This document shows, piece by piece, positions 1-64,000 of a DNA stretch of 64,000 nt. The stretch covers positions 3,224,001 through 3,288,000 of the forward strand of contig NZ_CP059067.1 of assembly GCF_017795745.1 (NCBI RefSeq), written 5' to 3'. The position numbers and the translations under genes were made by a program. This stretch comes from Rhizobacter sp. AJA081-3 (lineage in GTDB: Bacteria > Pseudomonadota > Gammaproteobacteria > Burkholderiales > Burkholderiaceae_C). How positions within the stretch are numbered: the first letter of the stretch is position 1; every line of letters begins with the position of its first letter. The notes beneath the pieces are model-generated. The model had not been told where the DNA came from. It did not search any database and saw only the letters and a program-made list of their open reading frames with translations.

Positions 1-2
1 CC

Positions 3-143
3 GGCGAGGCGTACAACAACGTCCGAGGGACTGTCCACGGGTTCCGCAATGTCGGTGATACTCAGGCCAAGCTGCTCAACAGCCTCGTCGTGGACAAAGG
101 CGCACCTCGGGTGCAGCCAGCCGCTCAGGCTGCAAAGCAGTAG
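3..143 (+). CDS. C-terminal end of a cupin-like protein (partial, cut by window start)
   Basis: The window opens inside this frame and only 46 residues remain before TAG at 141-143. The segment HGFRNVGDTQAKLL resembles the end of small single-domain cupins, where a His and an 'FRN-G' turn lie in the last beta strands. Codons are GC-rich at the third position, as in a real gene. The tail is Ala/Gln/Pro rich and probably disordered. The N-terminal cupin motif lies outside the window, so the family assignment rests on one motif. Confidence 0.5.
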   Translation, partial: GEAYNNVRGTVHGFRNVGDTQAKLLNSLVVDKGAPRVQPAAQAAKQ

Positions 144-196
144 CTCGCGCCGTCGGCGCAGGGGAGCCGGCCAGGCGCCACCCTCGAAGGATCCAC

Positions 197-661
197 ATGC
201 GAACCATCGCCGCGTTCACGAGCCTGTTCTTGTCGGTTTCGGTGGCAACTGCTCAGTCGCCCTACAACGAAGACGCGGATGCCAAAGCCGAGGTGCAGCG
301 GGCACTCGCCGAAGCCGCGGCCACCAGAACGGCCGTCCTGATCGTCTTCGGCGCCAACTGGTGCCCCGATTGCAGGCTTCTCGACGCCGCGATGAAGAGT
401 GCCTCGACCTCTGCACTTCTGGCGCGTGAGTACAAGATCGTCAAGGTCAATGTGGGTCGGTTCGATCGAAACGTCGACATGGCGCGCTTCTATGGGGTCC
501 CGCTGGCCAGCGGCATACCGGCAGTAGCGATCGTCACGCCCGCCAACAAGGTCCTGTACGCCACGCGCGCCGGCGAACTCGCCGATGCCAGGCGAATGGG
601 CGAGAACGGCGTGTACGAATTCTTCAGGCAGGCCGTCGCTCAAGCGAAGCCAAAACCTTGA
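197..661 (+). CDS. Periplasmic thioredoxin-like protein with CPDC active site
   Basis: The protein has 154 residues: a Sec signal peptide (about 1-19, cleaved after ATA) and a thioredoxin fold. The redox motif is WCPDC, cysteines 56 and 59, in the usual FGANWC context, and the cis-proline loop is visible as SGIPAVAI. A Shine-Dalgarno-like AAGGA precedes the ATG. The family reduces or oxidises disulfides; export suggests periplasmic thiol-disulfide chemistry. CPDC differs from the CGPC of thioredoxin, so the redox potential cannot be inferred. No partner gene is adjacent. Confidence 0.85.
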   Translation: MRTIAAFTSLFLSVSVATAQSPYNEDADAKAEVQRALAEAAATRTAVLIVFGANWCPDCRLLDAAMKSASTSALLAREYKIVKVNVGRFDRNVDMARFYGVPLASGIPAVAIVTPANKVLYATRAGELADARRMGENGVYEFFRQAVAQAKPKP

Positions 662-725
662 GCCTGGTTCTCATGCACAAGCCTGTGCTCGAGCCGCGCC
701 GGCGTGGCACTCGCGGCACCAGGCG

Positions 726-1037
726 TCACCAGAGCTCTACTGGCGATGTGGGAACGATGATGTTGCCCTTGTCGCGCACATAGAGATACAAGGCGACCCC
801 GAGCATTCGTGCACCCGCTGCGCTCTGCTCGACCTCGACAACGGCGCGCTCGAGCCCGAGCCTGATCGAGGCTCCTGCGGCGCAGGGATCCGGGTGTCCG
901 CAGACGCTGCTCCATCGCCGCTGGTCGAGACTGCCAGTCGCGCCTGTCGGCCCACTGAGGGGCGCCGCCGGCTGGTCACCGCCGCGCAAAAGTACATACA
1001 GCAGCGCCACGCTCAACACCACAAGAAGCCTTGCCAC
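726..1037 (-). CDS. Hypothetical membrane-anchored small protein
   Basis: This 103-residue frame opens with GTG and an N-terminal hydrophobic helix (LLVVLSVALLYVLL), followed by a Gly/Pro/Ala linker and a Cys-containing globular part ending in a beta-rich segment (ALYLYVRDKGNIIV). The codons are strongly GC3-biased in this frame and not in the overlapping ones, which supports it as a gene. It is one of only three genes on this strand in the first 29 kb. No family is recognised. If it is not real, 662-1277 is a 616-base gap without other signals. Confidence 0.5.
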   Translation of the reverse strand: MARLLVVLSVALLYVLLRGGDQPAAPLSGPTGATGSLDQRRWSSVCGHPDPCAAGASIRLGLERAVVEVEQSAAGARMLGVALYLYVRDKGNIIVPTSPVELW

Positions 1038-1053
1038 AGGTCACCCGATGCGA

Positions 1054-1068
1054 GTACACAGCCTGTAC
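1054..1068. promoter_or_regulatory. Small inverted repeat GTACA-N5-TGTAC
   Basis: A perfect 5-bp dyad lies 17 bases upstream of the GTG start at 1037 of the minus-strand gene. Its size and position would fit an operator, but there is only one copy and no regulator beside it. The rest of 1038-1277 shows nothing I recognise. Confidence 0.2.
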
Positions 1069-1277
1069 AACGCAAACGCCCCTCAAGCCCGGACATTCGG
1101 TGCCAAGGCGGGCTGGCAGGCCGAGAGCAGCCCGCGCCTGAAACCCGGCCATGGCCGGCCGCGAACATGACGCCTGACCCTTCGATCGAACCAACGTGCA
1201 CCGGCTCGGCCCTTGGCCCGCGACGCGCTCGCTCCGTCAGCACAGCCCTCTGGCATCATCACTCGCCACCTCACACC

Positions 1278-1709
1278 ATGGAGTCTCCAAGATTGCGTTG
1301 CTCGGCAAACAGGTGGGTGCTGCTGATCGCGTTCGTCACCTCGCTCGCTGCGAACGCCCAGACGGACCTCAGCGCAGAACAGATCCGCAACCTGGTTTCA
1401 GGCCAGACGCTTGCCTTTCGGTTCCCCGGCGTGCCGCCGGCGGATCCGAAGTTCTTCAGCCATTGGGACTTCAGGACGGATGGCTCGCTGTGCGGGCGGC
1501 TGATCGGGAGCAGCGTCGCCACGGAGTGCGCTGACGTCGGCGTCTGGAATGTCCAGGGCAACAGCCTGTGCTGGACACTCCAGCGCATCGGCACGAGTTC
1601 AGGCATCAACTCTGTCTGCGGGCCGGTGCGGAAGGCCACGGACAGTCTGTACGAACTTCAAGAAGGATCCGGCAAGCTGGGCAGCATTCTTTTCGGCATC
1701 GGAAAGTAG
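1278..1709 (+). CDS. Hypothetical secreted protein
   Basis: The 143-residue product has a signal peptide (about 1-28, ending AANAQ) after a short basic N-terminus. The mature part has four spaced cysteines (LCG, ECAD, LCW, VCG), consistent with two periplasmic disulfides. The pattern 'HWDFRTDGSLCG...W.VQGNSLCW' resembles secreted proteins in which a small beta domain reports on substitution or defence, but I cannot name a family. An upstream in-frame extension exists but lacks GC3 bias, so the ATG before the signal peptide is preferred. Confidence 0.65.
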   Translation: MESPRLRCSANRWVLLIAFVTSLAANAQTDLSAEQIRNLVSGQTLAFRFPGVPPADPKFFSHWDFRTDGSLCGRLIGSSVATECADVGVWNVQGNSLCWTLQRIGTSSGINSVCGPVRKATDSLYELQEGSGKLGSILFGIGK

Positions 1710-1769
1710 GCCGGCGGCGCACAAGCCCTCGATCATCGCGAGGCGTCGAAAACCAACACGCATCAGCCC

Positions 1770-2165
1770 ATGACCCATCGCATTGCATCATGCAGCTGTG
1801 GCCAGTTGCAGGCCCAGGTCTCCACGGGGCCCGTCCGCGTTTCCGTCTGTCACTGCCTGGCATGCCAGCGCCGCACCGGCAGCGTTTTCGGCGCGCAGGC
1901 CCGCTTCGACAAGACCGCGGTGACCCTGACAGGCATTGCCAAGGAGTTCGTTCGCACCGGGGATGAAGGAACGCGCGCGACGTTCAGCTTCTGCCCGGAC
2001 TGCGGGGCGACCGTGTACTACACTTTCTCCGGCAATGAGGATGCGATCGTCATTCCCGTTGGCGCGTTTGCTGATCCAGCGTTCCCCGCACCCAGCTTCT
2101 CGGTCTACGAGGAGCGAATGCACGCCTGGGTGAACATCCCTGGCGAAGTCACCCACATGGCGTGA
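1770..2165 (+). CDS. GFA family (Mss4-like) zinc protein
   Basis: The 131-residue protein is typical of the GFA/Mss4-like family. Cys8 and Cys10 near the N-terminus pair with Cys75 and Cys78 (FCPDCG) as the structural zinc site. A second cluster, Cys27, Cys29 and Cys32 (CHCLAC), matches the site proposed to bind glutathione adducts in the founding formaldehyde-activating enzyme. Most family members have no proven reaction. A second GFA paralogue lies at 4166. Confidence 0.85.
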   Translation: MTHRIASCSCGQLQAQVSTGPVRVSVCHCLACQRRTGSVFGAQARFDKTAVTLTGIAKEFVRTGDEGTRATFSFCPDCGATVYYTFSGNEDAIVIPVGAFADPAFPAPSFSVYEERMHAWVNIPGEVTHMA

Positions 2166-2251
2166 GCCGCCTGCCGCTCCAGACTCCTGGCGCGAGTGGA
2201 CAGCCTCCGGCACAAGCCACTTGGCCCGCAAGTCGAATCGGACCAGCGTAC

Positions 2252-2548
2252 ATGACCCAACCCACTGCGCCCTTGCCACCCGAAGTCCTCGAAGCGTTCG
2301 GGCAGCGCCGACCGATCGAGGCCATCAGGCTCTTGCTCGCCAACCGAGCCAGTCTCTCGCAGAAGGTGAGGCCGCAGCCGGGCCCATCGGCCACCACGCC
2401 GAAGCCCATCTCGCCACCGAGCAGCGAGCCCATCAGCCCCGCCGGCGGCCTCTCGCCGGGAGAGGTGCCGAACTCGAGTTCGGCGTTCTGGGATTGGGTG
2501 GTCGTCGCGCTGTTGGCCTATCTCGCCTATCGGCTTGTGCAAGGGTAG
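2252..2548 (+). CDS. Small protein with L7/L12-C-terminal-like segment and C-terminal membrane anchor
   Basis: The 98-residue product has three parts. The first 30 residues (LPPEVLEAFGQ, then IEAIRLLLA) resemble the short module related to the C-terminal domain of ribosomal protein L7/L12 that occurs in many small proteobacterial proteins. A Pro/Ser-rich linker follows, and a C-terminal helix (WVVVALLAYLAYRLV) should anchor it in the membrane. The ATG at 2252 is preferred over an in-frame upstream one because the intervening codons lack bias. Function unknown; the L7/L12 relation is by pattern only. Confidence 0.6.
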   Translation: MTQPTAPLPPEVLEAFGQRRPIEAIRLLLANRASLSQKVRPQPGPSATTPKPISPPSSEPISPAGGLSPGEVPNSSSAFWDWVVVALLAYLAYRLVQG

Positions 2549-2644
2549 CCGCACGCACAGAATCACATCGGCCAGGCGCCAGGCGCTCAGCTCGGACGTC
2601 AGGCCACGCGACACCCGATTCGCTCCGGCATCTCCCAGACCGTC

Positions 2645-3073
2645 ATGACACCCCGAACCCGTCGCGCAGTGCAGGCGATCCTGTACGAGATCTTCGCCAT
2701 TGCCTTCGTGGGCCCGGTTCTGAGTTTCATCTTCGACGAGCCGCCCGCGTCAACCATCGGCCTTGCCGTCGTTCTCTCGAGCATCGCCCTGGGCTGGAGC
2801 TATCTGTTCAATACCCTCTTCGAGTACTGGGAGTCGCGTCAGCCCGTGCGAGGCCGCACGTTCATGCGGCGCCTTGCGCATGGCGCCGGATTCGAAGGTG
2901 GACTCACGCTCATCCTGGTCCCCGTCATGGCGCTGTGGCTGAACACGTCTGCTCTGAGCGCGTTCCTGGCGAATCTGGGCCTTCTGGCCTTCTTCTTCAT
3001 CTATGCCATCGCCTTCACATGGGCCTTCGATCGCGTGTTCGGCCTGCCGGAATCCGCGGCACCGGCGCCGTGA
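2645..3073 (+). CDS. PACE family efflux transporter
   Basis: This 142-residue inner-membrane protein has four predicted helices arranged as two bacterial-transmembrane-pair repeats. Glu15 in the first helix (LYEIFAIAFVGP) sits at the same position as the acidic residue essential for proton coupling in AceI of Acinetobacter, and GFEGG opens the second repeat. Family members expel chlorhexidine, acriflavine or, as the probable native role, short diamines. No LysR regulator accompanies it here, which is unusual for PACE genes. Confidence 0.88.
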   Translation: MTPRTRRAVQAILYEIFAIAFVGPVLSFIFDEPPASTIGLAVVLSSIALGWSYLFNTLFEYWESRQPVRGRTFMRRLAHGAGFEGGLTLILVPVMALWLNTSALSAFLANLGLLAFFFIYAIAFTWAFDRVFGLPESAAPAP

Positions 3074-3136
3074 GGCCTGCCGGCCCTTCGCTGAGGCAGC
3101 TCCGATCGACCATGCCTTGTTGAAAGGGGTTTCATC

Positions 3137-3628
3137 GTGAACGAAATGTCTGTCCGCCTGGCGACGCAAGAAGACCGATTGCCGGTCTATCGAATGCTCG
3201 AGCTGTACCAGCACGATCTGTCGGACATCTGGGACCAGGACCTCGATTCGCATGGCGAGTACGGCTACGCGCTGGACCACTACTGGCATGAAGAGGGTAG
3301 CCAGGCTTTTGTCGCCACGGTCGCCGGCAAGTACGCTGGATTTGCGCTCGTCAACCGGGCAGTGCGAGTCGGAACCGAAGGCTGCTGGATGGACCAGTTC
3401 TTCGTCCTCAAGAAGTTCCGGCGGCGTGGCCTCGGGCAGCACCTGGCGGGGTCGGTGTTTGCAGCGCTGCCCGGCCGATGGGAAGTCGGCCAGATGCCCA
3501 CGAACCTCGGCGCCCAGTCCTTCTGGCGCAAGGTCATCGGCGAGTACACGGGCGGCAGGTTCAAGGAGCAGACCTTGCGTTCAGGCGGGTGGCAAGGTGT
3601 CGTGCAGGTGTTCGACACTCGCGCATAG
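3137..3628 (+). CDS. GNAT family N-acetyltransferase
   Basis: The 163-residue protein carries the acetyl-CoA binding A motif as FRRRGLGQHL (about 95-104), following a beta strand with DQFFVLKK. The C-terminal beta strands contain the Asn and Trp segments typical of GNATs (TNLGAQSFWRKV). GTG is taken as start because AAAGGGG lies just upstream. The acceptor substrate is unknown. It is one of five GNATs in the first 23 kb, none obviously paralogous to another. Confidence 0.85.
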   Translation: MNEMSVRLATQEDRLPVYRMLELYQHDLSDIWDQDLDSHGEYGYALDHYWHEEGSQAFVATVAGKYAGFALVNRAVRVGTEGCWMDQFFVLKKFRRRGLGQHLAGSVFAALPGRWEVGQMPTNLGAQSFWRKVIGEYTGGRFKEQTLRSGGWQGVVQVFDTRA

Positions 3629-3693
3629 CCTTCGCCCCTCGCTTCGTCCTACATGCTGCGATCAACCGCTCTTTCCCCTACAAAGCCCTTCAA

Positions 3694-4116
3694 GTGAAAG
3701 TCGAACACCGCACGATCATTCAAGCCCGGCCGGACACGATCTTCGCCATCTATTCGGACGTCCCCCACTGGCATACCTGGGATCCGGACACCAGGCACGC
3801 CAGCCTGGATGGGCCTCTGCGGCTCGGCGCCACAGGCAAGCTCACGCCCACCAAAGGTCGGACGGTTCCGATGCGGGTGACCGAGTTCGTCACGGGCAGG
3901 TCGTTCACTGTCGAGTCGAGGATTCCCTTGTTCCGCATGGTCTTCGAGCACGAACTGACGCCGTGTGAAGCGGGAACCGAAGTGGTCCACCGCGTCACCT
4001 TCTCCGGTCTGCTCTCGATGGTGCTTGGCCCGATGCTGTGCAGGCAGCTGAACGCCGGACTGCCAATCACCCTGGGCAATCTCAAGCAACTCGCGGAGGC
4101 GAGAACCGCGGCCTGA
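3694..4116 (+). CDS. SRPBCC family (START-like) protein
   Basis: The 140-residue product has the helix-grip pattern of polyketide cyclase/dehydrase-like SRPBCC proteins: an N-terminal strand (VEHRTIIQARPDTIFAIY), the tryptophan-containing turn (HWHTWDPD) and a long C-terminal helix. These proteins form a ligand pocket; many are lipid- or aromatic-binding or have lost catalysis. GTG 3694 is chosen because the domain begins directly after it. Confidence 0.75.
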   Translation: MKVEHRTIIQARPDTIFAIYSDVPHWHTWDPDTRHASLDGPLRLGATGKLTPTKGRTVPMRVTEFVTGRSFTVESRIPLFRMVFEHELTPCEAGTEVVHRVTFSGLLSMVLGPMLCRQLNAGLPITLGNLKQLAEARTAA

Positions 4117-4165
4117 CTCGCGTTTCGCGCTTCCAGCCACGCGAGGAGCCTGCTAGGCTTGCAGC

Positions 4166-4546
4166 ATGAGCAAGTACACCGGCTCCTGCCACTGCGGCGG
4201 CGTTCGCTTCGCTATCGAGACGGAAGCTCCTCTCGGCCCCTACTTCCGATGCAACTGTTCCCTGTGTTCCCGCAAGAGTGCCGTCATGGGTGCTGCGCCT
4301 CGTGCGGCGCTGCGGATCACGGCTGGTGAAGAGCTGATCTCGACCTACACCTGGAACACGGGTGAGGCCCAACACTACTTCTGCAAGCGCTGCGGCATCT
4401 ACACGCACCACGTGATGCGTGGCGAGACCCAGACCGTTGGTCTCAACATGGCGTGCATTGATGGCTTCGATGTCTTCTCGCTGGGCGATGTCCCGGTCGG
4501 CAATGGCCGGCAGGAGTGGTCTGTCGTCGAAGGCCGTGCAAGCTGA
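4166..4546 (+). CDS. GFA family (Mss4-like) zinc protein, second copy
   Basis: The 126-residue protein has the family cysteines in full: Cys8 and Cys10 (SCHCGG), Cys29, Cys31 and Cys34 (CNCSLC), and Cys73 and Cys76 (FCKRCG). It belongs to the subgroup with GVRFAIE after the first pair, distinct from the copy at 1770, so this is not a recent duplication. Zinc and possibly glutathione adducts are the expected ligands; no substrate can be inferred. Confidence 0.88.
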   Translation: MSKYTGSCHCGGVRFAIETEAPLGPYFRCNCSLCSRKSAVMGAAPRAALRITAGEELISTYTWNTGEAQHYFCKRCGIYTHHVMRGETQTVGLNMACIDGFDVFSLGDVPVGNGRQEWSVVEGRAS

Positions 4547-4615
4547 GCCTTCGCTCGAGCCCCGAGTCTCTCAGTTCAAAACGCAGGCCGCAGAAGTCCT
4601 GCCACGGAGTTCCCC

Positions 4616-5389
4616 ATGTTCCTCGACGTGCCTGGTGGCAAGCTCTTCACCTCCAGAAGCGGGCCGGCGAACGGCCAGGCGATTCTCGCCATCGGCGGGT
4701 GGATCGGCAGTTCCGAGCTGTGGCAGGACCCGCTCGCCATCCTGAGCGACGAGTTTGTCGTCGTCAGCTACGACCACCGAGGCACAGGCCTGAGCACCGT
4801 CTCGCCGGAGGCGATCACCTTCGACAGCCTCGTGGCCGACGCCCTGGCCGTGCTCGACGCCCACGGCATCGAGCAATGTGTCCTGGCCGCCGAATCGGCG
4901 GGCGCACAGACCGCTCTGGCCGTCGCGGCCCGGTACCCCGGGCGTGTCTCGCATCTGGTGATCGTCGATGGCATGTATACCCGCGGCGTGGCCGTCGACA
5001 ACGACCCGTTCCTGCAGGGATTGCGCTCCAACTACGCTGCAACCCTCGAACGCTTCGTCCAGCTGTGCGTCCCGGAACCCGATTCGGAACACATCAAGGC
5101 CTGGGGTCGCAAGATCCTGGCCAGAGCTCAGCCCGAGGCGGCCATCGCCCTGCGCGTCGTCGGGTCGGAAACCGACGTCGGCGCCGACATCGCCCGCGTG
5201 TCGCAGCCCACCCTCGTGCTGCACGGCGAGCTCGACAAGATCGTTCCACTCGATCGCGCCAGAGAGCTCGCGGCAGCCTTGCCAGATGCTGAACTGGTCA
5301 TCCTGAAGACCAGCGGTCACGTGCCCACGCTCACCGAACCGGTCAGGATCGCAGATGCCATCCGCGCGTTCGTTCGAGGCAAGGCCTGA
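4616..5389 (+). CDS. Alpha/beta hydrolase
   Basis: The 257-residue protein has a complete catalytic triad in alpha/beta-hydrolase order: nucleophile Ser94 in the elbow AESAG, acid Asp207 (HGELDKIV) and His235 (TSGHVPTL). The oxyanion region is GGWIGSS rather than the common HG-G. DHRGTGLS follows strand 4, as in esterases and lactonases. The lid region is small. The substrate is not predictable. Confidence 0.88.
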   Translation: MFLDVPGGKLFTSRSGPANGQAILAIGGWIGSSELWQDPLAILSDEFVVVSYDHRGTGLSTVSPEAITFDSLVADALAVLDAHGIEQCVLAAESAGAQTALAVAARYPGRVSHLVIVDGMYTRGVAVDNDPFLQGLRSNYAATLERFVQLCVPEPDSEHIKAWGRKILARAQPEAAIALRVVGSETDVGADIARVSQPTLVLHGELDKIVPLDRARELAAALPDAELVILKTSGHVPTLTEPVRIADAIRAFVRGKA

Positions 5390-5412
5390 CCTGCAACATC
5401 ACTGGAGCCAGC

Positions 5413-6027
5413 ATGATCAGCACAGAGTTCCTAATCACTTCCCTGGTGGTCGTCCTGATTCCGGGGACGGGGGTGATCTACACCGTGTCCACGGGTCTGG
5501 TGCAAGGCCGGGCGGCAAGCATCTACGCCAGCCTGGGCTGCACGGCAGGCATCGTTCCGCATCTCGCTGCCACCATCTTCGGCCTGGCCGCTGTCATGCA
5601 TGCGAGTGCCCTGGCATTCCAGCTTCTCAAGTACGCGGGCGTTGCCTATCTCTTCTACCTTGCGTATGCCACTTGGCGCGACAAGTCGGCGTTCTCTGTC
5701 GATGGCACCGTGAGCCGCTCCAGTGCTTCGAGCATCGTCGTCAAGGCCTTCCTGCTGAACATCCTCAACCCCAAGCTGACGATCTTCTTCCTGGCCTTCC
5801 TGCCGCAATTCGTCGAGCCGGGCTCGGCGCAGCCGCTGGCCCAGTTGCTGACGCTGAGCGCCATCTTCATGGCCATGACGTTCGCTGTCTTCGTCGTCTA
5901 CGGCCTGGTGGCGCATGCCTTCCGCCGATGGGTCATCGAGTCCGCCTCGGTGCAGCGCTGGCTTCGCTACGGCTTCACCGCAGCCTTTGCGGGCCTCGGC
6001 GCCAGACTGGCCGCCAGCGAGAGGTGA
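5413..6027 (+). CDS. LysE/RhtB family amino-acid exporter
   Basis: The 204-residue membrane protein has about six helices. The first carries the family motif PGTGVIYTVSTGL, and the middle contains the conserved NPKLTIFFLAFLPQF. RhtB/LysE proteins export amino acids or related metabolites by proton antiport. It lies 24 bases after the hydrolase, so cotranscription is likely. Two further LysE paralogues occur at 12938 and 23651. Confidence 0.88.
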   Translation: MISTEFLITSLVVVLIPGTGVIYTVSTGLVQGRAASIYASLGCTAGIVPHLAATIFGLAAVMHASALAFQLLKYAGVAYLFYLAYATWRDKSAFSVDGTVSRSSASSIVVKAFLLNILNPKLTIFFLAFLPQFVEPGSAQPLAQLLTLSAIFMAMTFAVFVVYGLVAHAFRRWVIESASVQRWLRYGFTAAFAGLGARLAASER

Positions 6028-6070
6028 CGACTCATCCTTCGTTCGAGCGCACCATTCTCCAGGAGCACCC

Positions 6071-6418
6071 ATGCGTCATTCACTGGCCTTCATCCTGGTG
6101 GCCGCAGCCCTGAGCGCCTGTGGCGGTGGAGAAACGGCACCCGAGACGGCTGATCTCTATGTGCCGATGGGCTCGCTCCAGTGCACGGGAGGCGGAACGC
6201 CCCTGCCCGAGTGGGAGCGTCGGCTCGCCATCGCCGGCGTGCAGGTCCTGGCGTCCAGCTGTGGCCTGGATGGCCAGGCCCACGCGACCGTCTGCGGGGC
6301 ACCGGATGGGCGAATCGCCATCGTGCGCGCACCCAGCAGCCAGGCCTCGGCAGCCTCTGCACTGGGCTTCGCGCCCTTGGGCTCGCTGCCCGGAGCCACG
6401 CAGGTGCCCTGCGCGTAG
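6071..6418 (+). CDS. Hypothetical lipoprotein
   Basis: The 115-residue product has a lipoprotein signal peptide with lipobox LSAC, the lipidated Cys17 being followed by GGGE. The mature part contains four cysteines that could form two disulfides. Glycine after the Cys suggests outer-membrane sorting. A good ribosome site (AGGAG) lies seven bases before ATG. No family recognised. Confidence 0.7.
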   Translation: MRHSLAFILVAAALSACGGGETAPETADLYVPMGSLQCTGGGTPLPEWERRLAIAGVQVLASSCGLDGQAHATVCGAPDGRIAIVRAPSSQASAASALGFAPLGSLPGATQVPCA

Positions 6419-6429
6419 GCACCCGACCC

Positions 6430-6945
6430 ATGCCTCGCTACGTCGCGTTCCTCCGTGGAGTCAGCCCCTCGAACGCCAGGATGGCGGATCTCAAGCGCGC
6501 TTTCGAGCTTGCGGGCTTCTCGGAGGTTCGAACGCTGCTGTCGAGCGGCAACGTCGTCTTCGATGCGCCATCGGGCACGGCCCAGGCGCTTCAGCAGCGA
6601 GCCGAACGTGCGATGCAGGCGCATCTTGCGCGCAGCTTCGGCACCCTCGTGCGGTCCAGCGCGCACCTTCGCGCGCTGCTGGATGCCGATCCGTTCGCCG
6701 AGTTCGAACTCCCGCCTTCGGCCAAGCGTGTCGTCACCTTCCTACGCAGTTCGGTCGACCCGAAAGCCGATCTGCCGATCGAACGCGACGGAGCGCGCAT
6801 CCTCAAGCTGTCCGGCTCCGAGGTCTTCTCGGCCTACGTGCCCAGCCCCAAGGGGCCGGTCTTCATGAGCCTGCTGGAGCAGACCTTCGGCTCCGAGATT
6901 ACGACACGGACCCTCGACACCGTCCGCAAGTGCGCCGGTGCCTAG
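6430..6945 (+). CDS. DUF1697 family protein
   Basis: The 171-residue protein shows the DUF1697 signature: start with RYVAFLRGV-P, then the 'LSSGNVVF' strand (about 39-47) and a C-terminal 'TTRTLDTVRK' segment. DUF1697 proteins are small soluble cytoplasmic proteins with a ferredoxin-like fold and no assigned function. The usual second residue pattern 'GINVGG' is replaced by GVSPSN, a mild divergence. Confidence 0.85.
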   Translation: MPRYVAFLRGVSPSNARMADLKRAFELAGFSEVRTLLSSGNVVFDAPSGTAQALQQRAERAMQAHLARSFGTLVRSSAHLRALLDADPFAEFELPPSAKRVVTFLRSSVDPKADLPIERDGARILKLSGSEVFSAYVPSPKGPVFMSLLEQTFGSEITTRTLDTVRKCAGA

Positions 6946-6990
6946 CGCCTGCAGCATGTCGAGACGACAATGCAGGCCTGCGGAGCTTGA

Positions 6991-7365
6991 ATGAACGCGC
7001 TGCCTGCCACCGTCGATCAGTACATCGCGAGCTTCCCGGCTGACGCCCGGGCCGTGCTTCACGCCGTGCGGGCCACGATCCGCCAGGCTGCGCCGCAAGC
7101 CGAGGAACGCATCAGCTACCGCATGCCCGCGGTGTTCCAGAACGGGGTCGTCGTGTACTTCGGCGCTTTCAAGCGCCATCTCGGGCTGTTCCCGCCGGTC
7201 GACGACCCGCAGGTCCGTGCCCGCGTGGCTGAGTACGCCGGGCCGAAGGGCAACCTGCAGTTCCCGTACGACCAGCCGATCCCGCACGAACTCATCGCGG
7301 CAGTCGTCAAGTCGCGGCTCGAAGCGAATCTGGCCCGGGCCGAACCCGCAAGGCGCGGCAAATGA
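6991..7365 (+). CDS. DUF1801 family (YdhG/IscX-chaperone-like fold) protein
   Basis: The 124-residue protein fits the YdhG/YjbR-like DUF1801 family: an N-terminal helix ending 'VDQYIASFP', the central ISYRMPAVFQNG loop, the strand 'VVYFGAFKRHLGLFP', and the C-terminal GNLQFPYDQPIP. The Bacillus relative Fra is an iron-delivering frataxin-like protein, but most members have no known role. It lies 45 bases after the DUF1697 gene. Confidence 0.85.
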   Translation: MNALPATVDQYIASFPADARAVLHAVRATIRQAAPQAEERISYRMPAVFQNGVVVYFGAFKRHLGLFPPVDDPQVRARVAEYAGPKGNLQFPYDQPIPHELIAAVVKSRLEANLARAEPARRGK

Positions 7366-7397
7366 GCTGCTTCGCAGCCACAACCCTGTAGAAACCC

Positions 7398-8078
7398 ATG
7401 CAGAACGCACTGCTCGGCAAGCGAGTCCTCATCACCCAATCCGGCGAGTTCATGGGGCCCGTGCTCTGCGAGGTCTTTGCCGAGCAGGGTGCCACCGTCG
7501 TGGCCAGCCCGGAAGATCTCGCCGACCCCGAGGCAGCGCAGCGCGTGGTTCTGGCGGCGGGAAGCATCGACATCCTGGTCGCCAACCTCGCGTTCAGAGC
7601 ACCCACGACGAGCGCGACGGAGGTCTCCGACGCCGAGTGGCGCCAGGTTTTCGCGGCCCTGGTGGACCCGCTGCCGCGGCTCGTTCGTGCCGCCGTCCCG
7701 GCCATGCTCGCCCGGCGCGGCGGGAAGGTCCTCGTCATCGGGAGCGCCTCCGCGCTGCGCGGCATGAAGCGCGCTTCTTCGTACAGCGCGGCCCGCGGCG
7801 CGCAGCTGGCCTATGTCCAGGCGGTGGGTGTCGAACTCGCGCCGCACAAGGTCCAGGTCAATGCCATCGCGCAGAACTTCGTCGACAACCCGACCTACTT
7901 CCCCGCCGAAGTGCAGGCGAACCCGCGCTTCCAGGAGCGCCTGGCCCGCGAAGTCCCGCTGGGCAGGCTGGTGGCCGCGCGCGAGGACGCCCAGTTCGCG
8001 GCGTACCTGTGCAGCGAGGCCGCCGACTGCTTCGTCGGCCAGGTGTTCCCGGTCTGCGGCGGCTGGGTGGGCCGCTGA
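7398..8078 (+). CDS. Atypical short-chain dehydrogenase/reductase
   Basis: The 226-residue protein has the SDR layout, but both defining motifs are altered. The cofactor loop is TQSGEFMG instead of TG-x3-GIG, and the active-site YxxxK reads Tyr129-Ser-Ala-Ala-Arg133, so the catalytic lysine is an arginine. Serines at 116-118 and 'QVNAIAQNFV' are present. This subgroup occurs in Proteobacteria near epoxidase-like SDRs; activity with NAD(P) is uncertain. Confidence 0.8.
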   Translation: MQNALLGKRVLITQSGEFMGPVLCEVFAEQGATVVASPEDLADPEAAQRVVLAAGSIDILVANLAFRAPTTSATEVSDAEWRQVFAALVDPLPRLVRAAVPAMLARRGGKVLVIGSASALRGMKRASSYSAARGAQLAYVQAVGVELAPHKVQVNAIAQNFVDNPTYFPAEVQANPRFQERLAREVPLGRLVAAREDAQFAAYLCSEAADCFVGQVFPVCGGWVGR

Positions 8079-8178
8079 CCGGGTGCGAAACCTCGAGGAG
8101 CTTGTGCGCCCGCGCGCAAGGCCACGGCAGCTGCCCTGACGCATGAGGTACCCTGTGCGCTCACAAACGGAGAATCGA

Positions 8179-8337
8179 ATGGCGATCAAGGCACAGCGCA
8201 ACCGGGCGCGATTGCACATCCTGCGGGACAACGTCCACCGTGCACGGCGCGACGTGAAGCTGCGGCACCCCGGCGCCGCGGAGCGACTCAAGGCCCACCT
8301 GGCGGCGCGACTGGCCTACGCCGAAACAGGCAAGTAG
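8179..8337 (+). CDS. Small basic hypothetical protein
   Basis: This is a 52-residue, Arg/Lys-rich, probably all-helical protein (RNRARLHILRDNVHRARRDV). ATG 8179 is chosen because CGGAGAATCG gives a ribosome site. Codon bias is good. The charge could suit nucleic acid or ribosome binding, but no family is recognised. Confidence 0.5.
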   Translation: MAIKAQRNRARLHILRDNVHRARRDVKLRHPGAAERLKAHLAARLAYAETGK

Positions 8338-8347
8338 CGCCTCGGGT

Positions 8348-8395
8348 CGAGGGGCTGCACGCGCGGTCTGTCGACCCCGTGTCGGCAGCCCCTCG
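8348..8395. repeat. Long perfect hairpin (11-bp arms) in an intergenic gap
   Basis: CGAGGGGCTGC at 8348-8358 is perfectly complementary to GCAGCCCCTCG at 8385-8395, with a 26-base loop. It lies between the small basic gene and the YCII gene. There is no T-run after it, so it is not a classical intrinsic terminator; mRNA stabilisation or a structured leader of the downstream gene are alternatives. Confidence 0.55.
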
Positions 8396-8437
8396 GCAGC
8401 GAGCGCCAGCGCCCGAGCCCCTCCCGAGGAGCCCTTC

Positions 8438-8833
8438 ATGCCCGAATCACCCCGACGCGACGAGTACCTCCTGCTGTCTCGCGGCCAGTGGGATCCCGAG
8501 AAGTCCAAGGAAGAGATCCAGTCCGCCATCGATCGTTTCTACCTCTGGTACGAACGCCTGGTCGAGCAGGGCACCTTCAAGCGCGGCCACCGGCTCGCCA
8601 CCGAAACGATGCGGGTATCGCGCCACGGCGTGACCGACGGCCCGTTCACCGAGGCCAAGGAGATCATCGGCGGCTACTGGTTCATCGTCGCCGGCAGCCT
8701 GCAGGAGGCGGCCCGCATTGCCGCCGAGAACCCCTGTCTGGCATGCGGCCTGAGCTACGAGGTGCGGCCGATCGAGCACGAGCGGGCCAGCGCGTACCGC
8801 GCGGCGAACGAGACACCCCCGCCAGCCCAGTAG
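8438..8833 (+). CDS. YCII-related (DGPF domain) protein
   Basis: The 131-residue protein carries the hallmark DGPFTEAKEIIGGYWF (about 68-83) of the DGPF branch of YCII-related proteins, which adopt a dimeric ferredoxin-like fold. DGPF genes commonly sit beside ECF41-type sigma factors, but none is found here. The reaction is unknown. The C-terminal 30 residues lack the usual Glu-Val-Arg-Pro ending only partly: EVRPIE is present. Confidence 0.88.
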   Translation: MPESPRRDEYLLLSRGQWDPEKSKEEIQSAIDRFYLWYERLVEQGTFKRGHRLATETMRVSRHGVTDGPFTEAKEIIGGYWFIVAGSLQEAARIAAENPCLACGLSYEVRPIEHERASAYRAANETPPPAQ

Positions 8834-8943
8834 CCGCTCGATCCCTCGAGCTGCAAGCGTTGATCCTGCATCGCCCATCCGGGCACCCAGGTCGCAATAC
8901 ACACTGAGTCGTGCGCCGCGTCGCGGGACACGATCGTCGATCC

Positions 8944-9438
8944 ATGCTGCACATCCATCCGATCGATCACAGCGATTCCGGTGTGGCCCGGCAGATCCAC
9001 GCCCTGCTCCACATGGCGCACGCTCAGGAGGCGCAGCAACTCAGGCGGCACGAGCAGGCCGGCGCGGCCCGCTCGGCCGAGGACATCCGCTCGAGCATCG
9101 CGTTCTACCTCGGCGCTTTCGAGGGCGACACCTTGGTCGGCGCCGCCAGCCTCGCGCCCGACGACGAACCCGGGCAGATCGGCATCGCCATGCTGTGCGT
9201 GGCCCCTGCGCATCAGCGCCGCGGCATCGGCCGCTCGCTCGTCGTCGAGGCGCTGCGCCGCGGCGAAACGATGGCGTTCTCGGTGTCTGCAGCAGCCGAC
9301 AACGCAGCGGCGCTGGCGCTGTACCGCGGCCTGGGTTTCGTCGCGTACCGGCGCGGCACCCTGGGGCACGATCGGCTGGCCATGATCAAGCTGCGCCGGG
9401 ACGCGATGCCCGCCGCGATCAAGGAGCAACCTTCATGA
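8944..9438 (+). CDS. GNAT family N-acetyltransferase
   Basis: The 164-residue protein shows the acetyl-CoA loop as HQRRGIGRSL (about 92-101) after the strand 'GIAMLCVAP', and the C-terminal 'NAAALALYRGLGF' motif that closes the GNAT fold. ATG 8944 is used; an in-frame GTG at 8911 would add 11 basic residues. Substrate unknown. Confidence 0.85.
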   Translation: MLHIHPIDHSDSGVARQIHALLHMAHAQEAQQLRRHEQAGAARSAEDIRSSIAFYLGAFEGDTLVGAASLAPDDEPGQIGIAMLCVAPAHQRRGIGRSLVVEALRRGETMAFSVSAAADNAAALALYRGLGFVAYRRGTLGHDRLAMIKLRRDAMPAAIKEQPS

Positions 9439-9506
9439 CGACGATCAGGTCCGATGAATTCGTCAGCGAAGAGAATGCCGCCCTGGAAACATCCCGCCCG
9501 AGCTGA
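9435..9506 (+). other. Very short open frame overlapping the GNAT stop codon (possible gene remnant)
   Basis: ATG at 9435 overlaps the TGA of the preceding gene (ATGA) and opens 23 acidic residues. A second frame of 18 residues (9523-9579) follows. Neither resembles a known peptide. They may be fragments of an eroded gene, or chance frames in the gap before the 9599 gene. Confidence 0.2.
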
Positions 9507-9598
9507 CGCTGTGGGGTCCTTCATGGACGACATCTGGACCACCATCGAAGCGGAACCCGCATCGAACCCTTCTGCCTGATGAACGGAGTCGCATCGGC

Positions 9599-10015
9599 AT
9601 GACGCGCCATCCCGCCCGCGACAGGGGAGAGTCCGGTGCCTTGCTGCTGCTCCAGCTCGGCGCCCATCCGGAAGAGATCGCGGCCACGCGACTGGCGGAG
9701 TGCGTCGAAGGCGGTGCCTTCTTCCTCGATTTCAGCCGCCCGCTGGGCAGGCTGCGCTGGTGCGGGGCCTGGAACCGCTGGCTGGGCCTGACGATGAGCC
9801 TGCTCGTGCCCGTGGTTCACCAGGGCGAACACCCTGGCCGACGGGTCATCGCCGTCGACCGGGGCGACCCGTACTTCGCCGAACTGCAGCGCCTGTGGAA
9901 GGCGCGCCACCCTTCGGCGCGGCCGGTGCCGGCGGTGCCCGTCGACGCCGGGCGCATCGACGCCGATTTCGCGACGCAGTTCCCCCACGACACCGGTCAG
10001 GCAGCGTCGACCTGA
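9599..10015 (+). CDS. Hypothetical protein
   Basis: The 138-residue product has good codon bias but no motif I recognise. It contains a hydrophobic stretch (WLGLTMSLLVPVV) that is too short and charged at both ends to be sure of a membrane helix, and conserved-looking aromatic turns (FFLDFSRPLGRLRWCG). Probably a soluble cytoplasmic protein. Confidence 0.5.
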   Translation: MTRHPARDRGESGALLLLQLGAHPEEIAATRLAECVEGGAFFLDFSRPLGRLRWCGAWNRWLGLTMSLLVPVVHQGEHPGRRVIAVDRGDPYFAELQRLWKARHPSARPVPAVPVDAGRIDADFATQFPHDTGQAAST

Positions 10016-10055
10016 GGCGCCGGTTCTGAAGACACGTCTTTCAACGCCAAACGCC

Positions 10056-10475
10056 ATGCCCCGACACGCGATCTTCTGGCCCGTCCTGAGTCTCGTCCTG
10101 TGGACCTTCCTGGTCCTCGTGCAGGTGCCGATCCGACGCTTCCACGCGGCGTTCAAGGGCCGGGTCGTCGCCTCCGACTTCCGTTACGGCGAATCCGGGC
10201 ACGTGCCTGCCGACGTGGCCCTTCCGAATCGCGTCTTCATGAACCTCGTGGAGGTACCGACGCTGTTCTACGTCCTGTGCCTCATCCTGTACGTCACGGG
10301 AACGGTGACGCCGGCTTGCGTGGCCCTGGCCTGGCTCTACTTCGCCCTGCGCATCGCCCACAGCCTCATCTACCTGACGTACAACCACGTGGTTCACCGG
10401 TTCGCGGTGTTCGCCACCAGCAACCTGGTCGTTCTGGCGATACTGATCTGCCTGGCCGTCCGGCTTTCAGCTTGA
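10056..10475 (+). CDS. MAPEG family membrane protein
   Basis: The 139-residue protein has four predicted helices and the MAPEG pattern: 'NRVFMNLVEVPTLFYVLC' in helix 2 and 'YFALRIAHSLIYL' in helix 3, where Asn, Glu and Arg form the glutathione-binding region in eukaryotic homologues. Bacterial MAPEG proteins are trimeric inner-membrane proteins; glutathione transferase or peroxidase activity is known for only a few. Confidence 0.88.
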   Translation: MPRHAIFWPVLSLVLWTFLVLVQVPIRRFHAAFKGRVVASDFRYGESGHVPADVALPNRVFMNLVEVPTLFYVLCLILYVTGTVTPACVALAWLYFALRIAHSLIYLTYNHVVHRFAVFATSNLVVLAILICLAVRLSA

Positions 10476-10521
10476 GGCCCGAACCGGCCCTCGCAAGCTT
10501 CCAACACGGAGCACACCGCCC

Positions 10522-11097
10522 ATGTCCACCGTCCGCCCCGGCCATCGATCCGTGCTCGTCGTCGTCGACGTTCAGGTCGGCGTCATGGCAGAAGCCTGGG
10601 ATGCCCAGCGTGTCATCGCCAACGTGGCGAACGCGGTCGAACGTGCCCGCGCCGCCGGCGTGCCGGTCATCTGGGTGCAGCACGAGGCTGCCGACCTGCC
10701 GCGCGACTCCGCCGCGTGGCAATGGGTCGATGCGCTGCAGCCCGCCGAGGGCGAGGTGCGCATCCACAAGCGCTTCGAGTCGTCCTTCGAGGAGACGGCG
10801 CTGGAAGCGAATCTCGCCCGGCTCGGCGCCACGCGCATCGTGCTGGCCGGCGCGTCGACGAACTGGTGCATCCGGGCCACCGCCTACGCCGCGCTGGACC
10901 GCGGCTACGACCTGACGCTGGTCGCCGACGCGCACACGACCAGCAGCCTCGACCTGGGCCAGGGGTCGCGGATCGAGGCCGCCGGCATCGTCGCCGAACT
11001 CAATGTCGTGATGAGCTGGCTGAATTATCCGGGCCGCCGATGCGGAACGTCCGCCGTGGCCGAGCTCGACTGGGCAGTGCCCGACGCGCAGGGTTGA
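10522..11097 (+). CDS. Isochorismatase-family cysteine hydrolase
   Basis: The 191-residue protein has the complete cysteine-hydrolase triad: Asp16 (VVVDVQ), Lys83 (HKRFESSF) and nucleophile Cys116 (GASTNWCIRATA). The family cleaves amides such as nicotinamide, N-carbamoyl compounds and isochorismate. Residues after Cys116 do not match PncA or EntB, so the substrate is open. The tail after 165 is an unusual extension of about 25 residues. Confidence 0.88.
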   Translation: MSTVRPGHRSVLVVVDVQVGVMAEAWDAQRVIANVANAVERARAAGVPVIWVQHEAADLPRDSAAWQWVDALQPAEGEVRIHKRFESSFEETALEANLARLGATRIVLAGASTNWCIRATAYAALDRGYDLTLVADAHTTSSLDLGQGSRIEAAGIVAELNVVMSWLNYPGRRCGTSAVAELDWAVPDAQG

Positions 11098-11158
11098 GCC
11101 CGCCGGCACCCTGCGGCGGGCGAAACCGCTACAGTCGGGGCGCACCCAAGGATTCCCC

Positions 11159-11569
11159 ATGTTCACGCGCCCGAATCGCAAGACGAAGTCCATCGCGACG
11201 CAGGCCGCCGAACTGGCCTTTGCCGTGCCGCAGGTGGTGAGCCACCGCATCACCCGCATGGCCATGGCCGGGCACCTGCCGTCCGAGCGCGACCGCAAGG
11301 AGTTCGATCTCATGGTCGCCGAGAAGAACTCGGCCTTCGCGCAGTCGTGGGTGGCGATGGCCAACCAGAGCCTGATCGCCCAGCAGGCACTGTCGGCCTC
11401 GTGGCTTCGCACCTTGTGTTCGCCGATCGGAATCGGGGCGCCCAGTGTCTCCACGGTGCTGAACCAGGTCCACGGTGCCACGCTGGGCGTGCTCGGCAAG
11501 GGCCTCGCACCGGTGCATCGCAAGGCCGTGGCCAACGCCAAGCGCCTGGCGCGCACGAAGCTGCGCTGA
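11159..11569 (+). CDS. Polyhydroxyalkanoate granule-associated phasin-like protein
   Basis: The 136-residue, mostly helical protein matches a compact phasin-like family seen in Burkholderiales. It has a conserved start 'AAELAFAVPQVVSHRITRMA', an EFDLMVAEKNSAFAQSW helix and the C-terminal 'GLAPVHRKAVANAKRLA'. Phasins coat polyhydroxyalkanoate granules and set their size. No PHA synthase gene lies in this window. The assignment is by family pattern. Confidence 0.75.
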   Translation: MFTRPNRKTKSIATQAAELAFAVPQVVSHRITRMAMAGHLPSERDRKEFDLMVAEKNSAFAQSWVAMANQSLIAQQALSASWLRTLCSPIGIGAPSVSTVLNQVHGATLGVLGKGLAPVHRKAVANAKRLARTKLR

Positions 11570-11666
11570 GGGCCGCCGGCGCCTGGCCCAGCCAGTCGAA
11601 CTCGCGCGGTCCCGGGGCCGACCACCCCCCAGTGGAGAATGCGGATCCACAAATCAGGGGCTGCCC

Positions 11667-11957
11667 ATGAGCATGAAGAAGACCGACCTCGAGAAGCACC
11701 TGGCAAAGAAGCTCGACGGCCGGATGAAATCCCGCGCGGTGCCCACGCGTTTCGCTCAAGGCTCGGCCGCGGCCAAGGCGGCCGCCGAGCCGGTGGCCCG
11801 GCCCGCCGTCGCCAAGCTGGTCCCGGTGTCGTTCAGGCTGCCTGCGGAGCTGGTACAGCGCCTGCGAGAACGGGCCGTGGGCCACGAAGGCGGCATCAGC
11901 GCGCTGGCGGCTGAAGCGCTGGCCCGCGGGCTCGAGGCATCGCCCAGGAAGAGCTGA
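11667..11957 (+). CDS. Small basic protein with ribbon-helix-helix-like C-terminus
   Basis: The 96-residue protein has a Lys-rich N-terminal half, an Ala-rich linker, then 'PVSFRLPAELVQRLRERA' followed by a second helix. This is the strand-helix-helix pattern of MetJ/Arc-type DNA-binding domains (about 52-92). It could be an autoregulator or antitoxin-like, but no toxin gene adjoins it. Confidence 0.55.
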   Translation: MSMKKTDLEKHLAKKLDGRMKSRAVPTRFAQGSAAAKAAAEPVARPAVAKLVPVSFRLPAELVQRLRERAVGHEGGISALAAEALARGLEASPRKS

Positions 11958-12019
11958 TCCGCGGGTCGGCGGCAGAATCGAGCTTCGACGAACGACAACC
12001 CACCCGGCGCCGTCTTGCC

Positions 12020-12520
12020 ATGAAGCCCCTCCACGGAATCTTCGCCACCCTCATGCTCGGGCTGGCCGGCACGGCGAGCCTCGCGGCGCCCGGCCGCTCC
12101 GCCGACGCCTGCTACGTGCGCACCGAAGCCAGCGCTGCCGAGGGCACGGCCTCGGCGGCGGCAGCCAGCCACCTGGGCCTGCGGCGCAAGACCGAGCAGC
12201 TGTTCGAGGTGGACATCTCGGTGTCCGGCCCCGGCGATGCCAACTGCGCGGTCAGCGGCGTGGCCCGGCTGCGCGGGGAGCCGGGCGCCGAGGTGCTCGG
12301 CCTGGTGATCCGCCCCGACCCGAGCCGCAAGACCGGCCGCAGCGGCACGCTCTGCCAGGTCTTCGTGCAGCTCACGCCCGCGGCCGTGGAACTGCGCACC
12401 ACGCGCAGTTCGTGCCAGGCCCAGTCGCTGTGCGAAGGCCGCATCGAACTCAACGGCCAGCGCTTCGAGCACGACGCCAAGCTGCCCGCCGGCAGCCCCG
12501 GCCCCTGCTTCTCGAAATGA
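12020..12520 (+). CDS. Hypothetical periplasmic protein
   Basis: The 166-residue product has a clear Sec signal (about 1-22, cleaved at SLAAP). The mature part holds six cysteines (ACYV, NCAV, LCQVF, SCQAQSLC, PCF) that would form disulfides in the periplasm. Its strands suggest a small beta-barrel or immunoglobulin-like domain. It ends by overlapping the start of the cupin gene (ATGA). Confidence 0.6.
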   Translation: MKPLHGIFATLMLGLAGTASLAAPGRSADACYVRTEASAAEGTASAAAASHLGLRRKTEQLFEVDISVSGPGDANCAVSGVARLRGEPGAEVLGLVIRPDPSRKTGRSGTLCQVFVQLTPAAVELRTTRSSCQAQSLCEGRIELNGQRFEHDAKLPAGSPGPCFSK

Positions 12521-12912
12521 GCGGCTTCGCGACCATGCGGCTGCCCGAGCTGCCCACCGTGGTGGCGCCGGACGGATCCGACGTGCGCGTGCTGCTCGGC
12601 CTGCCGGCCGGCGGCATGGCGCACTTCGAGCTCGCGGCGGGGCAGGTGGCCAAGGCGGTCACGCACCGCAGCGTCGACGAGCTGTGGTTCGTGCTCGCCG
12701 GGCACGGGCAGATGTGGCGCCGGCAAGGTGAGCGCGAAGAGGTGGTGGCGCTGGAGCCCGGCGTGTGCCTGAGCATCCCGCTGGGCACGCACTTCCAGTT
12801 CCGTGCCTCGGCCACCGAGGCCGTGTCGGCCGTGGCCATCACCATGCCGCCCTGGCCCGGCGAAGCCGAGGCCGTGCCGGTCGAAGGGCCCTGGCCGGCG
12901 TCGGGCGCATGA
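12517..12912 (+). CDS. Cupin domain protein
   Basis: The 131-residue single-domain cupin has a degenerate first motif ('VTHRSVDELWFVLAGHGQMW', with His and Glu in place) and the second motif 'LEPGVCLSIPLGTHFQFRA' with its His. A metal site with two His and a Glu is therefore plausible. ATG overlaps the upstream TGA, implying translational coupling. ATG at 12535 is an alternative start. Confidence 0.82.
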   Translation: MSGFATMRLPELPTVVAPDGSDVRVLLGLPAGGMAHFELAAGQVAKAVTHRSVDELWFVLAGHGQMWRRQGEREEVVALEPGVCLSIPLGTHFQFRASATEAVSAVAITMPPWPGEAEAVPVEGPWPASGA

Positions 12913-12937
12913 GCGCGGCCACACCAGCGAGACGAAC

Positions 12938-13564
12938 ATGATCGAAGTCACCTGGCTGCTCTTCGTCGTGGCCTCGCTGGTGCTCATCGTCACGCCCGGG
13001 CAGGACATGATCCTGGTGATGTCGCGCTCGATCGCGCAAGGCGCCGCCGCCGGCGTGGCCACCGCGGCAGGCGTCAGCGTGGGGCTCGTCGGCCACACGC
13101 TGCTGGCCACGCTCGGCCTGGGCGCCATCCTGCGCACCTCGGAGTGGCTGTTCCTAGCGCTCAAGCTCGCCGGCGCGGCCTACCTCGTCTACCTGGGCCT
13201 TCAGCTGCTGCGCACACGCGATCACGAACTCGCCATTGCGGGCGCAGCACCGCGCAGCCTGTGGCGGCTGTTCCTCGACGGGGCACTGTCCAACGTCTCG
13301 AACCCGAAGATCGCGGTCTTCTACTTCGCGTTCCTGCCGCAGTTCGTGTTGCCGGGCGCGGCGCACCCGACGCTGTCGGTGTTCGTGCTGGGCCTGCTGT
13401 TCGCCGCCCTCACCTTCGTCGTCAAGGGGCCGGTGGGGCTGGCGGCAGGTGCGCTGTCGGGGTGGCTGCGGGAGCGGCCGCGTGTGCTGACCTGGCTGTA
13501 CCGCGGCAGCGGTGCCGTGCTCGTGGGCCTGGGGCTCAAACTCGCCTTCGAGAGGCGCGCCTGA
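12938..13564 (+). CDS. LysE/RhtB family exporter
   Basis: The 208-residue protein has six predicted helices, the N-terminal motif 'IVTPGQDMILVMSRSI' and the mid-protein 'SNPKIAVFYFAFLPQF'. It is closer to RhtB than to LysE in length and motifs. Amino-acid or homoserine-lactone export is the family role. It lies 25 bases after the cupin gene. Confidence 0.88.
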   Translation: MIEVTWLLFVVASLVLIVTPGQDMILVMSRSIAQGAAAGVATAAGVSVGLVGHTLLATLGLGAILRTSEWLFLALKLAGAAYLVYLGLQLLRTRDHELAIAGAAPRSLWRLFLDGALSNVSNPKIAVFYFAFLPQFVLPGAAHPTLSVFVLGLLFAALTFVVKGPVGLAAGALSGWLRERPRVLTWLYRGSGAVLVGLGLKLAFERRA

Positions 13565-13588
13565 ACCGAGCCGCTGCGCGCCGCGGGC

Positions 13589-13786
13589 TCAGCGTTTGGC
13601 GATCTTCTTGCGCTCCGGAGCCGGCGCATCCGTCGGCCAGCCGCAGGAGGCCACGAGCAGGGTGCGCACGGTGTTCTTCGATGGCGTGTCGATCGGCTCG
13701 ATGCGGGCGTTGAGCCTCGATGCGTCGCGGGTCACGGGCTTGCCGGTCTTCTGGCGGGTGGGGGAACTGTCGAGAATGGAAGTCAT
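13589..13786 (-). CDS. Small hypothetical protein
   Basis: The 65-residue protein has strong GC3 bias and a ribosome site (GAAAGG) upstream of ATG. It contains 'SCGWPTDAPAPERKK', is hydrophilic and basic at its end, and shows no membrane segment. It lies 22 bases after the 13809-14099 gene on the same strand, so the two are probably cotranscribed. Function unknown. Confidence 0.55.
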   Translation of the reverse strand: MTSILDSSPTRQKTGKPVTRDASRLNARIEPIDTPSKNTVRTLLVASCGWPTDAPAPERKKIAKR

Positions 13787-13808
13787 GCGCGCCTTTCGAA
13801 GGCGGATT

Positions 13809-14099
13809 CTACGTGGGCATGGCAGCCCGCCGCGTGAGCAGGTACAGCAGCGGGCCGAACGAGCCGGCCGCCAGCGTCAGCACGATCCAGGGCAGCGGGT
13901 GGCGGCCGCTCGCCCGCGCGTCGCGCCACATCCAGGCCATCACCAGCGCGAGCGCGACGCCAAGGTCGGCCAGCACCTGCAGGCCGGCCAGGTTCTCGAA
14001 CTGGTGTTCGAAGATGCCCCAGTAGCCGTGCTGCCACATCGCCATCGCGCTGAGCGCGCCGAAGCCGAGCAGGACGATGATCAGGATCGTGCGGTGCAT
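13809..14099 (-). CDS. DUF2834-like small membrane protein
   Basis: The 96-residue protein has three predicted helices and the ending 'GSFGPLLYLLTRR', as in DUF2834 proteins. ATG 14099 is chosen over an upstream start because GGAGATA lies seven bases before it. Family members are uncharacterised; they often occur beside short hypothetical genes, as here. Confidence 0.65.
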   Translation of the reverse strand: MHRTILIIVLLGFGALSAMAMWQHGYWGIFEHQFENLAGLQVLADLGVALALVMAWMWRDARASGRHPLPWIVLTLAAGSFGPLLYLLTRRAAMPT

Positions 14100-14222
14100 G
14101 TCGATATCTCCAGAAGTTGAACGCAGTGTGGTGCGCGCAGGCACCGGCGACAATGACCTCGCAGGTCAAGCCGCGCGGCGACTTCGTTCGCGGGATGGCC
14201 GCAGCGGCAGCAGGGCCGCAGC

Positions 14223-14546
14223 ATGGCGAGCCAGCGCAAGGACATCCCGCCCATGACCTTCGAACAAGAGCTCTACCAGCGCATCGACGAGGTGCTGCAC
14301 TACCTGTGGGACCCGATCGGCGTGGCGCGCGAGCCCTTCGCCCGCGACGAGTACGCCGCCTACGTGCCCGAGGTGTTCGGCCTCGTCGCCGAAGGCGCCG
14401 GCGAGCAGCAGCTGATGGGCTACCTGCTGCAGGTCGAGGGCGACGCGATGGGCCTGGCCGCGCGGCCGAGCCACGCACGCCGCATCGCCGAGATGCTGGT
14501 GGAGTGGCGCGACGTGCTGGAACAGAAGTACTCCGAAACACCTTGA
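14223..14546 (+). CDS. Hypothetical conserved protein
   Basis: The 107-residue acidic, helical protein contains 'ELYQRIDEVLHYLWDPIGVA' and 'RDEYAAYVPEVF', a pattern common to small uncharacterised proteins in Burkholderiales and some Gammaproteobacteria. An in-frame ATG at 14253 would also fit. No catalytic motif is visible. Confidence 0.6.
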   Translation: MASQRKDIPPMTFEQELYQRIDEVLHYLWDPIGVAREPFARDEYAAYVPEVFGLVAEGAGEQQLMGYLLQVEGDAMGLAARPSHARRIAEMLVEWRDVLEQKYSETP

Positions 14547-14560
14547 TTCCCGTTCACGCC

Positions 14561-15070
14561 ATGAGCTCATCCACCCTGCTTCTCTCGCTGTTCAAGTACA
14601 AGGCCTGGGCCAACGCCGAGTTGTTCGCCGAACTCGACAAGCTCGATGCGCAGGCGCGGCAGGCCGAGCGCCACCTGGCGATCCGCCTGCTCAACCACAT
14701 CCACGTCGTCGACCGCATCTTCGCGGCGCACCTGGCCGGTCAGCCGCACGCCTACACCGCCACGAACACGCCCGAGACGCCCACGCTCGCCGAGCTGCGC
14801 GATGCCGTGGCGCAGACGGACCGCTGGTACGTGGCGTACATCGAGGGGCTGGCACCGCGGCAGCTCGAAGAGACGCTCCAGTTCGTGTTCACCGACGGCG
14901 CCAACGGGTTGATGTCGCGCGAGGAGATGCTGGCCCACGTGGCCACCCACGGCGGCTACCACCGGGGCGCGGTCGGTCGCATCATGGCGCAGGCCGACGT
15001 GCCGCCGCCTCGCGACATCTTCACCGTCTACCTGCATCGCGCCGAACCCGGGCGCCGCGAAAGGGGCTGA
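14561..15070 (+). CDS. DinB family protein
   Basis: The 169-residue four-helix-bundle protein carries the DinB metal-site histidines: one in 'LLNHIHVVDRIF' (about 46-57) and the pair in 'HVATHGGYHRG' (about 127-137). The family includes thiol-dependent metalloenzymes such as bacillithiol or mycothiol transferases; in Proteobacteria the cosubstrate is unknown. Confidence 0.85.
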   Translation: MSSSTLLLSLFKYKAWANAELFAELDKLDAQARQAERHLAIRLLNHIHVVDRIFAAHLAGQPHAYTATNTPETPTLAELRDAVAQTDRWYVAYIEGLAPRQLEETLQFVFTDGANGLMSREEMLAHVATHGGYHRGAVGRIMAQADVPPPRDIFTVYLHRAEPGRRERG

Positions 15071-15140
15071 GGAGACAGGCCTCGCCGGGGCCGCGACGCC
15101 CGGCACCGACCCTCGCCTCGCGCCCGCCGTCGCACGCTTC

Positions 15141-15160
15141 ACGCCGCGCGGCGGCGTTTC
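15141..15160 (+). terminator. Probable intrinsic terminator
   Basis: ACGCCGC at 15141-15147 and GCGGCGT at 15151-15157 form a 7-bp GC-rich stem with a three-base loop, followed by TTTC. It lies 71 bases after the DinB gene and before the membrane protein gene at 15249. The short T-run makes it a moderate candidate. Confidence 0.4.
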
Positions 15161-15248
15161 GTCGCAAGGCGCTCGCCGGTCCCCGGCGGCCCCGGCACAG
15201 TGAGCCCATCGCCACTGAACACCGGCCACGGCCGCCCAGGAGTCCACC

Positions 15249-15731
15249 ATGATCAGCCACATCCCCGTCTGGGTCTTCTTCGTGCTCTTCGGCCTGATGG
15301 CGCTGGGCTATCGCCTGTCGCGCACCCGCCTGGTCCGGCCCGGCACGGTCGCCCTGATCGCTTTCGCGATGCTCGCCTACTCGCTGTACGGCGTGACCTC
15401 GGCCTTCGGCGTCGATGCCCTGCCGCTGGCAGCATGGGCCGGCGGCATCGCCGCGGCCATCATGCTGGGCAGCCAGGTCATCGGCTCACGCGGGTTGAGC
15501 CGCGAAGGCGAGCGCGTGCGGGTCGCCGGAAGCTGGTGGCCGATGGTGCTGCTGATCGCCATCTTCGCCGTCAAGTTCGCGTTGGGCCTGGCCCGCGGCG
15601 TGGGTTCGCCGGTGGTCGAGGCCGCCTGGTGCGTCGGCGCGGCAAGTGCCGTGTTCGGCCTGATCAGCGGCAGCTTCGCGGCCCGGGCCCTGGCCGTGCA
15701 CCGCTTCGCGGACGCGGCGCGCGCCGCCTGA
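15249..15731 (+). CDS. DUF6622-like integral membrane protein
   Basis: The 160-residue protein has five predicted helices and the arrangement 'HIPVWVFFVLFGLMALGYRLSR' at the start, as in DUF6622 proteins. AGGAG lies eight bases before the ATG. Function is unknown for the family. Confidence 0.65.
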   Translation: MISHIPVWVFFVLFGLMALGYRLSRTRLVRPGTVALIAFAMLAYSLYGVTSAFGVDALPLAAWAGGIAAAIMLGSQVIGSRGLSREGERVRVAGSWWPMVLLIAIFAVKFALGLARGVGSPVVEAAWCVGAASAVFGLISGSFAARALAVHRFADAARAA

Positions 15732-15840
15732 TCCGCCTCGGGCACTTCGCCCGGGGCCGGGTTGCCAGCGCCGCCTGCATTGCCGATACTGCGGCGCCGC
15801 TGCCGGGCCACCGGCATCCACCCCCCACGCGGAGATGCCC

Positions 15841-16116
15841 ATGTGCCGCAACATCCGGACGCTGTTCAACTTCGAGCCCCCGGCCACCGAGCTCGAGATC
15901 CGCGACGCTTCGCTGCAGTTCGTGCGCAAGCTCAGCGGATTCAACCTGCCCTCGCGCGCCAACGAGGCTGCCTTCGAGCGGGCCGTCGAGCAGGTGGCCG
16001 CCTCGGCGCGTGAGCTGATCGGCTCGCTGATCACCACGGCCCAACCGCGCGATCGCGAGACCGAGGCCGCCCGCGCCCGCGCCCGTTCGGCCGCACGTTT
16101 CGGGCGCACGGCATGA
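15841..16116 (+). CDS. DUF2277 family protein
   Basis: The 91-residue protein opens with MCRNIRTLFNFEPPAT, the diagnostic start of DUF2277. An ATG six bases earlier would place the GGAG sequence directly against the codon, so 15841, with normal spacing, is the better start and matches the family. The C-terminal half is a single charged helix. Function unknown. Confidence 0.88.
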   Translation: MCRNIRTLFNFEPPATELEIRDASLQFVRKLSGFNLPSRANEAAFERAVEQVAASARELIGSLITTAQPRDRETEAARARARSAARFGRTA

Positions 16117-16355
16117 GCGACCTGCCGCCTCTGCCGCCGCTCGCGCCCGGCCGCTACCGCCACTACAAGGGCGGCGACTACGAGGTCGTGGCCGTGGTGC
16201 GCCACAGCGAGACACTCGAGCCGCTGGTCCTGTACCGAGCGCTGTACGGCGACGGCGGCCTGTGGGTGCGGCCGCACGCGATGTTCCTCGAACAGGTCGA
16301 GTCCGAAGGCCGGCGGATGCCGCGCTTCAGCCCTGCGGCCGACACCACCGCCTGA
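16113..16355 (+). CDS. DUF1653 family protein
   Basis: The 80-residue protein matches DUF1653: 'GRYRHYKGGDYEVVAVVRHS', then 'EPLVLYRALYG' and 'LWVRPHAMFLE'. Its ATG overlaps the TGA of the DUF2277 gene, so the two are translationally coupled. DUF1653 domains have an SH3-like barrel and are sometimes fused to pyrophosphatase or nuclease domains; no activity is known for the solo form. Confidence 0.88.
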   Translation: MSDLPPLPPLAPGRYRHYKGGDYEVVAVVRHSETLEPLVLYRALYGDGGLWVRPHAMFLEQVESEGRRMPRFSPAADTTA

Positions 16356-16432
16356 ATGCGGCGATGATCCGGACCGCCGCGCCTCGACGTCGCGGCGCCC
16401 GCAACCCGCACGCACTTCTCACAGGCCGCTGA

Positions 16433-16882
16433 ATGATGCGACAAGCACTGATCCTCGTTCACCTGCTCGGCGCGATCCTGTGGATCGGCGGCATGTTCTT
16501 CGCCTATGTCTGCCTGCGTCCGGCCGCCGCCCAGGTGCTCGAGCCGCCGCAGCGCCTGCCCTTGTGGTCGGCCACCTTCGCTCGCTTCCTGCCGGCCGCC
16601 GCCGTGGCGGTGCTCGCCTTGCTGGCTACCGGCTTCGCCATGCTGGCGCAGACCGGCTTCGCGCAGGCACCCATCGGCTGGCACCTGATGCTGGCGCTGG
16701 GCCTGCTCATGTCGGCGGTATTCGCCTACGTCCATGCGGTGCTCTATCCGAAGCTGCGTTCCGCCTGCGCCGAGGCCGCGTGGCCGCGGGCAGCGCAAGC
16801 CCTCAACGGCATCCGCCGCATGGTCGCGCTCAATCTCGTGCTGGGCATCCTCACGGTGGTGGCAGCGATCTCGGCGCGCTGA
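16433..16882 (+). CDS. CopD-like membrane protein
   Basis: The 149-residue protein has four predicted helices and begins 'ALILVHLLGAILWIGGMFFAY', the His-containing first helix of the CopD/YcfP-like membrane family. A Pro/Arg pair (CLRPAA) follows. CopD partners import copper in some bacteria, but the short form is also found with no copper genes. A weak hairpin (16376-16396) lies upstream. Confidence 0.7.
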   Translation: MMRQALILVHLLGAILWIGGMFFAYVCLRPAAAQVLEPPQRLPLWSATFARFLPAAAVAVLALLATGFAMLAQTGFAQAPIGWHLMLALGLLMSAVFAYVHAVLYPKLRSACAEAAWPRAAQALNGIRRMVALNLVLGILTVVAAISAR

Positions 16883-16898
16883 TCGACGCGCGAGCACC

Positions 16899-17480
16899 AT
16901 GAGCTTCCCGCTGATCACGCACATCGAGGCCGAGCGGATCGCCTTGCGGCCGGTGGCCGCGACGGACCTGCCGGCGCTGCTGGCCATCAATGGCGACCCA
17001 CAGGTGACGCAGTTCCTGCCGTACGCCACCTGGTCGTCGCTGGACGACGGCGCGGCCTGGCTCGCGCGCATGGAGGCGCTCGGCGCCACGGGCACCGGGC
17101 AGCAACTCGTCGTCGTGCGCCGGGCCGACGTGGCCGTGATCGGCACGCTGCTGCTCTTCAAGCACGACGCCGGCAGCCAGCGCCTCGAACTGGGGTACGT
17201 GCTCGGCCGCGCCCACTGGGGCCAGGGGCTGATGCGCGAGGCGCTGCAGGCGGTGTGCAGCCAGCTCTTCGGCACGCTGGGCGTGCGCCGCATCGAGGCG
17301 GAGGTGAATCCGGCCAACGTCGCCTCCTGCCGGCTGCTGGCCCGGGTGGGCTTCACGCTCGAGGGCACGCTGCGCCAGCGCTGGGTCGGCAAGGGCATCA
17401 CCTACGACACCCAGGTCTTCGGTTGCCTCTCGCACGAGTGGCCGCAGGGCGCCGGGGCAATCACGCCGGCGCCGGGCTGA
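16899..17480 (+). CDS. RimJ/RimL-type GNAT acetyltransferase
   Basis: The 193-residue protein follows the RimJ/RimL pattern: 'AERIALRPVAATDLPAL' at the start, the acetyl-CoA motif in 'YVLGRAHWGQGLMREAL' (about 104-120) and 'EVNPANVASCRLLARVGF'. These enzymes acetylate N-termini or small amines. It starts 16 bases after the CopD-like gene. Confidence 0.88.
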   Translation: MSFPLITHIEAERIALRPVAATDLPALLAINGDPQVTQFLPYATWSSLDDGAAWLARMEALGATGTGQQLVVVRRADVAVIGTLLLFKHDAGSQRLELGYVLGRAHWGQGLMREALQAVCSQLFGTLGVRRIEAEVNPANVASCRLLARVGFTLEGTLRQRWVGKGITYDTQVFGCLSHEWPQGAGAITPAPG

Positions 17481-17562
17481 CCAAGGGACCGGCACGCGCG
17501 GGCACGGCAGACGCGGCCCGTTGCCCAGGGGGGCCATGGCCGGATCCGCGAGAATCGGTGCA

Positions 17563-19488
17563 ATGGCCCAGATGCGGAACTCGAACGACTCCCGCGTGGC
17601 CGCGCCTGGGCCGGCGCGGCCGCCGGGGCCCGGGCGATCTTCGAGTGACGGGCGGCGCGGGCAGGGACTGATCCGAAGCACGGGCCGTGATCGCAGGCCC
17701 CAGGTGATCGCGCTGGTGGTTTCGCTGCTGAGCCACGCCCTGCTGTTGATGCTGACGTTCGGCGGTGACCCCCGCGGGCTCCCGGGGCTCGTGCTCCCCT
17801 GGCAGGATCGACGCGTCGAGGTGCCCGACCTGCGCATCGTGCTCGTCTCGCCGCGCGCCGCCCCCGCACCGCCACCGGCGCGGCCGGTGGCGCAGGCGTC
17901 GCCGGCACGGATCGATCCGCCGGTGGCCCGCCCGCCGCGCCCCGCGCCGCCCAAGGCGCCTGCGCGGCCACCGAAAGCCAAGGCCGTGGCCCAGGCGCCG
18001 GCGGCCGAACCGGCCGTGCAGGCCAAGGCGACGCCGATCATTCAGGAGGAGCCAACGGTTCCAGCGGAGCCCCCTGCGGTCCCGGCGATCTCCGAGACTC
18101 CCGCGATTCCCGCGATCACCCCGATTCCCGCGGAAGCACCTGCGCCCGCTGCGGAACCCGAACGCGTGGCGCCCGCGCCGGCCGCGCCGCCGGAGGTCGC
18201 CGCTGCGGTGCCGGCCGAAGCGCCGCAGCCGGTCGCAGGCCCCGCGCCCGTCGCGCCGCCCACCGTGATCGCGGTGGCACCCAGCGCGTCGAGCCCGCAG
18301 ATGCTGCCCTCGCCGCAGCGCGAATCCGACGAAGCCGCGTTGCAGGCACAGCGCGAGGAAGCCGCTCGCCAGGAAGCGGCCCGCGTCGAGGCCGAACGGC
18401 AGGAGGCTGAACGGCAGGAGACTGCACGGCGCGAGACCGAACGTCAGGACGCTGCGCGACAGGCTTCGGCCCAGCAGGAGAGAGAGCGACAGGAGGCTGC
18501 ACGGCAGGAAGCCGCTCGCATCGACGCCGCACGGCGCGAGGCCGAACGTCAGGAGGCGACTCGACAGGCTGCGGCCCAGCAGGAGACGCAACGCCAGGAG
18601 ACGGCTCGACAGGAAGCCGCTCGCATCGAGGCCGCACGGCAGGAAGCAGAACGCCAGGAATCCGCACGACAGGCAGCGTCTCAACAGGAGTCGCAGCGCC
18701 AGGAGGCGGCGCGGCAGGCGGCGGCTCAACAGGAGTCACAGCGCCAGGAGGCGGCGCGGCAGGAAGCCGCCCGGCAAGTCGCGGCTCGGCAGGAGGCAGA
18801 GCGCCAGGAGGCGGCAAGACAGGAGGCGGCGCGCCAGGAAGCCGCTCGCGTCGAAGCCGCACGGCGAGAGGCCGACCGCGCGGCCGCTGCGCGGCAGGCG
18901 GCGGCGCAGCTGGAGGGGCAGCGCCAGGAAGCCGCTCGTGCCGAGGCGGCACGGCAGGAAGCTGCGCGTCAGGCCGCAGCGGCACAGGAGGCCGCACGCG
19001 TTCAGGCCGCACGAGACGAGGAGGAGGCGCGACGGGAAGCGGTGCGCCGCGCCATCGGACGCCAGCTCGACGAGGAGGCCGACCGGCGCGACGCTGCCGC
19101 ACGCCAGCCCAATGCCCTGCCCTACTCCTTGAGCACCGCGCGGCGCGTCAGGCTCTGGGGCCGCACCGACCCGAACGCGGAGCTGGTCCAGTACGCGGAG
19201 GCCTGGGCCCGCAAGATCCAGTTCAACACGACGCTCGACACGGTCCGCGCGGTGGCCCAGCGCCCCCACACGCCACCGATGGTGACGGTCGCCGTGCGCA
19301 GCGACGGATCCGTGGAGTCGGTGACGATCGTGACCTCCAGCGGCGTGGCGGAAGTCGATGAAGCCATCCGGCGCATCGTGGAGGCCCAGCGGCCCTACCC
19401 GGCCTTCCCGCCCAACCTGGCTCGCGCGTACGACGTGATCGAGATCCGCCGGACCTGGTACTTCGATTCGGCCGTGCGGCTGCAGTGA
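17563..19488 (+). CDS. TonB/TolA-like protein with long Ala/Glu/Arg/Gln repeat stalk
   Basis: About 641 residues. A short cytoplasmic Pro/Ser-rich part is followed by one membrane helix (about 47-66) carrying the SxxxH motif (Ser54, His58) by which TonB and TolA sense ExbBD- or TolQR-type motors. A Pro/Ala-rich segment (about 100-250) precedes a roughly 260-residue stalk of RQEAARQEAER-like repeats, probably one long helix across the periplasm. The C-terminus (about 550-641) is a TonB-C domain (AVRSDGSVESVTIV, AFPPNL, IRRTWYF). The start is uncertain among ATGs at 17536, 17563 and 17572 because no strong ribosome site exists. No exbB, exbD or receptor gene is adjacent. Confidence 0.85.
   Translation: MAQMRNSNDSRVAAPGPARPPGPGRSSSDGRRGQGLIRSTGRDRRPQVIALVVSLLSHALLLMLTFGGDPRGLPGLVLPWQDRRVEVPDLRIVLVSPRAAPAPPPARPVAQASPARIDPPVARPPRPAPPKAPARPPKAKAVAQAPAAEPAVQAKATPIIQEEPTVPAEPPAVPAISETPAIPAITPIPAEAPAPAAEPERVAPAPAAPPEVAAAVPAEAPQPVAGPAPVAPPTVIAVAPSASSPQMLPSPQRESDEAALQAQREEAARQEAARVEAERQEAERQETARRETERQDAARQASAQQERERQEAARQEAARIDAARREAERQEATRQAAAQQETQRQETARQEAARIEAARQEAERQESARQAASQQESQRQEAARQAAAQQESQRQEAARQEAARQVAARQEAERQEAARQEAARQEAARVEAARREADRAAAARQAAAQLEGQRQEAARAEAARQEAARQAAAAQEAARVQAARDEEEARREAVRRAIGRQLDEEADRRDAAARQPNALPYSLSTARRVRLWGRTDPNAELVQYAEAWARKIQFNTTLDTVRAVAQRPHTPPMVTVAVRSDGSVESVTIVTSSGVAEVDEAIRRIVEAQRPYPAFPPNLARAYDVIEIRRTWYFDSAVRLQ
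18346..19020 (+). repeat. Imperfect in-frame tandem repeats coding for the coiled stalk
   Basis: The DNA repeats short GCNCGNCAGGA-like units. The clearest duplication has a 45-base period: CAACAGGAGTCGCAG at 18682 recurs as CAACAGGAGTCACAG at 18727 with near-identical flanks (15 residues). Such repeats are prone to length change by slippage. Confidence 0.8.
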
Positions 19489-19592
19489 CCGGGGTCGACC
19501 GCGCAGGATCGGAGCCGCAGGCTTCGCGGGATACGGCAGCGATGGATCGGAAGGCATACTGGCCGCCTCCTCCATCCAGCAGGGTCCGGCCC

Positions 19593-20045
19593 ATGAAGTT
19601 GTCGTCTGCAATCCTCGCGTTCGTGCTGGCCGCGGCGAGCGTCGCCGCCAGCGCCGCCGATGGGCTGATCGAGCTGAAGAGCCCGCACGCAGCCAAGGCC
19701 ACCATGGACAAGCTCGAAGAGCTGGTCAAGCAGCGCGGCCTGAGTGTCTTCGCCCGGATCGATCACGCGGCGGGCGCGGCCAAGGTCAACAAGAGCCTGC
19801 GCGCCACCGAGCTGCTGATCTTCGGCAACCCGCAGGGCGGCACGCCGCTGATGGAGTGCGCGCAGACGGCCGGCATCGACCTGCCGCTCAAGGCGCTCGT
19901 CTGGGAAGACGCCGCCGGCCAGGTCTGGCTGGGCTACAACGACCCGGCCTACCTCGCCGCGCGGCATGGCGCCGCAGCCTGCCCGGTGGTCGAGAACCTG
20001 CGCAAGGCCCTGGGCGGCCTGGCCGAGGCCACGGTCGCGCGCTGA
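19593..20045 (+). CDS. DUF302 domain periplasmic protein
   Basis: The 150-residue protein has a signal peptide (about 1-22, ending ASAAD) and one DUF302 domain: 'KLEELVKQRGLSVFARIDHA', 'RATELLIFGNPQGGTPLME' and 'DLPLKALVWEDAAGQVWLGY'. DUF302 proteins form a TATA-box-binding-like fold; their role is unknown. The start follows CAGGGTC. Confidence 0.88.
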   Translation: MKLSSAILAFVLAAASVAASAADGLIELKSPHAAKATMDKLEELVKQRGLSVFARIDHAAGAAKVNKSLRATELLIFGNPQGGTPLMECAQTAGIDLPLKALVWEDAAGQVWLGYNDPAYLAARHGAAACPVVENLRKALGGLAEATVAR

Positions 20046-20072
20046 GCGAAGGCGCACCGGGGGCAGGCGCAC

Positions 20073-20870
20073 ATGGCAGTGTCCGACGTCTTCGTCCGCG
20101 AGTCCGGCAGCGGGCCTGGCGTCGTGTGCCTGCACTCCAACGCCAGTTCATCCAGCCAGTGGCGTGGGCTGATGGACAGCCTGTCGCCGCAGCACCGGGT
20201 GCTGGCGCCCGATGCCTACGGTGCGGGCAAGAGCCCCGACTGGCCGCTGGATCGCCCACCGGCCCTGGCCGACGAGGCCGAGTTCATCGAGCCGGTGTTG
20301 CAGCGGGCCGGCTCGCCGCTGGTGCTGGTGGGCCATTCCTACGGCGCGGCGGTGGCGCTGATCGCCGCGCTTCGGCAGCCGGCGCGCGTGAAGGCGCTGA
20401 TGCTGTACGAGCCCACGCTGTTCTCGTTGATCGAGTCGGAGTCGCCGCAGCCCAATGCCGCCGACGGGATCCGCCATGCCGTGGCGGCGGCCGCAGCGGC
20501 CCTCGATCGCGGCGACGCAAAGGGGGCGGCCGAACAGTTCATCGACTACTGGATGGGCGCGGGCAGCTGGGCGGGCATGCCCGAATCGCGCCAGCTGCCG
20601 ATCGCCGCCTCGGTGAGGAACGTGCGGCACTGGGCGCAGGCGCTGTTCACCGAACCCACGCCGCTGGCGGCCTTCCGCTCGCTCGACCTGCCCGTGCTGT
20701 ACATGGTCGGCGGCCGGTCGACCGCGGCGGCACTTGGCGTGGCCCGGCTGCTCGCGCCCGCGCTGCCGCGCGCCACGCTGCATCGGTTCGACACGCTCGG
20801 CCACATGGGCCCGGTGACCGACCCCGAGCCGGTCAACCGGGTGATCGAGGACTTCCTCGCCCGTCTCTGA
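20073..20870 (+). CDS. Alpha/beta hydrolase
   Basis: The 265-residue protein has nucleophile Ser89 in the classic elbow GHSYG and a catalytic His in 'TLGHMGPV' near the C-terminus. The oxyanion turn is HSNASSS. 'DAYGAGKSPDW' follows strand 4. It is not similar to the hydrolase at 4616 beyond the fold. Substrate unknown. Confidence 0.88.
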   Translation: MAVSDVFVRESGSGPGVVCLHSNASSSSQWRGLMDSLSPQHRVLAPDAYGAGKSPDWPLDRPPALADEAEFIEPVLQRAGSPLVLVGHSYGAAVALIAALRQPARVKALMLYEPTLFSLIESESPQPNAADGIRHAVAAAAAALDRGDAKGAAEQFIDYWMGAGSWAGMPESRQLPIAASVRNVRHWAQALFTEPTPLAAFRSLDLPVLYMVGGRSTAAALGVARLLAPALPRATLHRFDTLGHMGPVTDPEPVNRVIEDFLARL

Positions 20871-20879
20871 CCTTTCCGC

Positions 20880-21347
20880 ATGACTGCTGGCAATGATCCC
20901 CACCGCCTGCGCTGGATGACCGGCCCGGCGCTCGCCCTGGCTGCTGCGATGGCGGGCATGGTGCCTGCGGCCACGGCCGCGCAGGACGCGGCGCTGCTCC
21001 AGGCCCTGCAAGGCGTCTGGTGCAACTCGAACGACGGCGGCCGCACCTGCTGGGCCTACGACGAGTTCTTCGCCGACGGCAGCTTCGAAGCCTGCGGGCG
21101 CACCGACGACGACCCGCGTCCGTTCCGCGGCGGAGGGCCGGTCAGCGTGAGCGGCCGCCGCATGTGCTACACGGTCGCCTTCGCCAGCGACAACTTCTGG
21201 CTGCGGCCGGGTGGCCGCTATTGCACCGACATCCTGTCCATCGACGCCCGCACGCACCGCTACCGCGACATCGACACGCAGAAGGAGTTCACCCTTCACC
21301 GCGTGGCGCACGGCGCCAGGCGCTGCCCGGCCGACAAACTGCCATGA
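20880..21347 (+). CDS. Hypothetical secreted protein
   Basis: The 155-residue product has a hydrophobic N-terminal segment that looks like a signal peptide (to about residue 34, ATAAQ). The mature part has six cysteines and the segment 'LQGVWCNSNDGGRTCWAYDEFFADG', a lipocalin-like 'GxW' opening. Cysteines suggest disulfides. Its ending overlaps the following acetyltransferase start (ATGA). Confidence 0.6.
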   Translation: MTAGNDPHRLRWMTGPALALAAAMAGMVPAATAAQDAALLQALQGVWCNSNDGGRTCWAYDEFFADGSFEACGRTDDDPRPFRGGGPVSVSGRRMCYTVAFASDNFWLRPGGRYCTDILSIDARTHRYRDIDTQKEFTLHRVAHGARRCPADKLP

Positions 21348-21820
21348 GCCCCGTGCACATCTCCTTCGAGTCCCCCGACCAGCCCGAAGTCATCGCGCTG
21401 ATCGCGCAGCTCGATGCCTACCAGGACACCCTCTATCCGCCGGAGAGCCGCCACTCGCTCGATCTGCGCACGCTGGTGCAGCCACATGTGATCTTCGCGG
21501 TGGCGCGCTCGGCCGACGGCCGAGCCGTGGGCTGTGGCGCCGTGGTGCTGGGCGATGGCGACGGCGAGCTCAAGCGCATGTACGTGACGCCCGAGTGCCG
21601 GGGCCTGGGAACAGCGAAGCAGTTGCTCGATCGGCTCGAATCGGCGGCGCAGGCACGCGGCTGCCGGCGGCTGAGGCTGGAGACCGGGCCCTACCAGCCC
21701 GAAGCGCTCGGCCTGTACGCGCGCTGCGGCTACACGCGCTGCGCGCGTTTCGGCAGTTACGCCGACGACCCGCTGAGCGTGTTCATGCACAAGGCGCTGG
21801 CGGCCGCCCCGGCGGCCTGA
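21344..21820 (+). CDS. GNAT family N-acetyltransferase
   Basis: The 158-residue protein starts with 'VIALIAQLDAYQDTLYPPESRH', typical of the YpeA/PanZ-like group that begins with a long acidic helix, and has 'ELKRMYVTPECRGLGTAKQLL' as its acetyl-CoA loop. The ATG overlaps the upstream TGA. Substrate unknown. Confidence 0.87.
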   Translation: MSPVHISFESPDQPEVIALIAQLDAYQDTLYPPESRHSLDLRTLVQPHVIFAVARSADGRAVGCGAVVLGDGDGELKRMYVTPECRGLGTAKQLLDRLESAAQARGCRRLRLETGPYQPEALGLYARCGYTRCARFGSYADDPLSVFMHKALAAAPAA

Positions 21821-21844
21821 TCGCAGCGCCGCACGAGCCGCCCC

Positions 21845-22834
21845 ATGCGCATCGTCCACGCCGAGGGCCTGACGCTCGAGCCGCAAGTCGCGGCGCATGC
21901 CGCAGAGATGTTCGCCGTGCTCAGCGACCCGGCGATCTACGAGTACGAGAACGCACCGCCACAGTCGCTGCAAGGCCTGCGCGAACGTTTCGCCGAGCTC
22001 GAATCGCGGCGCTCGCCGAACGGCCGCGAGCAGTGGCTGAACTGGGTCATGCGGCTGCAGGAGGGCACACTGATCGGCTACGTGCAGGCCACCGTCTACC
22101 CCGGCGGCCACGCGGCCATCGCCTACGAGCTGGGCAGTGCCTGGTGGGGCCGCGGCCTGGCACGGCGAGCTGTGGAGGCGATGCTCGGCGAGCTGGCCGA
22201 ACGCTTCGGCGTGCGCCACGTGTCGGCCGTGCTCAAGCAGGAAAACCAGCGCTCACGGCGACTGCTCGATCGGCTCGGCTTCGCGATGGCCTCGCCGGAC
22301 GAGCATGCGCGGCGAGAGGTGGAGCGCGACGAGCACCTGATGTTGCGCGAACTCGAGGGCTCGAGCAGCCTGCCCGCCGTGCTGGCCCGGCTGCGCGCGC
22401 TGGCGGTCGAGCTGCCCCCGGGGCCGGTGCGCGTCGATGGTTACGGCGATTCGCCGGATCTCTCGCAGTCGCTGCTGGCGCTGATCGTCGAAGGCCGCAA
22501 ACGCGCCGGCACCGGCCTGCTGTGGGCGATGGAGGCGGAGAACGAGGCGCTGCCGCAGGTCGGGCAGATCGAGATCGTCGTCGACCACCGCAACGAGCCG
22601 GCCTTGATCACCCGCATCACGCAGGTGCAGGTGCTGCCCTACGGCGAGGTGACGGCCGAATACGCCGCCATCGAAGGCGAAGGCGACGGCTCGCTGGCCT
22701 TCTGGCGCGAGGCGCACTGGGCCTTCTTCTCGCGCGAATGCCGCCGCATCGGCCGCGAGCCGTCGTTGGCCATGCCGGTGGTGTGCAGCGTGTTCGAACT
22801 GCTCGCCGTCGTGAGCCCCGCCCACAGGCGCTAA
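21845..22834 (+). CDS. GNAT-ASCH fusion protein
   Basis: The 329-residue protein joins two domains. Residues 1-180 form a GNAT domain (AYELGSAWWGRGLARRA, then 'LKQENQRSRRLLDRLGF'). Residues about 195-325 form an ASCH domain: 'DGYGDSPDLSQSLLALIVEGRK' with the K of the family motif, then 'WREAHWAFFSREC' and 'MPVVCSVFELLAVV'. ASCH domains bind RNA or nucleotides and one member is an amidohydrolase for acetylated cytidine. The pairing could couple acetylation and deacylation of a nucleoside, but that is inference. Confidence 0.85.
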   Translation: MRIVHAEGLTLEPQVAAHAAEMFAVLSDPAIYEYENAPPQSLQGLRERFAELESRRSPNGREQWLNWVMRLQEGTLIGYVQATVYPGGHAAIAYELGSAWWGRGLARRAVEAMLGELAERFGVRHVSAVLKQENQRSRRLLDRLGFAMASPDEHARREVERDEHLMLRELEGSSSLPAVLARLRALAVELPPGPVRVDGYGDSPDLSQSLLALIVEGRKRAGTGLLWAMEAENEALPQVGQIEIVVDHRNEPALITRITQVQVLPYGEVTAEYAAIEGEGDGSLAFWREAHWAFFSRECRRIGREPSLAMPVVCSVFELLAVVSPAHRR

Positions 22835-22867
22835 GCTCGCGCTGTGTCGAACACCACAGGCGCTGTC

Positions 22868-23119
22868 ATGGAACCGCAGGAAATTCGCATCGTGCTGGGC
22901 TTCTCGTCGGACGACCAGGCCTGGTTGCGGCGCTCGTCGATCACGGTGCCGAAGTACTGGCAGGGCCATTCGGTAGCGCCTGCCACGGGCGACGCCATCC
23001 GCATCGGCGGGCGCCAGTTCATCATCCAGGGCCGCGCCTGGGAGCACGACGGCGGCACGCCGGTGCTGCGCCTGCTGCTCAGCAGCGGCCACGCGGAAAG
23101 CGACACGGTGTTCGGTTGA
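22868..23119 (+). CDS. Small hypothetical protein
   Basis: The 83-residue protein has a beta-rich pattern with 'SSITVPKYWQGHSVAPATGDAI', then 'RQFIIQGRAWEH', resembling small OB- or SH3-like barrels. A GTG at 22844 would add eight residues. Codon bias supports the frame. Function unknown. Confidence 0.55.
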   Translation: MEPQEIRIVLGFSSDDQAWLRRSSITVPKYWQGHSVAPATGDAIRIGGRQFIIQGRAWEHDGGTPVLRLLLSSGHAESDTVFG

Positions 23120-23133
23120 GGGCCGCGGTGACG

Positions 23134-23631
23134 ATGTCGCAGCCTGAACCGCCGGCCCCCACGGCCGAGTACATCGAGCTCAAGGCCTTTCTGAAGTACT
23201 TCAGCGAGCGCTTCGCTGCCGCGCGCGCCATGGCGCCGGAGCAGCGGCCGCTGGCGCTGGTCGAGGCGGCCGAGCGCGACGATCCCGCGCGGGCGCCGGG
23301 CAGCCTGCGCATGGCGGTGAACGACTGCATGGAGCTGTCCAGCCACTGGCCCTGGACCCAGGTGGCGGCGCTGGATGCGGAAATGCACGCCAAGGGACTG
23401 CTCTCCTTGTCGCAGGTGCGCCAGCGGGTCTGGGGCCGCTACGCCGCCATCGTCAAGCATGGCCAGGTGCGCAACGACGCCGATGCGCAGGTGGTGCGCG
23501 CCGTGCTGGCCGACGCCGTGCTCGCCGCCGCGCTGCCGCAGGCGGAGCGCGCGACGCTGAAATCCGTGCTGGCAGCCCACGATCGCCGCCGCGTCGAGGC
23601 GCCACCGCCCGTGCGGGGCCGGCGGCGCTGA
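23134..23631 (+). CDS. Hypothetical soluble helical protein
   Basis: The 165-residue protein is helical and hydrophilic with a basic tail (about 150-165). It has 'YIELKAFLKYFSERFAAARAM' near the start and no catalytic motif. GTG at 23128 is an alternative start. It begins 14 bases after the preceding small gene. Confidence 0.5.
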   Translation: MSQPEPPAPTAEYIELKAFLKYFSERFAAARAMAPEQRPLALVEAAERDDPARAPGSLRMAVNDCMELSSHWPWTQVAALDAEMHAKGLLSLSQVRQRVWGRYAAIVKHGQVRNDADAQVVRAVLADAVLAAALPQAERATLKSVLAAHDRRRVEAPPPVRGRRR

Positions 23632-23650
23632 GCCGATCACGCCTTCGCTC

Positions 23651-24262
23651 ATGAACCTGGACACCTGGCTCGTCTACCTGCTGGCCTCGATCGGCCTGTC
23701 GCTGTCTCCAGGCCCCAACGGGCTGCTGGCGCTCACGCACGGCGCGATGCACGGGCCGCGCAAGACGCTGTTCACCATCCTCGGCGGCTCGGTGGGCTTC
23801 ATCGCCGTGGTCGCGCTGTCGATGTTCGGCATCGGCGCGTTGCTGCAGACCTCGCTGCTGTGGCTCACGGTCATGAAGTGGGTGGGCGGCGCGTACCTCG
23901 TGTGGCTGGGCATCCAGGTCTGGCGCTCGCCGCCGATCGGCCTGCCGGTGCCGGCCGCGGCGGCGCCGCGCGCAGGCTGGTCGCTGTTCCGCCAGGGGCT
24001 GCTGTCGGCGGTCACCAACCCGAAGGGGCTGCTCTTCTTCGCCGCCTTCCTGCCGCAGTTCATCGACCCGGCGCGCAGCCTGTTCGTGCAGTTCGTCGTG
24101 ATGGCCGGCACCTTCGCGCTGATCGAGATCGGCACCGAGCTGTTCATCGCCCACATGGCGCACCGCATCAGCCCCTGGCTCGAACGTGTGGGGCGGCGCT
24201 TCAACCAGGCCTGCGGCGGCGTCTTCATCGCCATCGGCGTGGTGCTGCCCTTGCGCCAGTGA
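23651..24262 (+). CDS. LysE/RhtB family exporter
   Basis: The 203-residue protein has six predicted helices, the N-terminal motif 'LSLSPGPNGLLALTHGA' and 'TNPKGLLFFAAFLPQFI'. It is the most canonical of the three LysE members in this window (SPGPN motif intact). Export of amino acids is the family role; no LysG-type regulator adjoins it. Confidence 0.9.
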   Translation: MNLDTWLVYLLASIGLSLSPGPNGLLALTHGAMHGPRKTLFTILGGSVGFIAVVALSMFGIGALLQTSLLWLTVMKWVGGAYLVWLGIQVWRSPPIGLPVPAAAAPRAGWSLFRQGLLSAVTNPKGLLFFAAFLPQFIDPARSLFVQFVVMAGTFALIEIGTELFIAHMAHRISPWLERVGRRFNQACGGVFIAIGVVLPLRQ

Positions 24263-24308
24263 GCAGCGGCGCAGGCATCCCCCGGAACCATCGGCGCAGG
24301 AGACCGAT

Positions 24309-24626
24309 ATGACGCGTTTCGCCCTCGCCCTGATCGCCCCGCTGCTGGCACTGGCCGCACCGGCCGGCGCGGCCGACACCTGCGAGGCCATCCAGGCCCG
24401 CATCGACGCGAAGATCCGCGCCTCCGGGGTGCAGTCGTTCACGCTGCGCACTGTCGATGCCGCCGCCAAGGTCGAAGGCAAGGTGGTCGGTAGCTGCGAC
24501 CTGGGCACGAAGAAGATCGTCTATGCGCAAGGCGGCGCGGCGGCCCGGCCCGGCAAGGACGCCATCCTCACCGAGTGCAAGGACGGCACGGTCTCGCTGG
24601 GTGGCGACTGCCGCAAGCAGCCGTGA
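24309..24626 (+). CDS. DUF1161 periplasmic protein
   Basis: The 105-residue protein has a signal peptide (about 1-21) and the DUF1161 pattern: 'CEAIQARIDAKIRASGVQSF', then 'KVVGSCDLGTKKIVY'. Three further cysteines suggest disulfides. E. coli relatives are envelope proteins of unknown role. Its stop overlaps the following GTG start. Confidence 0.88.
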   Translation: MTRFALALIAPLLALAAPAGAADTCEAIQARIDAKIRASGVQSFTLRTVDAAAKVEGKVVGSCDLGTKKIVYAQGGAAARPGKDAILTECKDGTVSLGGDCRKQP

Positions 24627-25420
24627 AGGAGCTGCTCTACGACACCGACAGCGCGCTGATCGCCGGCGTGCTGTTCGTCTCGATGGCGGTGGCCATCGAG
24701 ATCGGCCTGCGTGTCGGCCGCCGGCGCAGCGCGCCCACGAACGATGCAGCCAAGGAACACATCAACGGCATCCAGTCGGCCATCCTCGGCATCCTGGCGC
24801 TGCTGCTGGGCTTCACCTTCTCGCTTTCGCTGCAGCGCTTCGACAGCCGCAGCGAGGCGGTGGTCGACGAGGCCAACGCCATCGGCACCGCCTGGCTGCG
24901 CACGCAGTTGCTGCCCGCCGCCCTGCGCGGCGAAGGCCCAGCGCTGCTGCGCGATTACACCGGCGCGCGCGTGCAGGCCAGCACGCTGACGCTGGCCGAC
25001 CGCGCGCAGCTCGACGCGCTGATGGCCCGTGCGGCGCAGCAGCAGACGGCCTTGTGGGCCGTGGCGCGGCGCGCCCTCGAACTCGACCCGAATTCGTACA
25101 CGCCGATCCTCTTCATCGAGTCGGTCAACACGCTCATCGACAGCTTCGGCAAGCGCGACGCGGCGCTGCAGCGCCACGTGCCGGAGTTCGTGCTGATGCT
25201 GCTGTACGTGACCTTCCTGATGGCCGGCGCGATCGTCGGCTACGCCTGCGGCGTGGGCGGCCACCGGCCGTCGATGGCCAGCTACATCATGGTCGTGCTG
25301 ATCGTCGTGCTGGTGTTCATCATCCTCGACCTCGACCGCCCGCGGCGCGGCCTGATCCAGGTCAGCCAGAAAAGCCTGATTGACCTGCACGCTGGCATGC
25401 GTGCCGACGCGTCCCGTTGA
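24623..25420 (+). CDS. DUF4239 (bestrophin-like) membrane protein
   Basis: The 265-residue protein has an N-terminal membrane pair and a C-terminal pair, with a helical cytoplasmic region between. The conserved elements are 'GIQSAILGILALLLGFTFSLSL' (about 50-71), 'DEANAIGTAW' and the final 'FIILDLDRPRRG'. DUF4239 proteins resemble bestrophin anion channels, but transport is unproven. GTG 24623 overlaps the upstream TGA. Confidence 0.85.
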   Translation: MKELLYDTDSALIAGVLFVSMAVAIEIGLRVGRRRSAPTNDAAKEHINGIQSAILGILALLLGFTFSLSLQRFDSRSEAVVDEANAIGTAWLRTQLLPAALRGEGPALLRDYTGARVQASTLTLADRAQLDALMARAAQQQTALWAVARRALELDPNSYTPILFIESVNTLIDSFGKRDAALQRHVPEFVLMLLYVTFLMAGAIVGYACGVGGHRPSMASYIMVVLIVVLVFIILDLDRPRRGLIQVSQKSLIDLHAGMRADASR

Positions 25421-25448
25421 ACCGAACGCCCACACTCCGGAGGCCCCC

Positions 25449-25766
25449 ATGCTCACCTTCTCGTTCGCCCGCATCCGCGCCGGCCAGGAAGACCGGCTGC
25501 GCGACTGGCTCGCCGAACTCGCCACCCGCCAGGACGAGGCGCGACAGTCGCTCGCCCAGGAAGGCACGCGCCACGAGCAGCTCTACGTGCTGCCCGGCGC
25601 GGAGGGCGCGGTGCTCGTCTACGTGATGGAAGCGGAAGACGTGCAGCGCGCCTACTCGGCCTACGGCGCCTCGCAGCTGCCGATCGACCTGGAGCACCAG
25701 GCGGTGCTGGCGCAGGTGCTGGAAGCGCCGCTGGTGATCGCGCCTCTGTACGAATGTTCGGCCTAG
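25449..25766 (+). CDS. DUF6176 family protein
   Basis: The 105-residue protein follows the DUF6176 pattern of a ferredoxin-like, monooxygenase-fold protein: 'FSFARIRAGQEDRLRDWLAEL', then 'RHEQLYVLPGAEGAVLVYVME' and 'IDLEHQAVL'. The conserved His and Glu suggest a ligand site. No partner enzyme nearby. Confidence 0.75.
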   Translation: MLTFSFARIRAGQEDRLRDWLAELATRQDEARQSLAQEGTRHEQLYVLPGAEGAVLVYVMEAEDVQRAYSAYGASQLPIDLEHQAVLAQVLEAPLVIAPLYECSA

Positions 25767-25779
25767 CCGGCCACGCCAC

Positions 25780-26181
25780 ATGGACGTGCTCTTCGTCGAC
25801 CTGCTGAACTGGCTGGAATACACGCAGGACGACGCCGGCCGCCTGTGGCTGGCCGACTATCCCGGCTCGCCGAAGGCTCCCGCCGATCTGGGGGAGTCGC
25901 GCGAGATTCACGGGTCGCCCGAGCGGCTGGCCGCGCTGGTGGAACTGCTCAAGGTGCTCGCGCATCATGCGCCGCAGGTGCACCGCCATGCACCGATCGT
26001 GCAGCCCCACCTCGGTGCGATCTCGCAGCTGGCGCGGGCGATGGGCGCCGGATTGCCGCTGGACGCGGCGCTCACGGAAGCACGCCGCTGCTTCGAGTGG
26101 ACGCCGCTGCCCGGGGCCTGGGGCGAGGCCGTGGCCGCGGCATGGGCGCAACTCGATGCCGGGATCGACGCCATACGGTGA
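25780..26181 (+). CDS. Hypothetical protein
   Basis: The 133-residue acidic protein begins 'LFVDLLNWLEYTQDDAGRLWLAD' and contains several histidines in 'HHAPQVHRHAPIVQPH'. It lies 13 bases after the DUF6176 gene and may share its transcript. No family recognised. Confidence 0.5.
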   Translation: MDVLFVDLLNWLEYTQDDAGRLWLADYPGSPKAPADLGESREIHGSPERLAALVELLKVLAHHAPQVHRHAPIVQPHLGAISQLARAMGAGLPLDAALTEARRCFEWTPLPGAWGEAVAAAWAQLDAGIDAIR

Positions 26182-26280
26182 AGCCCACCCCTCGGCGCGC
26201 TTGTGCAAACCCATGCGCTGCCGGCAAGATCGTGGCCACGGACGCCCGCCGGGTGGCCGACACCTCCGGGAGACAAGAGC

Positions 26281-26883
26281 ATGAAGATTCCTCGATCGCT
26301 GCGCCTGGCCGCAGCAGCCGCTGCCGCCGCGGCCCTGGCCGGCTGCGCCTCGATGCCGGGCCTGGGCGGATGGACCACGCTGGTCGACGGCACCCAGGGC
26401 CTGGACAACTTCAACCGCGTCGGCGAGGCCAACTGGTCCGGCGCCGACGGCGCCATCCAGGCCAGCGCCGGCGGCAAGACGCCGGCCTACCTGGTGACCA
26501 AGGTTTCGTACAAGGACTTCGTCATCCGCGCCGAGTTCTGGTCCAGCGACGACGCCAACAGCGGCATCTTCGTGCGCTGCCAGGACCCGGCCAGCATCAC
26601 CGATGAGAACTGCTACGAGGCCAACATCTTCGACCAGCGGCCCGACCCGAGCTACGGCACCGGCGCGATCGTCAAGGTGGCCAAGGCGCCGGACCCGATG
26701 CCCAAGGCCGGCGGCAAGTGGAACACCTACGAGATCACGGCGCAGGGCGACCGCCTCGTGCTGGTGCTCAACGGCACGAAGACGGTCGACGTGCGCGACG
26801 CGAAGCTGGCCAGCGGACCGATCGCGTTGCAATGGGGCCGCGGTGTCGTGAAGTTTCGCAAGGTGCAGATCAAGGCCCTGTGA
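26281..26883 (+). CDS. DUF1080 (3-keto-disaccharide hydrolase-like) lipoprotein
   Basis: The 200-residue protein has a lipoprotein signal (LAGC, Cys at about 22) and a single concanavalin-like DUF1080 domain: 'WTTLVDGTQGLDNFNRVG', 'DFVIRAEFWSSDDANSGIFVR' and 'NTYEITAQGDRLVLVLNG'. DUF1080 members include 3-keto-glycoside hydrolases and lectin-like proteins. No other sugar genes are near. Confidence 0.85.
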   Translation: MKIPRSLRLAAAAAAAAALAGCASMPGLGGWTTLVDGTQGLDNFNRVGEANWSGADGAIQASAGGKTPAYLVTKVSYKDFVIRAEFWSSDDANSGIFVRCQDPASITDENCYEANIFDQRPDPSYGTGAIVKVAKAPDPMPKAGGKWNTYEITAQGDRLVLVLNGTKTVDVRDAKLASGPIALQWGRGVVKFRKVQIKAL

Positions 26884-26971
26884 CCCCCGCAGCCGCTCCG
26901 CAGGCGAATCGGCGCGCTTGGGCTAGCATCGCGCCGATTCATCTTCCGGGTGGCTGTCGCCCGGCCCGACC

Positions 26972-27331
26972 ATGCCACGCTTCGACGTCCTCGCCGGACG
27001 CATCCTCATCGGCCATTCCGAGCTCGACCATGGCGATCCGCCGATGGGCGTGGCCGCCGGCCGCTTCATGCCGACGGCGGCCTACGCGGCCATCCAGGCC
27101 CGCGTGATCGCCACGCGCGACGGTTCGCAGCTCGGCCTGACGCTGCGTGTGCTGGCTCCCGACGGCCGCGAGCTCGCTGCCGACGGCCAGGTGCAGATCC
27201 TCGACTTCTCGCCCGAGCTGGGGCCGGACGGCATGGAAGTGCAGGTGCTGGGCATCGAGTCGCCGACCTACGCCGAGCTGTTCCCCACGCAGGCGGCGGC
27301 GTTCGCCGTCACGCGGCGCGACGGCGACTGA
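26972..27331 (+). CDS. Hypothetical protein
   Basis: The 119-residue product is beta-rich with the motif 'IGHSELDHGDPPMGVAAGRF' and a C-terminal 'PTYAELFP'. The pattern recurs in small uncharacterised proteins of Xanthomonadales and Burkholderiales, but no function is known to me. Confidence 0.6.
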   Translation: MPRFDVLAGRILIGHSELDHGDPPMGVAAGRFMPTAAYAAIQARVIATRDGSQLGLTLRVLAPDGRELAADGQVQILDFSPELGPDGMEVQVLGIESPTYAELFPTQAAAFAVTRRDGD

Positions 27332-27363
27332 GCTGCCGCGCGGCCGATTTCAGGAGAATGACC

Positions 27364-27672
27364 ATGCCCAAGGGCTACTGGATCGCCCATGTCGACGTGC
27401 GCGACGCCGAGCAGTACAAGGCCTACGTCGCCGCCAACGCGAAGCCGCTGGCCGAGTTCGGCGGGCGCTTCCTCGCGCGCGGCGGCCGCTTCGAGAACCC
27501 CGAAGGCAGCGCACGCAGCCGCAACGTGGTGATCGAGTTCCCCACGTACCAGGCAGCGCTGGACTGCTGGAACTCGCCGGGTTACCAGGCGGCCATCAAG
27601 CTGCGCCAGCCGGTCTCGGTGGCCGACATCGTCATCGTCGAGGGCTACGACGGCCCGCAGCCCGGCCAGTGA
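27364..27672 (+). CDS. DUF1330 family protein
   Basis: The 102-residue protein is a typical DUF1330 member: 'KGYWIAHVDVRDAEQYKAYV', then 'FLARGG', 'RNVVIEFPTYQAALDCW' and 'YQAAIKLRQ'. It has a dimeric ferredoxin-like fold; the role is unknown. AGGAGAATG precedes the ATG. Confidence 0.92.
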   Translation: MPKGYWIAHVDVRDAEQYKAYVAANAKPLAEFGGRFLARGGRFENPEGSARSRNVVIEFPTYQAALDCWNSPGYQAAIKLRQPVSVADIVIVEGYDGPQPGQ

Positions 27673-27708
27673 CCCGGCGCCGCGCCGGCGCCGCAAAGGA
27701 GTGACCGC

Positions 27709-28761
27709 ATGAAGCTCTTCGGCATGCTCGACTCGCCCTACGTGCGGCGGGTGGCAATCTCGCTGCAACTGCTCGGCCTGCGTTTCGAGCACCAGTCTCT
27801 GTCGGTGTTCCGCGGCTTCGAGGACTTCCGCCGCATCAACCCGGTCGTGCGCGCTCCCACCCTGGTGTGCGACGACGGCGAGGTGCTGATGGACTCGACG
27901 CTGATCATCGAATACGCCGAGGCGCTGGCCCGACCGCGCACGCTGCTGCCCGAGTCGCTGCCGCAGCGGCAGCATGCGCTGGCCTTGACCGGCCTGGCGC
28001 TGGCCGCCTGCGAAAAGAGCGTGCAGATCGTCTACGAACACGGCGTGCGCCCGCCCGAGAAGCTGCACGAGCCCTGGGTGACTCGGGTCACCGGGCAGAT
28101 GCTGGCGGCCTTCGACGCGCTCGAGCAGGAGCTGGCGCGCGAGCCGCTGGACGCCAGCACCGAGGGCATCACGCAGGCCGGCGTGAGCGCTGCCGTCACC
28201 TGGCAGTTCGTGCAGAGCCTGCTGCCCGGCAAGGTGCCAGCAACGCGCTGCCCGCATCTGGCGGCGTTCTCGGCGCGCGCCGAGGCGCTGCCGGCATTCG
28301 CCGCGGCGCCGCATGGCGAGGGCATCGTGCAGCCCGATCCGGCGGCGGCGAAAGCCGCGCCGGTGCCGTACATCCCGCCCGGCTTCGGCGCGGTGACGCC
28401 CTACTTCTTCGTCGATGACGCGCCGCGCTTCATCGCCTTCCTCATCGACGGCCTGGGCGGGCGGGAGCTGCTGCGCAGCCTGCGCCCCGACGGCAAGGTG
28501 GCCAACGTGCAGGTGGCGCTGCACGGCAGCACCGTGATGGTCAGCGAGGCGTCGCTCGCCTACCCGGCGATGAGCGGTGCGTACTACCTCTACGTGGCCG
28601 ATGCGCAGGCCGCGATGCGCCAGGCCCTCGCACACGGCGCCACGCTGGAGATGGAGGTGGCCGACATGCCCTACGGCGACCGGCAGGGCGGCGTGCGTGA
28701 CGCGCACGGCAACCTCTGGTGGATCTCCCAGCGTCTCGTGCACGCGCCCTACACGGCCTGA
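27709..28761 (+). CDS. Glutathione S-transferase/VOC fusion protein
   Basis: The 350-residue protein joins a GST and a vicinal-oxygen-chelate (PhnB-like) domain. Residues 1-80 are the thioredoxin-fold GST domain with Ser9/Tyr11 (LDSPYVRRV) and the cis-Pro at about 50; 85-205 is the helical C-terminal domain. After a Pro/Ala linker, residues 226-345 form the VOC domain with 'PYFFVDDAPRFIAFL' and 'PYGDRQGGVRDAHGNLWWIS'. The order suggests glutathione-linked isomerisation or detoxification. The stereochemistry and substrate are unknown. AAGGAG lies just before the ATG. Confidence 0.88.
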   Translation: MKLFGMLDSPYVRRVAISLQLLGLRFEHQSLSVFRGFEDFRRINPVVRAPTLVCDDGEVLMDSTLIIEYAEALARPRTLLPESLPQRQHALALTGLALAACEKSVQIVYEHGVRPPEKLHEPWVTRVTGQMLAAFDALEQELAREPLDASTEGITQAGVSAAVTWQFVQSLLPGKVPATRCPHLAAFSARAEALPAFAAAPHGEGIVQPDPAAAKAAPVPYIPPGFGAVTPYFFVDDAPRFIAFLIDGLGGRELLRSLRPDGKVANVQVALHGSTVMVSEASLAYPAMSGAYYLYVADAQAAMRQALAHGATLEMEVADMPYGDRQGGVRDAHGNLWWISQRLVHAPYTA

Positions 28762-28805
28762 CAAGGGGGCTGCATGTGCACGGGTCGCAGAGTAGGATGC
28801 GCTGC

Positions 28806-29270
28806 ATGAGCGAAGCGCCCTACCCCGGCCACGAGCGCGCGGCCGACCGCGAGCTGGTGACCTCGCGAGTGATCGCCGCGCCTCGCGCTCGTGTCTACGA
28901 GGCCTTCTCCGACCCGGCGCAACTGGCTCGCTGGTGGGGCCCGGCGGGTTTCACCAACACCTTCGAGACCTTCGAGCTGCGTGCCGGCGGCGCCTGGCGT
29001 TTCGTCATGCACGGCCCCGACGGGGTCGACTACGCGAACGAGAGTGTTTTCGTCGAAGTGCTGCCGGGGCAGCGCGTGGTGTTCAACCACCTCTCCAGCC
29101 CGGCCTTCGAGATGAGCATCACCTTCTCGGACCACGGCCCGCGCACCGCGGTGGGATGGCGGCAGCGCTTCGCCAGCGCCGAAGAGTGCCGACGCATCGC
29201 CGTCATCGCGGTGCCGGCCAACGAGCAGAACCTCGACCGGCTCGCCGCATTGCTGCGCGAGCCGGCATGA
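28806..29270 (+). CDS. AHSA1-type SRPBCC protein
   Basis: The 154-residue protein carries the AHSA1-like pattern: 'RVIAAPRARVYEAFSDPAQL', the WWGPAGFTN loop and the end 'AVPANEQNLDRLAALL'. Bacterial members are uncharacterised and often sit beside ArsR regulators, which is not the case here. It is the last gene of the + strand run. Confidence 0.88.
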   Translation: MSEAPYPGHERAADRELVTSRVIAAPRARVYEAFSDPAQLARWWGPAGFTNTFETFELRAGGAWRFVMHGPDGVDYANESVFVEVLPGQRVVFNHLSSPAFEMSITFSDHGPRTAVGWRQRFASAEECRRIAVIAVPANEQNLDRLAALLREPA

Positions 29271-29285
29271 CCAGCCGGCGCCCCG

Positions 29286-29873
29286 TCAGCCCAGTTCCTT
29301 CTGCCGCGCGATGACGCGCGAGACGATGCCGTAGGCCACGGCCTCGTCGGCGCTCATCCAGTGGTCGCGTTCCATGTCGGACAACACCTTGTCCAGCGGC
29401 TTGCCCGTCTGCACGGCGATGACGCGCGCGATGCGCTCGCGGGTGCGCAGGATCTCCTTGGCCTGGATGGCGATGTCGGTGGCCTGGCCGCCGGCGCCGC
29501 CGGCCGGCTGGTGGATCATGAAGCGCGTGTTGGGCAGGCACACGCGACGCTCCTTGGGCGGCGCCAGGAAGATGTGCGCCCCCGCACTGGCCACCCAGCC
29601 CGTGCCCACCGTGGTGACCGGCGCACGCACGAAGTTGATCATGTCGTGGATGGCATCGCCCGACTCGACGTGGCCACCGGGCGACGAGATCAGCATGGTG
29701 ATCGGCGCATCGGAGTCCTCCGACAGCGCGAGCAGCCGCCGGCAGGTGGCCAGGGCGAGCTTGTCGTCGATCTCGCCGAACACCAGCACGTAGCGCGACT
29801 TGAAGGAGAGCTGCTCCTCCAGGCGGTCGGGCTTGGCGGTGGGTTTGTCGTCGGCAGCGGCGAGGTGATTCAT
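29286..29873 (-). CDS. clpP: ClpP-family serine protease (orphan paralogue)
   Basis: The 195-residue protein has the full ClpP triad: Ser96 (GWVASAGAH), His121 (MIHQP) and Asp170 (ERDHWMSADEAVAYG). ATG 29873 is preferred over 29879 because GGAG would abut the latter. Position 97 is Ala where the canonical motif has Met (SMG). ClpP is a tetradecameric protease that needs ClpX or ClpA; neither is adjacent, unlike the tig-clpP-clpX arrangement. It lies 55 bases after the FAD oxidoreductase and may be the last gene of the bufferin operon. Confidence 0.88.
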   Translation of the reverse strand: MNHLAAADDKPTAKPDRLEEQLSFKSRYVLVFGEIDDKLALATCRRLLALSEDSDAPITMLISSPGGHVESGDAIHDMINFVRAPVTTVGTGWVASAGAHIFLAPPKERRVCLPNTRFMIHQPAGGAGGQATDIAIQAKEILRTRERIARVIAVQTGKPLDKVLSDMERDHWMSADEAVAYGIVSRVIARQKELG

Positions 29874-29928
29874 GGGCATCTCCAGGGGAAAGGGATTGGG
29901 TCGATTCTGGCCCAGTCGGCGACCGGGT

Positions 29929-31026
29929 TCAGCCGACGCCGCCGTGGGCCCGCATGAAGTCGCGGTCGATGCGGTCTTTCCAGCGCCACACCCAGGCGCC
30001 TTCGGCCGACCAGGCGCCCCAGCTCGCGATGGCGTACTTCTCGCCGCAGGCCAGCAGGTTGAGCGCTCGCCGCTGCGGGCGGTAGGGCAGCAGCTCGCCG
30101 CCGGCCAGGAAGCGGCGCAGGTTCAGCGCCAGCGGCGCACCGGCACGCACCGCGTAGACGCCGCTCTTCGGGTGCGGATCGTCGTTGCGCGTGGCCACGT
30201 CGCCGGCGGCGAACACCTCGGGGTGCGAGCTGTTCTGCAGGGTGGGCCCAGTCTCGACGAAGCCGCGCTCGTCCAGCGCCAGGCCGCTGTCGTGCAGCCA
30301 GGCCGGCGCCGCTGCGCCCAGGGCCACCACCGCCGCATCGCAGGCCACGCGCGTGCCGCGGCCGAGCAGCACGTGCTCGGCGCTGATCTCGGCGCAGCTG
30401 TCCTCGAGCACGGTGACGTTGCGCCGCTTGAGCGCCTTCAAGGCACGCCGCTGCACCGACGGCGGGTGCGTGGGCAGGGGCACGCCACCGCCGGTGACCA
30501 GGCTCACGTGCGAACGATCGCCCAGCGTGTGGTGGATGGCCAGCGCCAGCTCGACGCCGGCCGCGCCGCCGCCGACCACCACCACGCACAAGGCGCGTTC
30601 GCGGCCGAGCTCGGCCATGCGGCTCCACAGCTGCGTGAAGGCCTCGATCGGACGCACGAACAGGCCATGCTCGCGCGCACCGGGGATCGTTTCGCGGTCG
30701 ACCGTGGCGCCGATGTCCAGGCTGAGCACGTCGTAAGGCAGGCTGCGGCCGTCGGCCAGCGTCACACTGCGCCGGGCGGCGTCGATGCCGGTGGCGGCAC
30801 CCTGCAGCAGGCGCACGCCGGCACGCTCGGCCATCGGCGCCAGCGGCACGCTGCACTGCTCCAGCGAATAGTGGCCGGCCACATGGCCAGGCACCATGCC
30901 CGAGTAGGTGAGCCGCGGATAGGGTGTGACCAGTGTCAGCTCGGCCGCGGGCACGGCCTCGGTGGCGAAGGCGCGCATCACCTGCAGGTGCGCATGCCCG
31001 CCGCCCAGCAACAGCAGGCGCTTCAA
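29929..31026 (-). CDS. Pyridine nucleotide-disulfide (NDH-2/SelD N-terminus-like) oxidoreductase
   Basis: The 365-residue flavoprotein opens with 'LLLLGGGHAHLQVMRAF', the FAD-binding motif found in the oxidoreductase domain fused ahead of SelD in some bacteria, and has a second Rossmann motif 'VVVVGGGAAGVELALAI' near residue 150 and the C-terminal FAD motif 'EVFAAGDVATRND'. No CxxC redox pair is present, so it probably transfers electrons to a quinone or other acceptor. Translation is taken to begin with TTG 31026, which overlaps the TGA of the DUF3047 gene (TTGA). No selD is present in the window. Confidence 0.82.
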   Translation of the reverse strand: MKRLLLLGGGHAHLQVMRAFATEAVPAAELTLVTPYPRLTYSGMVPGHVAGHYSLEQCSVPLAPMAERAGVRLLQGAATGIDAARRSVTLADGRSLPYDVLSLDIGATVDRETIPGAREHGLFVRPIEAFTQLWSRMAELGRERALCVVVVGGGAAGVELALAIHHTLGDRSHVSLVTGGGVPLPTHPPSVQRRALKALKRRNVTVLEDSCAEISAEHVLLGRGTRVACDAAVVALGAAAPAWLHDSGLALDERGFVETGPTLQNSSHPEVFAAGDVATRNDDPHPKSGVYAVRAGAPLALNLRRFLAGGELLPYRPQRRALNLLACGEKYAIASWGAWSAEGAWVWRWKDRIDRDFMRAHGGVG

Positions 31027-31754
31027 GGCGCGAGGACCAGGTCGGCCACGTGGGCGACGCTGTGGCCATGGGTGTTGTCGGCATCGGCACCGACGGCGAT
31101 GCCCACGATGGGCGGCACCTGCGTGCTCTCGTGACCGAACAGCTTCAGGAAGTCGGCCGCGACATCGCGGCGCTCGGGCTGCCAGCGTGCCCGGCTCGGC
31201 GCGCCGCTGCGCAGCACGACGTAACGCAGCCGGTGGGTGAAGGCGTTGTCCAGCTCGGTGCCAGCCGGCAGCGTGCGGTCCCACACGTAGCAGACGGTCG
31301 CGGCCGGCAAGGGCTCGTCGCTGGCCGCCCGCGCCATGCGCAGCAGTTGCCGCTCGACAAAGGGCAGATTCGACATCGGCATCTCGAAGAACACGCAGAC
31401 CTTGACGGCAGAGTCGTCGCCACGCTTCGTCGTGAGATCGGACGCTGCGACGAACTCGTCCACCCGCCACGACCACGACAGCATGAGCCCGGCGCCGTCG
31501 GCGCGCAGCGGGTGCACCAGGTTGCCGTAGGCGCCGTCCGCCTCCACGCGCAAGGCGCGGCGGCCGTCGAGCTCGACCACCGAGAAGCGCGTGAACGGCT
31601 GCTTCTGGTGCGGCAGGCCGGCCAGATGCCAGGGAGCGTTGATCGTCCCGCCCGGCGTGCCGAAGGGCTGCAGCAGTTGCACGTCGGCCTGCGCTCCGCC
31701 GGCCGAAGCGAGCAGCATCGTGGCGGCAAGAAGGAGTTTCGTCGGCAGGGTCAT
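31023..31754 (-). CDS. DUF3047 periplasmic protein
   Basis: The 243-residue protein has a signal peptide (about 1-23, ending AQA) and one DUF3047 domain: 'GLMLSWSWRVDEFV', 'KRGDDSAVKVCVFFEMP' and 'CYVWDRTLPAGTELDNAFTHRL'. DUF3047 has a concanavalin-like fold and unknown role. It starts 74 bases after the reductase fusion; a hairpin (31808-31821) lies in that gap, so it may have its own promoter. Confidence 0.85.
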   Translation of the reverse strand: MTLPTKLLLAATMLLASAGGAQADVQLLQPFGTPGGTINAPWHLAGLPHQKQPFTRFSVVELDGRRALRVEADGAYGNLVHPLRADGAGLMLSWSWRVDEFVAASDLTTKRGDDSAVKVCVFFEMPMSNLPFVERQLLRMARAASDEPLPAATVCYVWDRTLPAGTELDNAFTHRLRYVVLRSGAPSRARWQPERRDVAADFLKLFGHESTQVPPIVGIAVGADADNTHGHSVAHVADLVLAP

Positions 31755-31807
31755 GGCTCACGGCCCGGCACCGCGACGCGGGCCGGTCGACCTATGCTAA
31801 ACGAGCC

Positions 31808-31821
31808 ACGGCGCACGCCGT
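31808..31821 (-). terminator. Weak hairpin after the VTT-reductase gene
   Basis: On the minus strand ACGGC-GTGC-GCCGT forms a 5-bp stem eight bases after the stop at 31829, followed by GGCTCGTTT. It could be an attenuator between the reductase and DUF3047 genes. The T-run is short, so readthrough is likely. Confidence 0.3.
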
Positions 31822-31828
31822 AACAGCA

Positions 31829-33979
31829 TCAAGCCCGGCGCCAGGCGTGGTACTTCGCCACCCATTCGAGCAGCCTGGCCGGCTGGTGGTTGCGCTTCCA
31901 CTCCCCCGCCGCGTACTTGTTCGCCTCGGCCATCGTCGGGTAGGTGTGGATGGTGCCGAGGATCTTGTTCAGCCCCAGCCCGTGGCGCATCGCCAGCACG
32001 TACTCGGCGAGCAGGTCGCCGGCATGCGCGCCGACGATGGTGACGCCGAGGATGCGGTCCTTGCCCGGTTCGGTGAGCACCTTCACGAAGCCGTGCGCGG
32101 CGCTGTCGGCGATGGCGCGGTCGAGGTCGTCGATGCCGTACTTCGTGACCTCGACGGCGATGCCCTTCTCCTTCGCTTCCTGCTCGTTGAGGCCGACGCG
32201 CGCCACCTCCGGGTCGATGAAGGTCGCCCAGGGGATCACCGAGTAGTCGGCCTTGAACTTCTTGAAGGTTCCGAACAGCGCGTTGACCGAGGCGTACCAC
32301 GCCTGGTGCGCCGCCACGTGGGTGAACTGGTAGGGCCCGGCCACATCGCCGGCAGCGAGGATGTTCGGGTAGACCGTCTGCAGGTACTCGTTGGTCTCGA
32401 TGGTGCGGCCGGTGGCGATGCCCAGTTCCTCCAGGCCATAGCCCTTCAGACGCGCGACGCGGCCGACGGCGCACAGCAGCTGGTCGAACTCGAGACGCTT
32501 CTCGGCACCACCCGCCTCGACGACGATGAACTTGCGCCCCTCCACGAGTTCGCAGCGCAGCGCCTTGTGGCCGGTGAGCACCGCCACGCCGTCGTGCTCG
32601 AGTGCCGCCTTGGCGAGCGCCGAGACCTCCTCGTCCTCGCGGATCATGATGCGCGGCGCCATCTCGATCTGCGTGACCTGCGAGCCCAGCCGCGCGAAGC
32701 TCTGCGCCAGCTCGCAGCCGATCGGCCCGCCGCCCAGCACCACCAGGCGCGGCGGCAGCTCGCGCAGGCCCCACAGCGTGTCGCTGGTGAGGTAGCCGAC
32801 CTCGTCCAGCCCGGGAAGCGGTGGCACGAAGGGCATGGCGCCGGTGGCAATGACGATGCTGCGCGTGGTCAGCGCTTGCTTGCGGCCCTCGCCGAGATCG
32901 ATCTCCACCGTCCACGGGTTGACGATCTTCGCGTAGCCCGTCACCACGTCCACGCCGAGGCCGGTGTAGCGTTCCACCGAATCGTGCGGCTCGATGTCGC
33001 GCACCACGTGCGCCACGCGGTCCATCACGTCGGCGAAGTTCAGCGTGGCCTGCGCGCTTTCGATGCCGTACTTCCTCGACTCGCGAATCTGCTGCATCAG
33101 CGTCGCGGTCTTGATCAGCGCCTTGCTCGGCACGCAGCCGTAGTTCAGGCAGTCGCCGCCCATCTTGTGGCTCTCGATCAGCGTGACCTTGGCCTTCACC
33201 ACCGCGGCGATGTAGCTCGTCACCAGCCCGGCCGCGCCAGCGCCGATGACGACCAGGTTGCGGTCGAAGGACTTCGGTTTCACGCTCGCCCAGCGCGCGT
33301 AGACCTTGCGGCCCTGCACCAGATCGACGATCTTCTTGGCGATCAGCGGGAACAGGCCCAGCAGCACGAAGGAGCCGAGCAGCCCCGGCGACAGGATGCC
33401 CTTGAGCGAATCGATCTTCGCCAGCTGCGTGCCGGCGTTCACATACACGAGCGTGCCGGCGAGCATGCCGAGCTGGCTGACCCAGTAGAAGGTCCAGGCC
33501 TTCATCTTGGTCAGGCCCATCAGCAGGTTGATGACGAAGAAGGGCAGCAGCGGCACCAGGCGCAGCGTGAAGAGGTAGAAGCCGCCCTCCTTCGCGATGC
33601 CCTTGTCGACCTCGGCCAGGCGTGCGCCGAAGCGCGCCTGGACCCCGTCGCGCAGCACATAGCGCGAGACCAGGAAGGCCAGCGTGGCGCCGAGGCTGGA
33701 GGCGAACGACACCACCAGCGTGCCGACCGCCAGGCCGAAGATCGCGCCGCCGGCCAGCGTGAGGATGGCCGCGCCGGGAAACGACAGCGCTGTCACGCCG
33801 ACGTAGACGGCGAAGAAGCTGCCGATCACCAGCGCCGGCCGCTGCGCGTACAGCGCCGCGAACTCTTCCTGGCGCGACTTCAGGTACTCGAGGCTGAAGA
33901 ACCGCCCGAGGTCGAAGGCGAAGTAGGCCGCGATCAGCGCGAGCACCACGGCGATGACGACGAGCTTGCGGCGGTTCAT
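31829..33979 (-). CDS. VTT membrane domain/mercuric-reductase-like flavoprotein fusion
   Basis: The 716-residue protein joins a VTT (TVP38/TMEM64, SNARE-associated) membrane domain, residues about 10-220 with the motifs 'FPGAAILTLAGGAIFG' and 'LRLVPLLPFFVINLLMG', to a pyridine nucleotide-disulfide oxidoreductase. The second part has FAD motif GAGAAG (246-251), redox pair Cys277/Cys282 (GGDCLNYGCVPSKAL) and the family His-Glu region 'HTYPTMAEAN'. It lacks the N-terminal HMA domain and the C-terminal vicinal cysteines of MerA, so it is unlikely to be a mercuric reductase. GAAGGA sits eight bases before the ATG. Confidence 0.9.
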   Translation of the reverse strand: MNRRKLVVIAVVLALIAAYFAFDLGRFFSLEYLKSRQEEFAALYAQRPALVIGSFFAVYVGVTALSFPGAAILTLAGGAIFGLAVGTLVVSFASSLGATLAFLVSRYVLRDGVQARFGARLAEVDKGIAKEGGFYLFTLRLVPLLPFFVINLLMGLTKMKAWTFYWVSQLGMLAGTLVYVNAGTQLAKIDSLKGILSPGLLGSFVLLGLFPLIAKKIVDLVQGRKVYARWASVKPKSFDRNLVVIGAGAAGLVTSYIAAVVKAKVTLIESHKMGGDCLNYGCVPSKALIKTATLMQQIRESRKYGIESAQATLNFADVMDRVAHVVRDIEPHDSVERYTGLGVDVVTGYAKIVNPWTVEIDLGEGRKQALTTRSIVIATGAMPFVPPLPGLDEVGYLTSDTLWGLRELPPRLVVLGGGPIGCELAQSFARLGSQVTQIEMAPRIMIREDEEVSALAKAALEHDGVAVLTGHKALRCELVEGRKFIVVEAGGAEKRLEFDQLLCAVGRVARLKGYGLEELGIATGRTIETNEYLQTVYPNILAAGDVAGPYQFTHVAAHQAWYASVNALFGTFKKFKADYSVIPWATFIDPEVARVGLNEQEAKEKGIAVEVTKYGIDDLDRAIADSAAHGFVKVLTEPGKDRILGVTIVGAHAGDLLAEYVLAMRHGLGLNKILGTIHTYPTMAEANKYAAGEWKRNHQPARLLEWVAKYHAWRRA

Positions 33980-34005
33980 GACAGATCCTTCGTTGTTCTT
34001 TGTGT

Positions 34006-34614
34006 TCAAGGCGGCAAGCCTCGCCAGCCGGCCCACAGGCGCGTGGCGATGGTCAGCGCGCACAGGCCGGCGAAGCCGAACGCGAACGCGGCGAAGTGCC
34101 CGGGCCACAGGCACATCAGCGCGAAGCAGGCGATGGTTTCCGTCGCCTCCGTCAGGCCGCCGAGATAGTAGAGGCCCTTGGTCGGGTAGGCCACGCTTTT
34201 CTGACCGCGCTGCGCCGCCAGCGCCGCGTAGGCGAGGAAGGTGGAGCCGGTGCCGACGAAGGCGGCCAGCAGCACGGCCGCGGCCAGCGCGTTGGCCGCC
34301 GGGTCGGCCAGCGCGAAGGCAAGCGGGATGCTGGCGTAGAACAGGAAATCCAGCGCGATGTCGAGAAAGGCACCGCGATCGGTGGGCTGCGTGAGGCGCG
34401 CCAGCGCGCCGTCCAGGCCGTCGAACACGCGGCTGGCGAGCAGCAGTGCGAGACCGGCGTCGTACTGCTGCCGCGCGATGCAGACGGCCCCGGCCACGCC
34501 GATGCCGAAGCCGATCCAGCTCGCCTGGTCGGCCGTCAGTCCGAGCCGCGCGAGCGCGCGTGCACCGGCATGCATGGCCGGGCGCAGCAGCGCGAGGGCG
34601 TAGCGGTCAAGCAT
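34006..34614 (-). CDS. ynjF: YnjF-like CDP-alcohol phosphatidyltransferase
   Basis: The 202-residue inner-membrane protein has the complete CDP-alcohol transferase motif: DGLDGALAR, then G and two aspartates in DRGAFLDIALD, which bind the divalent metal and CDP group. Family members make phospholipids from CDP-diacylglycerol. Its E. coli counterpart lies in the ynjBCDEF cluster and is uncharacterised. ATG 34614 overlaps the ynjD end by eight bases; a start at 34641 is possible. Confidence 0.85.
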   Translation of the reverse strand: MLDRYALALLRPAMHAGARALARLGLTADQASWIGFGIGVAGAVCIARQQYDAGLALLLASRVFDGLDGALARLTQPTDRGAFLDIALDFLFYASIPLAFALADPAANALAAAVLLAAFVGTGSTFLAYAALAAQRGQKSVAYPTKGLYYLGGLTEATETIACFALMCLWPGHFAAFAFGFAGLCALTIATRLWAGWRGLPP

Positions 34615-35254
34615 CGCCCGCACTGCCCCCGTGATCGTCAAGCTGGATCACCTGCGCCCCTGGCGGCACGTCGTGCGCATCGTGCGTGACCAGCACCGCC
34701 GGGATGCGCTGCTCGCGCAGGCGCTCGAACACGAAACTGCGGAAGCGCTCGCGCAGCGCCATGTCCAGCCGCGAGAAGGGCTCGTCGAGCAGCAGCGCCT
34801 GCGGCTGCGCGAGCAGCGCGCGCAGCACCGACACGCGCGAGCGTTGCCCGCCCGACAGCGTGTGCGGCAGGCGCGGCCCGTAGCCCGCCAGGCCGGCGCT
34901 GTCCAGCGCCGCCTCGGCGCGGGCGCGGCGCTCGGCGGCGGCACCGGCCGGCAGCGCGAAGAGCAGGTTCTCCAGCACCGTGAGGTGCGGGAACAGCAGG
35001 TCGTCCTGGAAGAGGATGCCGACACGGCGCTGCACCGTGGGCAACGCATCGATGTCGCGGCCGTCTAGCCGCACGCGGCCACTCGCCAGGAGGCCGGGCG
35101 CGAGCGTGCCGCACAGGTAGGCCAGCAGCGAGGACTTGCCGGAGCCGCTCTCGCCCATCACCACCAGCAGTTCGCCGGGCCCGACGCGTGCCGACAGCGC
35201 GCGGATCAGCACGCGCTGCGGCGTGGCCAGGGTGATGCCATCGAGCTCGAGCAT
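34607..35254 (-). CDS. ynjD: YnjD-like ABC transporter ATP-binding protein
   Basis: The 215-residue protein has Walker A GESGSGKS (34-41), Q-loop (FQDD), signature LSGGQ (133-137), Walker B LLLDE (154-158) and the H-loop VTHD. It resembles E. coli YnjD. Its ATG overlaps the permease stop by one base (TGATG). The expected partner is the fused permease upstream. Confidence 0.9.
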   Translation of the reverse strand: MLELDGITLATPQRVLIRALSARVGPGELLVVMGESGSGKSSLLAYLCGTLAPGLLASGRVRLDGRDIDALPTVQRRVGILFQDDLLFPHLTVLENLLFALPAGAAAERRARAEAALDSAGLAGYGPRLPHTLSGGQRSRVSVLRALLAQPQALLLDEPFSRLDMALRERFRSFVFERLREQRIPAVLVTHDAHDVPPGAQVIQLDDHGGSAGDA

Positions 35255-36900
35255 CAGGCCTCCGTGCCCAGCCGCCGCGATTGCCGTCGCGCAACCCACC
35301 ACGCGGCGCCGAAAGCCAGCGCGGGCAGCAGCGCCTGCAGCAGCGCGAAGGCAGCCATCAGCGTGCGCTGGCCGCCCGAGGCGAGCGTCAGCGCCTCGGT
35401 GGTGACGGTGGCGTGGCGGCCGGCGCCGACGAACTGCGTGCTCAGGTACTGCGCCACGCTGACCGCGAAACCCACCGCCGCGGCGGCGGCGATCGGCGCC
35501 AGCAGCATCGGCCACTTGATGAGCAGCAGGAACGCCGTGCGCGATCGGCCCAGCGCCCGCGCCGTCTGCTCGTAGCGCGCGTCGAAGCCGCGGTAGGCCG
35601 GCGCCAGCGCCACCAGCGCATAAGGCGCGCTGAACAGGCTGTGCGCCAGCCACAGGCCGGCGAGGCTGCCGTCCAGGCGCAGCCGCAGGGCCACCTGGTA
35701 GAGCCCGGCGACCAGCAGCACGCCGGGGATCAGCATCGGCGCGAACACCAGCGGCGCGGCGCGGCGGTCCCAGGCGGGCGGCGTGGTCTCCATCCAGGCC
35801 ACGGCGAGCACGACGCCGGTGAACGAGGCGGCGAGCGCGAGCAGCGCCGTGTCGCCGAGCACCGGCAGGCTCTCGACCACGGTGGACCAGGCCTCCAGCG
35901 AAGCTCGCTGCGGCCACAGCGCCGGAAAACTCCACACGCTGGCCACCGACACGAAGGCCAGCAACGCCAGCACCGCGGCATAGACGAGCGCGCCGGCGCC
36001 GAGCAAGGGCCGCACCAACGCGGCCGTGCGCGCCGGCGCAGGCCGGTCGCCGCGCACCTGGCGCGCGCGCAGAGGCGCACGCAGCGCCCGGGCCAGCAGC
36101 AGCGCGGCCAGCGCCCCCGCCGCCACCAGCAGCGCGATCAGCAGCGAGGCCGCCGCGCCCTGCGCGTTGACGGCCGCGTCGGCATCGAGCAACCACGACC
36201 AGGCCAGCTGCGCGAGCGTGGGCGGGCGCGTGGGCCCGAGCACCAGCGCCATGTCGACCACGCTCAGGCCGTAGGCCCACACCGCGAGCAACGGCAGCGC
36301 CAGGCGCGGCAGCAGCTGCGGCCAGAGCACGCGCCACCACACGCTGGCGGCCGGGTAACCCATCGCCTGCCCGGCCTGCAATTGCTGGCGCAGTTGCGTG
36401 GCCTGCGCCACCGGCCGCAGCTGCGCCGCCACGTTCCACAGCAGGAAGGGCACCTCCTTGCCCACCAGGCCGGCGATCAGCGCCAGGCCGAACGGGTCCT
36501 GCACCGTGGCCAGGGCAGGTGGCGAGTCCCAACCGGCCCACGGCGCGATCAGGCGCAGCAGCAGCCCGCTGGGCATCAGCAGCAACGCGAGGCCGACGGC
36601 GAAGGCAGCGTGCGGCACGGCCAGCAGCGCGCCGAGCCAGCGCTCCAGCCGCGCCCAGGCGGGGCTGCCGTGCAGGTGCGTGACGATCCACAGCGTGAGC
36701 GCCAGCGAGACGGCCGTGGCTGCCGCGCCGACCCACAGGCCCAGTGACAGTGCCGGCCACAGCGCCGGGTCGTCGAGCAGCCTGCGCCAGGCCTGCGCGT
36801 CGAGCGCCGCGCCGAGCGCCAGGGTCAGCGCGGCCAGCAGCGGCAGCGCGAACAGCCCGGCCGGCCACCACCAGGCACGGCCAACGGGGCGAAGCGTCAC
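35254..36900 (-). CDS. ynjC: YnjC-like ABC transporter permease (two fused halves)
   Basis: The roughly 548-residue protein has two permease halves of about six helices each, both with the EAA-like loop (AGQAMGYPAASVWWRVLWPQ in the first, QTARALGRSRTAFLLLIKWP in the second), as in thiamine/iron-type importers. GTG 36900 overlaps the TGA of ynjB (GTGA), which makes it the best start; ATG 36921 would add seven residues. Confidence 0.87.
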   Translation of the reverse strand: MTLRPVGRAWWWPAGLFALPLLAALTLALGAALDAQAWRRLLDDPALWPALSLGLWVGAAATAVSLALTLWIVTHLHGSPAWARLERWLGALLAVPHAAFAVGLALLLMPSGLLLRLIAPWAGWDSPPALATVQDPFGLALIAGLVGKEVPFLLWNVAAQLRPVAQATQLRQQLQAGQAMGYPAASVWWRVLWPQLLPRLALPLLAVWAYGLSVVDMALVLGPTRPPTLAQLAWSWLLDADAAVNAQGAAASLLIALLVAAGALAALLLARALRAPLRARQVRGDRPAPARTAALVRPLLGAGALVYAAVLALLAFVSVASVWSFPALWPQRASLEAWSTVVESLPVLGDTALLALAASFTGVVLAVAWMETTPPAWDRRAAPLVFAPMLIPGVLLVAGLYQVALRLRLDGSLAGLWLAHSLFSAPYALVALAPAYRGFDARYEQTARALGRSRTAFLLLIKWPMLLAPIAAAAAVGFAVSVAQYLSTQFVGAGRHATVTTEALTLASGGQRTLMAAFALLQALLPALAFGAAWWVARRQSRRLGTEA

Positions 36901-38111
36901 TGGCCGTGGCGGCGCGCCCATTCGCGCTCGATCACCTCGACCCAGCTCGCGTGCGGCTCGGGCAGCACCGGCACCGCCTGCATCACCGTGCCCGGCGCGG
37001 CGCCCTGCGCGAACAACGCCTTGTCGGCCGTCGGCAGCCTGTCCACGGCCAGCACCGTCGGGTCTCCCCAGTGGCGGATGTCGGCCTTGCGGGCCTGCGC
37101 CAGCGGCGACTGCAGGAAGTCGATCACCACCTGCGCCCCCTCCTTCGCCCGCGCATTGAACGGGATGGCCAGGAAGTGCGTGTTGCCGATGGTGCCGCCG
37201 GCATGCTGCCAGCTGATCACCGACTCCGGCAGGCGCTTCGCGGCGATCTCGTTGGCCGCCTCGTTGGGATTGAAGGTCAGAGAGATGAAGAGTTCGCCAT
37301 CGGCGAGCATCTGGCGCATCACCGTGTTGCTGGCCGGGAACTGCTTGCCTTGCCGCCACAGCAGCGGGTGCAGCGCCTCGAGCGTGCGCCACAGCGGCGC
37401 CAGCAGCGATCCGGGATCGGCGGGTGCCGGTGCGTAGAACGGCTTGCGATCGGGTGCCGTCTCGATCAGCACCTGCTTGAGGAAGGTGGTGCCGTGGAAG
37501 TTGGGCGGCTTGGGGTAGCTGAAGCGCCCCGGATTGCGCTTGGCGAAGTCGAGCAGCTCGGCCAGGTTCTTCGGCGGTTGCGGCACCCGCTTGCCGTCGC
37601 CGTAGAAGGTGAACTGCGCCATGCCCCAGGCGGCCTCGAAACCTTCCACCGGCTCGGAGAAGTCGATGCGCGTGGTCGGCTTGCCCGCCACGTCGACGAG
37701 TGCGAAGTTCGGCAGCGCTTCGGCGAAAGGTCCGAACAGCAGGCCCTCGCGCTTCATGGTGAGGAAGTTCTCGCCGTTGATCCAGCCCATGTCGGCGCTG
37801 CCGTCCTGGTTGCGGCCGGCCTGCTTCTCGGCGCGCACGCGCTTGACGAGCTCCGCCGTGTCGCCGAGCTTGACGTGTTCCAGCTTGATGCCGTGGCGCG
37901 TGGCCACTTCGCCGCTCACCCACTGCAGGTAGGCGTTGACGCGCTCGCTGCCGGCCCAGGCGTTGAAGTACACCGTCTGGCCGCGCGCGGTACGCAAGGT
38001 GGAGACCCAGGCGGCCGGGTCGGCGGCCGCATGGGCCGATCTCCATGCGGGCAGCCAGGGCGCAAGGGCGCCGGCGGCGAGCAGTCGGCGGCGAATCGGC
38101 GAAGGGGTCAT
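36897..38111 (-). CDS. ynjB: YnjB-like ABC transporter substrate-binding protein
   Basis: The 404-residue periplasmic protein has a Tat-like signal (IRRRLLAAGALAPW) and the YnjB pattern: 'TVYFNAWAGSERVNAYLQWV', 'HVKLGDTAELVKRVRAEKQAG' and 'DMGWINGENFLTMKREGLLF'. The E. coli YnjBCD system has no established substrate; annotations as a thiamine importer rest on weak similarity. The ATG overlaps the DoxX stop (ATGA). Confidence 0.9.
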   Translation of the reverse strand: MTPSPIRRRLLAAGALAPWLPAWRSAHAAADPAAWVSTLRTARGQTVYFNAWAGSERVNAYLQWVSGEVATRHGIKLEHVKLGDTAELVKRVRAEKQAGRNQDGSADMGWINGENFLTMKREGLLFGPFAEALPNFALVDVAGKPTTRIDFSEPVEGFEAAWGMAQFTFYGDGKRVPQPPKNLAELLDFAKRNPGRFSYPKPPNFHGTTFLKQVLIETAPDRKPFYAPAPADPGSLLAPLWRTLEALHPLLWRQGKQFPASNTVMRQMLADGELFISLTFNPNEAANEIAAKRLPESVISWQHAGGTIGNTHFLAIPFNARAKEGAQVVIDFLQSPLAQARKADIRHWGDPTVLAVDRLPTADKALFAQGAAPGTVMQAVPVLPEPHASWVEVIEREWARRHGQ

Positions 38112-38647
38112 CGGCGAGCAGGGTGAGCGTCAGGGGTGTCGCGCCGCAGTGTATCGGCCTGGGCAGAAGCCCCGAGGACACGTCGGCGCAGTGCCGGCAC
38201 CGCCCAGCGGTCCAGCGACCAGCGGCCCGGGCCCCAGAGCAGCAGCGCGGCCAGCAGGCTGCCCCAGAACACATGGCCCTGCAGCGCGGCCTCGGCGATC
38301 TCCGCCAGGCTGAGCACAGCGACGAGGTTCACCACGCCCAGCCCCGCCGCGGCAAAGCGGCCGGCCAGGCCGAAGGCGAGCAGCACCGGCAGCACCAGCT
38401 CGCCCGCGGTGCCGGCGACGGCGGCCACGGTGGGGTCGAGCAGCGGCACCTGGTATTCGTCCATGAACAGCGCGATGGTGGTGTCGAAGTCGCGCAGCTT
38501 GGTCAGCCCGGAGCGGAAGAACACCGACGCGACGTACCAACGGGCGACCAGCTGGGCCGCGGGTTGCAGGTGTTCGAGCGCGGCGATCGCGCGCTCGCCG
38601 AGAGACCAGAGGCGGGGCAGCGGCCCGGCGTGCATTGCAGGGATCAT
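38108..38647 (-). CDS. DoxX family membrane protein (bufferin-operon associated)
   Basis: The 179-residue protein has four predicted helices and the DoxX pattern 'LVARWYVASVFFRSGLTKLRDF', then 'VAGTAGELVLPVLLAFGLAGRFAA'. DoxX proteins are common companions of bufferin gene sets and are thought to handle quinone-linked or thiol redox steps, though the role is not proven. Its ATG overlaps the bufC stop and its own stop overlaps the ynjB start. Confidence 0.85.
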   Translation of the reverse strand: MIPAMHAGPLPRLWSLGERAIAALEHLQPAAQLVARWYVASVFFRSGLTKLRDFDTTIALFMDEYQVPLLDPTVAAVAGTAGELVLPVLLAFGLAGRFAAAGLGVVNLVAVLSLAEIAEAALQGHVFWGSLLAALLLWGPGRWSLDRWAVPALRRRVLGASAQADTLRRDTPDAHPARR

Positions 38648-39450
38648 GTCGAGGGCTCGGTGGAATGAGATGTGACTGTGTCGATCCGGCGCGCCGCACC
38701 TTTCAGCCACGAGGCCTCGATCGCACGCTGCAGCCAGGCGCCGAAGTCGAAGCCCGCGCCGGCATCTTCCAGCGCCGCGGCCAGCGAGGCGCCGCGCAGA
38801 AGCGTCAGCATGAAGGCCACTTCGTGGGCCGACACCCGATGCACCGCGGCGCGCCAGTCCGCGCGTGACACGCACACCGCTTCGCCCTGCCCGGCCGCGA
38901 GCGCGGCGCGCACCGGCGCGAAGGCCTCGGGCGCGCCGTTGCGGTGCGCGGCATGGATGGTGGCGATCGGAAACGACGACGCCCGCAGTTCCAGGCCCGG
39001 CATGAACCGCAGCTCGATCGCGTCGGGATCGGCCTCGCCCAGCAGCGCGAGCGAGGCCAGCTCGGGCACCGCATCGGCGGCGCGCTCGCAGCGGTGCAGC
39101 GCGAGATCGAGCCACGCGCTGTCCGCCAGCCAGGGCCATTCGGCCAGGCCGGATTGCGTGGCGATCCAGCCCGGCAGTTCGCCGCCCCACTCGCCAAGGT
39201 CGCCGCGCTGCGGCGGGTGCTCGCGCCAGAACGCGCGTGCGAGCGCGGCGAAGTCGGCCTCGCCGAGCATCGCCTGCACCGTCGGGCAAGCCGTGGCCAG
39301 CGCGCGTTCGGCCTGTGCGGAGGCGTTGGCGCGGTAGGCGGCCAGGCCGCGCTCGGCGCGTGCTCCCCGTTCGCGCAATGCCGGTGGCTCGCCGCAGCGC
39401 GACAGGGCGGCCAGCAGTCGCTGCTGCCGGCGTGACTCGGCCTCGATCAC
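38644..39450 (-). CDS. bufC: BufC-type (DUF2063) partner protein
   Basis: The 268-residue protein has the HvfC/BufC N-terminal pattern '[28 protein letters not shown]', then '[23 protein letters not shown]' and '[15 protein letters not shown]'. In bufferin systems it acts with the DUF692 enzyme to recognise the precursor peptide. GTG overlaps the bufB TGA (GTGA). Confidence 0.87.
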
Positions 39451-40295
39451 GCCGACACCTCGTCGACCACGCGCTGCGCCTGCGCGGCCTCGCCCAGCAG
39501 CACCTCGAGGGCCGGCACATCGGTGTCCCACTCGATCAAGGTGGGCACGGCGCCGAGGCGCTCGATGGCATGGCGGTAGAGCTGCCACACCGCCGGCCGC
39601 ACGCGGCTGCCGTGGTCGTCGATGACGATGTCTTCGGTCTCGCAGTAGCCGGCGAGGTGGATCTCGTCGACGCAGCCCGCGGGCAGCGCATCGACGAAGG
39701 CCCGGCACGATGCCAGCGGATCGGCAGCGCCGGCGTTCAGTGCATTGACCATCAGGTTGTTCAGGTCGAGCAGCAGCGTGCAGCCGCTGCGGCGCGCGAG
39801 CTCGCCGAGGAAAGCGGCCTCGGGGATCGTGTCGTCGTCGTAGGACAGGTACGCGGAGAGGTTCTCCACCGCGATCGGCCGGCGCAGCCGCTCCTGCACC
39901 TGGATCACGTTGCGCACCAGGATCGCGAGCGAGGCCTCGGTGAAGGCGATCGGCAGCAGGTCGCTGCCGTGCAGCACAGGCCCGCCCGCCTCGCGCGGCG
40001 CCCGCGCGAAGCAGGCGTGGTCGGAGACGCGCACCGGGTCGAAACGCCGCACCAGCCGCTCCAGGCGGTCGAGGTGCCAGGCATCGAGCCCGGCCGCCGA
40101 GCCCAGCGCCAGGCCCACGCCGTGCAGGCTGACGGGGTGGCGCTCGCGCAGCCGGTGCAGCACCGTGAGCGAGGCGCCACCGTCGGCGAAGAAGTTCTCC
40201 GAGTGGACCTCGATGAAGCCCAGCGGCGGCGAGCCCTCGCACAGGGCCGCGTAGTGCGGCTGCCGCGCGCCGATGCCGACGCAGTTCGGGTTCAT
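39447..40295 (-). CDS. bufB: BufB-type MNIO (DUF692) peptide maturase
   Basis: The 282-residue TIM-barrel protein has the metal ligands of the multinuclear non-heme iron oxidases: '[12 protein letters not shown]', '[11 protein letters not shown]', 'VSDHACF', 'VENLSAY', '[12 protein letters not shown]', 'EIHLAGY' and 'IDDHGSRV', then 'LIEWDTDVP'. Enzymes of this family oxidise precursor cysteines to heterocycles in bufferins. It lies 20 bases after bufA. Confidence 0.9.
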
Positions 40296-40315
40296 GGCGG
40301 CGCGCGGCGCGAGGG

Positions 40316-40597
40316 TCACTTCTTCATGCCGGCCTTGACCTCGTCGGCGGTCATGCCCTTCATCTGCTTGCAGGTGCCCTTGGCGACGTACTTCCATTCG
40401 TCCGGGCTGTTGTCGGCCTTGGACTGGCCGGCGCAGGAATGCGTGCCCGAGGCGTTGGCGCAGTCGTTCTGGCCGGCCTTGGCGATGCCGAAGCACTTTT
40501 CCTTGGCCATCTTGTCGTCGGCGGCCGAGACCTGGGTGATCAGGCCCAGGGCGAGCACGGAAGCGAGGGCGGACGAGACGATCAGACGCTGGTTCAT
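40316..40597 (-). CDS. bufA: Bufferin-type RiPP precursor peptide (DUF2282)
   Basis: The 93-residue peptide has a Sec signal (1-25, cut after VSA) and a mature part with exactly four cysteines: Cys35 in [10 protein letters not shown], Cys46 in QNDC, Cys55 in HSCAG and Cys76 in KGTC. This spacing matches the DUF2282 family of bufferins, periplasmic copper-chelating peptides in which the central cysteines become heterocycles. AAGGAG lies nine bases before the ATG. It is the first gene of the minus-strand series. Confidence 0.92.
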
Positions 40598-40666
40598 GGT
40601 GGGAACTCCTTGGAAAGAGGGTGTGGGTTTCGTCGAACCGCGGGACAACCCCGCACCGACCGGACT

Positions 40667-40693
40667 AGGTCGACACATCCCGGCCGGCCTTAC
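40667..40693 (-). promoter_or_regulatory. Candidate ECF-type promoter for bufA
   Basis: Read on the minus strand, GTAAGG (40693-40688) is followed after 15 bases by CGACCT (40672-40667), the -35/-10 layout typical of ECF sigma promoters. It would start transcription about 60 bases before the bufA ATG. Many bufferin operons are ECF-controlled, but no ECF sigma gene is in the window. Confidence 0.35.
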
Positions 40694-40719
40694 AGCGCCG
40701 GATCGACAAGAATCCCGTC

Positions 40720-41703
40720 ATGACCCAAGCCCTGCAGCGCGACGACGCGTGGTACCGCGAACGACTGGCGCCGCCAGCCGGCCGCGTGCGCGTGGTGATC
40801 GACACCGACGCCGCCAACGAGATCGACGACCCCTTCGCCATCGCCTGGGCGCTGCTCTCTCCCGATCGGCTGCAGGTCGAGGCGGTCTATGCCGCGCCGT
40901 ATTCGTTCGCCCACCGGCGCTCGCAGTCGCGCGTGCAGCAGCACCGCCAGTTCGACCCGCCCGGCGTGGGCATGGAGCGCAGCCATGCAGCAATCCTGGC
41001 CGTGTACGACAAGCTCGGCCTGGATTCGCGCGGCCGCGTGCTGCACGGCTCGACGCGCTACCTCGCGGCGCTCGAAACGCCCGAACGCAGCGAAGCGACA
41101 GACCACCTGATCGCCACGGCGCTGGCCATGCCGGCGCACGAGCCGCTGTACGTGATCGCCATCGGCTGCGCCACCAACCTGGCCAACGCGCTGCTGCTCG
41201 AGCCAGCGATTGCCGAGCGCATCGTGGTGGTGTGGACCAGCGGCTATCCCTCGCACGCGCCGCACCCCAACCACTCGTTCAACCTCGAGCAGGACCTGCT
41301 CGCCTCGCAGTGGCTGCTCGACAGCGGTGTACCGCATGTCTACCTGCCGGGCTTCCACGTCGGCGCGCAACTGCGCCTGTCGCTGCCCGAGATGGAGCGC
41401 TGGGTGCGCGGCTGCGGCGCCATCGGCGAACACCTGTTCGAGCTCTACACGCACAACCCGCTGTGGGACCTGCTGGGCATCAACAGCTTCGAGGCGCATT
41501 CGTGGGTCATCTGGGACCTGATCAACATCGCCTGGCTGATCGAGCCCTCGTGGGTGCCCAGCGAGATCGTGCGCACGCCCTGGCTGAGCAACGACAAGCG
41601 CTGGCGCGCCGATGCCACGCGCCACCCGATGCGCGAGGCCCACGGCGTGCAGCGCGACGCGATCTTCGCGGCCTTCTTCGAGGCCCTGCGCAGGGCCGAC
41701 TGA
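40720..41703 (+). CDS. Inosine-uridine preferring nucleoside hydrolase family protein
   Basis: The 327-residue protein has the family calcium site as Asp28-Thr-Asp30 followed by Asn33 and Asp36/Asp37 (DTDAANEIDDPFAI), a variant of the usual DTDxGxDD. 'IAIGCATNLANALL' and 'HSWVIWDLINIAWLIEP' complete the fold. The altered first loop suggests a ribonucleoside or other N-glycosidic substrate. It is divergent from bufA, 122 bases away. Confidence 0.85.
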   Translation: MTQALQRDDAWYRERLAPPAGRVRVVIDTDAANEIDDPFAIAWALLSPDRLQVEAVYAAPYSFAHRRSQSRVQQHRQFDPPGVGMERSHAAILAVYDKLGLDSRGRVLHGSTRYLAALETPERSEATDHLIATALAMPAHEPLYVIAIGCATNLANALLLEPAIAERIVVVWTSGYPSHAPHPNHSFNLEQDLLASQWLLDSGVPHVYLPGFHVGAQLRLSLPEMERWVRGCGAIGEHLFELYTHNPLWDLLGINSFEAHSWVIWDLINIAWLIEPSWVPSEIVRTPWLSNDKRWRADATRHPMREAHGVQRDAIFAAFFEALRRAD

Positions 41704-41713
41704 AGTGATGGCG

Positions 41714-41735
41714 ATCGTCACCTGTGAGTGACGAT
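41714..41735. repeat. Perfect 8-bp hairpin after the nucleoside hydrolase gene
   Basis: ATCGTCAC (41714-41721) pairs with GTGACGAT (41728-41735) across a six-base loop, 11 bases after the stop at 41703. There is no T-run, so it is not a classical terminator. It could also be a protein site in the 159-base gap before the sensor kinase. Confidence 0.4.
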
Positions 41736-41862
41736 GCTCAGATGAGCCCGCTCTTTCGCCCATGAGTCGAAACGACCTGGGCAAACACGTGCATTCCGGT
41801 CGCCGCCCGGAGCCGATTCGCGGGCACGATACGCACAGACTCCGCGCCATCGACCGAACCGC

Positions 41863-44800
41863 ATGCCTGCAGTACCCGCTTCGGACCAGCCCGCCCCGCG
41901 CAGCGGTCGCTGGCTGCCGTTGCTGGTGTTGCTCATCGGCCTGGCGCTGACCGCCGCGTTCGCCGCCTGGTCGTGGCAGCGCGAACGCAGCGAGGAACTG
42001 GCGCGCTTCGATCGCCGTGTCGACCGCTTCGCGCAGATGCTGGGCAGCCGGGTGCAGTCGTACATCGACACGCTGCCGGGGCTGCGCGTGTTCGACGCCT
42101 CCAACGCCAACCTGTCGGATGCGGCCTTCTCGCAGTACGTCGAGGCGATCTCGCTGCAGCGGCGGTTCCCCGGCCTGGCGCTGACCTTCGTCGCCGAACG
42201 CCTGCGCGGCGACGAACTGGCCGGCTTCGTGCGCTCGGTGCGCGAGGACCGCAGCCGCCGGGCCGACGGCCACCCCGGCTTCGACGTGCGCCCGCCGGGC
42301 CAGCGCGCGCAGCACATGGTCATCCGCCATGTCCAGCCGGCCGACGACGGCGCCTTCGGCTACGACCTCTACGACCCCACGCAGAGCTACCGCGCCGATG
42401 TCGATGCCGCATTGCGCGACGGCGGCTATGTGGCCACCGGCCCGATCCTGCTGGCTCGCGACCGCTTCGGGCCGAAGTCTCCCGAGCGGACCAGCGTGGT
42501 GATCCGCGCCGCCACCTACCGCACGGTGCTGGTGCCGGACAGTGCGCAGGAGCGGGAGCGCCTGGCCGAAGGCGTGGTGGGCATCGCCTTCCGCACTGCC
42601 GAGCTGGTGCGCAGCGCCATCCCGCCCGGGCTGGAAGGCTACCTCCACTTGCACATCGACGACCAGCGCGCCATCGTTGCGGGCCAGCCCGCCGAGGTGT
42701 TCGACAGTACCTGGCTGGATCCGCAGGCCAGGGCCTCTTCCGCGGGCCCGCAACGGCGCCTGAGCCTGAACGTGGCCGACCGCCAGTGGGAGATCGTGGT
42801 CAGCCTGCGCGAGGGCGCGGTGCCGCACACGCCTGACGCGTCCAATGCCATGGCCCTGCTGCTGGGCGTGCTGCTGTCCGCCTCGCTGGCGGCGATGACA
42901 CGAACGCTGGTGCAGGCCGCCGCGAACGAGGCGCGCAAGGTGCACGAAGCCACCGAGCAGTTGCAGGCCGAGAAGCGCAGCGTCGAGCAGAGCGAGCGGC
43001 GCTACCGCATGCTGTTCGAGAACAGCCTGGACGCGGTGCTGCGCACGCGGCCGGACGGCAGCGTGCTGGCCGCCAACCCGGCAGCCTGCGCGCTGTTCGG
43101 CCACAGCGAGGCAGAACTGATGAAGCTCGGCCGCGACGGGCTGATCGACCCGGCCGACTCACGCGTCGCTGAACTGCTGGACCAGCGCGAGCGCACCGGG
43201 CGCGCGCAAGGCCAGGTGCGCATGCTGCGCGCCGACGGCCGCCACTTCGAAGCCGAGGTGTCGGCCAACGCCTACGTCGACGTGGACGGCCAGTCGACCA
43301 ACAGCCTGATCGTGCGCGACGTCACCGAACGAGAGCGCACCGCGGCGCGCCAGGCCCAGCTCACGGCCATCCTCGACGCCACGCCCGACTTCGTCGGCTC
43401 GGCAGACCCGCAAGGCCGCCTGAACTTCCTGAACCGCGCGGCGCGCCGCATGCTCGGGATCGCCGAGACCGATGCGTTGCCGGAACTCGACTTCGCGTAT
43501 TGCCACCCCGCTTGGGCTGCACAGACCATCGTCGACGTCGGCGTGCCGGCCGCGCTGAGAAGCGGCGTGTGGGCCGGGCAGACGGCGATTGCCTGCGCCG
43601 ACGGTCGCGAGCTGCCGGTCTCGCAGGTGATCATCTGCCTGCGCGATGCGCAGGGCCGCATCACCAGCCTGGCCACCGTGGCCCGCGACCTCAGCGACCT
43701 GCACGCCGCGCTGGCGCAGCAGCATGCGCTCGAGGCGCGCCTGCTCGAGGCGCAGAAGATGGAGTCGATCGGCACGCTCGCCGGCGGCGTGGCGCACGAC
43801 TTCAACAACGTGCTCGCGGCGATCCTCGGCAACCTGAGCATCGCCCGCGACGACCTGGGCACCGCGCACCCGGTGCAGCAGCACCTGGCGATGGTGCAGC
43901 AGGCCGCCACGCGGGCGCGTTCGCTGGTCCAGCAGATCCTCGCGTTCAGCCGCCGGCTGCCTCAGGAGCGCATGGTGCAGCCGCTGGCACCGCTGGTGTC
44001 GGAGGCGCTGGCACTGCTGCGCGCCACCCTGCCCGCCTCGGTTCAGCTCGAGGCCCACCTGTCGGAGCAGCCACTGGCGGCCGAGGTGGATGCCGGCCAG
44101 GTGCAGCAGGTGGTGCTGAACCTGTGCAACAACGCCTGGCAGGCGCTGCCAGGGCAGATCGGGCGGATCGGTGTGCACCTGGATGCCGTCTCGATCGCCG
44201 CCGGCGACGAGGCAGCCGGCTCAACACCGCCAGGCCGGTACGCGAGGCTGAGCGTGGTCGACGACGGCAGCGGCATGGACGAGGCCACACGAGCGCGCAT
44301 CTTCGAACCCTTCTTCACCACCAAGCCGGTGGGCCAGGGCACGGGCCTGGGGCTGGCCGTCGTGCATGGCATCGTGGCCGCCAGCGGCGGCAGCATCGCG
44401 GTGCACAGCAGGCGCGGGCTGGGCACGCGCATCGACGTGCACCTGCCGCTGCGCGACTCAGCCGGCAGCGCTCCCGTTGCGGCGACAGGCACCGACGCTG
44501 CACAGCGCGGCCGGGGTGAGCACGTGCTGCTCGCCGACGACGACGACGTGGTCGGGCTGACGCTGCAGGCGCTGCTCGAGCGTGCGGGCTACCGCGTCAC
44601 GCGCGTGGACAGCGGCATCGCGGCGATCGACACGGTGAGTCGGGCACCGAGGGGCCACGACCTGGTGGTGACCGACTTCAACATGCCCGGCCTGTCGGGG
44701 CTGAGCGTGGCGGAGCAACTGGCCGAGATCGCTCCCGGCCTGCCGGTGATCATCACCTCGGGCTATGTGACCGAGGAGCTGCTGGAGCGCGCGCGCGAAC

Positions 44801-44922
44801 TGGGCGTTCGGGCGGTGCTGCTCAAGGAGCACAGCCTGGAAAGGCTGACCCGCGCGGTGCATGAATCGCTGGCCGCCACCTCGGCCGACGGCGACCCGCC
44901 GGCGGGCATCAGCCGGGCGTGA
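41863..44922 (+). CDS. Hybrid sensor histidine kinase with CHASE, two PAS, and receiver domains
   Basis: The 1019-residue protein has a membrane helix (17-37), a periplasmic CHASE domain (about 60-315), a second helix (about 329-350), two PAS domains (about 380-490 and 498-610), a HisKA domain with phosphoacceptor His645 (GGVAHDFNN), an HATPase with '[10 protein letters not shown]', DDGSGM and GTGLGL, and a C-terminal receiver with Asp938 (VVTDFNMPG) and Lys988. The ligand is unknown. The receiver may be a phosphate sink, as no response regulator adjoins. Its end overlaps the convergent ankyrin gene. Confidence 0.92.
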
Positions 44923-45574
44923 CCGGCCGGCGCGGGGCGCGCCGCAGGATCTCGGCGATGGCGCGCTGGCCACGCCGCTCGGCATGCACCAGCGGCGTCA
45001 CGCCCTGTGCGTCGGCCAGGTTCACGTCGGCGCCATGCTGCACCAGCAGGCCGACGATCGCGGTGTGCGCCGTGCCGCCATCGCCCAGGATCACCGCCTC
45101 GAGCAGCGCCGTCCAGCCCAGCCGGTTGACGTGGTCGACGTCGATGCGCGTGCCCAGCAGTTCGCGCACCGTCTCCACGTGGCCGTGGTGCGCCGCCGGG
45201 ATCAGCGCCGTGCCGCCGAAGCGGTTGGTGCTGGCCAGGTCGGCGCCGGCGGCCAGCGTCAGGCGCAGGATCTGCAGCCGGCCCTCGGCGCCGGCGTAGA
45301 GGAAGGGCGAGTCCTGCTGATCGTCCTTCGCATTGACGTCGGCACCGCGCTCGATGAGCAGCCGCGCAGCGTCGACATGGTTGGCCCGCGTGGCCAGCAG
45401 CAGCGCGGTGCGCTGCCGACCATCGCGCGAATCGACCGGCGTGCCGGCATCGAGCAGCCGTTGCAGCAGCGTGATGTCGCCCGCCTCGGCTGCGGCGAGC
45501 AGCGCCGCAGGCTGGGCTTGCGCGATGCCCGTCACCGACCAGGCCGCGGCCGAGAGCAGCAGCCGGCGCTTCAT
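44909..45574 (-). CDS. Ankyrin repeat periplasmic protein
   Basis: The 221-residue protein has a signal peptide (about 1-21, ending AQAQ) and about five ankyrin repeats (e.g. 'TALLLATRANHVDAARLLIERGADVN', 'GTALIPAAHHGHVETVRELL'). Ankyrin stacks mediate protein binding. ATG overlaps the stop of the upstream membrane protein (ATGA), so the pair is coupled. Confidence 0.87.
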   Translation of the reverse strand: MKRRLLLSAAAWSVTGIAQAQPAALLAAAEAGDITLLQRLLDAGTPVDSRDGRQRTALLLATRANHVDAARLLIERGADVNAKDDQQDSPFLYAGAEGRLQILRLTLAAGADLASTNRFGGTALIPAAHHGHVETVRELLGTRIDVDHVNRLGWTALLEAVILGDGGTAHTAIVGLLVQHGADVNLADAQGVTPLVHAERRGQRAIAEILRRAPRRPVTPG

Positions 45575-46161
45575 GGCCTCTTGGCAGTCAGCGGCAGGCC
45601 GCGCAGTGCCAGCGCCACTTCGCCCACCTGCCAGATGGCGATGCGGTGCGTGGCGGCGAAAGGCCGCGCGGTGTCGGTCAGCTCGCCCAGGCCGATGTAC
45701 AGCGCATCGGCCCCACCCGCCGCCTCGCGCGCAGCCTGCAGCGGGCGCAACGCCTCCAGGCCGGTGCGCGCCGACTTCCAGCGCCGCGCACTGACCAGCA
45801 TCCGGCGGCCCTGGCGTTCGAGTTCGAAATCGACCGCGGCGCTGCCGCCCGGCCTGATGCTGTAGCCGTCGCGCCGGAAGGCGGCCTCCAGCAGCGCGGC
45901 GAACTCCGGCCAGGCCATGGCAGCGACGGCCTGCTGCGTCTGCAGCACCCGCGCGGCGCTGGGCAGGCGCCACTGGCGCGCCGCCGCGATGACCGCGATG
46001 ACGAGGAACGGGAAACCCGAGGTCGCCCCCACCACCTTGTAGTCCGTCGGCAGCAACGACATCGCCAGCAGTGCCAGCACCGCGGCGATCGCCAGGCTCA
46101 CCCACCACGGCGAACGCAGGAGCGTGGCGAACAGGGACTTCTCGGCCATCTTGAACTTCAA
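45571..46161 (-). CDS. Membrane-anchored Mrr-like (restriction endonuclease fold) protein
   Basis: The 196-residue protein has two N-terminal membrane helices (about 20-60) and a C-terminal Mrr-type domain (about 85-185). 'AVDFELERQGRRMLVSARRWK' keeps the Asp and basic W-K end, but the catalytic Gln-x-Lys reads Ser-Ala-Arg, so nuclease activity is doubtful. Translation is taken to begin with TTG 46161, which has AAGGAGG upstream at proper spacing. A membrane-bound Mrr-like protein coupled to an ankyrin protein is notable. Confidence 0.78.
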   Translation of the reverse strand: MKFKMAEKSLFATLLRSPWWVSLAIAAVLALLAMSLLPTDYKVVGATSGFPFLVIAVIAAARQWRLPSAARVLQTQQAVAAMAWPEFAALLEAAFRRDGYSIRPGGSAAVDFELERQGRRMLVSARRWKSARTGLEALRPLQAAREAAGGADALYIGLGELTDTARPFAATHRIAIWQVGEVALALRGLPLTAKRP

Positions 46162-46268
46162 GAACCCTCCTTCACCCGGCCCATGGCGGGCCGGCGCCGC
46201 AGTCTACGCGTCGCCCACCCCGGCGCCCGCGGGGCGACGACAATGGGGTCGCTGCGAAAGGGACTCCG

Positions 46269-46769
46269 ATGAAACCTTCGACGACGATCGCGCTGCTCTG
46301 CGCAGCGCTGGTGCAGATGGCGGCGCCGGCCGCGGCCGGCCCGGATGGGCGCGACCTGCATGCCTACTGGGACGGGCGCTGCAAGGATTGCCACGGCGAC
46401 TCTGCCGCGTTCGCGCGCAGCACGCTGCGCCTGGATCAGGGCCGGCTGGCCGGCAGGCACCACGGCGCCGACCTGCCCGTCTTTCTGCGCAACCACTATC
46501 TCGCCGACGAGCTGGTGGCACCGGTGACGGCGATGCTGGCGGCGCAGGTGGCCACCTCGCCGCAGTTCAAGGAACACTGCGCGGGCTGCCACGGCACAGC
46601 CGCCGACTTCGCGCGCAAGTCGCTGGTCTTGCGCGGCAGCGTGCTGACCGGCAAGGCCAGCGGCAAGCCGGTCGCCGACTACCTGGCCACGCACGGCGGC
46701 ATGCCGCCGGCGGAGATCCCGGCGATGGTGCAGACCCTGCAGCGCGTGCTTCAGGAGGTCGGCGGCTAG
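46269..46769 (+). CDS. Periplasmic diheme cytochrome c
   Basis: The 166-residue protein has a signal peptide (about 1-23) and two c-type heme motifs, CKDCH (38-42) and CAGCH (104-108), each followed by a helical segment and a Met-containing loop. It is probably a periplasmic electron carrier. The four-base end overlaps the convergent kinase-like gene. Confidence 0.9.
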   Translation: MKPSTTIALLCAALVQMAAPAAAGPDGRDLHAYWDGRCKDCHGDSAAFARSTLRLDQGRLAGRHHGADLPVFLRNHYLADELVAPVTAMLAAQVATSPQFKEHCAGCHGTAADFARKSLVLRGSVLTGKASGKPVADYLATHGGMPPAEIPAMVQTLQRVLQEVGG

Positions 46770-47809
46770 GCTGCCCCGGCCAGCGCCTCCAGCTCGTCGA
46801 CCACGCGAAGCACGCCCTGCGCCGACAGGTAGTGGTCGACGCGCTCGCGCACGTGCTCGACCAGCACCGCCTCGCTGCGCTCGCCCGACCAATCCTCGCC
46901 GTCGCCGCCAGCGCGGGCCGTTCCCGCCGACAGCACGCGCCACTTGGCGCACCAGGTGATGGACCACAGCCACATCGCGCTGCGCAGCGGTGCCAGCCAG
47001 CCGCGCCAGGCCTCGCCGCCGGCGCATCGCGCCAGCCAGCGTTGCTGGGCTGCCGCCACCTCGCCGTGCGACAGGGCGGCAGCGCTGGCGATGTCCCAGG
47101 TGGTCGAGGTGTAGAGCGTGGCATGGGCCAGGTCCAGCGGCGGCAGGCTGTAGCGCGCCTTCTCCAGGTCGACCAGCACGGCGCGGCCGTCGGCACGCAC
47201 GATGAAGTTGCCCGGGTGCGCGTCGAAGGCGATCAGCCGCTTCGGCGGCCTCGGTGCGCACGCACACAGCGTGGCCAAGGCGGCGCGCCGCTCGTCGATG
47301 GCACGTCGTGCGCGGACATCGAGCAAGGCCGCATCGAGAAAGACGGCCTGCGCTTCGATCTCGTCGCGCAACAGCGCGAGAGGATCCGGTGGATCGAGCA
47401 GCGGCGCGCGCCACGCGACCTCGGGCAGCGGCAGGGAGTGCATGGCCGCGAGCGCGTCGACGAGGGCCGGCAGGTCCAGCGGCAGCCGGGCCGTCCGGCC
47501 GACGATCTCCTCGACCAGCAGCGCGCCGCGCGGCAGGGCCGCGGAAGGCGGCAGCACACCATGCAGATGCGGGGCGTGGCCGCTGACGGCCGCGCTCGTG
47601 AAACACGCGGCCTGGTAGTCGAGGTTGGCTTGTGCGGGCAGGTCCATCTGGCTCTGCTTGGGCACGCGAGCCAGCACGCCGCTGCCGGCCAGGCGCAGGT
47701 GCGCATGGGCCAGGCCACTGTCGGGCAAGGGCTCGATCGCGGCATCGGCCCAGGGCGAGCGGGCCTCGCGAAGGGCACTGCGCAATGCGTCGACCAGCGT
47801 CACTCCCAT
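46766..47809 (-). CDS. Aminoglycoside phosphotransferase (APH) fold kinase-like protein
   Basis: The 347-residue protein has the APH-type catalytic loop as 'IAFDAHPGNFIV', where the usual His-Gly-Asp is Ala-Phe-Asp so that the catalytic Asp is kept, and the metal Asp in VLVDLEKA. These kinases phosphorylate small alcohols, choline or homoserine. It overlaps the upstream transferase gene by 10 bases. Confidence 0.8.
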   Translation of the reverse strand: MGVTLVDALRSALREARSPWADAAIEPLPDSGLAHAHLRLAGSGVLARVPKQSQMDLPAQANLDYQAACFTSAAVSGHAPHLHGVLPPSAALPRGALLVEEIVGRTARLPLDLPALVDALAAMHSLPLPEVAWRAPLLDPPDPLALLRDEIEAQAVFLDAALLDVRARRAIDERRAALATLCACAPRPPKRLIAFDAHPGNFIVRADGRAVLVDLEKARYSLPPLDLAHATLYTSTTWDIASAAALSHGEVAAAQQRWLARCAGGEAWRGWLAPLRSAMWLWSITWCAKWRVLSAGTARAGGDGEDWSGERSEAVLVEHVRERVDHYLSAQGVLRVVDELEALAGAA

Positions 47810-48423
47810 GCCGGGCCGCCCAGGTGAACGAGGTCGGCCGGTTCGTCGATGTCGTGCAGCGGTGCCAACTCGGCGTGGCGCAAGCCGGCCGCACGCAGCC
47901 GCTCGCGCGTGATCGACAGCACCTCCGGTGTGCTCCAGGGCATGGCCTCGAAGAGCGAGGGTTCCGCACGGCGCAGGCCGATCAGCGTATAGCCGCCGTC
48001 GAAGGCCGGGCAGAGCACGGCATCGTGATCGGCCAGCCGGTCGCGAGCCGCACGCAGGACCACGGCGTCCAGCGCCGGCGCATCGGTGCCGATCAGCACG
48101 GCGCGATCGTGTGTGGTCAGGGCGCGTTGCAGGGCACGGGCCATGCGCGCGCCGAGATCGCCCTCGCCTTGTTCGCTCAGCGTCACCCGCGTGTCGCTGG
48201 CGAGTTCGGTGAAGACGGCATGTCGCGCATCGGGAGCGCAACACAGTTCGACCGGTCCGATGCCCGCCGCCAGTGCCTGCGCGACCGCGTGGCGCAGCAA
48301 TCGTTGCGCGAGCTGCGCCGCGCCATCGGCACCGAGCGCCGGAATCAGGCGCGTCTTCGCATAGCCGGCCACCGGCGCCTTGGCCATCACGATCACGCGG
48401 CAGTCGGTGTTCAGCGGTACCAC
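47800..48423 (-). CDS. TIGR04282-family (rSAM/selenodomain-associated) glycosyltransferase 1
   Basis: The 207-residue protein has the CofC/GT-A-like start 'VIVMAKAPVAGYAKTRLIPALG', 'LIGTDAPAL' and 'FDGGYTLIGLRR'. The family is named from neighbouring rSAM and arsenosugar genes, but none is present here. It overlaps the next transferase by 13 bases. Confidence 0.87.
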   Translation of the reverse strand: MVPLNTDCRVIVMAKAPVAGYAKTRLIPALGADGAAQLAQRLLRHAVAQALAAGIGPVELCCAPDARHAVFTELASDTRVTLSEQGEGDLGARMARALQRALTTHDRAVLIGTDAPALDAVVLRAARDRLADHDAVLCPAFDGGYTLIGLRRAEPSLFEAMPWSTPEVLSITRERLRAAGLRHAELAPLHDIDEPADLVHLGGPAWE

Positions 48424-49088
48424 GGGGCCAGTCTATCGGCGCTCACGCCGAGCGCGTAGAGCAGGCGCAGGCGCCACATCAGCATGATGGTGCGCCACAC
48501 GCCGCGCTGCTCCCAGCGCCGGCCGGAGGTGATCACGCGTTCGTGCAGGCACACCGGCGCGTGCAGGCGCTTGAGCCGCGCGCTGAGCTCGATGTCTTCC
48601 ATCAGCGGCTGGTCGGGGAAGCCGCCGGCCGCCTCGAAGGCCGCGCGCGTCATGAACATCGCCTGGTCGCCGGTGGCGATGCCGGTCAGGCGCGAGCGCC
48701 CATTCATCATCGCGGCGACGACGCGCAGCATGCGCGAGCGGCCTTCGATCGCCACGTCGAAGCGGCCCCAGGCGAGCGGGGCGACGCCGAGCGCCTGCGC
48801 GATCAGCCGGTCGGCGCCCTCGGGCAGGCGCGTGTCGGCGTGCAGGAACAGCAGCGTCGGCGCGCGCGCCACGGCGGCGCCGGCGTTCATCTGCCGGGCG
48901 CGCCCGCGCGGGCCGTCGATCACGACGTCGGCGAGTCCCTGGGCGCGGGCCATGGTGGCGTCGCGGCTGCCGCCGTCGACGACGATCAGCTCGGCGCCGC
49001 GTGCGCGCAGCGGGGCCAGCGCTTCCAGCGTGGCGACGATGCCTGCGGCTTCGTCGAGCACCGGCACGACGATGCTCAGGCTCGTCAT
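48411..49088 (-). CDS. TIGR04283-family (rSAM/selenodomain-associated) glycosyltransferase 2
   Basis: The 225-residue family-2 glycosyltransferase has 'LSIVVPVLDEAAGI', 'IVVDGGSRD' (nucleotide site) and 'LLFLHADTRLPEG' (metal DxD variant), plus the C-terminal 'GVWRTIMLMWRLRLLYALG'. It probably forms a unit with the TIGR04282 gene. Its ATG overlaps the stop of the membrane protein gene. Confidence 0.88.
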   Translation of the reverse strand: MTSLSIVVPVLDEAAGIVATLEALAPLRARGAELIVVDGGSRDATMARAQGLADVVIDGPRGRARQMNAGAAVARAPTLLFLHADTRLPEGADRLIAQALGVAPLAWGRFDVAIEGRSRMLRVVAAMMNGRSRLTGIATGDQAMFMTRAAFEAAGGFPDQPLMEDIELSARLKRLHAPVCLHERVITSGRRWEQRGVWRTIMLMWRLRLLYALGVSADRLAPWYR

Positions 49089-49867
49089 GCCACGCTCGCG
49101 AGGCGGCGATGCTGCCAGGCATAGAGGCCGGCCGCCGTCACCAGCGCGGCGAGCCAGGCGGCGGCGTACGCCGTACCGGCGCCCCATGAAGACAGCCCCA
49201 GATAGAGCGTGACGAAGAAGGCACCGAAACCCGACAGCCCGCGCACGAAGCCGCGCAGCAGCGCCACCGTGGCCGCGCTGCCGTAACGCGGCAGCGTGAA
49301 GCAGGGCAACACGTTGCCGGTGATGGGCACGGCCAGCAGCAGGCCGCTGACCGCCGCCGGCACCACGCCGGCGCCGCGGATGATCAGCCAGGCGACAAAG
49401 ATCGCCGCGGCCACGCGGCAGGCGAGCTCCAGGTGCGGGATGTCCACGGCGCCGCGCGCGATCGGCAGTTGCGGCATCAGCGCGCCGCCGACCGCCAGCA
49501 CGGCCAGCGCGAGCACACAGGACAGTTCGGGCGGAAACGGCAGCAGCGGGAGCAGCGAGCCCAGGCCGAAGAAGGCCAGGTTGGCCAGCAGCAGCGACAC
49601 CGGCCAGGGCCAGCGCGTCGAGCTCCAGGCAAAGGCGATCAGGTGCGCCACCGTGGCCGGCAGGCACACCAGCGTCGCCAGCGCGATGGCGCGCACCTCG
49701 GCGACGCTGGCCTGCAGCAGCACGAAACCCATGATCGGCCCGGCGATCATCGGCATGCCGGCGAGCGTGCCGCCGATGCCATGGCCGAAGCGCCGCGCCA
49801 CCAGCGACGACAGCAGCGCCGATGCGGCCACCAGCGTCAGTTTCAGCAGCAGCGTCAGCGACAGCAT
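49085..49867 (-). CDS. Integral membrane protein
   Basis: The 260-residue protein has seven or eight predicted helices and 'RFGHGIGGTLAGMPMIAGPI' near the start, a pattern of proteins distantly related to the MFS/permease-like DUF families. It starts nine bases after the oxoprolinase and ends overlapping the glycosyltransferase start, so it links the two gene groups. Substrate unknown. Confidence 0.75.
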   Translation of the reverse strand: MLSLTLLLKLTLVAASALLSSLVARRFGHGIGGTLAGMPMIAGPIMGFVLLQASVAEVRAIALATLVCLPATVAHLIAFAWSSTRWPWPVSLLLANLAFFGLGSLLPLLPFPPELSCVLALAVLAVGGALMPQLPIARGAVDIPHLELACRVAAAIFVAWLIIRGAGVVPAAVSGLLLAVPITGNVLPCFTLPRYGSAATVALLRGFVRGLSGFGAFFVTLYLGLSSWGAGTAYAAAWLAALVTAAGLYAWQHRRLASVA

Positions 49868-49876
49868 GCGAGCCGG

Positions 49877-53494
<3,618 letters not shown>

Positions 53495-53531
53495 GTCGTT
53501 GGGAAGAATGGTACGGGAACGTCCCACCGCG

Positions 53532-54830
53532 CTACATGCGCGAGGGCATCCAGGTGGCGATGCCGGGCACGAACCACAGCAGCAGCACGAAGGCCAGCAT
53601 CAGCCAGAACAGCGGCATGGCCTTGGCGGCGATCCAGGTGATGTCGCGCCGCGTCAGGCCCTGCAGCACGAACAGGTTGAAGCCCACCGGCGGCGTGATC
53701 TGCGCCAGCTCGACCACCAGCACGACGAAGATGCCGAACCAGATCAGGTCGAAGCCGGCCTTCTGCACCGTGGGCAGCAGCACCGCCATGGTCAGCACGA
53801 CCATCGAGATGCCGTCGAGGAAGCAGCCGAGCACGATGAAGAACACCACCAGCATCAGCATCAGCGCGAAGGGGCTGAGCTGGAGGCCGCCGATGAACTC
53901 GGCCAGGTGCCGCGGCAGGCCGATGAAGCCCATCGCGAGCGTGAGGAAGGCCGCGCCGGCAAGGATCAGTCCGATCATGCAATACACGCGGGTGGCCGAC
54001 GCCAGGCCTTCGCTGAGCGCCTTCCAGCTCATCGACCCTTCGATGGCAGCCAGCAGCAGCGAGCCGCCCACGCCCAGCGCCGCCGCCTCGGTGGCAGTGG
54101 CCACGCCGGTGTAGATGGAGCCGAGCACCAGCACGATCAGCGTGACCACCGGGATCAGGTGGCGCGAGGCGGCGAGCTTCTGCGCGAACGAGGTCGGCGG
54201 GTCGGCCGGCGGCACCTGCTCGGGGTGGCGCAGCGCCCACACGACGATGTAGCCCATGAACACCAGCGCGAGCAGGATGCCCGGCAGCACGCCGGCCATG
54301 AACAGCTTGGCGATCGACACGTTGGCCGCCACGCCGTAGACGATCATGATGATCGACGGCGGGATCAGCAGGCCCAGCGTGCCGGCGCCGGCCAGCGTGC
54401 CCACCGCCATGTCGTCGGGGTAGCCGCGCCGCTTCAGCTCGGGCAGGGTGATCTTGCCGATGGTGGCGCAGGTGGCGGCGCTGGATCCCGACACGGCCGC
54501 GAAGATGGCGCAGCCGATCACGTTGGTGTGCAGCAGGCGGCCGGGCAGGCGGCCGATCCACGGCGCCAGGCCGCGGAACATGTCTTCCGACAGCTTGGTG
54601 CGGAACAGGATCTCGCCCATCCACAGGAACAGCGGCAGCGCGGTCAGCGTCCAGCTCGAGGTGGAGCCCCAGATCGTGAGCATCATGCTGTCGCCCACCG
54701 GGCGCTGCGTGAACAGCTCCATCGCCAGCACCGCGACGCCGAGCAGCGACAGGCCGATCCACAGCCCCGAGCCGAGCACGGCCAGCAGCATCACGATCAG
54801 GAAGCCGGTGATCAGCAGGTCATTCGACAT
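53532..54830 (-). CDS. TRAP transporter large permease (DctM family), copy 1
   Basis: The 432-residue membrane protein has about 12 helices and the family motifs '[19 protein letters not shown]' and '[14 protein letters not shown]'. It is clearly paralogous to the copy at 61541, sharing long identical stretches. It forms the membrane core of the transporter with the small permease, whose gene it overlaps by 11 bases. Confidence 0.93.
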
Positions 54831-55332
54831 GGCTGGCCTCCGGGCCGACACGCTGGAAGTAGGCTGCACCCGCCCAGCGCGAGACGATCGCTTCGGCCAG
54901 CGACAGCGCGAAACCTGCGCAGCCCAGCGCCATAGCGATCTGCGGGATCCACAGCGGCGTGGCATCGGCCGAGGGCGAGACGTCGTGCATGCCGTGCGAC
55001 ACCCACACCAGCCGCACCGCGTAAATCGCCATGTAGACCGCCAACGCGAAGCCCGCCAGCAGCGACCACCACTCCAGCGCCGCGCGGGAGCGCGGCCCGA
55101 GGCGATCCATCAGCAGCGTGACACGGATGTGCTCCTGGCGGCGCAGCGTCTGCGGCAGCGCGAGGAACAGCGCCGCGGCGATGGCGTAACCCGCGTACGC
55201 ATCCAGTCCCGGAAGATCCCACGCGGCCAGCCGGGCGATCACGCCCAGCGCGACGGTGACGAAGGCCGCGACCATCGCCAGCGCGGCCAGCACGGCGAGC
55301 CATCGATCGAAGGCAGCGACGAAGCGGTGCAT
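54820..55332 (-). CDS. TRAP transporter small permease (DctQ family), copy 1
   Basis: The 170-residue protein has four predicted helices and 'RLAAWDLPGLDAYAGYAIAAALFLALPQTLRRQEHIRV', the pattern of small TRAP subunits that hold the large permease and the binding protein. It starts 10 bases after the DctP gene. Confidence 0.9.
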   Translation of the reverse strand: MHRFVAAFDRWLAVLAALAMVAAFVTVALGVIARLAAWDLPGLDAYAGYAIAAALFLALPQTLRRQEHIRVTLLMDRLGPRSRAALEWWSLLAGFALAVYMAIYAVRLVWVSHGMHDVSPSADATPLWIPQIAMALGCAGFALSLAEAIVSRWAGAAYFQRVGPEASHVE

Positions 55333-55342
55333 GGCGCGCCGA

Positions 55343-56317
55343 TCACTTCGAGAAGGCGTCGATCACCGCCTGGCCGTCGGGCCCGGCCTGCTTGAGCCAC
55401 TCGGCGGTCATGGTGGCGCCGATCTTGCGCAGCTCGCGGGTCAGCGCTTCGCTGGGCGCGGCCACCTTCATGCCCTTGGCGGCGAGCTCCTTCAGGTACT
55501 CGTTGTTCTTCTGTTCGCTGGTGGCCCAGCCGCGGGCCTCGGCGGCGGCGGCCGATTTCAGCAGCGCTTCCTGCGTCGGCTTGTCCAGCGTCTCGAAGGC
55601 CTTGGCCTGCACGACCACGGCGTTCTTCGGCAGCCAGGCGTTCACGCCGTAGAAGTACTTCACGCTCTCGTAGAGCTTGTTCTCCACGCCACTGGCGCTG
55701 GAGGTGAGGAAGTTCTCCACCGTGCCGGTGGCCAGCGCCTGGCCGAGCTCGGCGAGCTGGATGGTGGTGGGCTGCGCGCCGGCGAGCTGCGCGATGCGCG
55801 AGGTGGCCGGGTTGTAGGCGCGCATCTTGGTGCCCTTGAGATCGGCGATGGTCTCGACCGGCTTGCTGCTGTACAGGCTCTGGCCAGGCCAGGGCGAGAC
55901 GAACAGCAGCTTCATGCCCTGCGCGGCGAGCAGCTTTTCGATGGCCGGCCGGGAGGCGTCGGAGAGCTTCTTCGCTGCCGGGTAGCTGTCGGCCAGGAAG
56001 GGGATGGAATCGACGCCGAACAGCGCGTTCTCGTTGGCCGCGCCGGACAGGATGAACTCGCCGGCCTGCGCCTGGCCGGTCTGCACCGCGCGCTTGATCT
56101 CATTGGCCTTGTAGAGCGAGCCGTTGGGGTGCAGCACGATCTTCAGCTTGCCGCCGCTGGCCTTGGCCACGTCGGCAGCGAACTGCTGCACGTTCTCGGT
56201 CTGGAAGCTGCCGACGGCGTAGCCGGTGGGCAGGTCCCACTGCGTCGCGGCGGGCGTCTGGGCCAGGGCGCCGCCGAACAGCGTGGCGCCGAGCATCGAG
56301 AGGACGAAGGACTTCAT
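55343..56317 (-). CDS. TRAP transporter periplasmic binding protein (DctP family), copy 1
   Basis: The 324-residue protein has a signal peptide (about 1-19) and the DctP fold: 'GKLKIVLHPNGSLYKANEIKRAV' and the ligand Arg region 'GTKMRAYNPATSRIAQLAG'. It is homologous along its length to the copy at 60034. Being sandwiched by the cyclase and the oxoprolinase, it probably binds D-glutamate or 5-oxoproline. Confidence 0.92.
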   Translation of the reverse strand: MKSFVLSMLGATLFGGALAQTPAATQWDLPTGYAVGSFQTENVQQFAADVAKASGGKLKIVLHPNGSLYKANEIKRAVQTGQAQAGEFILSGAANENALFGVDSIPFLADSYPAAKKLSDASRPAIEKLLAAQGMKLLFVSPWPGQSLYSSKPVETIADLKGTKMRAYNPATSRIAQLAGAQPTTIQLAELGQALATGTVENFLTSSASGVENKLYESVKYFYGVNAWLPKNAVVVQAKAFETLDKPTQEALLKSAAAAEARGWATSEQKNNEYLKELAAKGMKVAAPSEALTRELRKIGATMTAEWLKQAGPDGQAVIDAFSK

Positions 56318-56345
56318 CGGGGCATCTCCGGGCAGGGGTTGGGGT

Positions 56346-57146
56346 TCAGAAGCTGGCCAGCTGGTGGTTCAGCAGATCGGTGATCAGCATCGCGCCGGGC
56401 GCGTGGGTGATGCAGAACTCGGGTCGCGCCTGCGCGATGGCCGCCTGGGGCGTGACACCGCAGGCCCAGAACACCGGCAGTTCGTCGGGTTTGACCTCGA
56501 CGGCGTCGCCGTAGTCGGGGCGGGACAGGTCGCCGATGCCGATCTGCGAGGGATCGCCGATGTGCACCGGCGCGCCGTGCACGTCGGGGAATCGCGAGGT
56601 GATCTGCACCGCGCGGATCGCCGCGGCCGGGCGCAGCGGGCGCATCGTCACCACCAGCGGGCCGGAGAACACGCCGGCCGGCTCGGTCGGGATCGAGGTG
56701 CGGAACATCGCCACGTTCTTGCCCTCGTCGACATGGCGCAGCGCGATGCCCTCGTCGCGCAGCGCCTGCTCGAACGAGAACGAGCAGCCGAGCACGAAGC
56801 TGACCAGGTCGTCGCGCCACAGCGCGGCGATGTCCGTGGGCTCCTCGACCAGTTCGCCGTCGCGCCAGACGCGGTAGCGCGGCACGTCGTGGCGGATGTC
56901 GATGCCCTGGCCCAGCCGCGGCAGCGCGGCGACGCCGGGCTCGCCCACGGCCAGCAGCGGGCAGGGCTTGGGGTTGCGCTGGCAGTAGAGCAGGAAGTCG
57001 TCGGCCCAGCGCTTGGGCAGGATGACGACGTTGCCCTGCACGTGGCGCTCGGCGATGCCGCTGGTGTGGCTCGTCCATCGGCCGGCGCGGATCAGCGCGC
57101 GGGCCTGGGCCGGCGTGGCGTCGTGGATCGGGGGGTGGTCTGGCAT
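56346..57146 (-). CDS. D-glutamate cyclase family (DUF1445) hydro-lyase
   Basis: The 266-residue protein matches DUF1445: '[18 protein letters not shown]', '[20 protein letters not shown]' with a conserved Cys, and '[12 protein letters not shown]' near the end. Relatives in vertebrates convert D-glutamate to 5-oxo-D-proline. It is the first gene of the TRAP/oxoprolinase operon, 28 bases before DctP, and lies just downstream of the LysR-type dyad. Confidence 0.9.
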
Positions 57147-57204
57147 GCGGCGGATTCTGTTGCCGCCGACTCACCCCCGACAAACGAGATTTTTTTCTAT
57201 GTCG

Positions 57205-57223
57205 TGATCGGTTTTATCGATCA
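57205..57223. promoter_or_regulatory. LysR-type operator TGATCG-N7-CGATCA
   Basis: The minus-strand sequence is TGATCGATAAAACCGATCA: a 6-bp perfect dyad with T-N11-A spacing, the classic LysR box. The area is unusually AT-rich, and lies 59 bases upstream of the cyclase start. It also overlaps the last codon of the GGDEF gene. It is probably bound by the LysR protein encoded at 58942-59913. Confidence 0.55.
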
Positions 57224-58945
57224 GCGGGGCTGCCGTCGATCCTCACCAGCGCGCGGCCGCGCGGCCGCCCGCATCGGCCGCATCGGCCCGGCGAGCATGA
57301 GGCCGCGCTTCGCCACGCCGGAGATACCAGAACTTCCGCCGCTGGCGTCCTCGAAGTTCGTCGCCTGAAAGCGCTGCAGCAGGTCGCGCAGCCGCGCCGC
57401 CGCCTGCGGCGCATCGGCGCCGGGGAACAGCAGCACGAACTCCTCGCCGCCGTAGCGGCAGACGATGTCCTCGGCCCGCGTGTCCGAACGTGCCAGCTCG
57501 GCGAATCCGCGAAGCACGCGGTCGCCGGCGTCGTGGCCATGGCGATCGTTGACCTGCTTGAAGTGGTCGAGGTCGACCAGCGCCGCGGCCAGCGGCACCA
57601 CGCGGCGCCGCAGCAGGGCCAGCAGCGCGCCGCCGGCCTCGAACAGGTGGCGGCGGTTGTGCAGCCCGGTGAGTGGATCTTCGAGCGCCTGGGCGCGCAG
57701 CCGCTCCTGCAGGCGCTCGTTCTCGGCCACCTGGGACCGCAGCGACGCGTTCAGCGTCTCGAGCCGGCCGGCGAGTTGCTGCGCGCTGTCGCGCTCCCAT
57801 TCCGCCTGCTGCAGCCGGTGCGAGATCTGCAGGCTGATCTGGCGCGAGCGGGCGGCGCGGCCGAGCAGCGCCTCGTGCGTTCTGAAGGCGGCATCGAGCA
57901 ACCGGTAGGCCAGCGCATGGTCGCCCACGCCGCCGGCCGCCTGCGCTGCCACGCGCAGCAGGTTGACGCGATCGATGGCGACCGTGCTCTCTTCGCCCTG
58001 CTGGCGCAGCAAGGCCTGGCGCGCCAGGCACAGCCGCAGGGCCTCGCCGGCCTGGCCGCGCGCCAGCAGGATGCGCGCGCCCAGCCACACGCGTGCGGTG
58101 GCCAGCTCGTTGCTCATCGGGTCGATGTGCACCTCGCCGCCGAGCGCGGCCTGCGCCTCGTCGACTAGGCTGTTGTCGAGCAGGGCCTGGGCGATCTCTT
58201 CGTCTCGGTGCAGGGCCGGCAGGTCGTCGGCACGGATCTTCCCCATCAGGTGCTCGCGCGCCACCACCAGCGCCTCGGCGGGTCGCCCCATGAGGCACAG
58301 GCACTGCACCAGGTTGCCCGCGGCGTAGATGGTCTGGCGGCGCGAGCCGACGCGCTGCGCGCCGGCCAGGCATTCCTCCAGCAGCGGGCGCGCATCCTCC
58401 AGGTTGTACAGGTCCGACTGGAAGGAGCCGAGGTTGTTCAGCGCGTTGACCACGAGGCTGTCGACACCGCTGCGGCGCGCGATCGCCAGCGCCTGATAGA
58501 AGAGATCCAGCGTGCCGTCGTTGTCGCCCTGCATCGACAGCACCACGCCCAGCGAACCCGCACTGAGGTAGGCATCGACGGCCGGGCGCTGCTCGGCCTG
58601 CAGGTGCAGCAGGCGCAAACCCGCCTGCGCGTCGGCCAGTCGGCCTTCGCGACGGAACTGCTGCGTCTGCACATGCTCGATCAGCCAGCCCGTCCGAGCG
58701 GCGCAGCGGGCCGGATCGTGCGCGGCACGCGCCGCCTCGAGCTGCGCGATGCCCGCCTCCAGGGTGCCTTCGCGCAGTTCGAAGAGAGCGAGGATGCAGA
58801 TGGCCTGCAGCCGCTGTTCGGCGTCCGCCGAGGCACTGGCCAGCACCTGGCCGGCCAGAATCGCAGCGGCTTCGCCGTCGGCCATGATCACGCCGAGCGC
58901 TCGCTCGATGAGCGCCGCCACGTCCGGTGCAGGGGAAGGGATCAC
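57221..58945 (-). CDS. TPR-like/GGDEF diguanylate cyclase with degenerate C-terminus
   Basis: The 574-residue protein has a helical TPR-like sensor (about 1-370), a coiled coil (about 375-420) and a GGDEF domain with 'DPLTGLHNRRHLFE', 'LVDLDHFKQVNDRHGHDAGD' and GGEEF (499-503). After about residue 528 the expected 'TVSIGVA...AD.ALY.AK' end is missing; the last 45 residues are basic and proline-rich. A shift of frame near 57280 would restore only a partial 'ADAA'. GTG overlaps the LysR stop (GTGA). Confidence 0.85.
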   Translation of the reverse strand: MIPSPAPDVAALIERALGVIMADGEAAAILAGQVLASASADAEQRLQAICILALFELREGTLEAGIAQLEAARAAHDPARCAARTGWLIEHVQTQQFRREGRLADAQAGLRLLHLQAEQRPAVDAYLSAGSLGVVLSMQGDNDGTLDLFYQALAIARRSGVDSLVVNALNNLGSFQSDLYNLEDARPLLEECLAGAQRVGSRRQTIYAAGNLVQCLCLMGRPAEALVVAREHLMGKIRADDLPALHRDEEIAQALLDNSLVDEAQAALGGEVHIDPMSNELATARVWLGARILLARGQAGEALRLCLARQALLRQQGEESTVAIDRVNLLRVAAQAAGGVGDHALAYRLLDAAFRTHEALLGRAARSRQISLQISHRLQQAEWERDSAQQLAGRLETLNASLRSQVAENERLQERLRAQALEDPLTGLHNRRHLFEAGGALLALLRRRVVPLAAALVDLDHFKQVNDRHGHDAGDRVLRGFAELARSDTRAEDIVCRYGGEEFVLLFPGADAPQAAARLRDLLQRFQATNFEDASGGSSGISGVAKRGLMLAGPMRPMRAAARPRAGEDRRQPR

Positions 58946-59913
58946 GATCGTGGTCGGGTACGGTTTCGAGCAGGCGTTTCTTCCGCCAGACGGATATCGG
59001 CCGGCGCCGCTGGAACTGAAGCTTTCACGCTCGCGCGAGCGCTGCCGGCGAAGGCGAGCACCGCATCGATCAATGCCGAGGGCACACCGCCGCCGGGATC
59101 GTGCCGGTAGCTCAGGTGCACCGGCAGCGGCGTCAGCGCCACGTCGCAGGCCAGGGGCTTGAGCGGCAGGCGCTCGGTGAGGCGGCGCACCGCCGCCCGC
59201 GGCAGCGTGGCCACACCGAAGCCGCCCTCGACCAGTTGCACCATCGCCGAGATCGACGAGATGGTGTGCACCCGCGGCGGCTCCAGGCCGGCGCGGCGGA
59301 ACAGGTCGAGCAGCGCCACGTGGGGCTGGGAGCCGCGCTGGAAGGTGAGCAGCTCCAGCCCGGCCAGATCGGCCAGCGCATAGCGTCGCTTGCGGTGCAG
59401 CTCGCGGTGGCCGACGAAGACCATCTCCATCGGCGGCAAGGCTCGGCTGCGCAGGCCGTCACCGCCGGCCGGCAGCGCGGCGAAGGCCAGGTCCAGCGTG
59501 CCGCGGCGCACCTGCTCGACGAGCACCGGCGTGGTTTCCACCGTCAGCTCGAGTTCGAAGCCGGGCTGCGTCTCGCGCATGTGCTGCACCCACTCGATCA
59601 GCCAGGAGTGCAGCACCGACTCGATCGCGCCCAGGCGCAGCGACAGCGCGCGCGCGGCCGCCGAACCCATCTCGGACTTGATCTCGCGCTGCATCGCCAG
59701 CAGCCGTTCGGCATAGACGAGGAAGCGCGTGCCCGCCACGGTCAGGCGGATCTGCTTGTCGCGCCGGTCAAGCAGCAGCGCGCCGAGCTCTTCTTCCAGC
59801 GCGGCGATGCGGCTGGACATGGCCGACTGGGTGATGAATAGCTTCTCGGCGGCGCGCGACATGCTCTTCAGCGACGCCACCCAGAAGAACGCCTCCACGA
59901 AACGCAGGTTCAA
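58942..59913 (-). CDS. LysR family transcriptional regulator
   Basis: The 323-residue protein has an N-terminal winged helix-turn-helix ('FVEAFFWVASLKSMSRAAEK', 'TQSAMSSRIAALEEELG') and a periplasmic-binding-like effector domain. TTG 59913 is preferred because GGGAG lies six bases before it and LysR proteins often begin with Asn-Leu-Arg-Phe. It lies between two divergent TRAP cassettes, and overlaps the GGDEF gene. Confidence 0.92.
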   Translation of the reverse strand: MNLRFVEAFFWVASLKSMSRAAEKLFITQSAMSSRIAALEEELGALLLDRRDKQIRLTVAGTRFLVYAERLLAMQREIKSEMGSAAARALSLRLGAIESVLHSWLIEWVQHMRETQPGFELELTVETTPVLVEQVRRGTLDLAFAALPAGGDGLRSRALPPMEMVFVGHRELHRKRRYALADLAGLELLTFQRGSQPHVALLDLFRRAGLEPPRVHTISSISAMVQLVEGGFGVATLPRAAVRRLTERLPLKPLACDVALTPLPVHLSYRHDPGGGVPSALIDAVLAFAGSARASVKASVPAAPADIRLAEETPARNRTRPRS

Positions 59914-59931
59914 ACGCCGCTCCCGTTCGAT

Positions 59932-59948
59932 GTGCCGATCCCCGGCAC
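59932..59948. promoter_or_regulatory. Inverted repeat GTGCCG-N5-CGGCAC between LysR and TRAP copy 2
   Basis: This perfect 6-bp dyad lies 18 bases upstream of the LysR start and 85 before the DctP ATG. It lacks T-N11-A spacing, so it may be an autoregulatory site or an unrelated hairpin. Confidence 0.3.
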
Positions 59949-60033
59949 GGGCATTGCATGCGCCGGGAAGGTCCTCAATCGCGACGCTGCCCGCAGCGCT
60001 TATTCTCCAGGCTTCTTCTTTCAGGGAGACCCC

Positions 60034-60999
60034 ATGTCCTCGCGCTTCATCATCGCCCTCGCCAGCCTGTTCGCGGCCGGCTCCGCCTTCGCCCAGACCA
60101 AGTGGGATCTGCCCGCCGCCTACCCGGCGAACAACTTCCACACCGAGAACCTGACGCAGTTCGCCGCCGACGTCGACAAGGCCACCGCCGGCAAGCTGAA
60201 GATCACCGTGCACGCCAACGCCTCGCTGTTCAAGGCACCTGAGATCAAGCGCGCCGTCCAGGGCGGCCAGGCGCAGATCGGCGAGATCCTGCTGGTGAAC
60301 TACCAGAACGAGTGGCAGATCTTCGGTGCCGACGGCCTGCCCTTCCTGGCCGACAGCTACGACGAGTCGATGAAGCTGTACAAGGCGCAGAAGCCGCTGC
60401 TCGACAAGAAGCTCGGCGAGCAGGGCATGATGCTGCTGTACGCCGTGGCCTGGCCGCCGCAGGGCATCTACGTGAAGAAGCCGATCGCCTCGGCCGCCGA
60501 CCTGAAGGGCGTGAAGTGGCGCGCCTACAGCCCAGCCACCGCGCGCATCGCCGAGCTGGTCGGTGCGCAGCCAGTCACCGTGCAGGCGGCCGAGCTGTCG
60601 CAGGCCATGGCCACCGGCGTCGTCGAGAGCTACATGAGCAGCGGCGCCACCGGCTACGACACCAAGACCTACGAGCACATCAAGTACTTCGTCGACACGC
60701 AGGCCTGGCTGCCGAAGAACGCGGTGATCGTCAACAAGGCCGCCTTCGACGCGCTCGACAAGCCGACGCAAGCCGCCGTGCTGAAGGCCGGGGCCGACGC
60801 CGAGGCCCGCGGCTGGTCCACCAGCAAGGTCAAGAACACCGAGTACCTCGAGCTGCTGAAGAAGAACGGCATGACCATCGCGCCGCCGACGCCGCAGCTC
60901 AAGGCCGACATGACGAAGGTCGGCGACACGATGCTCAAGGAGTGGCTCGAGAAGGCCGGCCCCGAAGGCCAGGCGCTGGTCGACGCATTCCGCAAGTAA
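60034..60999 (+). CDS. TRAP transporter periplasmic binding protein (DctP family), copy 2
   Basis: The 321-residue protein has a signal peptide (about 1-20, ending AFAQ) and follows copy 1 along its length: 'GKLKITVHANASLFKAPEIKR' and 'GVKWRAYSPATARIAELVG'. The residues around the binding pocket differ (e.g. LLVNYQNEWQIFG against LSGAANENALFG), so the ligand may differ. CAGGGAG precedes the ATG. Confidence 0.93.
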   Translation: MSSRFIIALASLFAAGSAFAQTKWDLPAAYPANNFHTENLTQFAADVDKATAGKLKITVHANASLFKAPEIKRAVQGGQAQIGEILLVNYQNEWQIFGADGLPFLADSYDESMKLYKAQKPLLDKKLGEQGMMLLYAVAWPPQGIYVKKPIASAADLKGVKWRAYSPATARIAELVGAQPVTVQAAELSQAMATGVVESYMSSGATGYDTKTYEHIKYFVDTQAWLPKNAVIVNKAAFDALDKPTQAAVLKAGADAEARGWSTSKVKNTEYLELLKKNGMTIAPPTPQLKADMTKVGDTMLKEWLEKAGPEGQALVDAFRK

Positions 61000-61005
61000 A
61001 CCGGC

Positions 61006-61548
61006 ATGCGCCGCGAGACCACTGAAGCGCACGGCGGGCTGCGCCGCGCGCTGGATGGCCTGTACGACGGCTGCGCCGCGCTCGCGGCGCTGTTCATGGT
61101 GGGGCTGCTGGTGATGGTGATGTTGTCCATCCTCGGCCGGCAGCTCCATTTCAACGTGCCGGGCATCGACGCCTACGCCGGCTACATGATGGCCGGCGCC
61201 GGTTTCCTGGCACTGGCGCACACGCTCAAGCGCGGCGAGCACATCCGCGTGACGCTGCTCATCGGCCGGCTCACCGGCGCTGCGCAGCGTGGCATGGAGT
61301 TGTGGGCGCTGTTCGCCGCTTCGCTGCTGGCGCTGCTGTCGGCCTTCTACAGCGCGCGGCTGGCCTGGCAGTCCTACGCCTTCCACGACATCTCCACCTC
61401 CAACGATGCCACGCCGCTGTGGATCCCGCAGCTGAGCATGGCGCTGGGCACCGCGGTGCTGGCCATCGCCTTCGTCGACGAACTGGTGCTGGAGGCGCGT
61501 GGCCGCCGCGTCGTGCTCGCTTCGGACGAGGCCACCCGCAATGAGTGA
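61006..61548 (+). CDS. TRAP transporter small permease (DctQ family), copy 2
   Basis: The 180-residue protein has four predicted helices and 'LHFNVPGIDAYAGYMMAGAGFLALAHTLKRGEHIRV', closely matching copy 1. It lies six bases after DctP and overlaps the large permease by eight bases. Confidence 0.92.
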   Translation: MRRETTEAHGGLRRALDGLYDGCAALAALFMVGLLVMVMLSILGRQLHFNVPGIDAYAGYMMAGAGFLALAHTLKRGEHIRVTLLIGRLTGAAQRGMELWALFAASLLALLSAFYSARLAWQSYAFHDISTSNDATPLWIPQLSMALGTAVLAIAFVDELVLEARGRRVVLASDEATRNE

Positions 61549-62842
61549 CATCGCCATCACGCTGCTGCTCGTCGGCGCACTCTTCGCCATCCTCGCCAGC
61601 GGCGTGTGGATCGGCCTGACGCTCTCGGGCGTGGCCTGGATCGGCATGCAGCTGTTCAGCTCGCGGCCGGCCGGCGACGCGATGGCGGTGACGATCTGGG
61701 GCTCCTCGTCGAGTTGGACGCTCACCGCGCTGCCGCTGTTCGTGTGGATGGGCGAGATCCTGTTCCGCACGCGTCTGTCGCAGGACATGTTTCGCGGCCT
61801 GGCGCCGTGGATGCAGGCGCTGCCCGGTCGCCTGCTGCACGTCAACGTGGCCGGCTGCGCGATCTTCGCCGCCGTGTCGGGCTCGAGCGCCGCCACCTGC
61901 GCGACCATCGGCAAGATGAGCCTTCCCGAGCTGCAGCGACGCGGCTACCCGGAGATGATGTCGCTGGGCTCGCTGGCCGGCGCCGGCACGCTGGGCCTGC
62001 TGATCCCGCCCTCGATCATCATGATCGTCTACGGCGTCAGCGCCGACGTGTCGATCGCGCAGCTGTTCATCGCCGGGGTGTTGCCGGGCATCGTGCTGGC
62101 GGCCATCTTCTCCGGGTGGATCGCGATCTGGTCTCTGATGCACGCCGACCAGATCCCGCCGGCCGATGCGCCGATGAGCTTCGGGCAGAAGCTGCGCGAA
62201 TCGCGCCACCTGATCCCGGTGGTGCTGCTAATCGCCGCCGTGCTCGGCTCCATCTACGGCGGCATCGCCACCGCCACCGAGGCGGCCGCGCTGGGCGTGG
62301 TCGGCTCGCTGATCCTGTCCGCCGCACAGGGCTCGATGAACTGGGCCACCCTCCGCGACTCGCTGCTCGGCGGCACGCGCCTGTACTGCATGATCGCGAT
62401 GATCCTGGCCGGCGCGGCCTTCCTCACGCTGTCGATGGGCTACATCGGGCTGCCGCGCCACCTGGCCGAGTGGATCGGCACGCTGGGTCTGAGCCGCTGG
62501 CAGCTGATCGCCGCGCTGACGCTGTTCTTCATCGTCCTCGGCTGCTTCCTCGACGGCATCTCGATGGTGGTGCTGACCATGGGCGTGATCCTGCCGACCA
62601 TCCAGAAGGCCGGCATCGACCCGCTGTGGTTCGGCATCTTCGTCGTCATCGTGGTCGAGATGGCGCAGGTCACGCCGCCGGTGGGCTTCAACCTGTTCGT
62701 GCTGCAGGGCATGACGAAGAAGGACATCGGCACCATCGCACGCGCCGCCTTCCCCTTCTTCATGCTGATGGTGCTGATGGTCGTGCTGCTCTATGCCTTC
62801 CCGCAGATCGTGACCTTCCTGCCCGAGCAGATGAAGCGCTGA
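61541..62842 (+). CDS. TRAP transporter large permease (DctM family), copy 2
   Basis: The 433-residue protein has about 12 helices with '[19 protein letters not shown]' and '[14 protein letters not shown]'. It shares most motif stretches with copy 1, so the two cassettes derive from one duplication. No catabolic gene follows it. Confidence 0.93.
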   Translation: MSDIAITLLLVGALFAILASGVWIGLTLSGVAWIGMQLFSSRPAGDAMAVTIWGSSSSWTLTALPLFVWMGEILFRTRLSQDMFRGLAPWMQALPGRLLHVNVAGCAIFAAVSGSSAATCATIGKMSLPELQRRGYPEMMSLGSLAGAGTLGLLIPPSIIMIVYGVSADVSIAQLFIAGVLPGIVLAAIFSGWIAIWSLMHADQIPPADAPMSFGQKLRESRHLIPVVLLIAAVLGSIYGGIATATEAAALGVVGSLILSAAQGSMNWATLRDSLLGGTRLYCMIAMILAGAAFLTLSMGYIGLPRHLAEWIGTLGLSRWQLIAALTLFFIVLGCFLDGISMVVLTMGVILPTIQKAGIDPLWFGIFVVIVVEMAQVTPPVGFNLFVLQGMTKKDIGTIARAAFPFFMLMVLMVVLLYAFPQIVTFLPEQMKR

Positions 62843-62844
62843 AC

Positions 62845-62867
62845 TGGCGGGAACTGCCCCGCCATTT
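62845..62867 (+). terminator. Intrinsic terminator after TRAP copy 2
   Basis: TGGCGGG (62845-62851) pairs with CCCGCCA (62858-62864) over a six-base loop, followed by TTT, directly after the stop at 62842. It separates the TRAP operon from the ATPase gene. Confidence 0.6.
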
Positions 62868-62973
62868 CCGGCCATCACCGCCACGCGCCGCGGCGCACCA
62901 TCGACACTGCGACTGCCTGCGACCCGGCGTTCCCCTGCCCGGCGCGGACGCAGTGCGCCGTACGAGGACCGCG

Positions 62974-64000
62974 ATGGCCGATCTGTCGACCCCCCTGGAC
63001 TGGAACCTGCCGAAAGGCCCGGGCGCCGGCCCCGCCGCGCCCGAGAAGGCCGCGCCCGAGGAGTTCTGCTGGCCGCACCCGCCCTTCGCCAGCTACCCGG
63101 CGCCCGCGCCGCAGACCGACCCGATGCCGTGCCAGATCGTCGGCCTGAACGACAAGCAGCTCACCGGGCGGCTGACCTTCTTCGTGCCCGAGGAAGCGGT
63201 GGCCCACGTGCAGCTGCCGCCGGCGCGCACCACGCTGCCGCTGCGCTTCGACCAGTTCCGTTCGCTGACGCTGACCACGCCGCTGGCACCTCAGCCGCTG
63301 CCGATGGGCGACCCGCACTCGATCCTGCTCGGCCAGCGCACCTGCAGCGACTACCGCATCACCTACACCGGCGGCGGCGAGACGCGCGGCCAGACCATCG
63401 GGCACGTCGAGACCGACCACGGCCTGTACCTGTTTCCGCCGGAAGACGACACCGGCCGCGTGCGCCGCATGTTCGTGCCGCGCGCCGCCTTCGAGAGCTA
63501 CGAGCTCGGCCCGCGCATCGGCGAGGTGCTGGTGGAGCAGAACCGCGTCACGCCGGCACAGATCGAGGAGGCGGTGGGCACGCAGAAGAACCTGCGCAGC
63601 CAGAAGCTCGGCGACATCCTGCTGCTGCGGCAGGTGGTCTCGCCCGATCAGCTCTTCGAGGCGATCGATCGCCAGGCGAAGATGCCGATGGTGCGTGTGG
63701 GAGAAGCGCTGATCTCGCTGGGCATGATCACGCAGGAGCAGCTGAACGAGGCTCTGCAACAGCAGCAGAGCGACCGCGGCGTGCCGCTGGGCGAACTGCT
63801 GGTGCGCATGGGCGTGGTCTCGCGCAGCGACCTGCAGGTGGCGCTGTCACGCAAGATGGGCTACCCGCTGGTCGACCTGGACGCCTTCCCGGTCGAGCCC
63901 GACGCGCTGCGACGCATCCCGTTCGCCGTGGCGCAGCGGCTGCGCCTGATGCCGCTGCTGGTCCGCGACGGCCGGCTCGTGGTGGCGCTGGACGACCCGG
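62974..64000 (+). CDS. GspE/PilB-family ATPase, N-terminal part (partial, cut by window end)
   Basis: About 342 codons are visible from ATG 62974 to the window edge. The first 170 residues form an uncommon extension with a proline-rich start and a PilZ-like pattern (LTGRLTFFVPEEAVAHVQLP, then 'GHVETDHGLYLF'). Two MshEN-type (GspE N-terminal) units follow: 'IGEVLVEQNRVTPAQIEEAV' and 'LGDILLLRQVVSPDQLFEAI', then 'VGEALISLGMITQEQLNEAL' and 'LGELLVRMGVVSRSDLQVAL'. MshEN units can bind c-di-GMP. The ATPase core lies outside the window. Confidence 0.85.
   Translation, partial: MADLSTPLDWNLPKGPGAGPAAPEKAAPEEFCWPHPPFASYPAPAPQTDPMPCQIVGLNDKQLTGRLTFFVPEEAVAHVQLPPARTTLPLRFDQFRSLTLTTPLAPQPLPMGDPHSILLGQRTCSDYRITYTGGGETRGQTIGHVETDHGLYLFPPEDDTGRVRRMFVPRAAFESYELGPRIGEVLVEQNRVTPAQIEEAVGTQKNLRSQKLGDILLLRQVVSPDQLFEAIDRQAKMPMVRVGEALISLGMITQEQLNEALQQQQSDRGVPLGELLVRMGVVSRSDLQVALSRKMGYPLVDLDAFPVEPDALRRIPFAVAQRLRLMPLLVRDGRLVVALDDP

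Follow-up and report, generated by a model that had tools for sequence, protein, structure and literature searches.

A bufferin operon joined to a ynjBCDF module, probably through fusion of two gene sets under the same ECF sigma factor

Introduction

Clusters for bufferins, which are copper-buffering RiPPs, have been described as nearly free of accessory genes, and in the available part of one report additional conserved genes occurred in extremely low proportions (PMC12452194). In the 64,000-nucleotide stretch of Rhizobacter sp. AJA081-3 analysed here (the window), a bufferin operon runs directly into the genes for YnjBCD, an ABC transporter for which we found no assigned substrate. Why are these modules joined? 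The initial annotation had suggested that the transporter and the lipid enzyme encoded behind it may serve the bufferin or its metal. It had also regarded the combination as not described before, and no description was found in the open-access full-text literature.

Results

Bufferin and ynj genes form one run on the minus strand

As shown in Table 1, coordinates and family matches confirmed the order bufA-bufB-bufC-doxX followed by ynjB-ynjC-ynjD-ynjF on one strand. The overlapping stop and start codons annotated at all junctions after bufB were likewise found at every one: GTGA at bufB/bufC and ynjB/ynjC, ATGA at bufC/doxX and doxX/ynjB, TGATG at ynjC/ynjD, and eight bases at ynjD/ynjF. The gap between bufA and bufB was 20 nt, measured from the ATG. 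The annotated extent, bufA to ynjF, held as far as it went, but the run did not stop at ynjF, and further genes followed. Neither sigma-70 promoter-like sites nor minus-strand terminator-like sites were found in 28500-40900.

Table 1. Features of the run and of its upstream side, with positions in the window
Feature	Position	Strand	Remarks
Nucleoside hydrolase-like gene	40720-41703	plus	divergent from bufA
ECF-type promoter-like element TGTAAG-N16-CGAC	40669-40694	minus	-35 at 40694-40689, -10 at 40672-40669; 71 nt before bufA
bufA	40597-40316	minus	bufferin-1 precursor, 93 aa; DUF2282 (PF10048) 91.5 bits
bufB	40295-39447	minus	MNIO maturase; PF05114 (MbnB_TglH_ChrH) 299 bits, above cut-off
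bufC	39450-38644	minus	DUF2063 partner protein, GTG start; PF09836 71.1 bits
doxX	38647-38108	minus	DoxX, PF07681 64 bits
ynjB	38111-36897	minus	ABC solute-binding protein; NF008633 493 bits (cut-off 203)
ynjC	36900-35254	minus	double permease, GTG start; named from position and conservation in relatives
ynjD	35254-34607	minus	ABC ATPase; ABC_tran (PF00005) 111 bits
ynjF	34614-34006	minus	CDP-alcohol phosphatidyltransferase family, 34.6 bits
VTT (TVP38/DedA) domain and MerA/lipoamide dehydrogenase-like flavoprotein fusion	33979-31829	minus	26 bases past ynjF
DUF3047 protein	31754-31023	minus	likely same transcript
TIGR03169 (Nterm_to_SelD) oxidoreductase	~31032-29929 (start approximate)	minus	388 bits, cut-off 310; likely same transcript
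ClpP-like gene	29879-29286	minus	after TIGR03169 oxidoreductase in run

Two assignments were close to or below their thresholds. BufB scored 309.1 bits against NF050167 (MNIO_BufB), marginally below the cut-off of 310, and YnjC was weakly recognised by BPD_transp_1 (19.9 bits, cut-off 26.4). The four conserved Cys residues of BufA were invariant in 13/13 fused loci, and the precursors have a hydrophobic N-terminal signal-like segment as judged by eye. A PADLOC scan of two proteins detected nothing.

The first half of the run matches Bufferin-1 (Buf1, gig) clusters, with a DUF2282 precursor holding four conserved Cys, an MNIO, a DUF2063 partner and DoxX in the same order, as well as nearby ECF sigma genes, here in relatives. 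Unlike those clusters, the run continues unbroken into ynjBCDF and the TVP38-MerA gene. The second half resembles the E. coli region ydjXYZ-ynjABCDEF, where ynjB, ynjC, ynjD, ynjF and a TVP38-family protein also stand together. In the window, unlike E. coli, TVP38 is fused to a flavoprotein and bufferin genes stand in front; ynjA and ynjE were not found among the scanned frames of the run.

The adjacency recurs in several genera but is not a fixed unit

The distribution of the arrangement was determined in 125 distinct ynjB loci, which remained of 129 after removal of the duplicates L085, L087, L091 and L131; the 80 named loci were the best 80 of 575 and are biased toward near relatives. By hand count, 16 of the 125 had buf genes directly upstream of ynjB and in the same orientation, spread over several Burkholderiaceae genera, and in the family sample the fused arrangement occurred in 8/46 ynjB-positive genomes. 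The adjacency is therefore no freak. It is not a fixed unit either, since the other 109 loci, in five of which the sequence before ynjB is shorter than 1500 nt, showed no adjacent bufABC-doxX operon. Conservation of the adjacency thus held in part. In same-genus genomes without adjacent buf genes, the nucleoside hydrolase-like gene adjoins ynjB instead.

The tight overlaps were not conserved. Counted from the nearest in-frame start, which favours small gaps, the distance to ynjB ranged between -4 and +46 nt in all but two of the 16 fused loci. The exceptions were L088 (+136 nt) and L089 (+72 nt, measured from bufC because no doxX was matched there). BufB and YnjB identities correlated in 14 fused loci (Spearman 0.81), as shared ancestry alone would yield. 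BufB proteins of fused loci occupied two or more positions in the tree, and the fusion looks lineage-bound.

Four Limnohabitans-like loci (L095, L096, L098 and L105) had an MNIO cluster of a second type, HvfABC (EGKCG, oxazolin), upstream of ynjB. Such clusters share the MNIO and a DUF2063-type partner with the window's but have another precursor and another MNIO subfamily. No GTAAG-N16/17-CGAC element was found before ynjB in these four loci.

At genome level, ynjB and MNIO genes were not enriched together in the family sample (33/46 vs 154/253, p = 0.19). Thirteen of the 46 ynjB genomes had no MNIO match, some of them being incomplete, and 154 of the 187 MNIO genomes had no ynjB above the cut-off. 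Genomes with ynjB were not enriched for the sigma factor either (25/46 vs 114/253, p = 0.26). Co-occurrence gave no support to the idea that ynj function depends directly on bufferin, and the idea was set aside.

An ECF-type element precedes bufA when fused and, in part of the loci, either module when apart

A GTAAG-N16/17-CGAC element was found before bufA in 13/13 fused loci holding bufA and before ynjB in 0/16 fused loci. Together with the contiguous run and the recurrence of the adjacency in several genera, this supports the joint production proposed initially. Among the non-fused loci, of which 108 of 109 were used because L054 had too little upstream DNA, 28 had the element in the 350 nt preceding ynjB. 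These comprised 26/63 Burkholderiales loci, a subset that we compiled from titles and family handles, vs 2/45 others. The spacing was 16 in 23 loci and 17 in five, and any other spacing from 8 to 26 gave 0 or 1. Controls gave 0.1-0.3 in shuffled windows (100 shuffles) and 181/25000 in random windows, and the element was absent before ynjC (0/92), ynjD (0/82) and ynjF (0/45). Counting against a shared regulon, 80/108 non-fused ynjB loci lacked the element, including 43/45 outside Burkholderiales.

Separate bufA operons carried the element in 12/20 cases, with spacing 16 in ten, 17 in two and other spacings in 0-3. Eleven of these operons (L230-L240) had been selected for an adjoining TIGR02943 sigma gene; the element was found in 9/11 of them and in 3/9 of the remaining ones. 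In many loci the TVP38-MerA gene comes after ynj, sometimes behind a promoter element of its own, and 9/38 TVP38 genes were preceded by the element. In genomes with separate operons, excluding G590 because its ynjB is fused, the element occurred at both buf and ynjB in 10/19; its presence at bufA and at ynjB was not significantly associated over these 19 genomes (p = 0.30). Variovorax sp. PCZ-1 is an example of a species with separate operons in which both ynjB (L131/L045) and bufA (L232) have the element.

In the genome of the window's host (G000), the exact pattern gave 7 matches vs 7 for the reversed control. A genome-wide regulon listing from this pattern was therefore dropped, and the analysis was restricted to sites with conservation in relatives; some matches fell inside sigma coding sequence and were discounted. 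Promoter-like sites before SenA, methyltransferase, YHS and OlsB genes are leads only.

The candidate sigma factor in the window's host is a distant match to TIGR02943

The best TIGR02943 match in G000 scored 86 bits, below the cut-off of 162.2, and is encoded elsewhere than at the run; the ECF sigma gene considered for G000 lies in the region of G000:C1:4880066. The sigma factor reading the window's promoter is therefore only a candidate. Relatives such as G056, G461 and G516 reached the cut-off. A TIGR02943-like sigma gene (k18) was divergent from bufA in L056, L061, L069, L090, L099, L109 and L110. In L038, L101, L106, L125, L138, L141 and L164, whose ynjB has no adjacent buf, one lay at most 4 kb from ynjB. 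Within the genus, five ynj genomes (G000, G002, G003, G004 and G006) kept an ECF sigma gene, and the element lies next to it. In G005 and G007 no ynjB match was found and the sigma matches were weaker (E about 1e-15) and lacked the element, and G001, a genome 77% complete, contained ynjB with neither element nor sigma match. A zf-HC2/NF052368 protein (one member tested) stood beside the sigma gene in six relatives, whereas the conserved frames next to the one in G000 included no zinc-finger anti-sigma.

The element resembles the Neisseria sigma-E promoter, given in the available part of its description as GTMAGBWTT, 12-13 nt, CGTCTAAH, equal to GTAAG-N16/17-CGTC (PMC2893595). The -35 GTAAG, the spacing and a DoxX-like gene in the operon (NMB2140-2145, MseR) are shared, as is a similar ECF sigma, here beside MNIO clusters in relatives, with the TIGR02943 assignment in Neisseria being ours. 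The -10 differs, being CGAC here and CGTC there; the only counterpart of that sigma in the window's host is distantly related and encoded elsewhere; and the described part of the Neisseria operon has no ynj genes. Caulobacter sigma-F similarly drives DUF2282/DUF692/DUF2063/DoxX genes under metal stress, according to the portion of the report available (PMC3511200); this system differs in its NrsF anti-sigma type and in a target table without ynj genes.

The predicted YnjB structure has a type-2 binding-protein fold

A YnjB model from 45 sequences reached a pLDDT of 90.6; an earlier one from 7 sequences was poor (52.8). Foldseek assigned the model to the type-2 binding-protein fold, with matches across a broad group of ferric, sugar-phosphate, polyamine and thiamin binders, so no substrate could be deduced from the structure. 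No sequence match in the PDB was found at E up to 0.01.

Discussion

The window's sequence places bufABC-doxX between a GTAAG-N16-CGAC element and the ynjBCDF/TVP38-MerA module. In many relatives without the fusion, the element stands directly before ynjB, and in many it stands before a separate bufA, often with a divergent TIGR02943-type sigma gene. Because the element precedes bufA when the modules are fused and often ynjB itself or a separate bufA when they are apart, we consider it likely that two targets of a single ECF sigma factor have been fused in this operon. The proposed mechanism is as follows. Thiol-reactive stress, such as excess copper, other metals or oxidants, would free the sigma factor from a zinc-finger or other anti-sigma, and the freed sigma would transcribe the whole run. 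BufB and BufC would convert BufA into a thiooxazole peptide, which would be exported by Sec and buffer extracytoplasmic copper, as has been reported for bufferins. DoxX, the importer-type ABC transporter YnjBCD, YnjF and the TVP38-MerA flavoprotein may work alongside on a different effect of this stress, possibly in membrane or small-molecule repair. The fusion would secure co-expression, and bufferin production would need no ynj proteins.

This origin would account for the coupling by a promoter shared by both separate modules, so the ynj module need not serve the bufferin. Service of YnjBCD, YnjF and TVP38-MerA to the peptide or its metal, for example in uptake of copper-bufferin or membrane remodelling for export, appears unlikely to us. 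Contiguity in 16 loci across genera, the BufB/YnjB correlation, though expected from ancestry alone, the HvfABC clusters in front of ynjB and a predicted YnjB fold near ferric, metal-citrate and sugar-phosphate binders point toward it, but 109 of the 125 ynjB loci have no adjacent bufABC-doxX operon, either gene occurs in genomes without the other, and the precursors have their own signal-like segment. The function proposed in the initial annotation thus found no support, as co-occurrence did not exceed background. Quite improbable, too, is a chance insertion of buf behind an existing ECF promoter, kept because it was suitable and implying no shared physiology. The lineage-bound look of the fusion would fit such an insertion, as would the finding that ynjB genomes are not enriched for MNIO or sigma genes, but the same element stands at separate buf and ynj operons in 10/19 genomes, fused BufB occupies more than one position in the tree, and an MNIO cluster of another type also precedes ynjB.

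The promoter may instead be shared between bufferin and a selenium, arsenic or sulfur small-molecule pathway to which the ynj module belongs. A TIGR03169 gene lies within the run, a TIGR04282 gene lies 7-9 kb upstream together with one whose product is 55% identical to a TIGR04283 protein, and the same genes recur near ynjB in other loci. In G000 and G004 a promoter-like element also precedes SenA; G002, G003 and G006 have one before a gene with a YHS (seleno) domain. These points are family names only, however, the pattern is not enriched in the G000 genome, and the SenA site is confined to two close relatives; we regard this pathway as very unlikely. The available parts of two selenium papers (PMC5322559, PMC9312934) do not mention TVP38, DedA, DUF3047 or YdjX.

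The fusion of two ECF targets can be extended, as a speculation that we hold to be unlikely, to one ECF regulon present in many Burkholderiales. In it, a RiPP that buffers copper would be secreted, and the YnjBCDF/TVP38-MerA module would transport and process a redox-active small molecule, perhaps an antioxidant containing selenium or sulfur. The window would then represent a stage with both arms in one operon, and the orphan YnjBCD transporter would gain its first physiological setting.

Since relatives with the modules apart often have the same stress-type promoter before each, the two modules probably belong to one stress response. The common element ties them to it in part of the Burkholderiales genomes examined, so cells in which metal or oxidant stress has activated the ECF response offer a defined setting for seeking the YnjBCD substrate. 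It also points to a second arm of the response in which bufferin is made.

The buf-ynj operon of the window

The initial annotation described eight genes, bufA to ynjF, with overlapping stop and start codons, and both their positions and their junctions were borne out by the gene calls in the window, which covers 3224001-3288000 of G000, a genome in one contig of 5.4 Mb. Pfam and NCBIfam backed all eight gene names, with YnjC having the weakest support. The four Cys residues of BufA were kept in 13/13 fused relatives, the window included; a locus is called fused here if ynjB has same-strand buf genes immediately upstream. The run extended past ynjF: a fusion of a VTT/TVP38 domain with a MerA/lipoamide dehydrogenase-like flavoprotein began 26 bases on, followed by DUF3047, a TIGR03169 oxidoreductase and a ClpP-like gene. 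A scan of 28500-40900 turned up neither sigma-70-like sites nor minus-strand sites resembling a terminator. The phosphotransferase and TIGR04283 genes of the window also recurred near ynjB in other genomes.

Coordinates of features in the window and other loci, with the list of fused loci
Feature	Position	Strand	Locus
Phosphotransferase-like gene, TIGR04282 gene and TIGR04283 relative, in a row	46766-49122	minus	window
Hydantoinase A and B domains in a single 1216-aa open frame	49877-53527	minus	window
SenA gene (selenoneine synthase, 508 bits)	1901-3224		L224 (G000:C1:2357400)
ECF sigma gene divergent from response regulator/histidine kinase pair	about 7150-8546		L218
Fused loci			window, L070, L055, L066, L069, L056, L057, L061, L086, L088, L089, L090, L099, L107, L109, L110

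Adjacency of buf genes and ynjB

YnjB scored over the cut-off in 3/399 order-sample genomes, all three from this family, and in 46/299 family-sample genomes. The locus set was built from 48 further fetched ynjB loci and one named collection scanned with seven fused YnjB proteins, from which the best 80 of 575 matches were used; after four duplicates were dropped, 125 ynjB loci remained, the window counted in. The conserved adjacency raised by the initial annotation was found in part: same-strand buf genes directly upstream of ynjB recurred in 16/125 loci, and the 109 others showed no adjacent buf, its absence being unproven where upstream DNA was short (<3000 nt in 11, <1500 nt in 5). Fused loci were present in 8/46 family-sample ynjB genomes, in 0/3 extra genus members and in 0/45 loci outside an author-made Burkholderiales list. 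bufA was not seen in L057, L088 and L107, each starting near a contig end, and L089 lacked a DoxX match. Among those 45 loci, Rubrimonas (L150) carried a reversed pair at a distance of about 4 kb.

Within the genus, G001, G002, G003 and G006 had ynjB without adjacent buf; ynjF was not seen at the first three ynj loci, and the G006 locus stopped within ynjC. The same-genus ynj clusters L082, L073 and L084, without adjacent buf, were also without ynjF. At L231 (G671), a TVP38 gene followed bufABC-doxX on the same strand, with ynjB located elsewhere.

A BufB tree was examined with 34 rows (14 fused, 20 separate). Of the 14 fused BufB, 9 grouped with 1 separate copy in a Sphaerotilaceae-type clade, 4 grouped with 1 separate copy in a Hydrogenophaga-type clade, and the last stood as a lone row. 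The fused/separate label needed 4 changes, at least 3 of them forced. These results indicate either more than one origin of the fusion or several losses of it.

In four Limnohabitans-like loci (L095, L096, L098, L105), which are related and were counted as a single event, ynjB was preceded on its own strand by a different MNIO cluster (MNIO being the maturase family that includes BufB), with about 1.4 to 3.6 kb between the end of the MNIO gene and ynjB. With one member checked per protein, this MNIO was HvfB (387 bits, cut-off 360), the precursor carried the HvfA repeat KCGExKCG (75.8 bits, cut-off 19.5) and scored below cut-off as a full HvfA equivalog, and the partner, found in 3/4 loci, was HvfC (272 bits, cut-off 142). 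No promoter element of the kind described below preceded ynjB in these four loci. A divergent sigma-like gene of weak similarity belonged to their EGKCG-repeat cluster.

An ECF-type promoter-like element

The favoured reading is that the operon joins two targets belonging to a single ECF regulon. By eye, a layout common to all fused bufA genes was TGTAAG or CGTAAG, separated by 16-17 bases from CGAC or a near match to it. We used the pattern GTAAG-N-[CTA]GAC on 108 non-fused loci, taking the 350 bases upstream of ynjB in each. Spacing 16 gave 23 occurrences and spacing 17 gave 5, and each of the other spacings between 8 and 26 gave 0 or 1. Some matches falling within the sigma gene, where they are codons of a conserved peptide, were set aside. 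Shuffled ynjB-upstream windows gave 0.1-0.3 matches, random windows 181/25000, and same-size windows before ynjC, ynjD and ynjF gave 0/92, 0/82 and 0/45. Genome-wide in G000, the bare pattern was as common as a reversed control.

In fused loci, the element stood before bufA in 13/13 and before ynjB in 0/16. It preceded ynjB in three same-genus loci without adjacent buf (L073, L083, L084) and in two distant loci from a deltaproteobacterial MAG (L138) and a Tolumonas MAG (L141); it was missing in 43/45 ynjB loci outside the author-made list. Among separate buf loci, sampled as one each from 20 of 34 ynjB genomes with MNIO, 12/20 had the element: 9/11 of those chosen because a sigma gene adjoins (L230-L240) vs 3/9 of the others. 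The element also accompanied 9/38 TVP38 genes. At the genome level no link was seen for MNIO (33/46 ynjB genomes vs 154/253 others, p = 0.19) or the sigma (25/46 vs 114/253, p = 0.26), and among 19 genomes both bufA and ynjB had the element in 10, an association that was not significant (p = 0.30). Together with the reversed control in G000 and the 43/45 loci that lack the element, these genome-level counts weigh against the favoured reading.

TGTAAG-N16-CGAC was also located 74 nt before the SenA ATG in G000, and G004 had a similar promoter-like site before SenA. In G002, G003 and G006 (L174, L171, L191), a YHS (seleno) domain gene and a gene for an OlsB-like acyltransferase flanked a divergent element pair.

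ECF sigma genes

An ECF sigma gene (cluster k18) was present in seven fused loci, where it is divergent from bufA, and in seven loci lacking adjacent buf, where it lies no more than 4 kb to one side or the other of ynjB. One k18 member scored as TIGR02943/PRK12544, and in six loci the sigma had a small zinc-finger anti-sigma as its neighbour (k45; tested on one member). By hand count, 14/31 such sigma genes in 49 ynjB genomes had an MNIO gene at most 3 kb away. G000 had no TIGR02943 sigma over the cut-off; its best match (86 bits) was at 4880066, with the element about 150 bases away in the opposite direction, before a response regulator. This arrangement was also present in G002, G003, G004, G006 and G590. 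In G005 and G007, which gave no ynjB match, the sigma matches were only weaker ones (E about 1e-15) and lacked the element. At L218, the element lay between the divergent genes, as kept in five genus members and G590. The sigma at 4880066 is a candidate reader of the promoter before bufA in the window.

In N. meningitidis, the operon that encodes sigma-E is reported to include a DoxX-like gene, and the sigma-E promoter is given as GTMAGBWTT, 12-13 bases, CGTCTAAH (PMC2893595); this reads as GTAAG-N16/17-CGTC, whereas the fused bufA element ends in CGAC or a close variant. Under metal stress, Caulobacter sigma-F is reported to drive genes of the DUF2282, DUF692, DUF2063 and DoxX families (PMC3511200), and bufferin clusters with sigma genes are already known (PMC12452194).

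Function of the ynj genes

Copper binding by bufferins is taken from the literature. In the portions covered of the open-access literature on ynjBCD/ynjF, MNIO/bufferin, DUF2282-ECF and COG4134-4136/YdjX, no description of the buf-ynj combination was recognised; one paper notes only that YnjBCD is enriched in brine Marinobacter (PMC9207381). The YnjB model (pLDDT 90.6) matched a broad group of type-2 binding proteins, from which no YnjBCD substrate follows.

Neighbours recurring with ynj were TIGR04283, phosphotransferase, nucleoside hydrolase, DUF3047, TIGR03169 and a protein we take to be DUF547, for which the NCBIfam scan was empty; a TIGR04282 gene lay near the ynj run in the window. Together with the SenA gene of G000 and its promoter-like element, these neighbours hint, as a lead, that ynj may belong to a redox or selenium/arsenic-type small-molecule pathway.
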